38,513 nucleotides of DNA from assembly GCA_902799045.1 (NCBI GenBank), contig CADBZH010000018.1:1-38513 (forward strand). Reading direction: 5' to 3'. A program made the position numbers and the translations under genes. Source of the DNA: an uncultured Eubacteriales bacterium (lineage in GTDB: Bacteria > Bacillota > Clostridia > Christensenellales > Aristaeellaceae). Shown one piece after another: positions 1 through 38,513 of the stretch. The notes beneath the pieces are model-generated. The model was not told the DNA's origin and searched no databases. It saw nothing but the letters and a program-made list of their open reading frames with translations. Within the stretch, counting starts at the first letter, position 1, and each line of letters begins with the position of its first letter.

Positions 1-204
1 TTCCTCGACTTGCATCCACGGGCCTGCCGGCCCCATCTCGCTGAAAACAGTCCGCTGGACTGTTTTCCGGGCGCTCGATGCCAGTAAGCCTTCGGAAAAG
101 CGCCTTGAAATGCAGCCTGATACCCTCGAAACTGCACATCCTCGACTTTAGAAACACACTCTAGAAGTTCAGGTGGAAATCCTGACGGATTTCTTTGATT
201 CATG
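1..204. other. Gene-free left edge with a hairpin and one copy of an interspersed repeat
   Basis: I see no convincing gene here. Positions 43-67 form a perfect hairpin (11-bp stem GAAAACAGTCC, 3-base loop) that is not followed by a T-run. Positions about 100-164 resemble the sequence flanking the MITE at 28673-28814: both copies share aaatgcag, ctgata and the end aaacacactct. This stretch probably belongs to a dispersed non-coding repeat family whose left part lies outside the window. Confidence 0.5.
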
Positions 205-316
205 GGGGAACCGGATTGCCACGTCGCTTCGCTCCTCGCAATGACGTATTACGGATTCGAGTTTGTACAACGTCATTGCGAGGAGGGCGTAGCCCGACGT
301 GGCAATCCGGTTCCCC
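204..316. repeat. Palindromic REP/MITE-like element, copy 1
   Basis: The left arm (about 205-246) and right arm (271-316) are near-perfect inverted complements, both ending in the GGGGAACCGGATTGCC motif; the arm tips contain the short complements CGCTTCGCTCC and GGAGGGCGTAGCCCG. The same arms recur at 3711-3812 and 3864-3940, which makes this a dispersed family. It lies downstream of spoIIP (minus strand) and could fold in that transcript's 3' end, but I see no T-run that makes it a standard terminator. Confidence 0.8.
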
Positions 317-388
317 TTCATTCAGATCAAATACGCGAGGATTTGGTCCACAACTCCTCACTCCTAACTCCAAACTCCTCTTCGCTCC

Positions 389-1447
389 TCACTTCCTTTT
401 CCCGATCAGCCCGCCGGTCAGCTCGCTTGCCCGACGCCCCATCTTTTCCCAGGCGCCCCGGAAGCTGCCGGTGGCGGCGAGGGCATAGATCAGCGCGGCG
501 ACGGCGCCGAGGCCCACGACCCAGCCGATGCCCTTCGCGACGCCCTTGCCCGTGGCGCCCTTCGCGCCCTCAGCCTTTGCGGCGGGGCCGTAGAGCACGT
601 TGTCGAGCACCTCGGCGATATAGCCGGTGGCCTCCTGGGCTTTCTCCTTTTCGATCTCGTGGGTGCCGAATTCCATCAGCAGTGCGTGCGGGTATAATTC
701 TTGGTTATAGTTTCCTCTGCCGATAAAAATGTCTTTTATGAGACCGGGGTACTCCCGATCCGCCTCCGCCTTGATTTGCTGGGCGAAGGCCTTGTTTTCG
801 GCGCTGTTCTGGTTGCTGCGGCCCACGAACAGCCGCACCTTGCTGATGTCCTCGCCGTCCACCTCGGTCTCGTACTCCTCGGCGGGCACGGCGTCCCGGT
901 GGATGTCCAGCAGCGCGTCCGGGTTCTTCTTCAGCAGCTCCTCCGCCACCCGCCGCGAGCGGGTGTAGGCATCGGCGTCGTGGGGCAGGAAGCTCTCCTT
1001 GGAGTAGATGGTCTCGATGCCGCGCGCCTCCAGCGCCTCCTTCAGGCTGTCGCCCACGTCGTAGATGCCCGCGTCGTTCCACTTGGAATAGGCGCCGTCC
1101 TCCGGCACGTAGCTCTCGTCCGAGTGGGTGCTGTACATGGCGATCCGCTTTTTGCCCTCGGCGTGGGCGGCGGCAAACGCGGCGAAGGCCGTCTCGTCCG
1201 GCGTCGCGCTGCCCAGGTATTCGGCGGTGGCGGTCCGGGCGGCGTCGTCCACGGCGATCACGCGATACCAGCGGTCGTCGCCGGCGATGTACTCGTCGCC
1301 CTCATAGATCCGCCCGCCCCGGCAGGTCAGCACCTGGCCGTCGCCGTCCAGCAGGGTGTAGACGCAGTCGCCGTCCGTCTCGGCCCGTGCCGCCGCGCCC
1401 AAGAGCGCCAGCAGCGCCAGCAGGCACGCCATCCACCGCTTCATCAT
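389..1447 (-). CDS. spoIIP: Stage II sporulation protein P-like cell-wall amidase (SpoIIP)
   Basis: Zinc-dependent N-acetylmuramoyl-L-alanine amidase that, with SpoIID, strips peptidoglycan during forespore engulfment. The 352-aa product has an N-terminal signal peptide (about 1-22), a small beta-rich region (28-80) and the SpoIIP catalytic domain (about 98-285). Family signatures are YSTHSDESY (His108, Glu111), LDIHRD (His183), IGRGNYNQ and MEFGTHE (Glu259), which are probably zinc and catalytic residues. After an Ala/Gly/Lys linker there is a hydrophobic helix (about 304-326) and a basic tail. Classic SpoIIP is anchored at its N-terminus, so this C-terminal anchor is unusual. The start has an AGGAGGGA ribosome site and overlaps the DUF1614-like stop as ATGA, indicating translational coupling. 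The family call is firm. Confidence 0.9.
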   Translation of the reverse strand: MMKRWMACLLALLALLGAAARAETDGDCVYTLLDGDGQVLTCRGGRIYEGDEYIAGDDRWYRVIAVDDAARTATAEYLGSATPDETAFAAFAAAHAEGKKRIAMYSTHSDESYVPEDGAYSKWNDAGIYDVGDSLKEALEARGIETIYSKESFLPHDADAYTRSRRVAEELLKKNPDALLDIHRDAVPAEEYETEVDGEDISKVRLFVGRSNQNSAENKAFAQQIKAEADREYPGLIKDIFIGRGNYNQELYPHALLMEFGTHEIEKEKAQEATGYIAEVLDNVLYGPAAKAEGAKGATGKGVAKGIGWVVGLGAVAALIYALAATGSFRGAWEKMGRRASELTGGLIGKRK

Positions 1448-2103
1448 CGCTGCTCCCTCCTGACGAAATCGCCGTTGACAAATTCCCGCGTGGGCTTCTG
1501 CCGCCCGCGCTTCACGCGCTCGATGACCTCGCCCACCAGCTCGCTCAGCAGCACCGCCAGCAGCCCGGCCAGCACGATCACGTCAAAGCCACCCGCGCCG
1601 CCCAGCAGCAGCGTCTGGTTCGCGCCCTGGGCGTTGGCATAACCCCAGGCGGCCAGGTTCGCCAGGATCACGCCCACCGTGCCCGCGATGAACGCGCCCC
1701 GCCGGGAGCGCCCGAGCACATAGGCGATCAGCCCGCCCGCGACGCCGTAGGCCAGCGTCGGGTCCACGACCATCTCCGCCGGGTCCGCCGGCAGCACGCG
1801 CCCCAGCACGAACACGGCCACGCCGGTCAGCAGCGCCGCCACCACGCTGCGCGCCTTTTCGAGGAACGTGTCCGCCTTCACCCACAGATACACGCACAGC
1901 CCCAGCGGGATCAGCGCCCCGCCGATGTTGAACGCGAAGCGCTCCGTCAGGTGGATGTCCGGCAGCAGCCCGCCGACGATGATCAGCACGATGAACAGGA
2001 TCGCCTGCCGGTCCGTCAGCCGCAGCCGGTCCAGCACACGCTGTCCCGCGCCGAACAGGATCAATAGCCCCGCCCCGATCAGCAGTATAAAGCCCAGTGA
2101 CAT
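1444..2103 (-). CDS. DUF1614-like integral membrane protein
   Basis: The 219-aa product is almost entirely hydrophobic, with roughly six to seven membrane segments and a short basic C-terminal tail. Glycine-rich loops such as GGALIPLGLCVYL and the LLLGGAGGFDVIVLAG segment resemble the DUF1614 family of Clostridia, whose function is unknown; I assign it by recalled resemblance, not by a search. It starts at an ATG 5 bases after GGAGGTG and overlaps spoIIP by 4 bp, so the two are one operon. Coupling to spoIIP and a sporulation-like promoter upstream suggest a role in or during sporulation. That role is inference. Confidence 0.6.
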   Translation of the reverse strand: MSLGFILLIGAGLLILFGAGQRVLDRLRLTDRQAILFIVLIIVGGLLPDIHLTERFAFNIGGALIPLGLCVYLWVKADTFLEKARSVVAALLTGVAVFVLGRVLPADPAEMVVDPTLAYGVAGGLIAYVLGRSRRGAFIAGTVGVILANLAAWGYANAQGANQTLLLGGAGGFDVIVLAGLLAVLLSELVGEVIERVKRGRQKPTREFVNGDFVRREQR

Positions 2104-2147
2104 AAAAACACCTCCGAATCAAGTCTCGCTTGGATTTGGTTCGGAGG

Positions 2148-2177
2148 TAGTATTGACCAGGGGAGGGAGAAATATGA
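2148..2177 (-). promoter_or_regulatory. Candidate sporulation-sigma (SigE-like) promoter for the DUF1614-spoIIP operon
   Basis: On the minus strand TCATATT (2177-2171), close to the SigE -35 consensus KCATATT, is followed after 15 bp by CAATACTA (2155-2148), which only partly matches a SigE or SigG -10. It lies about 45 bp upstream of the DUF1614-like start. I see no good sigma-A promoter here. The link to sporulation is an inference supported by the presence of spoIIP. Confidence 0.4.
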
Positions 2178-2235
2178 ATGAGGTTGGAGTGTGAACGTCT
2201 CACTTCTGAAATGTTGATGTTGGAGGCTGGTTTAC

Positions 2236-3033
2236 TTATTGCTTGTTCCGTAGGTATTCATCTGACTTTTTCTCGTAGATTCTATGCTGTATGATATTCC
2301 AGATTATCAAGACAAGCCCAATACTAAAAACAACCAAACCCTCGTTGAAGGTTTTTTGATGTACGGGGTCAATATTGCCGTAATAATCTGGGTTTAAAAC
2401 ACCTGCTGAAGAACACCCGCCCCCAATCAAGAAACCAACTCCAGTCCAAGCGATAAGTCCGCCAATAACATATCTATAAATGCCTGCTTTTGTTTTGCTC
2501 TTATCGACGCCCACAGCACGCCTTAATTCAAACTCGGCGTTCATAGCTCTTGTTGCTGCCTGCTGTTGTGATCTAATGCTTTCTCTGCAACGATTCGCCA
2601 ATGTTGCTGAGTCAGAGTAACCGTTGAGTTTGTTAAGAATATCCAATGCTTTTGAATACTGATTAGACTGATATAATTGCTTGGCTTGACTGTATAACCA
2701 AGTTTTGTATAATGGCGAGGCTAAGCTTGCATTCCAAACAAGCGTAACGTCGTTTTGCCACACGGTTACACCTAATGTGAAGGGCTGTGGATTTGAAGTG
2801 TTGACATGGACTACAGTCTTTCCTTCCTTGGTCAAGCGATTGGTTCGTGCACTGATTTCAGCTTGTGTTTTCGCTGCCAATTCAATCCTGTTATTACCCT
2901 GAACGAAAAAACTCTCTGTCCCGCTATCAACAACGGCACTCATTTTTGAGGAGATTGGCTCGCCGCAGGATGGACAAGTACTAGCGTTTTCTGATATCGT
3001 TTTGCCGCAGGCTGGACATTGAATAAGCGCCAT
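2236..3033 (-). CDS. Zinc-ribbon membrane protein of unknown function
   Basis: The 265-aa product begins with a zinc-ribbon: CPACGK at residues 7-12 and CPSCGE at 20-25, four cysteines in two CxxC pairs. A soluble, beta-rich stretch and a TPR-like helical segment (LYQSNQYSKALDILNKLNGYSDSA, about 130-155) follow. Two membrane helices lie near residues 190-212 and 232-250, and the tail is charged. It resembles the many zinc_ribbon membrane proteins of Firmicutes, for which no common function is known. Base composition is clearly more AT-rich than the surrounding genes, suggesting recent acquisition. It follows the small gene at 3051-3248 by 17 bp and shares its promoter. Confidence 0.75.
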   Translation of the reverse strand: MALIQCPACGKTISENASTCPSCGEPISSKMSAVVDSGTESFFVQGNNRIELAAKTQAEISARTNRLTKEGKTVVHVNTSNPQPFTLGVTVWQNDVTLVWNASLASPLYKTWLYSQAKQLYQSNQYSKALDILNKLNGYSDSATLANRCRESIRSQQQAATRAMNAEFELRRAVGVDKSKTKAGIYRYVIGGLIAWTGVGFLIGGGCSSAGVLNPDYYGNIDPVHQKTFNEGLVVFSIGLVLIIWNIIQHRIYEKKSDEYLRNKQ

Positions 3034-3050
3034 GTATACTTCCTCCCATT

Positions 3051-3248
3051 TTATTCATTGATGCAGAAACGACATGTTTTTGCCATTGGATTATTAGTGT
3101 TCGGGTATGCTTTTGCTTCTTCCAGAGTGTCAAAATACACTATAAACTCAGGGCGCATCTTATTAATCCTGCATCTTCCATCGGCTTTTTCAGTATCGTG
3201 AATCTTTTGAGAATTTGTATTCAATAGGTACCGCCCGATATTAGCCAT
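3051..3248 (-). CDS. Small His/Cys protein with Ada-like zinc-site pattern
   Basis: The 65-aa product contains LLNTNSQKIH near the start, then a lone Cys (GRCRI), VYFDTLEEAKAYP, and a final CRFC. The order His, Cys, aromatic-FDT-EEA, CxxC recalls small Ada-type metal-binding modules and the NTNSKKIH-type tails of some secreted nucleases. A single zinc site made of one His and three Cys is plausible but inferred. AGGTGAT lies 6 bases before the ATG. It is AT-rich like its downstream neighbour and is the first gene of a two-gene unit driven by a consensus promoter at 3312-3340. Function is unknown. Confidence 0.7.
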   Translation of the reverse strand: MANIGRYLLNTNSQKIHDTEKADGRCRINKMRPEFIVYFDTLEEAKAYPNTNNPMAKTCRFCINE

Positions 3249-3284
3249 AGTATCACCTGCTATTCATTGAAAATACAGCGTAAA

Positions 3285-3302
3285 ATACAACATACGTTGT
3301 AT
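3285..3302. promoter_or_regulatory. Operator-like palindrome, box 1
   Basis: ATACAAC and GTTGTAT flank a 4-bp centre, giving an 18-bp dyad. It is a sister of the box at 3315-3332; the two centres are 30 bp apart, about three helical turns, so dimers bound to both would face the same side. It lies between two divergent genes, one encoding an XRE regulator, which is the obvious candidate binder. Confidence 0.7.
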
Positions 3303-3311
3303 TCCTGACTC

Positions 3312-3340
3312 ATTATACAACATATGATGTATTATGTCAA
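3312..3340 (-). promoter_or_regulatory. Consensus sigma-A promoter for the 3248-2236 operon
   Basis: On the minus strand a perfect TTGACA (3340-3335) and perfect TATAAT (3317-3312) are separated by exactly 17 bp. The spacer is filled by operator box 2 (3315-3332), so a bound repressor would block RNA polymerase. Box 1 lies just downstream of the expected start site. Confidence 0.85.
3315..3332. promoter_or_regulatory. Operator-like palindrome, box 2
   Basis: ATACAAC and ATGTAT arms form an imperfect 18-bp dyad of the same type as box 1. It sits between the -35 and -10 of the minus-strand promoter and also overlaps a possible plus-strand -10 (TATTAT, 3330-3335) for the XRE gene. One protein could therefore control both directions. 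Confidence 0.7.
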
Positions 3341-3381
3341 TATGAAGTTTTTAACAAGATAGATTTCTTTTGGAGGGCATG

Positions 3382-3630
3382 ATGCATTATCCGCGGTTGC
3401 GCGACCTGAGGGAGGACAGCGATCTGACACAGGATCAGCTGGTGGCGGCCCTTGGGATGCACAAAACCACATATACGAATTACGAGCAGGGCAAGCGGGA
3501 GATTCCGTTTGCTCTGGTGATTCGTCTGGCGGAGTTTTACAATGTGTCCATCAACTATATTGCGGGAATAGAGAAGAGGCCAAGGCCGTTGCATGAAAAC
3601 CGCCCCTGCCGGTGGCGGGGCGAAAACTGA
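3382..3630 (+). CDS. XRE/Cro-CI family helix-turn-helix regulator
   Basis: The 82-aa product is essentially one HTH_3 domain (about residues 4-62): PRLRDLREDSDLTQDQLVAA, then HKTTYTNYEQGKREIP as recognition helix and following turn, then VIRLAEFYNVSINYIAG. I chose the ATG at 3382 because GGAGG (3372-3376) lies 5 bases upstream; the ATG at 3379 is too close. The last 17 residues read through a GC hairpin and look like a tail that merely reaches the next stop. It is divergent from the low-GC pair at 2236-3248, with two matching palindromes between, so it is probably an autoregulated repressor of that pair. Confidence 0.85.
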   Translation: MHYPRLRDLREDSDLTQDQLVAALGMHKTTYTNYEQGKREIPFALVIRLAEFYNVSINYIAGIEKRPRPLHENRPCRWRGEN

Positions 3631-3656
3631 ACCTGTCGCGAGAGCGGCGGGTTTTT
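3597..3656 (+). terminator. Candidate terminator of the XRE gene
   Basis: CGCCCC pairs with GGGGCG around 3602-3622, and AAAACCGCC at about 3597 can pair with GGCGGGTTTT at about 3647-3656, followed by a T-rich tract. The stop codon of the XRE gene lies inside the structure. Confidence 0.5.
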
Positions 3657-3669
3657 ATTTGGCTCTTTC

Positions 3670-3940
3670 TTTGACGGGAAGCGGCGACAGGGGTATCCTG
3701 ATAAACGGAGAACCGGATTGCCGCGTCGCTTCGCTCCTCGCAATGACATTGTACGACAATGCTTCGCTGTGCGTCATTGCGAGGAGAACCCGAAGGGTTC
3801 GCCGTGGCAATCTGGTTTCACCTTTGACGGGGAGCGGCGACAGGGGTATCCTGATAAACGGAGAACCGGATTGCCGCGTCGCTTCGCTCTTCGCAATGAC
3901 GTTGTACGACCATGCTTCGCTGTGCGTCATTGCGGGGAGC
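3670..3940. repeat. Directly duplicated cassette carrying REP-like palindromes, copies 2 and 3
   Basis: A cassette of about 117 bp starting TTGACGGG(A/G)AGCGGCGACAG occurs at 3671-3787 and again at 3824-3940, a period of 153 bp with only a few mismatches. Each contains the arm AACCGGATTGCCGCGTCGCTTCGCTC (3711 onward and 3864 onward) and an inverted arm starting CGTCATTGCG (3772 and 3925), as in the element at 204-316. Copy 2 has a complete right arm (to 3812); copy 3 diverges after the first bases of its right arm. Confidence 0.85.
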
Positions 3941-3974
3941 GAGGCTTGCGTAACGCCGCCGTATACGAAGAAAC

Positions 3975-4010
3975 GAAAATTCCCCGCGCTGGAATCAGTG
4001 GCGCGGGGAA
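3975..4010 (-). terminator. Rho-independent terminator for the MATE gene transcript
   Basis: Read on the minus strand, TCCCCGCGC pairs perfectly with GCGCGGGGA across an 11-base loop (4009-3981) and is followed by ATTTTCGTTT. It lies about 150 bp beyond the MATE stop codon, after the 36-bp tandem repeats. Confidence 0.7.
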
Positions 4011-4023
4011 TTGATACCAGAAA

Positions 4024-4147
4024 GCGCGGCAGCAATCGGGGTTGAGCGCCCCGCGCTCAGCGCGGCAACAATCGAGGTTGAGCGCCCCGCGCTCAGCGCG
4101 GCAGCGAATGGGGTTGAGCGCCCTGCGCTCAGCGCGGCAGCAAATGG
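4024..4147. repeat. 36-bp tandem repeat, about 3.4 copies, each with a hairpin
   Basis: Units begin at 4024, 4060, 4096 and 4132 with GCGCGGCAGC or a one-base variant, an exact 36-bp period. Each complete unit contains TGAGCGC and GCGCTCA around a 3-base loop. It starts 10 bp beyond the MATE stop codon and so is transcribed as its 3' untranslated region. The period would encode a 12-residue repeat on the plus strand, but no ribosome site supports translation. Confidence 0.85.
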
Positions 4148-4156
4148 CACCCGGTC

Positions 4157-5539
4157 CTACCGGGAGCCCTCCGGGAGGGGCTCGATGACGTTCTTATACA
4201 GCCGTCGGAACAGGATCAGCGTGGTGACCAGCGAGGCGATCTCGGCGATGGGGAAGGAGAGCCAGACGAGCCAGTCGATGCCGGTGTTCAGGCCGATGCG
4301 GGCAAGGATGTAGGCCGAGGGCAGCAGCACCACCAGCTGGCGGGCGAAGGACACGATCATGGAATAGGTGCCGTATCCCAGGGCCTGGAACACCGAGCCC
4401 ATGGCGATGCAGACGCCGGCGAACAGGAACGTGGAGCCGATGATGCGGATGGCCGGAATGCCCACGCGCAGCATGTCCTCCGAGGCGTTGAAGATCTTCA
4501 GCAGCGGCCCGGGGATCAGCGTGAAGGCCAGCAGGCCCAGCAGGATGTAGCTGGCGGCGAACAGGATGGCCATCTTCACGGCCTCCATCATGCGGCGGCG
4601 GTTGCGCGCGCCGTAGTTGTAGGCTACGATGGGGATGATGCCGTTGTTCAGCCCGAAGACCGGCATGAATACGAAGCTGTTCAGCTTGAAGTACACGCCG
4701 AACACCGTGGCGGACAGCTCCTTCGCGGCGGTGTAGGTGATGAGGATGATGTTCATGCCGAAGGTCATGATCGAGCCGATGGCCATCATCAGGATCGAGG
4801 GCACGCCGATGGCGTAGATGCGGCCGATGATCGCGGGATCCGGCCGGTACTTCGCCAGGTTCAGCTTCACGTCGGCGTTCTTCAGGTGGTTCAGCGTCAC
4901 GGCGATGAGGAAGGCGATGATCTGGCCGATCACGGTGGCGATGGCCGCGCCCTTCGCGCCCTGGTTCAGCGTGAAGATGAAGATGGGGTCCAGTATGATG
5001 TTGATGATCGCGCCGATGCCCTGGGTGAACATGGTGTAGATCGTGCGGCCGGTGGATTGCATCAGGCGCTCGAACATGATCTGGCCGAAGACGCCGAAGC
5101 TGAAGCAGCAGATCACCGTCAGGTAGTCCACGCCGTAGCCCACGATCTTGTCCACGTCCGTCTGGGCGCCGAAGAACGCGCGCACGCCGAACAGCCCGAA
5201 CAACAGAAACACGGCGTAGCCCACGAAGGCCAGGAACACGCCGTTTTCCGCGATGCGGTTGGCCTCATCCGGCTTCTTTTCACCCAGCGCGCGGGAGAGC
5301 AGCGCGTTCACGCCCACCGCCGTGCCGGTGGCGAAGCCGATCATCAGGTTCTGGGCCGGGAACGCCAGCGACACCGCCGTCAGCGCGTCCTGCTCGAAGC
5401 GGGCCACGAAATAGCTGTCCACCACGTTGTACAGCGCCTGCACCAGCATCGACAGGATCATCGGCAGGGACATGTTCAGTATCAGCTTCGGAATGGGCAT
5501 GACGCCCATCTTGTTCTCGGCGGGGGCGGCCTTTTGCAT
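4157..5539 (-). CDS. MATE family multidrug/metabolite efflux transporter
   Basis: A 460-aa, 12-helix membrane protein of the MATE family, which exchanges organic cations or other small molecules for Na+ or H+. The family's amino-terminal pattern is clear: LILNMSLPMILSMLVQALYNVVDSYFVARFEQDALTAVSLAFP, in which the PMILSMLVQALYNVVDSYFV helix is diagnostic. Both six-helix halves are present and the length is normal. I chose the ATG at 5539 because AAGGAG lies 8 bases upstream; an upstream in-frame start would add 19 atypical residues without a ribosome site. It lies 57 bp downstream of the glycosyltransferase, beyond a hairpin. Substrate cannot be predicted. Confidence 0.93.
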   Translation of the reverse strand: MQKAAPAENKMGVMPIPKLILNMSLPMILSMLVQALYNVVDSYFVARFEQDALTAVSLAFPAQNLMIGFATGTAVGVNALLSRALGEKKPDEANRIAENGVFLAFVGYAVFLLFGLFGVRAFFGAQTDVDKIVGYGVDYLTVICCFSFGVFGQIMFERLMQSTGRTIYTMFTQGIGAIINIILDPIFIFTLNQGAKGAAIATVIGQIIAFLIAVTLNHLKNADVKLNLAKYRPDPAIIGRIYAIGVPSILMMAIGSIMTFGMNIILITYTAAKELSATVFGVYFKLNSFVFMPVFGLNNGIIPIVAYNYGARNRRRMMEAVKMAILFAASYILLGLLAFTLIPGPLLKIFNASEDMLRVGIPAIRIIGSTFLFAGVCIAMGSVFQALGYGTYSMIVSFARQLVVLLPSAYILARIGLNTGIDWLVWLSFPIAEIASLVTTLILFRRLYKNVIEPLPEGSR

Positions 5540-5571
5540 GGGAAAACTCCTTTGTAGGGTTGGAATGGCAA

Positions 5572-5591
5572 GGGCGCCGCTGTAGGCGCCC
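5572..5591 (-). terminator. Hairpin between glycosyltransferase and MATE genes
   Basis: GGGCGCC pairs with GGCGCCC around a 6-base loop. No T-run follows on the minus strand, so it may be a weak terminator or an RNA-stability hairpin; MATE expression could still come partly by readthrough. Confidence 0.5.
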
Positions 5592-5596
5592 CTCAA

Positions 5597-6619
5597 TCAA
5601 TTGAACTTGAATATACTGCGCAGCAGCCTGTACAAGTGCACGCAGAACCAGCGTCCGCCCCGGCCCGGCAGCAGGAAGAACAGGTTGGCGCTCCAGTAGC
5701 GCAGGTGGCGGTAGGTGGCGGGATGGTTGGCCTTCAACCAGGCCCACAGGTCCTTCGCCTTCTGCATGTGCTCGGGCGTGCCGGAGATCCACAGGAAGAT
5801 GGTGGTGATCATCATCATGATGGACAGATAGTGGGTCAGATACTGCGCCAGCCGCTTGTTTTTCTGCTTGATGGCGGCCAGGTCGTGGGAATCGGCCAGG
5901 ATCTTCACGACCAGGATGTGCTGGTCGATGCGCTTGATCATGTTCTCCTCGGTGATGGACTGGTCCGCCCGGCCGATGAAGTAGCGATAGAGATCCACGT
6001 CCAGGTAGTACAGCGTCTTGACGGCGGGCAGCGGCACGTAGACGTAGATGTTGTCCACGTAGAAGGTGTGCTTGGGCAGCACGACGCCCGAGCGGCGCAG
6101 CATGTCCGTGCGATAGACCACGCCGTGCATGGTGATGAACTGGCCGGCGTTCAGCTTGCCCAGCTCATCCCAGCCGAACACCCGGCCGATGGGAATCACC
6201 TTGCGATAGCGCATGAACTTCTGGGTATTGTCCATCGTGTGCTCATAGACATAGTTGCACAGGATCAGATCCAGCGGCGTTTCCATCCCGGCGGCCTCGC
6301 GCAGCAGCGCCATCAGCTTCCCAAGCGCCTCGCCGTCCAGCCAGTCGTCGCTGTCCACCACCTTGAAGTACAGGCCCACGGCATTGCGGATGCCCTGGTT
6401 CACACCCTCGCCGTGGCCGCCGTTTTCCTGGTGGATGACCCGCACGATGTCGGGGTATTCCGCGGCATAGCGGTCGGCGATCGCGCCGGTCGAGTCGGTG
6501 GAGCCGTCGTCCACCAGTATGATTTCCGCCTCGTTCCCCGCCGGCAGCAGCGAATGGATGCACTTGTCCATATACGCCTCGGAATTGTAGCAGGGCACGG
6601 TAAATGTAATCAGCTTCAA
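5597..6619 (-). CDS. Family 2 glycosyltransferase
   Basis: The 340-aa product has a GT-A fold of the GT2 family, transferring a sugar from a nucleotide-sugar to an acceptor, probably for surface glycan. Visible motifs are TVPCYNSEAYMDKCIHSLL at residues 7-25, ILVDDGSTDSTG (34-45) and VVDSDDW (87-93), whose DSDD supplies the metal-binding DXD. A hydrophobic stretch near 265-285 and a basic aromatic C-terminus suggest membrane association. The start appears to be TTG (6619-6617) preceded by GGGAGG; I find no in-frame ATG or GTG nearby. The acceptor is unknown. Confidence 0.9.
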   Translation of the reverse strand: MKLITFTVPCYNSEAYMDKCIHSLLPAGNEAEIILVDDGSTDSTGAIADRYAAEYPDIVRVIHQENGGHGEGVNQGIRNAVGLYFKVVDSDDWLDGEALGKLMALLREAAGMETPLDLILCNYVYEHTMDNTQKFMRYRKVIPIGRVFGWDELGKLNAGQFITMHGVVYRTDMLRRSGVVLPKHTFYVDNIYVYVPLPAVKTLYYLDVDLYRYFIGRADQSITEENMIKRIDQHILVVKILADSHDLAAIKQKNKRLAQYLTHYLSIMMMITTIFLWISGTPEHMQKAKDLWAWLKANHPATYRHLRYWSANLFFLLPGRGGRWFCVHLYRLLRSIFKFN

Positions 6620-6794
6620 AGGAGCGAGCCTCCCTGTCTGTTATCCTTCGTTCCACTCAATCGACCTTATCTTATCACGAAATCCCCGCTTTGAAAAGGC
6701 CGGTAATGTCAAGATTGAGCACCCTGAGGCAATTTCACGTTAACTCGGCATAAAATGAGGATTCGCTCCGGCGCAAGGAAGTTGCCGCCCGCGC

Positions 6795-6823
6795 TTTACA
6801 CTTAACATTTCTTTCGGTATAAT
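6795..6823 (+). promoter_or_regulatory. Sigma-A promoter of asnS
   Basis: TTTACA (6795-6800) and TATAAT (6818-6823) are separated by 17 bp. The ATG of asnS is 41 bp downstream, leaving a short leader with no obvious T-box. Confidence 0.85.
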
Positions 6824-6864
6824 AGGGTATACTTCATAATCATTGTCTCGAAAGAGGGAGAAGC

Positions 6865-8262
6865 ATGGCACAGTATCTGATCAAGGATTTGTATACGCGG
6901 ATGCCCGCGGCCGACGTCGAGGCCGTTCAGCTGAGCGGCTGGGTGCGCACGATTCGCGAGAGCAAGGCGTTCGCCTTTGTGGAACTGAACGACGGCACGT
7001 ACTTCAAAAACCTGCAGATCATCCTGGAGGCGGACAGGCTGGCCGATTACGCGGAGCTTGTGAAGCGCATCACCACCGGCGCGGCCATCGTGGTGGAGGG
7101 CCGCCTGGCGCTGACGCCGGAGATGAAGCAGCCCTTCGAGCTGAAGGCCGAGAAGGTGGAGGTCGTGGGCGAGAGCCCCAGCGACTATCCGCTGCAGAAG
7201 AAGCGCCACACGCTGGAATACCTGCGCACGATCCAGCACCTGCGCCCCCGCGCGAACCTGTTCCAGTGCGCCTTCCGGGTGCGCTCCGTCGCGGCCCAGG
7301 CCATCCATCGCTTCTTCCACGACAAGGGCTATGTCTACGTGCACACCCCGCTGATCACCGGAAGCGACTGCGAGGGCGCGGGCGAGATGTTCCGCGTGTC
7401 CACGCTGGACCCGGACGCCCTGCCCCTGGACGAGCACGGCAAGACCGATTTCAGCAAGGATTTCTTCGGCAAGCCGGTGTCGCTGACGGTGTCCGGCCAG
7501 CTGAACGCCGAGATCTTCGCCATGGCGTTCCGCAACGTCTATACCTTTGGGCCCACCTTCCGCGCCGAGGAGAGCTACACGCCCCGCCACGCCGCGGAGT
7601 TCTGGATGATCGAGCCGGAGATCGCCTTCGCGGATCTGGCCATCGACATGGACCTGCAGGAGGAGATGGTGAAGTACATCATCGGCGCGGTGCTGGAGGA
7701 GTGCCAGGAGGAGCTGGGCTTCCTGAACAGCTTCGTGGACAAGGGCCTGATCGAACGCCTGACCTTCGTGCGGGACAGCGAGTTCGTGCGCTGCACCTAT
7801 ACCGACGCCATCGAGATCCTCAAGAACTCCGGCGAAAAGTTCGAGTATCCCGTCGCCTGGGGCGAGGATCTGCAGACCGAGCACGAGCGCTACCTCACCG
7901 AGAAGCACTTCGGCAAGCCCGTGTTCGTCACCGACTGGCCGAAGGAGATCAAGGCCTTCTACATGCGCATGAACGACGACGGCAAGACCGTCGCGGCGGC
8001 CGACCTGCTGGTGCCCGCCGTGGGCGAGCTCTGCGGCGGCAGCCAGCGCGAGGAGCGCTATGACGTGCTGAAGGCGCGCATTGAGGAGCTGGGCATGAAC
8101 CCCGAGGACTATTGGTGGTACCTGGAGCTGCGCAAGTACGGCACGGCCAAGCACGCCGGCTTCGGCATGGGCTTCGAGCGCATGATCATGTACCTGACCG
8201 GCATCGCCAACATCCGCGACGTGCTGCCCTTCCCGCGCACCACCGGCAACGCGGACTTCTGA
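6865..8262 (+). CDS. asnS: Asparaginyl-tRNA synthetase
   Basis: Class IIb aminoacyl-tRNA synthetase charging tRNA-Asn in the cytoplasm. The 465 residues match the usual length of about 465. The N-terminal OB-fold anticodon domain (about 15-100) contains [24 protein letters not shown]. The catalytic core includes motif 2 [21 protein letters not shown] and motif 3 [27 protein letters not shown] near the C-terminus. The [10 protein letters not shown] ending and [11 protein letters not shown] favour Asn over Asp enzymes. It starts at the ATG after GAGGGAGA, behind a good promoter, and ends at a strong hairpin, so it is probably monocistronic. Confidence 0.97.
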
Positions 8263-8269
8263 TGAAACA

Positions 8270-8293
8270 CGCCGCGCCCGAACGGGCGCGGCG
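8270..8293 (+). terminator. GC hairpin after asnS
   Basis: CGCCGCGCCC pairs perfectly with GGGCGCGGCG around a 4-base loop starting 7 bp after the stop. It is very stable but followed only by a loose T-rich stretch, so termination may be partial; no separate promoter is visible for the next gene. Confidence 0.65.
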
Positions 8294-8319
8294 CTGATCG
8301 TTGATTTGGAGGCGGAACC

Positions 8320-8949
8320 ATGCGAAAGCTGCTTGCGATGATGCTGGCCCTGCTGTGCGCGTTCGGCGCGCTGGCCGAGGGCTGGGTCTTCCTCAACGGG
8401 ACGGACGCCGCATCGGCGACTGGGCTGACCTTCCCGGTGGACGCCGAGGTGGTGAACTGCCGCCAGTGCGTGTCCCTGCGCAGCGAGCCGTCCACCCAGG
8501 CGGCGCTGCTGGCGGAGGTGCCGCTGGGCGAGGTGGTGCAGGTCTACTCCAACGCCGCCTACAGGGGCTCGGACCGCTGGTTCGTCGACGCGGGCTACAA
8601 CGGCCTGCGGGGCTATATCTGCGTCGAATACCTGGATATCCTGCTGCCGGACGCCGCCCGCGCCCAGCGCCAGGACCTGCGGGACGCCGAGGGCGCGATC
8701 AGCGCCGTGAACCCCGGCACGGACCTGATCATGCGCGACGGCCCGGGCGCGGATCACGCCGTCACCGGCCTGCTGTTCGGCGGCGAGGTGCTGGGCTACC
8801 TCGGCGACGCCCGGCTCGACGACGACGGCACCTGCTGGTACCATGCCAGCTATTATGGCGCGGAGTGCTGGATCTCCGCGAAGTACACCGCCCTGACCCT
8901 GAACGACGGCACCACGTACACCGGGAGCCGGGGCGTGTTCCAGGATTGA
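8320..8949 (+). CDS. Secreted protein with two bacterial SH3 domains
   Basis: The 209-aa product has a signal peptide (1-19, ending GALA) and two SH3b repeats. The first (about 42-108) has CVSLRSEPSTQAALLAEVPLGEVVQVY then WFVDAGYNGLRGYICVEYLD; the second (about 128-198) has LIMRDGPGADHAVTGLLFGGEVLGYL then WYHASYYGAECWISAKY. These match the SH3_3 pattern of binding to cell-wall peptides. No enzymatic domain is present, so it is probably a wall-associated binding protein. TTTGGAGG precedes the ATG. It lies 57 bp after asnS, on the same strand. Confidence 0.88.
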   Translation: MRKLLAMMLALLCAFGALAEGWVFLNGTDAASATGLTFPVDAEVVNCRQCVSLRSEPSTQAALLAEVPLGEVVQVYSNAAYRGSDRWFVDAGYNGLRGYICVEYLDILLPDAARAQRQDLRDAEGAISAVNPGTDLIMRDGPGADHAVTGLLFGGEVLGYLGDARLDDDGTCWYHASYYGAECWISAKYTALTLNDGTTYTGSRGVFQD

Positions 8950-9010
8950 TGCACAACCCGGTTCCTTTTGGGGCCATCACGGAAACCCATACTATTCGCA
9001 GTTAAATCAA

Positions 9011-9105
9011 GAAGATCCTTCGCTTCGCTCAGGATGACACCGATGCGCTTGCCATCCTGAGTGAAGTGAAGTCGTGCCGCAGGCTTGCGAAGCACAGGAT
9101 CTTTT
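9011..9105. repeat. Palindromic interspersed element (AGATCCTT...GGATCTTT type)
   Basis: The left part AAGATCCTTCGCTTCGCTC then AGGATGACA and the right part GCCATCCTGAGTGAAGTGAAG ending in ACAGGATCTTTT form nested inverted repeats. The motif looks like the short palindromic repeats scattered in many Firmicutes genomes. It lies between two secreted-protein genes and may act as a 3' RNA structure. Confidence 0.7.
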
Positions 9106-9131
9106 CATTTTCCTGTTCGGGAATCGCAAAT

Positions 9132-9167
9132 ATCTGATTTGTCGAGCGGATGATCGATAAATCAGAT
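9132..9167 (+). promoter_or_regulatory. Long hairpin in the leader of the phosphatase gene
   Basis: ATCTGATTTGTCG (9132-9144) pairs with CGATAAATCAGAT (9155-9167): 12 Watson-Crick pairs plus one G-T wobble, with a 10-base loop. It lies 50 bp before the start codon. It could be a terminator remnant, an RNA regulatory element or an operator; no T-run follows directly. Confidence 0.5.
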
Positions 9168-9216
9168 TTTCCTGACAGGACGGAAAAAGGCAACCTGTAG
9201 ATGGGAGGAATGTGTA

Positions 9217-10581
9217 ATGAAGAACCTGAAACGCGGCATTTCGATGCTTCTGGCCGTTTTGCTGGTCCTCGCCGCCATCAATGGCCTCGCCCTCGCGGAG
9301 GCGACGGAGGCGCCGTTCTCCCTGGGGAACGCGGACGCCGGCGAAGGCACGGACTATGCCCTTGACAGGATGGTGGTGCTGAGCCGCCACAACATCCGCT
9401 CGCCGCTGTCCGGCAGCGGCTCGCTGCTGGGCGACATCATCCCCCACGAGTGGTTCCAGTGGACCAGCAACCCCGGCGAGCTGAGCCTGCGCGGCGCGAT
9501 GCTGGAGACGCGCATGGGCCAGTATTTCCGGCTGTGGCTGGAGAAGGAGGGCCTGTTTGTCGAGAACTACCGCCCCGGGGACGGCGCGGTACGGTTTTAC
9601 GCCAATGCCAAGCAGCGCACCCAGGCCACCGCCCGTTATTTTTCCGCGGGACTGCTGCCGGTGGCGGTGGTACCGGTGGAGATGCGCGCGGAGTATGACA
9701 CCATGGACCCGGTCTTCAACCCCGTGCTGACCTACATCTCCGATGCCTACATCCAGGCGGTGCAGGACCAGATTGCCGAAAAGGGCGGCGTGGCCGGCAT
9801 GAAGGGCATTCATGCGGGCCTGATGGACGCCATTGAGCTGCTGATGGACGTGACCGACATGGAACAGAGCGAAGCCTACAAGGCCGGAACCTACGGCGAC
9901 CTTCTGGCAGACGATTCCACCGTCATACTGGAGCAAGGCAAGGAAGCGAGCATGACCGGCCCGATCAAGACCGCCACCTCCGTTGCGGACGCGCTGACCT
10001 TCCAGTTCTACGAGATGGCGGACGACCGGGCGGCGGCCTTCGGCCACGACCTGACCCTGGAGGACTGGCGCAAGCTGCACACCATCGTGGATACCTACAC
10101 GGACATGCTGTTCGGCACGCCGCTGATCGCCGTCAACGTCGCCCACCCGCTGCTTCAGGAGATCCGCGGCGAGCTGACCCGGGAGGGCTGCCAGTTCAGC
10201 TTCCTCTGCGGCCACGACTCCAATCTGGCCAGCGTCCTCTCCGCGCTGGGCGTGGAGGCCTACACGCTGCCTGACACCGTGGAGCAGCACACGCCCATCG
10301 GCGCGAAGCTGACGTTCTCCCGCTGGGTGGACGGGAATGGCGGCGCCTGTTGGAAGGTTGAACTCATCTACCAGAGCACGGACCAGCTGCGCAGCCTTGC
10401 CGAGCTGTCCCTGGACAACCCGCCGGTGCATTACCCGCTGCACTTCGACGGCGTGGCGGAAAACGAGGACGGCATGATCGCCGAGGCGGACCTGCTGGCG
10501 CTGCTGGACAGCGCCATCGCGGCTTACGACGCGCTGGAAACGCAGTACGGCGCGGATGCGGCGCTGGCTCCTGCGGCGTAA
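9217..10581 (+). CDS. Secreted histidine acid phosphatase (phytase / glucose-1-phosphatase-like)
   Basis: Releases phosphate from organic phosphomonoesters outside the cell through a phospho-histidine intermediate. The 454-aa product has a signal peptide (1-28, ending ALA), the catalytic motif LSRHNIRSPLSG (Arg57, His58, Arg61) and the C-terminal HD pair in CGHDSNLASVL (His333, Asp334). The usual motif is RHGxRxP; here Gly is Asn, a variant I believe occurs in gut bacterial members. NAKQRTQATARYF fits the substrate-binding helix region of the family. GGGAGGA precedes the ATG by 8 bases. It is convergent with the aldolase gene. Substrate (phytate, sugar phosphates or others) cannot be read from the sequence. 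Confidence 0.9.
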   Translation: MKNLKRGISMLLAVLLVLAAINGLALAEATEAPFSLGNADAGEGTDYALDRMVVLSRHNIRSPLSGSGSLLGDIIPHEWFQWTSNPGELSLRGAMLETRMGQYFRLWLEKEGLFVENYRPGDGAVRFYANAKQRTQATARYFSAGLLPVAVVPVEMRAEYDTMDPVFNPVLTYISDAYIQAVQDQIAEKGGVAGMKGIHAGLMDAIELLMDVTDMEQSEAYKAGTYGDLLADDSTVILEQGKEASMTGPIKTATSVADALTFQFYEMADDRAAAFGHDLTLEDWRKLHTIVDTYTDMLFGTPLIAVNVAHPLLQEIRGELTREGCQFSFLCGHDSNLASVLSALGVEAYTLPDTVEQHTPIGAKLTFSRWVDGNGGACWKVELIYQSTDQLRSLAELSLDNPPVHYPLHFDGVAENEDGMIAEADLLALLDSAIAAYDALETQYGADAALAPAA

Positions 10582-10616
10582 GGGACGCAAGCGCCCGCCG
10601 GACGGCGATGCGTCGT

Positions 10617-10656
10617 GGCATTCCGTGCGCGGTTCGCAACGCGCATACCGGATGCC
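10617..10656. terminator. Possible bidirectional hairpin between convergent genes
   Basis: GGCAT...GTGCGC and GCGCA...ATGCC form an imperfect long stem with bulges between the phosphatase stop and the aldolase stop. There is no clear T-run on either strand, so the call is tentative. Confidence 0.35.
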
Positions 10657-10667
10657 GCCCCGTGCTG

Positions 10668-11513
10668 TCAGGCCTTTCCCACCGAGCCGAACAGCTCGAT
10701 CTTGTCGCGGACGACGGCCTTCATGGCGTCGATCTCATAGGGGATCAGCTGCATCAGCGTGGCCGCGCCTTCGCCGAGACCCTTCTCGATGCCGGCGCGA
10801 CCAGCCTTGTCCAGGTCGGTGAAGATGTTGATCTTTGAGACGCCGCGCTTCACGGCCTCGCGGAAGTCGTCGTCGGCCAGGCCGCTGCCGCCGTGCAGCA
10901 CCAGGGGGATGCCGGTGGCGGCCGAGATGTCGGTGATGCGCCCAAAATCCAGCTTCGGCGGGAATTTGTAGTCGCCGTGGGCGTTGCCGACGGCCACGGC
11001 CAGGCAGTCCACGCCGGTGCGCGCCACGAAATCCGCCGCCACGGCGGGATCGGTGTAGTAATCCGAGGGATTCTCGAGCCGGCCCGCGCCTTCGTTGTCG
11101 CCCACGTGGCCCAGCTCGCCCTCCACCGTCGCGCCCATGGCGCGGCAGATCTTCACCATCTCCGCCACGTTTGAAAGGTTCTCCTCATAGGGGGCGGTGG
11201 AGCAGTCGTACATGACGCTGGTGAAGCCCAGCTTCAGCGCCTGCATGCACTTCTCAAAGGTCAGCCCGTGGTCGTAGTGCACGGCCACCGGCACCTTCGC
11301 CCGCCTCGCCATCGGCACCAGGTATTCCGCCACCCGCTCCATCGGCATGCAGGGCAGCAGGATCTCCGCCGTGCCGACGATCACCGGCGCGCCAAGCGCA
11401 TCCGCCGTCTCGATGACGGCCCGGGCCATCTCCACGTTCACGGCGTTGAAAAAGCCCACGCCGTAGCCGCCCTGGCGGGCGCTTTCCAGCATTTCCTTCA
11501 TATTTACGAGCAT
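10668..11513 (-). CDS. Class II (zinc) sugar-bisphosphate aldolase
   Basis: Cleaves or forms a ketose 1,6-bisphosphate with dihydroxyacetone phosphate; fructose- and tagatose-type members look alike. The 281-aa length is typical. Signatures are GVGFFNAVNVEMARAVIETA near the N-terminus, VAVHYDHG (catalytic Asp with zinc His), VEGELGHVGDNEG, LAVAVGNAHGDYK (zinc His), PLVLHGGSGL (zinc His and phosphate loop) and KINIFTDL. The start at 11513 is preferred because GGAGGG lies 6 bases upstream; an ATG two codons earlier abuts the ribosome site. It diverges from an isomerase gene, hinting at a shared sugar pathway, but housekeeping glycolysis is equally possible. Confidence 0.9.
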   Translation of the reverse strand: MLVNMKEMLESARQGGYGVGFFNAVNVEMARAVIETADALGAPVIVGTAEILLPCMPMERVAEYLVPMARRAKVPVAVHYDHGLTFEKCMQALKLGFTSVMYDCSTAPYEENLSNVAEMVKICRAMGATVEGELGHVGDNEGAGRLENPSDYYTDPAVAADFVARTGVDCLAVAVGNAHGDYKFPPKLDFGRITDISAATGIPLVLHGGSGLADDDFREAVKRGVSKINIFTDLDKAGRAGIEKGLGEGAATLMQLIPYEIDAMKAVVRDKIELFGSVGKA

Positions 11514-11648
11514 GCCCATCCCTCCGCTATTTCGTTTTTTTGCCGTGTATATTGTAATCCAAATCCGCCGGCGCATCCCGCACCGGTGTGTAAAATTGGC
11601 CCTCTGAGAACAAGCATTGAGCGCAATAATTTGTGAATTCGCAACACA

Positions 11649-11662
11649 TGCGATAAATCGCA
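11649..11662. promoter_or_regulatory. Palindrome in the aldolase/isomerase divergent region
   Basis: TGCGAT and ATCGCA flank a 2-bp centre, forming a 14-bp dyad 11 bp upstream of the isomerase -35. A further TGCGATTT half-site occurs inside the promoter spacer (about 11684). It may be an operator; the regulator is not in the window. Confidence 0.45.
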
Positions 11663-11673
11663 CGACGAAGGTA

Positions 11674-11702
11674 TTGACGAACCTGCGATTTCTTGCTAAA
11701 AT
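11674..11702 (+). promoter_or_regulatory. Sigma-A promoter of the sugar isomerase gene
   Basis: TTGACG (11674-11679), 17 bp, TAAAAT (11697-11702). The gene starts 62 bp downstream with an AAGGAGGAG ribosome site, suggesting strong expression. Confidence 0.8.
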
Positions 11703-11764
11703 TATAGAGTAAAGGTTACGTTGAAGTTAATAACCACTAACCAAATTGCAAGGAGGAGATACCT

Positions 11765-13252
11765 ATGAACAACATCCCGCAGGTCAAGATGGGCATCATC
11801 GCGGTCAGCCGCGATTGCTTCCCGATCACCCTCTCCGAGAAGCGCCGCAAGGCCATCGTCGAAAAGCTGACGGAGAAGAAGTTTGACATCGTCGAGATCA
11901 AGACCATCATCGAGGGCGGCATCGACGCCAACGTCGACGAGGCCTATGAGGAGATCAAGGCGTCCGGCATCAACGCGCTGGTCGTGTTCCTGGGCAACTT
12001 CGGCCCCGAGGGCCCGGAGACCCTGATCGCCAAGAAGTTCGGCGGCCCCGTCATGTACATCGCGGCGGCCGAGGAGAACATCGGCGTGCTGTCCAGCGAC
12101 CGCGGCGACGCCTACTGCGGCATGCTGAACGCTTCCTATAACCTGAAGCTCTCCGGCATCAAGGCCTATATCCCGGAATATCCGGTGGGCGACGCCGAGT
12201 ATTGCGCCAACGAGATCATCGACTTCCTGCCCATCGCCCGCACCCTGCTGGGCCTGCAGGATCTGAAGATCATCACCTTCGGCCCCCGTCCCTTCGACTT
12301 CCTCGCCTGCAACGCGCCCATCGCGCCCATCTTCAAGCTGGGCGTCAACGTGCAGGAGAATTCCGAGCTGGACCTGCTGAAGGCCTTCAAGGAGCATGCC
12401 AACGATTCCCGCATCCCCGCCAAGATCAAGGAGATGCAGGACGAGCTGGGCGAGGGCAACAAGTATCCCGGCATCCTGCCGAAGCTGGCCCAGTATGAGC
12501 TGACCCTGCTGGATTGGATCGAGGCCAACAAGGGCACCAGCAAGTATGTGGTCATGGCCAACAAGTGCTGGCCGGCGTTCCAGACCGAGTTCGGCTTCGT
12601 GCCCTGCTACGTGAACAGCCGCCTGACCGCCATGGGCATCTGCACCGCCTGCGAGGTGGACATCTACGGCGCGCTCTCAGAGTACATCGGCACCTGCGTG
12701 ACCGGCGAGGCCGTCACGCTGCTCGACATCAACAACTCCGTGCCCGCCGACATGTACAAGCAGAGCATCGAGGGCAAGTTCAACTATCGCCACAACGAGA
12801 CCTTCATGGGCTTCCACTGCGGCAACACCCCGATGTGCCGTCTGACCTGCGGCACCATGAAGTATCAGCTGATCATGAACCGCGGCCTTGAGAACGGCGG
12901 CGAGCCGGATATCACCCGCGGCACCCTCGAAGGCGACATCGCCCCCGGCGACATCACCTTCTATCGCCTCCAGGGCAACAAGGACAGCGTGCTCCAGGCC
13001 TACATCGCCGAAGGCGAGGTCCTGCCCGTGGCCACCCAGTCCTTCGGCGGCATCGGCGTGTTCGCCATCCCGGAGATGAACCGCTTCTATCGCCACGTGC
13101 TGATCGAGGACGGCTATCCCCATCATGGCGCCGTGGCCTTCGGCCATGCCGGCAAGGCCATCTTCGAGGTGCTGAAGTATCTGGGCATCGAGAAGATCAG
13201 CTTCAACCAGCCCAAGGGCTGCTACTACAAGAGCGAGAATCCCTTCGCATAA
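11765..13252 (+). CDS. L-fucose / L-arabinose isomerase family sugar isomerase
   Basis: Probable aldose-ketose isomerase of the FucI/AraA structural family, acting in the cytoplasm. The 495-aa product shows the family's N-terminal Rossmann-like domain (MGIIAVSRDCFPITLSEKR, then ALVVFLGNFGPEGPETLIA), a central domain (VMANKCWPAFQTEFGFVPCYVNSRL) and a C-terminal beta-rich domain (GDITFYRLQGNKDSVLQAYIAEGEVL, then HHGAVAFGHAGKAIFEVLKYLGIE). The TEFGFVPC and PHHGAVAFGH segments probably hold the metal-binding carboxylates and histidines. Substrate is unknown; no kinase or fucose/arabinose genes are adjacent. Its partner may be the divergent aldolase. A strong promoter and terminator frame it as a single-gene unit. 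Confidence 0.85.
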   Translation: MNNIPQVKMGIIAVSRDCFPITLSEKRRKAIVEKLTEKKFDIVEIKTIIEGGIDANVDEAYEEIKASGINALVVFLGNFGPEGPETLIAKKFGGPVMYIAAAEENIGVLSSDRGDAYCGMLNASYNLKLSGIKAYIPEYPVGDAEYCANEIIDFLPIARTLLGLQDLKIITFGPRPFDFLACNAPIAPIFKLGVNVQENSELDLLKAFKEHANDSRIPAKIKEMQDELGEGNKYPGILPKLAQYELTLLDWIEANKGTSKYVVMANKCWPAFQTEFGFVPCYVNSRLTAMGICTACEVDIYGALSEYIGTCVTGEAVTLLDINNSVPADMYKQSIEGKFNYRHNETFMGFHCGNTPMCRLTCGTMKYQLIMNRGLENGGEPDITRGTLEGDIAPGDITFYRLQGNKDSVLQAYIAEGEVLPVATQSFGGIGVFAIPEMNRFYRHVLIEDGYPHHGAVAFGHAGKAIFEVLKYLGIEKISFNQPKGCYYKSENPFA

Positions 13253-13266
13253 CCGAACCTGACGCG

Positions 13267-13301
13267 CCGCCGCGGAGGCACATGCTTCCGCGGCGGTTTT
13301 C
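13267..13301 (+). terminator. Rho-independent terminator after the isomerase
   Basis: CCGCCGCGGA pairs with TCCGCGGCGG across a short loop and is followed by TTTTC, starting 15 bp after the stop codon. Confidence 0.85.
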
Positions 13302-13331
13302 ATGAAATCAGTGGAGAAAGGAAGATGCACC

Positions 13332-14879
13332 GTGCGCAAATGGATGGCGCTGCTGCTGGCGCTGGCCCTGGGCGGACTCGCCGCCCACGCCGAGGCAGAC
13401 CCGACCCTCTACCTGTCCGATTTTTCCACCGGCACCGACGGCTGGTACGCCCGCTCGATGGGCCAGGCAGTCGTTTCCGTGGAGGATGGCGCGCTGCGCA
13501 TCGAGGGCTGGACGAACGACTGGAACTCCCCCGGGCGCGATTTCGACCTGATCCCCGGCGGGCGCTATGATTTCAGCGTACAGGTGCGCCAGAACCAGGC
13601 GGACGCGGCGAGCTTCATGGTCTCCGTCGCCCACACCGTGGACGGCGCGGAAAGCTATGAGAACCTGGCCTTTGCCGAGGCGAAGCGCGGGGAATGGACG
13701 GAGCTCTCGGGCACCTATGTCGCCGGGGATTTCAGCCGCTTCGTGCTGTACGTGGAGACCACCGGCGCTCCCGCGCTCGATTTCGACATCCGCGACTTCC
13801 GCCTGGCCGCGCCGGACGGCCTGCCGGACCCCGCGTCGTGGCCGGAGCCCATGGCCATCGAGGCGGTGGAGGACTTGCCCTCGCTGAAGGCGCTCTACGC
13901 GGACGCCTTTGACATCGGCACCTGCGCGGGCGGCTTCATGGCCATGCAGGACGAGCCCATGGCCTTCGTGGAATCCCAGTTCAACATCCTCACGCCGGAG
14001 AATGAATTGAAGCCGGACGCCGTGCTGGACGTGGGCATGAGCCTGGTGGCGGCGATGGAGGACGAGACGGCCGTGGCGGTGCGCTTCAACGCCGCCGAGC
14101 CGATCCTGAACTATGCCCGGGACCACGGCCTGAAGGTGCACGGCCACGTGCTGGTCTGGCACAACCAGACGCCGGACGTGTTCTTCCGCGAGGGCTATCG
14201 CAGCGGCGCGCCGCTGGTGAGCCGCGAGGTGATGCTCGCGCGGCTGGAGAACTACATCCGCCAGATCATGGAATACATGGAGGAGCACTATCCCGGCCTG
14301 ATCGTCAGCTGGGATGTGGTGAACGAGGCCATCGACGATTCCACCGGCGAGCTGCGCGATTCCATGTGGCTGAAGGTGGTGGGGGAGGACTACCTCGCCC
14401 GCGCCTTCGAATTCGCCCGCAAATACGCGCCGGAGGGCACGCTGCTCTACTACAACGACTACAACACCGCCTACCTGAACAAGCAGAACGGCATCGTGAA
14501 GCTGTTGGAGGCGCTGATCGCCGAGGGAAACATCGACGGCTACGGCTTCCAGATGCACCACGCCGTGGCGCAGCCGTCGCTGGCGCAGATCACCGCCTCG
14601 GTGGAGCGGATCGCCCGCCTGGGCCTGCGGCTGAGGGTCAGCGAGCTGGACATCACCGTGGACGACAACAGCGAGGACAGCTTCACCCGCCAGGCACAGC
14701 TCTACGGAGACATCATGCGCCTGCTGCTGGCCCACGCGGACCAGTTCGAGGCCGTGCAGTTCTGGGGCCTGACGGACAACATGAGCTGGCGCGCGTCCCA
14801 GTATCCGCTGCTGTTCGACGCCCATCGCAACCCCAAACCCGCCTTCTGGGCCGTGGCGGACGCCGCCGCGGAGCGATAA
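13332..14879 (+). CDS. Secreted GH10 endo-1,4-beta-xylanase with N-terminal carbohydrate-binding domain
   Basis: Retaining endo-xylanase that cuts the xylan backbone outside the cell. The 515-aa product has a signal peptide (1-21), a beta-sandwich CBM4/9/22-like domain (about 25-160, LYLSDFSTGTDGWYARSMGQ onward) and a GH10 TIM barrel (about 175-512). Hallmarks are LTPENELKPD, VHGHVLVWHNQTP, SWDVVNEAI with acid/base Glu332, YNDYN, LRVSELDI with nucleophile Glu438, and VQFWGLTDNMSWR. I chose the GTG at 13332 because AAAGGAAG lies 7 bases upstream and a signal peptide begins at once; an ATG at 13302 overlaps the preceding terminator. It is followed by the promoter of the transport operon. Confidence 0.95.
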   Translation: MRKWMALLLALALGGLAAHAEADPTLYLSDFSTGTDGWYARSMGQAVVSVEDGALRIEGWTNDWNSPGRDFDLIPGGRYDFSVQVRQNQADAASFMVSVAHTVDGAESYENLAFAEAKRGEWTELSGTYVAGDFSRFVLYVETTGAPALDFDIRDFRLAAPDGLPDPASWPEPMAIEAVEDLPSLKALYADAFDIGTCAGGFMAMQDEPMAFVESQFNILTPENELKPDAVLDVGMSLVAAMEDETAVAVRFNAAEPILNYARDHGLKVHGHVLVWHNQTPDVFFREGYRSGAPLVSREVMLARLENYIRQIMEYMEEHYPGLIVSWDVVNEAIDDSTGELRDSMWLKVVGEDYLARAFEFARKYAPEGTLLYYNDYNTAYLNKQNGIVKLLEALIAEGNIDGYGFQMHHAVAQPSLAQITASVERIARLGLRLRVSELDITVDDNSEDSFTRQAQLYGDIMRLLLAHADQFEAVQFWGLTDNMSWRASQYPLLFDAHRNPKPAFWAVADAAAER

Positions 14880-14902
14880 ATGAGGAAATTGCGCGCTCAT
14901 TC

Positions 14903-14932
14903 TTGACAAAAGCGCTGAAATCAATGTAAAAT
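14903..14932 (+). promoter_or_regulatory. Sigma-A promoter of the transport operon
   Basis: TTGACA (14903-14908), 18 bp, TAAAAT (14927-14932), 23 bp after the xylanase stop. The following seven genes are tightly packed, so this may drive about 12 kb. Confidence 0.8.
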
Positions 14933-14945
14933 TGATGGTGGATAT

Positions 14946-14974
14946 GGCCGAAAACTTTAAAGTTTGTTTCGGCC
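14946..14974 (+). promoter_or_regulatory. Leader hairpin at the head of the transport operon
   Basis: GGCCGAAA (14946-14953) pairs with TTTCGGCC (14967-14974), and the interior ACTTTAAAGT is itself palindromic. It starts about 14 bp after the -10, near the expected transcription start, and could be an operator or an RNA stabiliser. Confidence 0.55.
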
Positions 14975-15014
14975 GGACCGTCTGGTAATAACTGACACCG
15001 AAGGGGTGGACAGA

Positions 15015-17906
15015 TTGCTCAGGAAACTTCGCGGCATATTGATATTCCTGGTGGTGCTGGCGGCGGCGATCGGTGTGATTTCGCTGCTCAACCGCGGCAG
15101 CCAGAGCTTCGAGACAAAATATGAAGGGGCGGACCTGACCGAGGAGGTCACGGGCCTGGAGCGCGGCGACACCTATGACGCCTACCTGCAGGCCCATGCC
15201 GACGCGCCCAATGGCAAAAGCGCCGTGACCGTGGACATCGCCGCCTTTCAGGGCGACGGCGAGCTTTGCGAGGAGGACGGCGCCACCTGCGTCTACGAGC
15301 CGGACGGCTCCACCATCGTCTGGACGGTGAACGTGCCCGAGGCGGGCTTCTACAACCTCCTCATGGACTACAAGACCGTACAGTCCCGCGGCGTGGACAT
15401 GGAGCGCGAGATCCTCATCAACGGCGAGCGCCCCTTCGACGGCGCGGCCACGATCACGTTCTCCCGCCTGTGGACCGATGCCGGCCCCGTTCGCAAGGAC
15501 AACCAGGGCAACGACGTGCGCCCGACCCAGGTGGAGCGCTTTGACTGGCAGCGCAGCTATTGCCGCGACGACATGGGCTATGAGATCGAGCCCTATCGCT
15601 TCTATTTTGAGGCGGGGGAGAACACCCTCGCCCTCCGGGCGGCGAACGAGCCGATGCTGCTGCGCGCCATCGAGCTGACGCCCGTCGGCCAGACGGCCAC
15701 CTATGAGGCCTACAGGGCCGCCCAACCGCAGGGGGAAACCGGCGAAGCGGCGCGGACCTGGCAGACCGTCCTGCAGGGCGAGGACGCCCGACTGCGCTCC
15801 TCCCCGTCGCTGTATGCCCGCTACGACCGGTCCTCGCCGGACACCCGGCCCTACAGCGTCACCAACACCATTCTCAATTACATCGGCGGCGACCCGTGGA
15901 ACAAGGCCGGCCAGTGGATCGAGTGGTCCTTCGAGGTGCCGGAGGACGGCTGGTACACCATCTCGGTGAAGGCCCGCCAGGCCTACCAGCGCGGTGCGGT
16001 GTCCGCCAGAAGCCTGTACATCGACGGCGAGATGCCCTTTGAGGACGTGGCCGCCGTCTCCTTTGGCTACAACACCTCCTGGGAGCTGGTCACCCTGTCC
16101 GACGCCGGGGGCACGCCCTATCAGTTCTACCTGTCCGCCGGCGAACACACCCTGCGCCTGGAGGCCACCCTCGGCCAGATGGGCCCGATCCTCCGCCAGC
16201 TGGAGGACAGCATCTATCGCCTGAACCTGATCTACCGCAAGATCCTGGTGCTGACCGGCGTCAACCCGGACCGCTTCCGCGACTACAACCTGGACAAGAT
16301 CTATCCCGAGGCCATCCGGGCCATGGACGTGGAGAGCAAGCGCCTGTACAAGCTGGTGGACGACACCGTGGCCATCACCGGCCAGAAGAGCGACCGCGTG
16401 GCCGTGGCGCAGACGCTGGCCGTGCAGCTGGAGCAGTTCGTGGAGCACAACGAGCGCATCACCCAGCAGTTCGTCAACTTCAAGGACAACATCACCAGCC
16501 TCGGCACCGCCATGCAGAACATGTCGGAGACGAAGCTGGACGTGGACCTGATCGTGATCTCCGGCGCGGACGCCCCGCTGCCCGGGATCAGCGACGGCTT
16601 CTTCCAGAAGGCGCTGCACGAGGTGCGCTCCTGCGTCGCCTCCTACTTCGTGGACTACAACGCCCTGGGCGACAAGTTCGAGGAGGGCGAGGCCGGCGCG
16701 GACGACCTGATCGAGGTCTGGATCGTCACCGGCCGCGACCAGAGCACCGTTCTGAAGACCATGGTGGACGACACCTTCACCCCGAAGACCGGCATCCGCG
16801 TGAACGTGAAGCTGGTGCTGGCGGAAACGCTGCTCACGGCGGTCGTCGCGGGCAACGGCCCGGACGTGGTGCTGTCGCTGGGCTCCTGGTTCCCGGTGAA
16901 CTACGCCATGCGAAACGCCGTGGAGGACCTGACCCAGTTCGAGGACTTCGATCAGGTGGCCGAGCCGTTCTATGAAAGCGCGTTCACGCCCGTCACCTAC
17001 AACGGCGGCATCTACGCCCTGCCGGAGACCCAGGAGTTCTCGGTGCTGTTCTACCGCAAGGACATCATGGAGGAGCTGGGCCTGACCCCGCCGAACACTT
17101 GGGACGAGCTGATCGCCGAGCTGCCCACCATCCAGGGCAACAACCTGTCCGTGGGCATCCCGTATCCGGACATCTCCAACGTCGACATGTCCGTGTTCAA
17201 CTCGCTGGTCTACCAGCACGGCGGCCAGATCTATGACGAGGAGGCCAAGCGCACGCTGATCGACAACGAGGCGGGCGTGGCGGCGTTCAAGCAGTACACC
17301 TCCTTCTACAACGACTACGGCCTGCCCACCGTGTTCAGCTTCGTCAGCCGCTTCCGCTCCGGCGAGATGCCCATGGGCGTGGCCAGCTACAGCACGTACA
17401 ACACGCTGGCGGTCTCGGCGCCCGAGATCCGCGGCCTGTGGGACTTCACGCTGTTCCCCGGCACGGAGCGCGACGGCAGGCTCGACCGCTCGGTGCACGC
17501 CCAGGGCCTGTGCTGCATGATGATCGCCACCGATGACGAGCGCGTCAAGCGCAATGCCTGGGAGTTCATGAAGTGGTGGGTGAGCACCGAGGCGCAGGTG
17601 CGCTTCGGCCGCGAGATCGAGAGCATCCTCGGCTCCTCCGCCCGCTATGCCACGGCGAACCGCGAGGCGCTGGCGCAGCTGGCGTGGAGCGCCGACGAGC
17701 TGAAGGTGCTCGAGGCGCAGATGGCCGAGACGGTGGGCTTCCGCGAGATCGCGGGCGGCTATTCCACCACGAGGCACATCACCAACGCCATCCGCCGCGT
17801 GATCATCGCCAAGGAGGACCCGCGCGAGACGCTGATGACCTACGCCAAGACGATCAACGACGAGATCCGCGTCAAGCGCCAGGAATTCGGCCTGCCGCTG
17901 GACTGA
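15015..17906 (+). CDS. Giant membrane-anchored ABC solute-binding protein with two carbohydrate-binding-like domains
   Basis: The 963-aa product is far longer than ordinary solute-binding proteins (about 400-450). It has an N-terminal membrane helix (about 8-28) without a lipobox, two beta-sandwich domains (about 45-225 and 250-395, each with WTVNVPEAGFYNLLMDY or WSFEVPEDGWYTISVKA, then YRFYFEAGENTLAL or YQFYLSAGEHTLRL), a helical spacer (400-555) and a C-terminal family 1-type binding domain (about 560-960) with GNGPDVVLSLGSWFPVNYA, YALPETQEFSVLFYRKDIMEELGL and NAWEFMKWWVS. It probably captures oligosaccharides for the permeases that follow. The TTG start follows GGGGTGG by 5 bases; a GTG at 15006 is an alternative. 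Confidence 0.85.
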   Translation: MLRKLRGILIFLVVLAAAIGVISLLNRGSQSFETKYEGADLTEEVTGLERGDTYDAYLQAHADAPNGKSAVTVDIAAFQGDGELCEEDGATCVYEPDGSTIVWTVNVPEAGFYNLLMDYKTVQSRGVDMEREILINGERPFDGAATITFSRLWTDAGPVRKDNQGNDVRPTQVERFDWQRSYCRDDMGYEIEPYRFYFEAGENTLALRAANEPMLLRAIELTPVGQTATYEAYRAAQPQGETGEAARTWQTVLQGEDARLRSSPSLYARYDRSSPDTRPYSVTNTILNYIGGDPWNKAGQWIEWSFEVPEDGWYTISVKARQAYQRGAVSARSLYIDGEMPFEDVAAVSFGYNTSWELVTLSDAGGTPYQFYLSAGEHTLRLEATLGQMGPILRQLEDSIYRLNLIYRKILVLTGVNPDRFRDYNLDKIYPEAIRAMDVESKRLYKLVDDTVAITGQKSDRVAVAQTLAVQLEQFVEHNERITQQFVNFKDNITSLGTAMQNMSETKLDVDLIVISGADAPLPGISDGFFQKALHEVRSCVASYFVDYNALGDKFEEGEAGADDLIEVWIVTGRDQSTVLKTMVDDTFTPKTGIRVNVKLVLAETLLTAVVAGNGPDVVLSLGSWFPVNYAMRNAVEDLTQFEDFDQVAEPFYESAFTPVTYNGGIYALPETQEFSVLFYRKDIMEELGLTPPNTWDELIAELPTIQGNNLSVGIPYPDISNVDMSVFNSLVYQHGGQIYDEEAKRTLIDNEAGVAAFKQYTSFYNDYGLPTVFSFVSRFRSGEMPMGVASYSTYNTLAVSAPEIRGLWDFTLFPGTERDGRLDRSVHAQGLCCMMIATDDERVKRNAWEFMKWWVSTEAQVRFGREIESILGSSARYATANREALAQLAWSADELKVLEAQMAETVGFREIAGGYSTTRHITNAIRRVIIAKEDPRETLMTYAKTINDEIRVKRQEFGLPLD

Positions 17907-17923
17907 CAAGACAACCGACAAGG

Positions 17924-18038
17924 ACAACCCCTCAGTCACCTTTGGTGACAGCTCCCCTTACGCAGGGGAGCCAGGGAGACGGCACATCTGCCTCCCCTGC
18001 GCAAGGGGAGGTGCCGACGAAGTCGGCGGAGGGGTTGT
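17924..18038. mobile_element. Palindromic MITE-like element inside the transport operon
   Basis: Outer inverted repeats ACAACCCCTC and GAGGGGTTGT bound 115 bp containing nested palindromes (GCTCCCCT/AGGGGAGC, CTCCCCTGCG/CGCAAGGGGAG type). There is no coding content. It fills the gap between the solute-binding protein stop and the first permease, and would be transcribed as a structured spacer. Confidence 0.75.
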
Positions 18039-18064
18039 AATCCAGAGTGAAGGAGCGAAGCGCG

Positions 18065-19003
18065 TTGAAATTCTCGATGGGAAAATACATGAAATTGAAG
18101 CAGGACAACTTCCGCTATGGCTGGGACAAGGCCAAGCGCATGAAGGTGTGCTATCTGTTCCTGCTGCCCTACGCGATCCTGTTCTTCGCGTTCTACATCC
18201 TGCCGATCATGACTTCGATGTACTACAGCTTCACCTATTACAACATTCTGGAGCCTCCGAAGTTCATCGGCCTGCAGAACTACATCAACCTGATCCTGCA
18301 GGACCAGGTGTTCCTGACGGCGGTGAAGAACACGTTCGTGATCGCCGTCATCACCGGGCCCATCGGCTACATACTGTCGTTCCTGTTCGCCTGGTTCATC
18401 AACGAGCTGCCGCGCTGGCTGCGCACCATCGCCGTGGTGGTGTTCTACGCGCCGTCCATCGCCGCGAACGCCTTCGTGATCTTCGCCTATATCTTCCAGG
18501 GCGACGTCTACGGCTATCTGAACGCGTTCCTGATGCGGTTCGGCTTCATCGACGGACCGGTGCTGTGGCTCTCGGATCCCAAGACCATCATGCCGGTGCT
18601 GATCGTCGTCATCCTGTGGATGAGCATGGGCACGGGCTTCCTCTCCTTCGTCGCGGGCCTTCAGGGCGTGGACAAGAAGATGTATGAAGCCGGCTACGTG
18701 GACGGCATCCGCAACCGCTGGCAGGAGCTGTACTACATCACGCTGCCGAGCATGAAGCCGATGCTGCTGTTCGGCGCGGTGATGTCCATCACCCAGGCGT
18801 TCAACGTCTGCGACGTGCCCCGGGCGCTGGCGGGCTATCCCAGCACGGACTACGCCGCCCGCACCATCGTCACGCACCTGTTTGACTACGGCTTCTCGCG
18901 GTTTGAAATGGGCTATGCCTCCGCGATCGCCACGGTACTGTTCCTGGTGATGATACTCTGCAACAAGGCCATTCAATCGATGCTGAGGAAGGTGGGCACA
19001 TGA
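18065..19003 (+). CDS. Sugar ABC transporter permease, MalF/LplB type (pair 1)
   Basis: Inner-membrane subunit of a CUT1-type carbohydrate importer. The 312-aa product has six membrane helices beginning VCYLFLLPYAILFFAFYILPIMTSMYYSFTYYN, a classic start for this family, and the ATPase-docking EAA loop EAGYVDGIRNRWQELYYITLPSM. The start is uncertain: TTG at 18065 has AAGGAG 9 bases upstream; GTG at 18047 or ATG at 18077 are possible. It overlaps the next permease by 4 bp (ATGA). No ATP-binding subunit is encoded in the window. Confidence 0.9.
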   Translation: MKFSMGKYMKLKQDNFRYGWDKAKRMKVCYLFLLPYAILFFAFYILPIMTSMYYSFTYYNILEPPKFIGLQNYINLILQDQVFLTAVKNTFVIAVITGPIGYILSFLFAWFINELPRWLRTIAVVVFYAPSIAANAFVIFAYIFQGDVYGYLNAFLMRFGFIDGPVLWLSDPKTIMPVLIVVILWMSMGTGFLSFVAGLQGVDKKMYEAGYVDGIRNRWQELYYITLPSMKPMLLFGAVMSITQAFNVCDVPRALAGYPSTDYAARTIVTHLFDYGFSRFEMGYASAIATVLFLVMILCNKAIQSMLRKVGT

Positions 19004-20163
19004 GCGCGAAGTACGGCAACAAATCCATCGCCCCCGTCGACACGGTGGTGATCGAACAGCCGCAGAAGCTGAGCCGCGGGCGCTTCGCGGTGGTCGCGCT
19101 GATCGTGGCCGCCCTGCTGGCGGCGGTGATCGTGGCCGCCGGCCTGCGCATGGACGCGCTGGACGCCATGATGCTCCAGGTGGAGGAGGGCGCCCTCGAG
19201 CAGGAGGCCCTTCCGGCGGACGCGCCCTATCTGGTGTTCTACCGGGTGGGCCGGGCGCTGGCCATCGGGGTGCTGGCGGTGTTCGCGATCTACGCGATCA
19301 TCCGGATCATCGATCCCAAGCGCCGCCGCCCCAACCGCAGCGTCTGGGGCGATATCGGCGTGTACCTGCTGCTGGCCATCGTGGCCGTGGCCATGGTGTT
19401 CCCGCTGGTGTTCTCGGTGGCCGCGTCGCTGAAGCCGCTGGACGAGCTGTTCCGCTTCCCGCCGCGGGTGTTCCCGCAGCACGTGACGCTGGACAACTAT
19501 TCCGACCTGTTCGTCACGCTGAGCCAGAGCTGGGTGCCCTTCTCCCGCTACCTGGTGAACACGGTGCTGATCACGTTCGTCGGCACGGCGGGCCATCTGG
19601 TGGTGGCGTCGATGGCGGCGTTCGTGCTGGCGAAGTATGACTTCCCCGGCGGCAGGCTGTTCTTCAGCATCGTCGTCACGGCGCTGATGTTCTCCGGCTA
19701 CGTCACCGGCATCCCGAACTACATCATCATGAGCCGCCTGAAGATGATCGACACCCACTGGGCCGTGATCCTGCCGGCCTTCGCCGCGCCCATCGGCCTG
19801 TTCCTGATGAAGCAGTTTATGGAGGGCATTCCCACGGCGCTGATCGAGGCCGCGCACATCGACGGCGCGGGCGAGTTCCGGATCTTTTGGACCATCATCA
19901 TGCCCGTCGTGAAGCCAGCGTGGCTGACGATGATCATCTTCTCGGTGCAGAACCTGTGGAACGCCAACGCGGCCACGGTGATCTATTCCGAATCCAAGAA
20001 GACCCTGGTCTACGCGCTGCAGCAGATCCAGGCGGGCGGCGTGGCCCGCCAGGGCCAGGCCGCGGCGGTCACGGTCATCATCATGCTGGTGCCCATCGCC
20101 ATATTCATCGCCAGCCAGAACCAGATCCTGGAGACGATGGCGAGTTCGGGCCTGAAGGATTAG
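19000..20163 (+). CDS. Carbohydrate ABC transporter permease, MalG type, with extended N-terminus (pair 1)
   Basis: Partner of the preceding permease. The 387-aa length exceeds the usual 275-300 because about 110 extra residues precede the standard domain: a membrane helix (FAVVALIVAALLAAVIVAAG), an acidic loop containing LQVEEGALEQEALPADAP, and a second helix (LAIGVLAVFAIYAIIRII). The standard domain then follows (VYLLLAIVAVAMVFPLVFSVAASLKP) with EAA loop EAAHIDGAGEFRIFWTIIMP and ends with six helices in all. The ATG overlaps the previous stop. The extension is not a frameshift artefact, since the frame is open and continuous. Confidence 0.9.
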   Translation: MSAKYGNKSIAPVDTVVIEQPQKLSRGRFAVVALIVAALLAAVIVAAGLRMDALDAMMLQVEEGALEQEALPADAPYLVFYRVGRALAIGVLAVFAIYAIIRIIDPKRRRPNRSVWGDIGVYLLLAIVAVAMVFPLVFSVAASLKPLDELFRFPPRVFPQHVTLDNYSDLFVTLSQSWVPFSRYLVNTVLITFVGTAGHLVVASMAAFVLAKYDFPGGRLFFSIVVTALMFSGYVTGIPNYIIMSRLKMIDTHWAVILPAFAAPIGLFLMKQFMEGIPTALIEAAHIDGAGEFRIFWTIIMPVVKPAWLTMIIFSVQNLWNANAATVIYSESKKTLVYALQQIQAGGVARQGQAAAVTVIIMLVPIAIFIASQNQILETMASSGLKD

Positions 20164-20180
20164 CTGGGGGGGATCGAGCC

Positions 20181-21698
20181 ATGAAAGCATTGCCGGGGCT
20201 GCTGGCGCTGTTGCTGGCGCTGATGCTGCTTTCGCCGATGACGGCGCTGGCGGCGAACGACGGCTTTTCAGCGGTCTATACCTATAACTACGATTACTGG
20301 GGCGAGATTCGGGAATCCCCGAACGCCTATCGCGCCGACCAGGTGGTCTTCTCGGGCACGCTGGGGCTGGAGACGCCCATGAGGAAGCCCCAGAGCCTGT
20401 ACGTCCGGGGCGAGGATGTGTACGTTTGCGACACCGGCAACAACCGCATCCTCCAGCTGCATCGCCAGGACGGCGCGTTCACCCTCACGCGGATCATCGA
20501 CGCCGCGGCGGGCGCGGAGCCGGAGGGCTTCGACGCGCCCAGCGACGTGTTCGTGGCGGAGGACGGCGCCCTCTACGTGGCCGACACCAACCACAACCGC
20601 GTGGTGATGATGGACCGGGACCTGAACTTCGTGCGCGAATACGTCAAGCCCGTCGACGCAACCTTCGAGCAGAACCTGAGCTTCCTGCCCAACAAGATCG
20701 TGGTGGACACCGCCGGCCGCGTGTACGTGCTGTCCACGAACGTGAACAAGGGCCTGGTGAAGTATGAGGCCGACGGCACGTTCACCGGCTTCATCGGCGC
20801 GAACAAGGTCAAGTATGACCTGTGGGACTACATCTGGAAGGCGTTCCTCTCCACGCGGGAGCAGCGCGCCCAGCAGGCATCCTTCGTGCCGACCGAATAC
20901 GAAAACATCTGCATCGACGCCGAGGGCTTCATCTATGCCACGAACGCCGTCTTCAGCGAATACGACCTGAAGAGCGACGTGGCCAAGCCCATCCGCCGCC
21001 TGAACGGCATCGGCAACGACATCCTCATCAAAAACGGCAAGTATCCGCCTATCGGCGACCTGCTCTGGGTGGAGGGCTCGCTGGACTACGGCCCCTCGAA
21101 ATTCAAGGACATCACTGTGCTGGACGACGACATCTACGTGGCCGTGGACCGCACCCACGGCAGGCTCTTCGGCTATGACGCGCAGGGTATCCTGCTTTGG
21201 GCCTTCGGCACCAAGGGCAACCACGTGGGCGCGTTCCTCTCGGCGGTCTCCGTCGAGCACATGGGCAGGGACCTGATGGTGCTGGACGAGGATGAGTGCA
21301 GCATCACCGTGTTCACGCCCACCGACTACGGCAACCTGATCTACCGGGCCAACGACGAATACCTGCGCGGCCTGTACGACGCCTCCGCCGATACCTGGCG
21401 CGAGGTGATGCGCATGAACGCCAACTACGATCCGGCCTTTATCGGCATCGGGCGGGCGCTGCTGCGCGAGGAGAACTACGCCGAGGCCATGGAGTACTTC
21501 AAGATGGCCCACGACCGGGTGAACTACGGCCGGGCCTATCGCTACTACCGCAAGGAGAGCGCGGAGAGATCCATCGGCTGGATCGTCGCGGTGATCGCCG
21601 CGCTGCTGATCGTGCCGCTCGTCCTCGGGCGGATCAAGAAGATGAAAATGGAGGTGGAGGCGGATGAACGCAGAAGGGCTGCGGGCTTCAAGCCCTGA
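20181..21698 (+). CDS. Membrane-anchored NHL-repeat beta-propeller with TPR-like segment
   Basis: The 505-aa product has a signal peptide (1-25), about five or six NHL-type blades (about 60-395; repeated patterns PQSLYVRGEDVYVCDTGNNRI, PSDVFVAEDGALYVADTNHNR and NKIVVDTAGRVYVLS), a TPR-like helical segment (about 410-460, LLREENYAEAMEYFKMAHDR) and a C-terminal membrane helix (about 464-482) with a charged cytoplasmic tail. It is therefore an extracytoplasmic propeller tethered to the membrane, suited to protein or glycan binding; no catalytic residues are evident. The ATG at 20181 is preceded by GGGGGGAT. It overlaps the next gene by 35 bp. Confidence 0.85.
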   Translation: MKALPGLLALLLALMLLSPMTALAANDGFSAVYTYNYDYWGEIRESPNAYRADQVVFSGTLGLETPMRKPQSLYVRGEDVYVCDTGNNRILQLHRQDGAFTLTRIIDAAAGAEPEGFDAPSDVFVAEDGALYVADTNHNRVVMMDRDLNFVREYVKPVDATFEQNLSFLPNKIVVDTAGRVYVLSTNVNKGLVKYEADGTFTGFIGANKVKYDLWDYIWKAFLSTREQRAQQASFVPTEYENICIDAEGFIYATNAVFSEYDLKSDVAKPIRRLNGIGNDILIKNGKYPPIGDLLWVEGSLDYGPSKFKDITVLDDDIYVAVDRTHGRLFGYDAQGILLWAFGTKGNHVGAFLSAVSVEHMGRDLMVLDEDECSITVFTPTDYGNLIYRANDEYLRGLYDASADTWREVMRMNANYDPAFIGIGRALLREENYAEAMEYFKMAHDRVNYGRAYRYYRKESAERSIGWIVAVIAALLIVPLVLGRIKKMKMEVEADERRRAAGFKP

Positions 21699-22350
21699 TT
21701 CGACGGGCAGCACCGGGGGCTGGAAGCGCTACCTGTCGACGCTGAAGTATGGCACCTATGTCATCTTTCACCCCTTTGACGGCTTCTGGGACCTGAGCCA
21801 CGAAAGGCGCGGCTCGCTGGCGGCGGCGCATACGTTTCTGGCGCTGTTCCTGCTGACGTATGTGCTCAGGCTGATGTGCACGAACTTCCAGTTCATCAGC
21901 GCGCCGCTGCAATACATCAACATCTACGAGCAGTGCGCCTCGCTGCTGATCCCGTTCCTGGTGCTGTGCGTGGCGAACTGGGGCCTTTCCACGCTGTTCG
22001 ACGGCAAGGGCCGCTTCAGGGACATCTACATGGCGATGTGCTACGCGCTGCTGCCGTACATCCTGATCCAGCTGCCGCTGGTGCTGATCAGCCACGTGAT
22101 CTCGTTTGACGAGTACGCCTACTACACGGTGCTGGCCGGCATCTCGGTGCTCTGGTGCGTGGCGCTGGCGTTCGTGGGCCTGATGGAGGTGCACGACTAC
22201 AGCGCCGGCAAGACCGTCGTATTCGTCATCGCCACCGTCTTCGGCGCGATGGTGATCCTGTTCCTGGTGCTGGTATTCTTCAGCCTGCTGAGCGACGCGG
22301 TGGGATACTTCGTGTCCCTGTACCGCGAGGTCGTGTTCAGGCTGTATTAG
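21664..22350 (+). CDS. Yip1-like multi-spanning membrane protein
   Basis: The 228-aa product has a short hydrophilic N-terminus and about five membrane helices. GTYVIFHPFDGFWDLSHERRGS is typical of bacterial YIP1-domain proteins, followed by a helix ending in LCVANWGLSTLFDGKGRFRDIYMAMCYALLPYI, where the LF-G-G--R-IY----YALLP pattern is the family signature. Bacterial members have no established function. Its start lies inside the propeller gene after GGAGG, which indicates translational coupling and roughly matched amounts of the two proteins. Confidence 0.85.
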   Translation: MNAEGLRASSPDSTGSTGGWKRYLSTLKYGTYVIFHPFDGFWDLSHERRGSLAAAHTFLALFLLTYVLRLMCTNFQFISAPLQYINIYEQCASLLIPFLVLCVANWGLSTLFDGKGRFRDIYMAMCYALLPYILIQLPLVLISHVISFDEYAYYTVLAGISVLWCVALAFVGLMEVHDYSAGKTVVFVIATVFGAMVILFLVLVFFSLLSDAVGYFVSLYREVVFRLY

Positions 22351-22364
22351 GGAGGGGAGAGACA

Positions 22365-24938
22365 ATGCGAAAGAAGAGCGTTTGGCTGCGCCTGCTCCCC
22401 TGGCTGATCGCGCTGGCCGCCGTCGCGGCGCTGGTGATCTTCGTGGGCATCCCCCTCTACGCGCCCCAGCAGGAGGAGGAAGTGGCGCCCCCGGTGATCG
22501 CCTACTACGAGGACGGCAAACAGACCCTGACGCTGGAGAACGACGCGCTGCTTTTTGAGCTGGACGGTGAGACGACGGCCTTCGCCGTCACCGAGAAGGC
22601 CAGCGGCCGGGTGTGGCGCTCCAACCCCGAGGACGCCGACCAGGACCGGATGGCCGTGTCCACCAACAAGGACATGCTGAAATCCACCCTGGTGGTGACC
22701 TATTCCTCCGCCAGCGGCGTCATCGACTTCAACAACTACGCCTTCTCCATCCAGAACGGCAGCTACACCGTCTCCCAGCCCGATCCGGACACGGTGAGCG
22801 TCACCTATGCCGTGGGCAAGATCGAGAAGGTCTACCTGATCCCCAGCGCCATCACCGTTGAGCGCTTCACGGCTTTCACCGACGCCATGAGCAAGAAGGA
22901 CGCCAAGAAGGTCAAGGGCGTGTACACCTTGTACAAGCCCGAGAAGGTGCAGGCGGCGGACAACCGGGACGAGCTGCTGGCGCTGTATCCGTCGCTGGAG
23001 ACCCAGGAGCTGTACGTCCTCAAGAGCGACGCCTCCGAGAGCAACAAGGCCAAGACCGCCGGCTACTTCGAGGCCGCGGGCTACACCCAGGAGGACTATG
23101 AGCTGGACCAGCAGCTGGTGGCGGGCAGCAGCAAGAATACCGGCCCGGTGTTCAACATCACGGTGAACTATCGCCTCGACGGCGGCGACCTGCTGGTGGA
23201 GGTGCCCTATCCGGAGATCCGCTACCGGTCGGACTATCCGATCACCTATCTCACCGTGCTGCCGATGTTCGGCGCGGCGGGGCTGGACGACGAGGGCTTC
23301 ATGCTGATCCCCGAGGGCGGCGGCGCCCTGATCCACTACAACAACGGCAAGCTGAACCAGAACAGCTACTACGCCAACATGTACGGCTGGGACTACGGCT
23401 CCGAGCGCAAGGAGGCCGTCAGCGAGACCGAGAACGCCTTCCCCGTGTTTGGCATGACCCGGGACGGCGGATCCTTCATCTGCGTGATGGAGGGCGCGCC
23501 CTCCTACGGCGGCGTCCAGGCGGACATCAGCCTGCGCTACAACAGCTACAACTGGGTCTGCGCCAAGTACAACGTGCTGCACAGCGACCAGTACAATGTC
23601 TCCGCCAAGACGGCGCGGCTGGTCTACATGTTCGAGAAGGAGATGCCCCAGGATGCCATCCTGCAGCGCTATCGCTTCATCGACAGCGACGATTACGCCG
23701 ACATGGCCGCGGCCTACGGCGACTACCTGCGCCAGCGCAGCCCGGAATTCGCCGAAAAGCAGGCCTCCGAGGCAATGCCCGTTTCGGTGGAGCTGCTGGG
23801 CGCGTTCGACAAAAAGGTCGTGAAGCTGGGCATGCCGGTGGATTCCGTCATCGCCGCCACCACCTTTGACGACGCCGCGGCCATCGCCGGGGAGCTGGCG
23901 GACGCCGGCGTCGGGGGTCTCAACCTGCGCTTCTCCGGCTGGTGCAACGGCGGCGTGAACCAGAAGGTGCTCACCCGGGTGAGCGTCCTCCAGCAGCTGG
24001 GCGGCAAGGCCGGCATGAAGCGGCTGATCGAGGCCGCGAAGCAGCGGGGCGTGGAGCTCTATTTCGACGGCATCGGCTGCTTCGCCTATCGCAGCGGCCT
24101 GTTCCAGGGCTTCCTGCCCTTCCGGGACGCGGCGCGGTTCACCACGCTGGAGCAGGTGAAGATCTATCCCTATTCGCCGATCTTCTACCAGCAGGACGAT
24201 TTCTACGATCCCTTCTACCTGGTGGAGCCGCGCTATGCGAAGCAGTGCCAGGAGAACCTGGTGAAGGCCCTGGCGGACTACGGCGCCGGGGGCGTGGCGT
24301 TCCGCGACATCGGCAGCATCCTCTCCGGCAACTACAATCCCAAGAACACCACCACCCGCGAGCAGGTGCTGCAGATGAACCTGGAGACGCTCGCCGGGGC
24401 GAGGGCGGCGGGGGAAAAGGTGATGCTGAAGCGCGGGTATGACTACGCGCTGCCCTACGCCGATTTGATCACCGACATGAACCTGCAGGGCACCGACTAT
24501 TCCATCATTGACCGGAACGTGCCCTTTTACCAGATCGCCATCCACGGCTCGGTGGACTACACCGGCCAGCCGATCAACCTGACCGACGACTGGGAGACGG
24601 AGCTGCTGCGCTGCGCGGAATACGGCGCCGGGCTGAACTTCACGTTCATGGCCGACGAGACCCAGGAGCTGCAGGATTCCCTGTATTCCGGCTACTACGG
24701 CGCGTCCTGGGACGCCTGGCGCGACACCGCGACGGCGATGATCACCGCCTACCAGAAGGACATGGCGGGCCTGAACCGGGCGCGGATCGTGGGGCACGAG
24801 GAAATCGCCGAGGGCGTCACCGCCACCACCTTTGAGGGCGGACGGCGGGTGCTTGTGAACTACACCGAACAGGATTGCGACGCGGGCGGCGTCACCGTAC
24901 CGGCCCGCAGCTACCGCGTGACGGGAGGGGATCGATAA
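22365..24938 (+). CDS. DUF5696 membrane-anchored protein, possible glycoside hydrolase-like TIM barrel
   Basis: The 857-aa product has one N-terminal membrane helix (about 9-31), a large beta-rich region (about 45-465; YYEDGKQTLTLENDALLFEL then GRVWRSNPEDAD) and an alpha/beta region (about 475-790) that reads like a TIM barrel: VELYFDGIGCF (Asp568), GVAFRDIGSILSGNY (Asp648) and YADLITDMNLQGTDYSI. It closes with a small beta domain. The architecture resembles retaining glycosidases such as the alpha-galactosidase clan, but I cannot assign catalytic residues with certainty. DUF5696 is an assignment from recalled features. The ATG follows GGAGGGGAG and sits 14 bp after the Yip1 gene. Confidence 0.8.
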   Translation: MRKKSVWLRLLPWLIALAAVAALVIFVGIPLYAPQQEEEVAPPVIAYYEDGKQTLTLENDALLFELDGETTAFAVTEKASGRVWRSNPEDADQDRMAVSTNKDMLKSTLVVTYSSASGVIDFNNYAFSIQNGSYTVSQPDPDTVSVTYAVGKIEKVYLIPSAITVERFTAFTDAMSKKDAKKVKGVYTLYKPEKVQAADNRDELLALYPSLETQELYVLKSDASESNKAKTAGYFEAAGYTQEDYELDQQLVAGSSKNTGPVFNITVNYRLDGGDLLVEVPYPEIRYRSDYPITYLTVLPMFGAAGLDDEGFMLIPEGGGALIHYNNGKLNQNSYYANMYGWDYGSERKEAVSETENAFPVFGMTRDGGSFICVMEGAPSYGGVQADISLRYNSYNWVCAKYNVLHSDQYNVSAKTARLVYMFEKEMPQDAILQRYRFIDSDDYADMAAAYGDYLRQRSPEFAEKQASEAMPVSVELLGAFDKKVVKLGMPVDSVIAATTFDDAAAIAGELADAGVGGLNLRFSGWCNGGVNQKVLTRVSVLQQLGGKAGMKRLIEAAKQRGVELYFDGIGCFAYRSGLFQGFLPFRDAARFTTLEQVKIYPYSPIFYQQDDFYDPFYLVEPRYAKQCQENLVKALADYGAGGVAFRDIGSILSGNYNPKNTTTREQVLQMNLETLAGARAAGEKVMLKRGYDYALPYADLITDMNLQGTDYSIIDRNVPFYQIAIHGSVDYTGQPINLTDDWETELLRCAEYGAGLNFTFMADETQELQDSLYSGYYGASWDAWRDTATAMITAYQKDMAGLNRARIVGHEEIAEGVTATTFEGGRRVLVNYTEQDCDAGGVTVPARSYRVTGGDR

Positions 24939-25925
24939 ATGGCCGCAAAAAAACTCTCCGCGCCCAAGCCCGGCAAGTGGAGCCTGCGGGAGGGGCTTCT
25001 GACGTTCATCCCCGGAAACGCCACCTTCCGGTCCATGCGCTCCAGAAAGGCGCGCACGGGCGTGCTGTTCATCCTGCCGTTCATCATCGGCTTCCTGGTG
25101 TTCATGGTGCAGCCGCTGTTCCAGTCGCTGTCCATGAGCATGAGCAACGTGCAGCTGAAGAGCGGCGAGGGCTATTCCCAGGTGTTCACGGGCTTCGCGA
25201 ACTACAAGTACGCCCTGGGCGTCGATCCCTATTTCAACCAGTATCTGGTGCAGGAGATCGGCCGCATGGCCGTGAACGTGCTGGCGACGCTGGCGCTGAG
25301 CTTCGTGGTGGCGGTGCTGCTGAACCAGAAGTTCAAGGGCAGGACCCTGGTGCGCGCCATCTTCTTCCTGCCGGTCATCCTCTCCTCGGGCGTGCTGCCG
25401 GGCATCGAATCGCAGAACGAGTTCTACAACATGATGCAGGGCATCTCCCAGGAGGTGGCCAACGCCTCGGGCGTGAACCTGTCGGCGGCGCTGCAGGACC
25501 TGCTGAGCGTCTCCGGCGTGGGCGGCGGCCTGTTTGACATACTGTTCCAGATGATCGACTCCATCTATGATATCGTGATGGCCAGCGGAATCCAGATCAT
25601 CGTGTTCCTCACGGGCTTTGCCGGCATTTCGCCCTCGCTGTACGAGGCGGCGAACGTGGAAGGCTGCACCGGCTGGGAGGCCTTCTGGAAGATCACCTTC
25701 CCGATGGTCAGCCCGCTGCTGCTGGTGAACTGCATCTACACGATCATCGACTTCTTCATGAAGAACGACAACCGGGTGATGGAGCGCATCAACGATGTCA
25801 TGTACAGCCAGTTCCGCTTCGGCGAGAGCGCGGCCATGAGCTGGATCTACTTCGGGGTGGCGCTGCTGTTCATCGGCATAAGCACCTTGATCATCTCCAG
25901 GGGGGTGCACTACTATGAAGAGTAA
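24939..25925 (+). CDS. Sugar ABC transporter permease, MalF/LacF type (pair 2)
   Basis: The 328-aa product begins with about 45 hydrophilic residues and continues with TGVLFILPFIIGFLVFMVQPLFQSLSMSMS, the family start, a periplasmic-facing region and EAA loop EAANVEGCTGWEAFWKITFPM. Six membrane helices are expected. The segment about 165-195 (FYNMMQGISQEVANASGVNLSAALQDLL) is an inserted extracytoplasmic loop. Its ATG directly abuts the DUF5696 stop (TAAATG), and it overlaps the next gene by 11 bp, so these genes are one operon. Confidence 0.9.
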   Translation: MAAKKLSAPKPGKWSLREGLLTFIPGNATFRSMRSRKARTGVLFILPFIIGFLVFMVQPLFQSLSMSMSNVQLKSGEGYSQVFTGFANYKYALGVDPYFNQYLVQEIGRMAVNVLATLALSFVVAVLLNQKFKGRTLVRAIFFLPVILSSGVLPGIESQNEFYNMMQGISQEVANASGVNLSAALQDLLSVSGVGGGLFDILFQMIDSIYDIVMASGIQIIVFLTGFAGISPSLYEAANVEGCTGWEAFWKITFPMVSPLLLVNCIYTIIDFFMKNDNRVMERINDVMYSQFRFGESAAMSWIYFGVALLFIGISTLIISRGVHYYEE

Positions 25926-26922
25926 GCCCGCGAAGGACACCGAGCGCAGGAGCTTTTTCCAGCTCAACCGCGCCAGCGGCGGCGCGCTGCTGCGCAACGC
26001 CGCCAAGAAGTGGACCGTCTCCATCGTGAGGGGCCTGCTGCTGTTCGGCCTGTGCTTCATGATCATCCAGCCGATGCTGACCCGCCTGGGCACTAGCCTG
26101 ATGGCGGAGAAGGACCTGTACGATTCCACGGTGGTGCTGCTGCCCCGCACGCCCACGCTGGAAAACTATCGCATCGTGTTCGACCTGACGGACTTTCCCC
26201 GGTCGATGCTGAACACGCTGTGGACGAGCTTTGTGGTGTCGCTGCTGCAGGTGGCGGCCTGCACGCTGGTGGCCTACGGCTTTGCGAGGTACGACTTCCC
26301 GCTGAAGAAGTTCTGGTTCGCCTGCGTGGTGGCGCTGATCGTCATCCCGCCGCAGACCATCGCCACGGCGCTGTACATGAACTTCGCCAACTTCGACATC
26401 CTGGGCCTCTTCAAGCGCTTCACGGGCAAGACCGTCCGGCTCCACGGCTCCTTCGCCCCCTACGCGCTGATGAGCGTCACCTGCATGGGCCTGAAGGACG
26501 GCCTGTACATCTACATGCTGCGCCAATACTTCCGCAGCGTGCCGAAGTCGCTGGAGGAGGCGGCCTACATGGACGGCTGCAACACGCTGCACACCTTCGT
26601 GCGCATCATGCTGCCGGACGCCATGCCGGTCATCCTCAGCTGCTTCCTGTTCTCCTTCGTCTGGCAGTGGACGGATCTGTTCTACACCCGCAACTTCCTG
26701 TCGAGCATGTCCATCTACTCCACCCAGCTTTCCACCATCGTCTCCCGCATGAGCCGCTACTTCGCCAGCGATCCCAACTCGCCGGTGGTGGTGCCGGTGG
26801 GCCGCCAGCAGCAGCTGATCTCCATCGGCGTACTGGTGTGCTGCGTGCCGCTGATCGTGCTGTACGTGTTCACCCAGAAGACCTTCGTGCAGAGCATCGT
26901 GATGACGGGCAGCAAGGAGTAG
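25915..26922 (+). CDS. Carbohydrate ABC transporter permease, MalG type (pair 2)
   Basis: Partner of the preceding permease; 335 aa. The N-terminal cytoplasmic part is followed by a first helix (GLLLFGLCFMIIQPMLTRLG), and the core contains NTLWTSFVVSLLQVAACTLVAYGFARYDFP, then YIYMLRQYFRSVPKSLEEAAYMDGCNTLHTFVRIMLPDAMP, which includes the EAA loop. Its start lies inside the preceding gene after GGGGGG. Pair 2 differs clearly from pair 1, so this is not a recent duplication. It ends the operon; no strong terminator follows, only a heptamer repeat. Confidence 0.92.
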   Translation: MKSKPAKDTERRSFFQLNRASGGALLRNAAKKWTVSIVRGLLLFGLCFMIIQPMLTRLGTSLMAEKDLYDSTVVLLPRTPTLENYRIVFDLTDFPRSMLNTLWTSFVVSLLQVAACTLVAYGFARYDFPLKKFWFACVVALIVIPPQTIATALYMNFANFDILGLFKRFTGKTVRLHGSFAPYALMSVTCMGLKDGLYIYMLRQYFRSVPKSLEEAAYMDGCNTLHTFVRIMLPDAMPVILSCFLFSFVWQWTDLFYTRNFLSSMSIYSTQLSTIVSRMSRYFASDPNSPVVVPVGRQQQLISIGVLVCCVPLIVLYVFTQKTFVQSIVMTGSKE

Positions 26923-26926
26923 AATC

Positions 26927-26984
26927 AGGGATCAGGGAGTAGGGAGTAGGGAGTAGGGAGTAGGGAGTAGGGAGTAGGGAGTAG
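26927..26984. repeat. Heptanucleotide tandem repeat (AGGGAGT)n
   Basis: About seven perfect head-to-tail copies of AGGGAGT (26934-26983) begin 11 bp after the last permease stop and are preceded by the degenerate copy ATCAGGGATC. A related CTCC-rich degenerate stretch occurs at about 353-405. Slippage is likely; no function is evident. Confidence 0.85.
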
Positions 26985-27099
26985 GAACAGTGGCTGCCGC
27001 GTTTTTGACCTTCCCCTCCGGGAAAGATGGCCTGAAGGGGCGGATGAGGTCGGTTTCCTGCATAGCAAATGATGATGCCCTGAAGCCGCAAATCTGCCC

Positions 27100-27127
27100 T
27101 TGCGTTTTTCTGTAAATGTGGTATAAT
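27100..27127 (+). promoter_or_regulatory. Extended -10 promoter of the second solute-binding protein gene
   Basis: TATAAT (27122-27127) is preceded by TGG (27119-27121), an extended -10; a partial -35 TTGCGT lies at 27100-27105 with a 16-bp spacer. Confidence 0.75.
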
Positions 27128-27135
27128 GGAATTAA

Positions 27136-27149
27136 CGTAAACGTTTTCG
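27136..27149. promoter_or_regulatory. LacI/GalR-type operator overlapping the transcription start
   Basis: The 14-bp CGTAAACGTTTTCG is a near-perfect dyad centred on CG with an AAACGTTT core, the usual look of LacI-family and CcpA sites. It begins 8 bp after the -10, so a bound repressor would block initiation. No LacI gene is in the window. Confidence 0.65.
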
Positions 27150-27215
27150 AACGCCAACCGTGAAACTGTGCGCCCGATGGCGTGTAGCGATAATTATTTT
27201 CAGGAGGGAAGGAAC

Positions 27216-28574
27216 ATGAAGAAACTGCTGGCTATGATTCTGGCGGCGCTGATGCTGCTGGCCTGTACCGCGGCGTTCGCGGAAGAGGCGGAGTACCCCG
27301 AGGTCGTTGAAGGCATCGACTTTGGCGGCGCGGACGTTTATATTTACGACTATTGGACGCCCACCGAGGAGCGCCAGGCCGAGCCCAGCGAGGAGACCCA
27401 GGCTCAGTACGACTATCGCGACTGGATCATGGAGACCTACAACGTGAAAATCCACCAGATCCAGAAGGGCGACTGGACGACCAACGTCCAGGAGCTGACC
27501 AACTTCTGCACCGCGCCGGACGGCACCCTGTGCCTGTACATCCTGCCCCCGGACTTCGTGGGCACCCCCATGGCCAACGATCTGTTTGCCGCCTGGAACG
27601 GCCGCGACCTGATCGACCTGTCCGACGAGCAGTGGAACCAGGCCACCATCAACTTCATGACCGTGAACGGCAACGTCTACGGCGTGTCCACCGGCCATTC
27701 CGAGCCCCGTCACTGCCTGTACTTCAACAAGCGCGTCCTGGAGGAGGCCGGCATCGATTGGAACACCATCTATGACATGCAGGCCGACGGCACCTGGACC
27801 TTTGACGCCTTCGAGACCATGCTCAAGCAGATCCAGAAGGACACCGACAACGACGGCGTCATCGACATCTACGGCATGACCGGCAGCAACGTGGACATGT
27901 ACCGCGTGGCCGTGTTCTCCAACGGCGGCAGCTTCTTCGACTTTGACGACGAGGGCAAGATGGTCATCGCCGCCGGCAGCGACAACACCCTGGAAGCCCT
28001 GGCCTGGGCCAAGGACGTGTGGAACACCTACGGCTATCAGCAGCCCGCGGACGGCTCCTGGGATTACTACAAGGAAGCCTGGAAGCAGGGCTTCTGCGGC
28101 TTCTACATGTATCAGACCTACGGCGGCTTCAACCCCATCGAGACCAACGAGATGCTGGACATGGCCGACGAGTGGGGCTGCGTGGCCTTCCCCGTGGGCC
28201 CGAAGGGCACGACCTACACCAACGTCGTCAGCGACAACGTGACCGTCATCCCCAACGTGTATGACGACGACACCGTGAACAAGCTGGCCTTCATCTACAA
28301 GCTGTGGTCTGCTCAGACCCCCGGCTACGATGACGAGGACGGCTGGATCGGCGACAAGTACAACTTCACCGACGACCGCGCCGTGGACGAGACCTACGCC
28401 ATGCTTCGCGAGCCGGAGCATTGCTCCTCCGACATCTGCCTGTACATCGGCTCCATCAACGATGTCGAGGGCCAGGACTTCCTGTGGAACCTGGGCGGCA
28501 GCACCCCGGCCGAGCTGGTCGAGGCCAAGACGCCGGTCTGGCAGGCCCTGATCGACACCTTCAACGGCAAGTAA
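27216..28574 (+). CDS. Extracellular ABC solute-binding protein (sugar type)
   Basis: The 452-aa product is a standard-length family 1 binding protein. The signal region MKKLLAMILAALMLLACTAAFAEE ends either in a weak lipobox (LLAC, Cys18) or at a signal peptidase I site (AFA-EE), so lipidation is unsure. Recognisable parts are VYGVSTGHSEPRHCLYFNKRVLEEAGID, TWTFDAFETMLKQIQKDTDNDGVIDIYG and the NVVSDNVTVIPNVYDDD region. It lacks a dedicated permease downstream and may feed permease pair 2 just upstream. The ATG at 27216 follows AGGAGGGAAGG. Its own promoter and operator allow sugar-specific control. Confidence 0.9.
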   Translation: MKKLLAMILAALMLLACTAAFAEEAEYPEVVEGIDFGGADVYIYDYWTPTEERQAEPSEETQAQYDYRDWIMETYNVKIHQIQKGDWTTNVQELTNFCTAPDGTLCLYILPPDFVGTPMANDLFAAWNGRDLIDLSDEQWNQATINFMTVNGNVYGVSTGHSEPRHCLYFNKRVLEEAGIDWNTIYDMQADGTWTFDAFETMLKQIQKDTDNDGVIDIYGMTGSNVDMYRVAVFSNGGSFFDFDDEGKMVIAAGSDNTLEALAWAKDVWNTYGYQQPADGSWDYYKEAWKQGFCGFYMYQTYGGFNPIETNEMLDMADEWGCVAFPVGPKGTTYTNVVSDNVTVIPNVYDDDTVNKLAFIYKLWSAQTPGYDDEDGWIGDKYNFTDDRAVDETYAMLREPEHCSSDICLYIGSINDVEGQDFLWNLGGSTPAELVEAKTPVWQALIDTFNGK

Positions 28575-28605
28575 TTTCAGGATCGCCTTGGCACACTGAA
28601 ACGAT

Positions 28606-28640
28606 AGAGCCGCGGCACGTCGCGCCGCGGCTCTTGCTAA
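28606..28640 (+). terminator. Hairpin terminator after the solute-binding protein gene
   Basis: AGAGCCGCGGC (28606-28616) pairs perfectly with GCCGCGGCTCT (28624-28634) around 7 bases, followed by a modest T-containing tail. Confidence 0.7.
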
Positions 28641-28655
28641 GTCAAGGAAAAGCAA

Positions 28656-28857
28656 CACAGAAATGCAGACTGATACTAAACTCAATCTAAATTGCAACCA
28701 TCTGCGGGCGTCTTTTCCGCCCTGCCGTCGCCTCGCTGCGGTCAACGATGCGCTGCATCGCCTCCCTCCAAAAATCCGCTCCGCATATGTTCACTTTTAG
28801 ATTGAGTTTAGTATGAGACGCCGAAAATGCATGTTCGGGATTTTGGAAACACACTCT
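28656..28857. repeat. Dispersed repeat (second copy of the 100-164 family) interrupted by a MITE
   Basis: 28656-28674 (agaaatgcag, ctgata) and about 28828-28857 (gaaaatgca, aaacacactct) match the left and right parts of the repeat at about 100-164. The MITE at 28673-28814 lies between them. The two copies thus look like a related empty site and a filled site. Confidence 0.55.
28673..28814. mobile_element. MITE with perfect 19-bp terminal inverted repeats
   Basis: ATACTAAACTCAATCTAAA at 28673-28691 is the exact reverse complement of the sequence at 28796-28814. The 142-bp element has no ORF. TA occurs at both outer edges, compatible with a TA target duplication of the Tc1/mariner-IS630 kind. 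Its inner part contains further small palindromes around GATGCGCTGCATC. Confidence 0.85.
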
Positions 28858-28948
28858 GATTGGAAATTGTACATGCCCCGGGAAACGGAACGCTTTCCGG
28901 GTCGGCGGGTGGCGCAGGAACGCCTACAATCACTTAAGGGAGAGAGAA

Positions 28949-30133
28949 ATGAAAATCAGGACGATTGCGATGCTGCTGGCGCTGTTGATGTCGATCGTGA
29001 CGCTGGGCGCGACGGCCGAAGGAGGCGAAATCACCGTGCCCGTGCTGGAGAATCCCCCCGCCTTCGAGATCCCCGACAACGCGGCCATGGCCTTCCTGCG
29101 CCGTATGGGCGTGGGCTGGAACCTGGGCAACACCTTCGACGCCTGGCGCGACGGCGGCGGCGACGAGATGAGCATCGAGGCCTACTGGTGCGGCGTCTAC
29201 ACCACCGAGGCAATGATCGAGGCCGTCCACGCGGCGGGCTTCTCCACGATCCGCGTGCCCGTGTCCTGGCACAACCACGTGGACGCCGACTTCACCCTCT
29301 CCGCGCCCTGGCTGGACCGGGTGCAGCAGGTGGTGGACTGGGCCGTCGCACGGGACATGACCGTGATCCTGAACATCCATCACGACGAGTCGCCGGACTT
29401 CTTCTATCCCTCCGAGGCCTGCTACGCCATGTCCGAGCGCTATGTGCGCCGCGTGTGGGAGCAACTGGCCGGGCGCTTCAGGGACTATGGCGAACAGCTG
29501 GTGTTCGAATCCCTGAACGAGCCGCGCCAGAAGGGCACGGACTGGGAGTGGTGGCTGGACGAGAACAATCCCGACTGCCGGGAGGCCGCCGACTGCATCA
29601 ACCGGCTGAACCAGCTCTTCGTGGACACCGTGCGCGCCTCCGGCGGCGAAAACGCCCATCGCTATCTGATGGTGCCCGGCTATGACGCTGCCCCGCACGG
29701 CGCGCTGAGCGAGCTGTTCGTCCTGCCGACGGACGCCGCCGACAACCGGATCATCGTGTCCGTGCATGCCTACACGCCCTACAGCTTCGCCCTTCAGGAC
29801 GAGGGCGGCACCGACAGCTTCACCCTGGCGACCGGCGCGCAGACCGGCGAGATCGGCACGTTCATGAACGACCTGTATCATCGCTACATCGCCAACGGCA
29901 TCCCGGTGGTGATCGGGGAGTTCGGCGCCCGGGACAAGAACGGCAACACCCAGTCCCGCGTGGACTATGCCGCCTGGTACGCCTTCTCCGCGAAGGCGCG
30001 GGGCATTCCCTGCTGCTGGTGGGACAACAACGTGTTCACCGGCAGCGGCGAACGCTTCGGCCTGCTGGATCGCGCGAGCTGCACCTGGCCCTGCCCGCAG
30101 ATCGTCGAGGCGCTGGTGAAGTACGCCGGATAG
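28949..30133 (+). CDS. Secreted GH5 endo-beta-glucanase (cellulase, GH5_4-like)
   Basis: Retaining endoglucanase acting on cellulose, beta-glucan or xyloglucan outside the cell. The 394-aa product has a signal peptide (1-23) and one GH5 TIM barrel (about 45-390). Motifs in order are MGVGWNLGNTFDAW, GFSTIRVPVSWHNHV, VILNIHHDE, FESLNEPR with acid/base Glu191, IIVSVHAYTPY, PVVIGEFGARDKNG with nucleophile Glu324, and CCWWDNNVF. The GWNLGNTFDA start and IGEFGARDKN suggest subfamily 4. It has no binding module or anchor. GGGAGAGAG precedes the ATG. It is followed by repeats and convergent with a lyase-like gene. Confidence 0.94.
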   Translation: MKIRTIAMLLALLMSIVTLGATAEGGEITVPVLENPPAFEIPDNAAMAFLRRMGVGWNLGNTFDAWRDGGGDEMSIEAYWCGVYTTEAMIEAVHAAGFSTIRVPVSWHNHVDADFTLSAPWLDRVQQVVDWAVARDMTVILNIHHDESPDFFYPSEACYAMSERYVRRVWEQLAGRFRDYGEQLVFESLNEPRQKGTDWEWWLDENNPDCREAADCINRLNQLFVDTVRASGGENAHRYLMVPGYDAAPHGALSELFVLPTDAADNRIIVSVHAYTPYSFALQDEGGTDSFTLATGAQTGEIGTFMNDLYHRYIANGIPVVIGEFGARDKNGNTQSRVDYAAWYAFSAKARGIPCCWWDNNVFTGSGERFGLLDRASCTWPCPQIVEALVKYAG

Positions 30134-30274
30134 GCGGCGTTCGCGACGGCTTTCCTTTTCGGCGCTATTTGCCGACGAGACGAACAGATCCTTCAAGCCT
30201 CCGCGGTGAACCTCAATGAAGGGGATGCCTCAAAACACAGTGAGACGTTGCAGTCCACGCAGCAGGGGCGGCAT

Positions 30275-30294
30275 ACGTGCCGCCCGCAGGACTG
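30275..30294. repeat. Short GC hairpin
   Basis: GGGCGGCA and TGCCGCCC flank a 4-base loop, an exact 8-bp stem next to the nested palindromic element that follows. It could stabilise the endoglucanase transcript end. Confidence 0.5.
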
Positions 30295-30451
30295 TCTCAA
30301 AACGCATAACCATACAGCTGGTATACATTTGTAGGGGCGGCGTTGCGCCGCCCGCCAGGCAGAACGATGCGATTCGTGCCTGGGCGGGCGCCGCAACGGC
30401 GCCCCTACACCTGTTTTATGCAGGCATATTCATTTTGAGACAGCCTCCTGC
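30286..30451. mobile_element. Nested palindromic (MITE-in-MITE) element
   Basis: The outer arms GCAGGACTGTCTCAAAA (30286-30302) and TTTTGAGACAG plus cctcctgc (30433-30451) are inverted repeats. Inside, 30330-30409 is a second palindrome bounded by TGTAGGGGCG and CGCCCCTACA. A third, partial outer-arm copy (GCCTCAAAA) lies near 30228. This accounts for most of the 363-bp gap between convergent genes; I see no gene in it. Confidence 0.75.
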
Positions 30452-30496
30452 AGTGGGAGTTGAACCGTCAACCCTGTTTTGAGCCATCCTGTTCAT

Positions 30497-32167
30497 TCAT
30501 TGCCCCGCCGTGAAGTTGAACGTGATGAAGCCCCGCGCGAGGCTTTCCCTTGACGTCAGCGTCACGCGATACACCGCCTCGCCCGCGGCGTCCCCCTCGG
30601 GAAAGCGCGTGCCGGTCGGCGCGATGTCGCAGCCCAGATCGCCCTCCCAGGAAAGGTCCACAGGGCCGAGCCTGACGCCGCTTAACAGGCGCTCCGGCTT
30701 TTGGGGCGTGAAGAACCGCACCGTGACGGGCAGCGGCGCTTCCAGATCGAAGGCGTCCACCAGCCGAAGGCTCGCCTCGCTGCGCAGCACCATGGCCGTG
30801 CGCTGCACCGAGCGGGCCCCGGCCTTCGCGGGATAGGCGCGGGTCAGGTCCACGCTCAGGATCTCGCGGTCGGGCTGCACCTCAAAGTCCGCCGGGCAGA
30901 TGTCGCCGCCGAAGGCCGCCTCCGGGGCCTCGGTGCGCGGTGCGTCCAGCTGGGCGAAGAGGCCGATGACCGGCACATCGGCGCATCCGGGGGCTTCGAT
31001 CAGGATCGGCTTTTCGCCATGGAACAGCACCAGGCTTCCGGCGTTGCCCTGGCCGCCGCCGCTGTGCATGGCGCAGCTGAGCGCGCCGAAGCGGGACAGC
31101 ATCAGCCGGTTGCGCGCCGTGGCGGCGTGCTTGAGCCGCGGGGGCCTGCCGTCCTCCGCCGCGAGCATACCGGCGCAGGAGAGGTCCAGCGCCCGGCCCG
31201 TCACCGTGGCGGAGGGGAGCTTGTGCGCGCGGTGCAGCGCCGTGCCCAGGGCGGTCAGCGCCTCGTCGTTCGCCGCCAGGCCCACGCGGAACAGCTCCTG
31301 GCCCGGGATCGCGGGACGCATGCCGCCGGCGATGGGGTCGAGGAAGGCGTCGCCCGCCAGCCACGGAAACAGCAGGCCGTCCAGCCAGTCCGGGGTGGGA
31401 TAGTCCGTCGTCAGGTCCACCTCGCCGCGGGTCAGCTTGCGCAGCAGCAGCGTCAGGTCCGTGATCGCCGCCGTCTCCGCCAGCTCGTCCGGCAGGGGCA
31501 GCGGGCGCGACTCGCGGGTCTGGATCGCCTGGTCGATCAGCCGCAGCGCCAGCTTCAGCACCGCGCCGCGCCGGGCCGCGTCCGTCTCCAGCAGGATCGC
31601 GGCCAGCAGGATGTCCGACAGCACGCACAGCGGCCGCCCGCCGGAAGCGCCCATCGCGCCGCCAAAGCGCATGAAGGGATAGTCGGTGTGGGCCAGGAAG
31701 GGCGAGAACACCCGCCGCCGCGCTTCGTAGAGCAGCTTGCCGGACACCCGGGAGCCGAGGCGTTCGCCCAGGGACCGCTGGATCCAGGCCAGCAGTGACA
31801 GGGTCTCCGCGCACTGGAAGTCGATGGCCGGGTGCTGCTCGTCGTCAAACGGCGCGCCCTTCTCGTTCGCGGACCACGTGGATTCCTCGCAGATCATGCA
31901 GATCAGGTCGACGGCCCGCTCCAGGCCCGCGCCGTCGATCTCCGCCAGCATCAGCGCCTCCAGCGCCTGACGCCGCCCCCGCTGCAGGCGCCGATAGGCC
32001 GCGGGGTCGTTCAGCCGCCGGGACAGGGGCATGGACGGCAGATCCCGCCCCATGGCCAGCTGGGCAGCCGCCTGCGCCCGCTCCCGGGCTGCGCCGGTGG
32101 CCTGAGGCGAGGGCAGGCCCTCCGGACGGGCGAGGGCCGAAAGCGCCTGATAGTTGCGAAGGAACAT
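30497..32167 (-). CDS. Heparinase II/III-like polysaccharide lyase-family protein
   Basis: The 556-aa product resembles the heparinase II/III fold: an N-terminal alpha-barrel (about 40-330) containing ICMICEESTWSANEKGAPFDDEQHPAIDFQCAETLSLLAW, the family-type segment, and a C-terminal beta-sheet region (about 350-550) with LSCAMHSGGGQGNAGSLVLFHGEKPILIEAPGC. Family members cleave uronic-acid glycans. There is no signal peptide, so it may act inside the cell on imported uronic oligosaccharides. The ATG at 32167 follows AAGGAG by 8 bases; an upstream in-frame start overlaps the previous gene's end and lacks a ribosome site. It lies 23 bp after the methyltransferase gene. Substrate is unknown. Confidence 0.8.
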   Translation of the reverse strand: MFLRNYQALSALARPEGLPSPQATGAARERAQAAAQLAMGRDLPSMPLSRRLNDPAAYRRLQRGRRQALEALMLAEIDGAGLERAVDLICMICEESTWSANEKGAPFDDEQHPAIDFQCAETLSLLAWIQRSLGERLGSRVSGKLLYEARRRVFSPFLAHTDYPFMRFGGAMGASGGRPLCVLSDILLAAILLETDAARRGAVLKLALRLIDQAIQTRESRPLPLPDELAETAAITDLTLLLRKLTRGEVDLTTDYPTPDWLDGLLFPWLAGDAFLDPIAGGMRPAIPGQELFRVGLAANDEALTALGTALHRAHKLPSATVTGRALDLSCAGMLAAEDGRPPRLKHAATARNRLMLSRFGALSCAMHSGGGQGNAGSLVLFHGEKPILIEAPGCADVPVIGLFAQLDAPRTEAPEAAFGGDICPADFEVQPDREILSVDLTRAYPAKAGARSVQRTAMVLRSEASLRLVDAFDLEAPLPVTVRFFTPQKPERLLSGVRLGPVDLSWEGDLGCDIAPTGTRFPEGDAAGEAVYRVTLTSRESLARGFITFNFTAGQ

Positions 32168-32190
32168 GACGAACGCTCCTTTCGATCGGG

Positions 32191-32913
32191 TCAATGGTTC
32201 ATAAACGTGTACGTGCCCACCGACACGGCGACGGCGAGGTTGAGACTGTCGATCTCGCGGCTCTGGGGAATGAGCACGCTCTGGCCGTAGTCAGCGAACT
32301 GAGGCGGCAGGCCGGTCTGCTCGTTGCCGAAAATCAGCGAAAACGGCGGCCGCGCCGACCGGGCGACCTCGTTCAGCGGCCTGGCGCCGTCCAGCATGAA
32401 GGGGTAGAGGGCGCGTTTCGGGAACTCGGCGCGATAATCCTCGAAGCGCTCGTAGACCCTCACCCGCAGCTTGAAGAACGCGCCCATCGAGGCGCGCAGC
32501 ACGTGGGGGTCGAACACGTCCACGCAGGGCCGCACCAGCGCCACGTCCCGCACGCCGAAGCCCAGCAGCGAGCGCATGGCCGTGCCGGCGTTGCCGTTGT
32601 CGCTGATCTGGCACAGCACGGCGTGGCTGGCGGCGGGGTCGAGCGCGCAGTCATACTTTTTGAACACCAGGCCGGCGAAGCAGTTGTCCTTCTTCGATTC
32701 CCGGCGAAGCACGCGCTCCGCCAGCTCCTCGCGCACGCCCAGCGCCGCGCATCTTTCCCGCAGCTTGACGACGCCCTCGTTGTCAAGCCCCTGTGGGTGC
32801 AGCAGCAGCCGCAGGGCGCAGTCCGGCCGGGCCTCCAGCAGCATCAGCGACGGGAACACCCCCAGCTGATAGCTGTAGTCCAGCTTGCGGGAATAGGGCT
32901 CCAGTTTAGGCAT
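32191..32913 (-). CDS. SpoU/TrmH-family 2'-O-ribose RNA methyltransferase
   Basis: SAM-dependent knotted (SPOUT) methyltransferase acting on rRNA or tRNA ribose. The 240-aa product carries all three family motifs: SDNGNAGTAMRSLLGFGV (motif 1, residues about 104-121, with Asn108 and Arg114), SLIFGNEQTGLP (motif 2, 192-203) and IPQSREIDSLNLAVAVSVGTYTF (motif 3, 215-237). The N-terminal 90 residues form a variable, possibly RNA-binding region. GAGGTGA precedes the ATG. Which RNA it modifies cannot be told. It sits in a leftward unit of three genes, 35 bp after the hydrolase. Confidence 0.92.
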   Translation of the reverse strand: MPKLEPYSRKLDYSYQLGVFPSLMLLEARPDCALRLLLHPQGLDNEGVVKLRERCAALGVREELAERVLRRESKKDNCFAGLVFKKYDCALDPAASHAVLCQISDNGNAGTAMRSLLGFGVRDVALVRPCVDVFDPHVLRASMGAFFKLRVRVYERFEDYRAEFPKRALYPFMLDGARPLNEVARSARPPFSLIFGNEQTGLPPQFADYGQSVLIPQSREIDSLNLAVAVSVGTYTFMNH

Positions 32914-32948
32914 GGCAGTTCACCTCGAAGCGTAGGATAGTGGGGAAG

Positions 32949-33773
32949 CTATTCGTTGTACCTGATCCAACCCCGCAGATAGTCGCGCAGGGCCTTGCTG
33001 TGGGTCTCCATGGGAAAGTGGCCGGCAGAGGGCAGGTGCTGGAGCTCGGCCTCGGACAGCAGCGCGCGGATCTGGCTCAGCCGCGTCTCGTCCATCAGCG
33101 GGTCACGCCGGCCGATCAGGGCCATGGTGGGGCAGAAGCCCATGCCCTGCTTTGGCGGGCTGGCGCTCTGGGCGAGCATCCGCGTAAACGCGGCCTCGGC
33201 CCCGGGACGCAGCAGCGGCGCGCGCATGCGGTCCACGATGTAATCGTCCATCGGAAAAGCGGCGCAATGCTCGATGAACCGCTTGAAGTGCGGGGCGTTC
33301 AGCACGTTCTCCCGGAACCAGCGCGACGTGTCGGCCGGGCGCTTCGCGGGCGGAGCCACGCTGAACATCGGCGCGATGTGCACCTGGGATTTCACGCTGT
33401 CGGGATACTGCACCGCCATGCGCAGGATCGTCGCGCAGGCGCTGCCATGGGCTGCCAGGTGCCACAGCGACATCGGCGTGCCGAGACTGCGATCCACGTC
33501 GTCCAGCACGCCCCACATCAGGTTCGCGCGGGTGTCAGCGCTCTGCGGCGCATGGCAGTCGCTTCGGCCGAAGCCCGGCAGGTCCGCCAGCACCGCCAGG
33601 CAGCCCAGCCCCGAAAGCTCCGGCAGCAGCTTGCGCCAGTGGAACGTGTTCGTCAGCGGCGACGACAGCAGCAGCATCCGGCTGTGGATGGGCGTGTCGG
33701 GCCGCACGACGCAAAAATGGATGCGAACGCCCGAAAAGGACAGGTACCGGCTCTCCTCCCTCAAGCGTTCCAC
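32949..33773 (-). CDS. Alpha/beta hydrolase-fold protein with altered nucleophile elbow
   Basis: The 274-aa product has the fold's landmarks: MLLLSSPLTNTFHWRKLLPEL (oxyanion region), LADLPGFGRSD, an elbow region WHLAAHGSACATILRMAVQYP (104-124), ALIGRRDPLMD (acid) and LPSAGHFPMETHSKAL (base His). The usual GxSxG is absent: aligned on the conserved His109 (GHSxGG), the nucleophile slot holds Gly110 with Ser111 one residue later. It may be a shifted nucleophile or a non-hydrolytic member. The start is GTG at 33773, or TTG at 33764 with GGGGTGG 5 bases upstream. It has its own sigma-A promoter and heads a three-gene leftward unit. Confidence 0.8.
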   Translation of the reverse strand: MERLREESRYLSFSGVRIHFCVVRPDTPIHSRMLLLSSPLTNTFHWRKLLPELSGLGCLAVLADLPGFGRSDCHAPQSADTRANLMWGVLDDVDRSLGTPMSLWHLAAHGSACATILRMAVQYPDSVKSQVHIAPMFSVAPPAKRPADTSRWFRENVLNAPHFKRFIEHCAAFPMDDYIVDRMRAPLLRPGAEAAFTRMLAQSASPPKQGMGFCPTMALIGRRDPLMDETRLSQIRALLSEAELQHLPSAGHFPMETHSKALRDYLRGWIRYNE

Positions 33774-33810
33774 CCCGATTCGCGTGCTTTTGTAGATAAA
33801 TTCTTTTCAT

Positions 33811-33839
33811 ATTGTAGCATAAGGCGGGGCGTTTGACAA
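33811..33839 (-). promoter_or_regulatory. Sigma-A promoter of the hydrolase-methyltransferase-lyase unit
   Basis: On the minus strand TTGTCA (33839-33834), 17 bp, TACAAT (33816-33811), 38 bp before the GTG start. Confidence 0.75.
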
Positions 33840-33878
33840 CTAAAGTTAATTCTTTTTGATGAAATCCGTAAACTGAAG

Positions 33879-33895
33879 GAAGGAAACGTTCCTTC
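33879..33895. promoter_or_regulatory. 17-bp palindrome in the divergent intergenic region
   Basis: GAAGGAA and TTCCTTC flank a 3-bp centre exactly. It lies 40 bp upstream of the leftward promoter and 25 bp upstream of the rightward -35, so it could be an operator affecting either. Confidence 0.45.
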
Positions 33896-33919
33896 TCGGT
33901 AATAACCTCGTAAACAGGC

Positions 33920-33948
33920 TTGCCTGAAATCGTGAAGTCATGTATAAT
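33920..33948 (+). promoter_or_regulatory. Sigma-A promoter of the FmdB-murA unit
   Basis: TTGCCT (33920-33925), 17 bp, TATAAT (33943-33948). The ribosome site GGAGG of the FmdB-type gene is at 33983-33987. Confidence 0.75.
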
Positions 33949-33993
33949 AGAGGGTACGATGGAAATTGTGGCGCCTTGCGCCGGAGGATGAAC

Positions 33994-34206
33994 ATGCCCG
34001 TTTACGACTATAAGTGCGTCCGCTGCGGCCACCGCTTTGACCTGTTGCGCTCCGTCTCCCAGCGGGACGACGCGAAGTGCCCGAAGTGCGGCGGCGAGGT
34101 GGCGCGGGTCTACGAGGGCAGGTGGGCCTCCATGGGCAAGGCCGGCAAGGCGGGCGGCTGCGGCTGCGGCGGAAACTGCCAGGGCTGCGCCGGCTGCTCC
34201 CGATAG
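33994..34206 (+). CDS. FmdB-type zinc-ribbon protein
   Basis: The 70-aa product starts MPVYDYKCVRCGHRFD and continues KCPKCGGEV, the two CxxC pairs of the FmdB/CxxC_CXXC_SSSS family, which bind one zinc. The C-terminal tail is an unusual Gly/Cys run (GGCGCGGNCQGCAGCSR) with five more cysteines that could bind further metal. These proteins are often called regulators, but no function is proven. The ATG at 33994 is 6 bases after GGAGG. It lies 54 bp before murA on the same strand. Confidence 0.9.
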   Translation: MPVYDYKCVRCGHRFDLLRSVSQRDDAKCPKCGGEVARVYEGRWASMGKAGKAGGCGCGGNCQGCAGCSR

Positions 34207-34260
34207 AGGGTCCCTCGGCTTCCTGAGTATGTGTGGGCCTTCGGGCCGATTGGAGATAAG

Positions 34261-35556
34261 ATGAAGGAAAAACTGCGGATTCACGGCGGGGCCCGGCTGG
34301 AGGGCGAGGTCATGGTCAGCGGCGGCAAGAACGCCGCGGTGGCCATTCTTCCGGCTGCGCTGCTGGGGGATTCCCCGTCCGTGATCGAGAACGTTCCGGA
34401 TATCAACGATGTACATATCATCATCGACATGCTGCGCTATCTGGGCGCGCAGGTCGAGTTTGCCGACAACGTCGTCACCATAGATCCCCGCACCGCCGAC
34501 AAGTTCGACCCGCCCTACGACCTCGCCTGCCAGATGCGCGCGTCCTATTATTTCGCGCCGGTGCTGCTGGGTGTGTTCAAGCGGGCGGAGGTGCCGCTGC
34601 CCGGCGGGTGCGACCTGGGCCTCCGGCCCATCGACCAGACACTGAAGGGCATGCGCGCCCTGGGCGCGGACGTGGACACCCCCGGCGGCGTGATTGTCGC
34701 CAGCGCCGACGAATTGATCGGCGGGGATATCTTCCTGGACATGCCCAGCGTTGGCGCGACGGTGAACAGCATGCTCACCGCCGTCTCCGCCAACGGCACC
34801 ACCTGCATCCACAACGCCGCCAAGGAGCCCCACATCGTGGACCTGGCGAACTTCCTGAGCAGCATGGGCGCGGTGGTGAAGGGCGCGGGCACCGACGTGA
34901 TCCGCATCCGCGGTGGAAGGCACCTGCACGGCACGAACTACACCGTGGTGCCGGACCAGATCGAAACCGGCACGCTGATGATCGCGGCGGCGGCCACCGG
35001 CGGCGACGTGGTGATCACCGGCGCGATCCCCACCCACATGGAGGCGCTCTCGGCAAAGCTTCTGGAGATGGGCGTGCACGTGTCCAGCGAGGACGACATC
35101 ATCCGCGTGCGCAGCAACCGCAGCTTCCGCGCCGTGAACATCAAGACCCAGGGCTATCCCGGCTTCCCCACGGATCTGCAGCAGCCGCTGTCGGCCCTGC
35201 TGACCATCGCCAACGGCACCAGCATCGTCACCGAGACGATCTTTGAAAACCGCTTCCGCTTCCTGGACGAGCTGCGGAAGATGGGGGCCAACAGCCGCGT
35301 CATCGATACCACCGCCATCATCACCGGCGTGGACCATCTCACCGGCGCGCGCGTGAACGCCACGGACCTGCGCGCCGGCGCGTCCCTCGTGATCGCGGCG
35401 CTGATGGCCGAGGGCGTCACGGAGATCTCCGGCGTGGAATACATCATGCGCGGCTACGAGCGCTTCGGCGAGAAGCTATGCTCCCTGGGCGCCCACATCG
35501 AGCACTTCAGGGACGGCGAATGGGTCGCGAACAGCGCATTTCTGCCGAATATATAA
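34261..35556 (+). CDS. murA: UDP-N-acetylglucosamine 1-carboxyvinyltransferase
   Basis: First committed enzyme of peptidoglycan synthesis, transferring enolpyruvate from PEP to UDP-GlcNAc; target of fosfomycin. The 431-aa length is normal. Visible are SGGKNAAVAILPAALL (Lys of the PEP site), MRASYYFAPVLL and the flexible loop LPGGCDLGLRPIDQTLKG with the catalytic Cys117, so it should be fosfomycin-sensitive. DMPSVGATVNSMLTAVSANGTT, YTVVPDQIETGTLMIAAAATGG and GYPGFPTDLQQPLSALLTIANG are family hallmarks. GGAGATAAG precedes the ATG. Many Firmicutes carry two MurA genes; which paralogue this is cannot be told. Confidence 0.96.
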   Translation: MKEKLRIHGGARLEGEVMVSGGKNAAVAILPAALLGDSPSVIENVPDINDVHIIIDMLRYLGAQVEFADNVVTIDPRTADKFDPPYDLACQMRASYYFAPVLLGVFKRAEVPLPGGCDLGLRPIDQTLKGMRALGADVDTPGGVIVASADELIGGDIFLDMPSVGATVNSMLTAVSANGTTCIHNAAKEPHIVDLANFLSSMGAVVKGAGTDVIRIRGGRHLHGTNYTVVPDQIETGTLMIAAAATGGDVVITGAIPTHMEALSAKLLEMGVHVSSEDDIIRVRSNRSFRAVNIKTQGYPGFPTDLQQPLSALLTIANGTSIVTETIFENRFRFLDELRKMGANSRVIDTTAIITGVDHLTGARVNATDLRAGASLVIAALMAEGVTEISGVEYIMRGYERFGEKLCSLGAHIEHFRDGEWVANSAFLPNI

Positions 35557-35587
35557 CACAGAAAGCGGAATTTCAGGGAAAATCCGG

Positions 35588-35616
35588 TTGTAATATTCGG
35601 CAAAACGTGGTATAAT
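35588..35616 (+). promoter_or_regulatory. Promoter of the rimP-nusA-infB operon
   Basis: TTGTAA (35588-35593), 17 bp, TATAAT (35611-35616), with TGG immediately before the -10 (extended -10). Confidence 0.85.
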
Positions 35617-35654
35617 GATACGGTATACGAGAAGTTACACCTGCTGCACTGAAC

Positions 35655-35683
35655 AACCGCCGATCATCGGCGGTGTGTTTTTG
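35655..35683 (+). terminator. Intrinsic-terminator-like hairpin in the rimP leader (possible attenuator)
   Basis: ACCGCCGAT (35656-35664) pairs perfectly with ATCGGCGGT (35666-35674) and is followed by GTGTTTTT. It lies about 32 bp downstream of the predicted transcription start and 36 bp before rimP, so the operon must be read through a terminator. It could be the controllable step of an attenuation system. Confidence 0.7.
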
Positions 35684-35718
35684 AGGGCGGCAGCCAACAA
35701 AGCAATGGAAGTGATCAA

Positions 35719-36210
35719 GTGCCGGGAAAGTCGATGCCGGTCAGGGAAGCCAAGCAAATTGCACAGAAGATCGCCGACGAGATGAACGTCGAGCTGGTCG
35801 ACGTTGAGCTGGTCAAGGAGCCGACCGGCCATTTTCTGCGCTTTTATATCGAGAAGCCCGAGGGCATTGCTCTGAACGACCTCGAGGCCTTCCACCGCAG
35901 GATCCTGCCGCTGGTGGAGCGGGTGGACTACGACTACATGGAGGTCTCGTCCCCCGGCGCGGACCGGCCGCTGAAGACCGACGCGGATTTTGAGCGCGCG
36001 GCGGGCATGAGGGTCGAGCTCAAGACCTACCGGCCCGTGAACGGCGGCAAGCAGTTCACCGGCGAGCTGGTGGGCCTGGAGGATGGCATGGTCGTCATCC
36101 GGCCCGATCAGGGCGAGGCGCTGCGCTTCGAGCGCAAGGCGGTGGCCGTGGTGCGCCCGCTGATCGAATTCGACGAGGAGGATTTGCGGGACGAAGCGCC
36201 CGCGAAGTGA
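35719..36210 (+). CDS. rimP: Ribosome maturation factor RimP
   Basis: Helps assemble the 30S subunit. The 163-aa product has the two RimP parts: an N-terminal alpha/beta domain (about 8-80, ADEMNVELVDVELVKEPTGHFLRFYIEKPEGIALNDLEAFHRRI) and a C-terminal SH3-like domain (about 85-155). The joining motif YMEVSSPGADRPLKTDADF is the family hallmark. GTG at 35719, with GGAAGTG upstream, is the likely start; ATG at 35734 is an alternative. It is first in the standard rimP-nusA-rnpM-ylxQ-infB order, which backs the call. Confidence 0.95.
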   Translation: MPGKSMPVREAKQIAQKIADEMNVELVDVELVKEPTGHFLRFYIEKPEGIALNDLEAFHRRILPLVERVDYDYMEVSSPGADRPLKTDADFERAAGMRVELKTYRPVNGGKQFTGELVGLEDGMVVIRPDQGEALRFERKAVAVVRPLIEFDEEDLRDEAPAK

Positions 36211-36237
36211 ACCTCGAATCCAATAGAAACACGCACA

Positions 36238-36270
36238 GGTCCGGCGGCCCGAAGGGGAACGGGCCGGACG
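36238..36270 (+). other. RNA hairpin between rimP and nusA
   Basis: TCCGGCGGCCC and GGGCCGGA form a stem around about 10 bases, immediately before the nusA ribosome site (AGGAGG at 36278-36283). It has no T-run and so is not a terminator; it might tune nusA translation or processing. Confidence 0.45.
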
Positions 36271-36292
36271 AAGGAAGAGGAGGATGGTTGCC

Positions 36293-37387
36293 ATGGCAAA
36301 CGGCGGAATCGATTCCCAGGAATTTTTCAGCGCCCTGGACGCCCTGAGCAAGGAGCGGCGCATCAATAAAAACGTGCTCTTCGGCGCGATTGAAGCCGCG
36401 CTGATTTCCGCATACAAGAAGAACTTCGGCAAGAACGCCAACGTGCGCGCCACCATCGACCCGGACAAGGGCGAGGTGGAGGTGCTCTCCCGCAAGACCG
36501 TGGTGGAGACCGTGGAGGATCCCCAGTGCGAAATGTCGCTGGAGGAGGCCCGCGCCATTCAGCCGCAGTATGAGCTGGGCGACCTCGTCGAGGTGCAGGT
36601 GACGCCGAAGAACTTCGGCCGCATCGCGGCGCAGACCGCCAAGCAGGTGGTTGTGCAGCATCTGCGCGAGGCCGAGCGCGGCGTGATCTACGACGAGTAC
36701 AGCCAGAAGGAAAACGAGATCCTCACCGCCATCGTGCAGCGCGTGGAGAACAAGCAGGTGTTCGTGGAGCTGGGCCGCACCGAGGGCCTGCTCGAGCCGA
36801 ACCAGCAGATGCCCACCGAGGAACTGCAGGTGAACGACCGCATCAAGGTGTACGTGCTGGAGGTCTCGCGCCTGGGCCGCGGCCCGCAGGTGTTCGTCTC
36901 CAGAACCCATCCGGGCCTGGTGAAGCGCCTGTTTGAGCTGGAGGTGCCGGAGATCGTCACCGGCGTGGTGCAGATCAAGTCCATCGCCCGCGAGGCCGGC
37001 TTCCGCACCAAGATGGCCGTCGTCTCCACCGACCCGCTGATCGACGCCGTCGGCAGCTGCGTGGGCCCGAGGGGCATGCGCGTGGAGAACGTGGTCAACG
37101 AGCTGAAGACCGAGAAGATCGACATCGTCAAGTGGTCCCAGGACCCGGCGGAATACATCGCCAACGCCCTGAACCCCGCCCGCGTGCTGAGCGTGTTCGT
37201 CTCTGAGACGGAGAAGGCCGCCGCGGTGGTGGTGCCGGACAACCAGCTCAGCCTCGCCATCGGCAAGGAGGGTCAGAACGCCCGCCTGGCCGCGAAGCTG
37301 ACCGGCTGGAAGATCGACATCCGCAGTCAGAGCCAGGTGGAGGCCGAAGCCGAGCAGATGAGCGCCGGCAACGTGGAGGAATACTGA
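36293..37387 (+). CDS. nusA: Transcription termination/antitermination factor NusA
   Basis: RNA-polymerase-bound elongation factor modulating pausing and termination. The 364-aa length is typical for Firmicutes, which lack the acidic C-terminal repeats of proteobacteria. Domains: N-terminal polymerase-binding (1-130; FFSALDALSKERRINKNVLFGAIEAAL), S1 (about 135-200; ILTAIVQRVENKQVFVELGR), KH1 (about 225-300; VDAVGSCVGPRGMRVENVV-type, here DPLIDAVGSCVGPRGMRVEN) and KH2 (about 300-350; VVPDNQLSLAIGKEGQNARLAAKLTGWKIDI). I chose the ATG at 36293, 9 bases after AGGAGG; the ATG at 36284 abuts it. Its stop overlaps the rnpM start (TGATG). Confidence 0.97.
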   Translation: MANGGIDSQEFFSALDALSKERRINKNVLFGAIEAALISAYKKNFGKNANVRATIDPDKGEVEVLSRKTVVETVEDPQCEMSLEEARAIQPQYELGDLVEVQVTPKNFGRIAAQTAKQVVVQHLREAERGVIYDEYSQKENEILTAIVQRVENKQVFVELGRTEGLLEPNQQMPTEELQVNDRIKVYVLEVSRLGRGPQVFVSRTHPGLVKRLFELEVPEIVTGVVQIKSIAREAGFRTKMAVVSTDPLIDAVGSCVGPRGMRVENVVNELKTEKIDIVKWSQDPAEYIANALNPARVLSVFVSETEKAAAVVVPDNQLSLAIGKEGQNARLAAKLTGWKIDIRSQSQVEAEAEQMSAGNVEEY

Positions 37388-37677
37388 TGCCAGCCAAGCC
37401 GCGCAAGATCCCGATGCGCATGTGCGTCGGATGCCGCGAAATGAAGCCCAAGGCCCAACTGCTGCGGGTGGTGAAGCCGCAGGACGGCGACGCCCACATC
37501 GACCGCACCGGCAAGGCACAGGGCCGCGGGGCCTATGTGTGCGGGCAGATCGAATGCCTGCGCAAGGCCCAGAAGAGCCGCGCGCTGGAGCGGGCGCTGG
37601 ACGCCAGGATCGAGGCGGACGTGTTCGCCCAGCTGGAGGCGCAGATCGAAGCCCTGCCGGCGCCGGATGAGGGCTGA
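37387..37677 (+). CDS. rnpM: YlxR-family RNase P modulator
   Basis: Small RNA-binding protein of the YlxR family (DUF448), reported to modulate RNase P in Firmicutes. The 96-aa product begins with a basic segment and shows the hallmark MRMCVGCREMKPKAQLLRVV and GRGAYVCGQIECLRKAQKSRALERAL. The TGATG overlap with nusA and GGAGG upstream indicate coupling. The acidic tail (ALPAPDEG) is variable in the family. Confidence 0.93.
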   Translation: MPAKPRKIPMRMCVGCREMKPKAQLLRVVKPQDGDAHIDRTGKAQGRGAYVCGQIECLRKAQKSRALERALDARIEADVFAQLEAQIEALPAPDEG

Positions 37678-37680
37678 GGC

Positions 37681-37995
37681 ATGGGCAGCATGCTGAACAT
37701 GCTGGGCCTCTGCGCCCGGGCGGGCAAGCTGGTGACCGGCGAAAAGGCCTGCGTGCAGGCCATCCGCGCCGGGAACGCCGGGGTCGCGCTGCTGGACGGC
37801 GCGGCGGCGGCGAACGCGGTGAAGGCCGTGTCCCAGGCGTGTCAGACGCACGGGGTCGCGCTGATCCGGACCGGTGCATTCGCGCTGGGCGACGCCATCG
37901 GCAGGCCCGGGCGCATGGCCGCCGTGGTCACCGACGCGGGCTTTGCCCGAAGAATAACCGAGTTATCCAAGGCCGAGGAGTCGGCTGTTCCATAA
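37681..37995 (+). CDS. ylxQ: L7Ae-family ribosomal-type RNA-binding protein YlxQ
   Basis: Kink-turn-binding protein of the L7Ae/L30e/S12e family. The 104-aa product starts MGSMLNMLGLCARAGKLVTGEKACVQAIRAG, the strongest family segment, and continues with VALLDGAAAANAVKAVSQACQTHGV and GRMAAVVTDAGFARRI. It starts 3 bp after the rnpM stop and precedes infB. The role in Firmicutes is not essential. Confidence 0.92.
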   Translation: MGSMLNMLGLCARAGKLVTGEKACVQAIRAGNAGVALLDGAAAANAVKAVSQACQTHGVALIRTGAFALGDAIGRPGRMAAVVTDAGFARRITELSKAEESAVP

Positions 37996-38047
37996 GGCCC
38001 ATGCCTTGGGCCGACAATCAGAGAGTGTACGGGGGTGCATTGAGGGA

Positions 38048-38513
38048 ATGACCAAAGTCAGGGTTCAGGACGCTACCAGGGAATTGAGCGCGAACACCGG
38101 CAGGATGCTGGAGAATGTGACGCGGATGCGCAAGCAGTCGCAGGAGATGCTGAGCGCCCTGCGGCGGATTTCTGATGGTTTCGTCCGCGAAGAGCGGGAA
38201 CGTCAGGAGCGCGAGGCCAAGGAAGAGCTGCGCAAGCAGTATGAGGCCAGCGCCCAGTTTATGACCGCCTATTCCAGCGAGCAGGTGCCGGATATTCCGG
38301 AGGCGCCCGCGGTGCAACCCCAGAGCGCGCCGACCGAAGCGCAGGCGGAAGCGCCCGCGGCGGCAGCTCGTCCGGCGGCAAAGCCCCAGCCCGCCCAGCC
38401 GGCGGCCCCGGCGAGGCCCGCCCAGGGCACGCCGGCCCGAGGCGCCTATGGCCAGCAGGGCCAGCGCCCGGCGGCGCGTCCGATGGGCCAGGGCGGCTAC
38501 ACCGCCACGCCCG
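38048..38513 (+). CDS. infB: Translation initiation factor IF-2, N-terminal part (cut by window edge)
   Basis: About 155 residues are visible and the frame is open to the edge. The call rests mainly on gene order after ylxQ. The protein starts MTKVRVQDATRELSANTG, has a charged helical stretch (REERERQEREAKEELRKQYEAS, about 58-79) and then a Pro/Ala/Gln-rich linker typical of IF-2 N-termini (from about residue 88). The GTPase domain lies beyond the window. The N-terminal IF2_N motif is weak compared with other Clostridia. GAGGGA lies very close to the ATG; GGGGTG 11 bases away may be the true site. Confidence 0.85.
   Translation, partial: MTKVRVQDATRELSANTGRMLENVTRMRKQSQEMLSALRRISDGFVREERERQEREAKEELRKQYEASAQFMTAYSSEQVPDIPEAPAVQPQSAPTEAQAEAPAAAARPAAKPQPAQPAAPARPAQGTPARGAYGQQGQRPAARPMGQGGYTATP

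Follow-up and report, generated by a model that had tools for sequence, protein, structure and literature searches.

We find that the window, as we call the whole analysed stretch of 38,513 nucleotides from an uncultured Eubacteriales bacterium, carries what is probably (with a confidence of roughly 0.6, judged from sequence) a conserved cassette for importing plant-type oligosaccharides, in which tethered receptors and an NHL-Yip1 component would work with two ABC permease pairs. The cassette occupies 15015-26922, with every gene on the forward strand, in the order giant binding protein, permease pair 1, NHL propeller, Yip1 protein, DUF5696 protein and permease pair 2 (Table 1), and its Pfam matches above cut-off comprise SBP_bac_8/SBP_bac_1, BPD_transp_1 (in all four permeases), NHL, Yip1 and DUF5696. 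A preliminary description of this DNA had named the same genes in the same order on a single strand, all of which we recovered from open reading frame translations and Pfam searches, although it counted seven genes where there are eight.

Table 1 Features of the cassette and its surroundings in the window
Feature	Position	Strand	Support
GH10 endo-xylanase-type gene, immediate upstream neighbour	13302-14879	+	PF00331 above cut-off at 13881-14864
Promoter-like site, sigma-70-type, TTGACA-18-TAAAAT	14903-14932	+	11/12 matches; pattern only
Giant extracellular solute-binding protein, 963 aa	15015-17906	+	Pfam SBP_bac_8 93 bits; longest frame from 14964
Repeat element in gap preceding permease 1A, folds as long hairpin	17924-18038	+	Own-genome matches, folding
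ABC permease 1A	18065-19003	+	BPD_transp_1 48.8 bits
ABC permease 1B	19000-20163	+	BPD_transp_1 49.6 bits
NHL beta-propeller protein	20181-21698	+	Pfam NHL 42.1 bits
Yip1 protein	21664-22350	+	Pfam Yip1 (PF04893) 60.5 bits, cut-off 28.6
DUF5696 protein, N-terminal membrane anchor and GH129-like ectodomain	22365-24938	+	Pfam 628 bits, profile 2-612 of 612
ABC permease 2A	24939-25925	+	BPD_transp_1 28.6 bits, cut-off 26.4
ABC permease 2B	25915-26922	+	BPD_transp_1 52.9 bits
Terminator-like hairpin and T run, past operon end	27087-27104	+	Pattern only
SBP2, second smaller solute-binding protein, lipobox-like N-terminus	27216-28574	+	SBP_bac_1 21.9 bits, under cut-off 26
GH5 glycoside hydrolase	28949-30133	+	Pfam Cellulase 209 bits

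The layout is compatible with transcription from one promoter, as had been proposed: five promoter-like sites were found on both strands of 13500-28500 (shuffle mean 2.4), and the best-scoring of these, a pattern match only, lies directly ahead of the cassette. The genes mostly overlap or abut, again as described earlier, except that 158 bases separate the binding protein gene from permease 1A. Likely start codons, which we chose from Shine-Dalgarno-like positions, would be TTG 15015 for the giant binding protein (preceded by GAAGGGG), TTG 18065 for permease 1A and ATG 22365 for DUF5696. A pattern scan of the forward strand detected no terminator-like site between the two permease pairs, and in this respect no sequence sign of the transcription break that would have told against a single unit; one such site falls within the last permease gene (26656-26675).

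The strongest evidence comes from conservation of gene order. Across 121 distinct Bacillota loci with enough flanking sequence, NHL and Yip1 immediately precede DUF5696 in 120, and in 117 the gene is followed immediately by a permease pair (final counts by domain envelopes; a cruder count by frame overlap gave 112/120 and 114/120, respectively). A search for this order in other genomes had been suggested as a check, with a trio found mostly away from permeases as the result that would speak against it. That result did not occur, and the candidate emerges as a conserved and apparently undescribed membrane-bound unit tied to permeases: no mention of DUF5696 was found in open-licence papers as far as their accessible text goes, and their titles and abstract openings held no description of the cassette. 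These counts also dispose of chance or annotation artefact as an explanation, and, together with a reverse search in which 41 of 42 genomes carrying the NHL subfamily also carried a strong DUF5696 match, of the idea that the trio of NHL, Yip1 and DUF5696 consists of general membrane proteins unrelated to transport.

At the genome level, strong DUF5696 matches occur in 41 of 398 genomes. The NHL subfamily is carried by 42 genomes and the giant binding protein by 48, and both are present in all 41. The one NHL-subfamily genome without a strong DUF5696 (G223) holds a partial match covering model positions 4-186 of 457, and two genomes (G098 and G140) encode the giant binding protein at full length but lack a strong DUF5696. 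The hosts are found among soil and gut bacteria and include Paenibacillus, Cohnella, Butyrivibrio and other Lachnospiraceae, and Clostridia, with at least three cassette copies in some genomes, while within the genus of the window the distribution is patchy (5/25 genomes, some cassettes incomplete). The cassette genes are inherited as a block, judging from these locus and genome counts and from distance matrices of nine proteins over 94 loci, whose correlations of 0.84-0.96 include the species tree signal, and all eight genes are under purifying selection within the genus (DUF5696 dN 0.14, dS 0.35-0.56). The tightest unit is NHL-Yip1 with DUF5696 and permease pair 2, since the binding protein and pair 1 are not immediately upstream in 16 of 109 loci, in 6 of which this block sits further downstream in the same stretch. 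The two permease pairs are not equal partners, the trio adjoining pair 2 and pair 1 being less fixed.

Within the trio, NHL and Yip1 amount to a single protein and form one fused chain in 48 of 120 loci. The NHL protein of the window combines a signal or transmembrane helix (TM-like 7-25), TPR-like helices and a C-terminal transmembrane helix (TM-like 465-483), and the Yip1 protein has five TM-like helices and, with its profile match above cut-off, belongs to PF04893. AlphaFold gave a confident model of a naturally fused NHL-Yip1 relative, whose best 50 Foldseek matches were mostly NHL or other propellers (about 310-395 columns aligned); with propellers dominating these 50, the search was uninformative on whether Yip1 might have a known transporter fold.

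The remaining cassette proteins resemble a CUT1-type importer. The giant binding protein has an N-terminal membrane helix (TM-like 7-25), a C-terminal solute-binding domain and a weak CBM35-like stretch under cut-off. EAA-type motifs are found in permeases 1A, 1B, 2A and 2B of 94, 94, 76 and 89 of 94 family members with a loose pattern, and of 92, 92, 73 and 37 with a stricter one. We also inspected permease 2A by eye for a special extracellular loop, and dropped the idea. Since there are two binding proteins and EAA-type motifs, import is favoured over export or envelope assembly. What CUT1 would further call for, a co-encoded ATPase, is missing, Pfam finding no ATPase gene among the eight cassette genes; shared-ATPase importers are the known exception among CUT1 operons. 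Four MalK-type ATPase genes above cut-off lie elsewhere in the same genome, one of them apparently an orphan with no permease match in the surrounding 13 kb, and a UgpC-type ATPase gene lies immediately upstream of one plasmid-borne cassette copy. Shared ATPases are established in Bacillota, and the MsmX/MsmK-type CUT1 importers resemble the cassette in combining a binding protein and two permeases in an operon without an ATPase gene, with MalK-type ATPases encoded elsewhere (PMC7658222). Unlike these importers, the cassette has two permease pairs per operon and a membrane-anchored binding protein of 963 aa, and retains NHL, Yip1 and DUF5696 in almost all copies.

DUF5696 proves to be remotely homologous to GH129 glycosidases. 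The AlphaFold model of the window protein (pLDDT 87.9) adopts a GH129 fold, with GH129 ranking first in Foldseek (E 1.9e-34, target-normalised TM 0.70), and the DUF5696 profile retrieves GH129 among PDB sequences (E 1e-13). An hhalign comparison gave probability 99 and E 1e-18 against a GH129 protein from a same-order genome (itself matching NagBb at 648 bits), which we used because GH101 aligned too weakly to serve as catalytic-site template (probability 6-8). At E 0.01 the Pfam GH129 profile gives no hit to the window protein; it does match proteins L201 and L177 above cut-off, and its count of 0 of 299 across the phylum came with an equally silent control and is hence no evidence of absence.

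We mapped the catalytic site by profile alignment at about 16% identity, rather than by structural superposition, onto NagBb, taking D435 to be its catalytic nucleophile and E478 its acid/base. Window residue D649 (numbering from 22362) falls at the nucleophile position and K690 at the acid/base position. Among 132 DUF5696 members, the nucleophile-position Asp is present in 87 and the acid/base-position Glu in 37, with both in 27, and the acid/base position is Lys in all five same-genus copies seen. The catalytic pair is thus mostly degenerate across the family. Other positions are strongly conserved (N739 in 132, W527 in 129, R666 in 127 and E753 in 125 members). NagBb differs from its quadruple mutant chain at four His/Asp positions; at each of the three compared, 112 or more of the 132 members have a different residue. 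DUF5696 shares its fold and detectable homology with the GH129 glycosidases (the NagBb alpha-N-acetylgalactosaminidase 5wzn and the ZgGH129 3,6-anhydro-D-galactosidase 5opq/8rzk), and besides the catalytic pair it differs from them in its membrane anchor and its fixed position within a transporter operon.

These observations bear on whether DUF5696 proteins instead form a new GH129-like family of active glycosidases that trim side chains at the membrane ahead of import, with the window lysine reflecting another mechanism. The fold, the retained Asp and the conserved residues all agree with such a role, which the 27 proteins with both acids, Paenibacillus and Thermobacillus xylanilyticus copies among them, may indeed play; but no acidic pair is conserved family-wide, and the scarcity of the Glu, the lysine of the five same-genus copies and the replaced His/Asp positions make it unlikely for the family, if still the most serious competitor. 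With lysine at its acid/base position, the window DUF5696 probably serves as a tethered receptor for glycans rather than as a hydrolase, so that of the two roles earlier offered for the trio, capture or processing, the second is unlikely for this protein; uptake itself is what we infer.

The gene neighbourhood points to plant-glycan uptake, with a substrate that presumably differs by locus. The 20 annotated recurrent flanking clusters include 9 of glycoside hydrolases and 4 of regulators, in keeping with the glycan context claimed at the outset; recurrent neighbours include GH10, GH43, GH26 and GH30, as well as GntR/LacI-type and AraC-type regulators and YesM-type kinases. A Gram-positive polysaccharide utilisation locus unites glycoside hydrolase, transporter and regulator; the window holds the hydrolases and transporter, and regulators recur in other loci. 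SBP2, which apparently has its own promoter (27100-27260), lies near the cassette in 99 of 110 loci and was not found in the other 11 of these loci with long upstream flank; SBP2 followed by GH5 is also seen in both same-genus cassettes extending that far. The proposed xylan or glucan fragments suit this locus and, going by GH10 (present in 26 of 136 fetched stretches), roughly one locus in five, but others carry mannan- or fucose-related enzymes.

The recurring regulators and kinases could also fit a surface sensor or scaffold, in which the trio reports glycan binding and the permease pairs merely supply ligand. We consider this improbable: the regulators are encoded separately, no kinase or receiver domain was matched by Pfam in NHL, Yip1 or DUF5696, and it is the permease pair that is the near-invariant neighbour. 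Least probable of all is a general large-solute importer that in some hosts would move modified solutes or solutes other than glycans, glycan links being common but not defining; some substrates may indeed not be glycans, given that share of GH10 and a Paenibacillus cellulosilyticus plasmid copy set among LLM flavin-dependent oxidoreductases rather than glycosidases, and the permeases' sub-cut-off NCBIfam matches include non-sugar families, but the glycosidase-rich flanks and the giant binding protein's best NCBIfam matches, all to sugar-binding proteins and all under curated cut-off, speak against it.

Returning to the oligosaccharide importer, endo-enzymes such as GH10 and GH5 would cleave the polymer extracellularly, and the fragments would be caught by two tethered receptors, the giant binding protein and the DUF5696 ectodomain. 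The NHL propeller, anchored both by a helix of its own and by the five helices of the Yip1 domain, might organise the receptor above permease pair 2 or, alternatively, hand substrate between the receptors and SBP2, and both permease pairs would import, powered by a shared MalK/MsmX-type ATPase encoded elsewhere. We infer that the cassette proteins may assemble physically. On textbook grounds the trio would be dispensable for import, as classical binding proteins usually lie near both permease pairs. A bolder and more tentative reading, which we do not yet favour, is a new Gram-positive importer class, in which a catalytically dead, tethered DUF5696 derived from GH129 acts as glycan receptor and, with an obligatory NHL-Yip1 subunit, docks on a dedicated permease pair. 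Such a multi-part capture machine would parallel the SusCD systems of Bacteroidota, which place tethered surface receptors and endo-glycanases beside an import channel; the likeness drawn here is one of function, the cassette being an ABC-type system of Bacillota. If the importer reading as a whole is right, it would add three conserved, previously unassigned subunits to sugar importers of the hosts listed above, give DUF5696 and this cassette's bacterial Yip1 protein their first role, offer a clear example of a glycosidase turned receptor, and supply a cassette that could serve as a marker when predicting the plant glycans its host bacteria import.

An Rfam scan of the window returned no family above threshold. 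The repeat element contained in the 158-base gap was not seen in either of the two same-genus cassettes that span this junction; it gives 26 match rows at about 22 places in its own genome, its own copy counted, and folds with a minimum free energy of -79 kcal/mol (z -7.3).

The window was found by Pfam and translation to carry eight genes where the preliminary description had counted seven, in the Pfam order extracellular solute-binding protein (the giant binding protein), two ABC permeases (1A and 1B, pair 1), NHL, Yip1, DUF5696 and two further ABC permeases (2A and 2B, pair 2). These cassette genes abut or overlap, with intergenic gaps from permease 1A onward of -4, 17, -35, 14, 0 and -11 bases (taking the DUF5696 start as 22365); the sole exception is the 158 bases separating the giant binding protein from permease 1A. 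This junction holds a repeat element, matched in its own genome by 26 rows that fall at about 22 places; it folds as one long hairpin (MFE -79 kcal/mol, z -7.3), is absent from the two same-genus cassettes covering the junction, and may determine how much binding protein there is relative to permease. Beyond the cassette, a promoter-like TGGTATAAT and a palindrome-like GTAAACGTTTTCG, the latter resembling a LacI-family operator, precede a second, smaller solute-binding protein (SBP2), which seems from the former to have its own promoter; the two motifs suggest that it is regulated separately from the eight-gene operon. Two further frames encode near-identical peptides (GEPDC-VASL-AMT) and resemble a further dispersed repeat more than they do genes.

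Features of the window in and around the eight-gene cassette
Feature	Coordinates	Strand	Remark
Frames with near-identical peptides	202-726; 3593-4045		
GH10 gene	13302-14879	+	first in series, 5' of the eight genes
Promoter-like site	14903-14932		11/12 matches, pattern search
Eight cassette genes	15015-26922	+	followed by SBP2, then GH5
Repeat element, long hairpin	17924-18038		between giant binding protein and permease 1A
GGGAGTA 7-base unit, short tandem array	about 26934-26985		right after operon, by eye
Terminator-like site	27087-27104		pattern search
Palindrome-like GTAAACGTTTTCG	within 27100-27160		5' of SBP2
Extended -10 promoter-like TGGTATAAT	27119-27127		upstream of SBP2, by eye
SBP2	27216-28574	+	3' of cassette

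Across a sample of 398 Bacillota genomes, DUF5696 (PF18952) was matched at E <= 0.001 in 52, of which 41, including the window's own (counted from the listing), were strong (E < 1e-90); the remaining 11 matches were weak and partial, and five that we checked comprised two DUF6259, one GH129 and two alpha-amylase-family proteins. We fetched 55 neighbourhoods from the DUF5696 genomes, together with 80 named loci (Paenibacillus, Cohnella, Thermobacillus xylanilyticus, Gracilibacillus, Lachnospiraceae and other Clostridia or Bacillota assemblies) that are the best 80 of 581 confirmed and hence biased towards relatives of one alignment (A2), for a total of 136 loci including the window and 132 distinct DUF5696 proteins, several loci sharing one genome or genus. 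The NHL-Yip1-DUF5696 order with permeases, which the preliminary description had proposed seeking in other genomes, recurs widely: NHL and Yip1 lie directly 5' of DUF5696 in 120 of the 121 loci with enough sequence on both sides (both genes are in broken frames in the single exception, L107), and a permease pair lies directly 3' in 117 of the 121 with enough flank. Among the 109 loci whose upstream flank spans 8 kb, 93 have the giant binding protein and pair 1 immediately before the NHL gene; NHL and Yip1 are fused in all 16 others, six of which (L056, L064, L068, L070, L077, L081) carry binding protein and pair 1 farther 3' in the same stretch. Because of these 16 loci, NHL-Yip1, DUF5696 and pair 2 are taken as the tightest unit, with giant binding protein and pair 1 as a close yet movable partner.

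Reverse searches, whose genome listings we compared by eye, showed the same joint inheritance. The NHL-subfamily profile (E <= 1e-30) matched 42 of the 398 genomes, namely the 41 strong DUF5696 genomes plus one partial match (G223), and the giant binding protein profile (E <= 1e-60) matched 48, namely the same 41 plus seven (full length in G098 and G140, from position 433 on in G075, and the SBP half only in G007, G050, G087 and G116). Across 94 loci, the distance matrices of nine proteins show correlations of 0.84-0.96, to which shared species ancestry contributes. Within the window's genus, all eight genes are under purifying selection (dN/dS < 0.4 in 16/16 comparisons with two relatives), and DUF5696 occurs in 5 of 25 genomes (several assemblies being incomplete), making it an accessory, patchy trait. 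Plasmid records with DUF5696 number 2 of 72,556, and the whole cassette is present on both large plasmids, from Butyrivibrio fibrisolvens (pNP243, L203) and Paenibacillus cellulosilyticus (L204).

NHL and Yip1 share one open frame in 48 of 120 loci (34 of the 55 drawn from the phylum sample), an argument for their functioning as one protein. A natural fusion (L040), modelled from the alignment of 48 NHL-Yip1 fusions, was predicted (pLDDT 89.5) to comprise a signal helix, a propeller, TPR-like helices, a long helix and a helical Yip1 part; propellers, among them TRIM NHL domains and designed Pizza proteins, made up most of the 50 structure matches listed, which pointed to no specific ligand.

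The DUF5696 model, built with AlphaFold from a 52-member alignment (mean pLDDT 87.9), matched GH129 first in a Foldseek search of the PDB (5opq, 8rzk, 5wzr, 5wzn; best E 1.9e-34, TM normalised by target 0.70), followed by GH101 and then GH36-type structures. Sequence agrees with this ranking by predicted fold, as the DUF5696 profile matched PDB sequences 8rzg (E 1.1e-13) and 5wzq (7e-9), and hhalign joined DUF5696 to a GH129 protein from a same-order genome (L201) with probability 99 and E 1.1e-18 (5.7e-18 with the other alignment). This L201 protein matches the GH129 alpha-N-acetylgalactosaminidase NagBb (5wzn) at 648 bits and clears the Pfam cut-offs for GH129 and for DUF5696 alike; since the NagBb-like L202 protein, 46% identical to it, also exceeds the latter, that cut-off fails to separate the two families. 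The two genes (L201:6148-8025, L202:6583-8472) lie about 20 kb apart, and no permease of the cassette type was found in the fetched stretches.

In both hhalign alignments, window residues D649 and K690 (numbered from codon 22362, one codon ahead of the likely start) align with NagBb D435 and E478, the catalytic pair of that enzyme, the letters at both numbers being confirmed in the sequence. Comparison of the 132 members reveals a degenerate site, with D at the first position in 87, E at the second in 37 and both in 27; all four same-genus relatives have D and K (by eye). Other positions vary much less (W527 in 129, R666 in 127, D717 in 119, N739 in 132, E753 in 125), and D657 (124) and N693 (126) are N and Y in the window. 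A catalytic pair that varies within a conserved surface is the pattern that would be expected of an enzyme-derived receptor; a minority of DUF5696 proteins may still be enzymes. Lipobox-like cysteines near the N-terminus of the L034, L075 and L076 proteins (by eye) suggest that surface tethering may persist via different anchors.

Beyond the joint inheritance, the fusion, the predicted fold and the degenerate site, which comparison shows, we infer a mechanism in which endo-enzymes would generate oligosaccharides, the tethered giant binding protein and DUF5696 would gather them, NHL-Yip1 would position DUF5696 on pair 2, and both permease pairs would import them using a shared ATPase. None of the eight genes encodes an ATPase; in the window's own genome four MalK-type ATPases exceed the OB_MalK cut-off, one of them, on contig C2, lying in a 13 kb stretch that gave no permease match, and a ugpC ATPase gene lies directly 5' of the P. 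cellulosilyticus plasmid copy. Shared ATPases serving several importers, such as MsmX and MsmK, are established in Bacillota according to PMC7658222. As a transporter the cassette is of a known kind; what is new compared with known ABC importers is the addition of three accessory subunits (NHL, Yip1 and DUF5696) and a second permease pair. The open-licence literature searched contained no mention of DUF5696 and, among the papers listed, no treatment of this gene order.

We clustered flanking frames and annotated one representative of each of 20 recurrent clusters by Pfam. Nine were glycoside hydrolases (GH43 with a beta-xylosidase C domain, a second GH43, GH26, GH30, GH3, GH31, GH38, GH95 and alpha-L-fucosidase) and four were regulators (a GntR/LacI type, two AraC types and a YesM-type kinase), the rest being two esterases, a solute-binding protein, an ABC exporter, Gfo/Idh/MocA and SDR dehydrogenases and a ricin-type lectin; the biggest clusters were GntR/LacI type (35 loci), AraC type (27) and GH43 (21). 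GH10 was present in 26 of the 136 loci (6 among the 55 drawn from the phylum sample), and 9 of 38 GH10 genes lie <=10 kb from a DUF5696 gene vs. 0.44 expected, an upper view of the enrichment given that the 13 genomes were hand-picked, some being known beforehand to have GH10 nearby. In both other same-genus cassettes that extend far enough, SBP2 is followed by GH5. These surrounding hydrolases and regulators make plant glycans the likely substrates, probably xylan or beta-glucan at the window locus, with the substrate likely varying among copies. The P. cellulosilyticus plasmid cassette is flanked by LLM flavin-dependent oxidoreductases rather than glycosidases, hinting at an unusual substrate for that copy.
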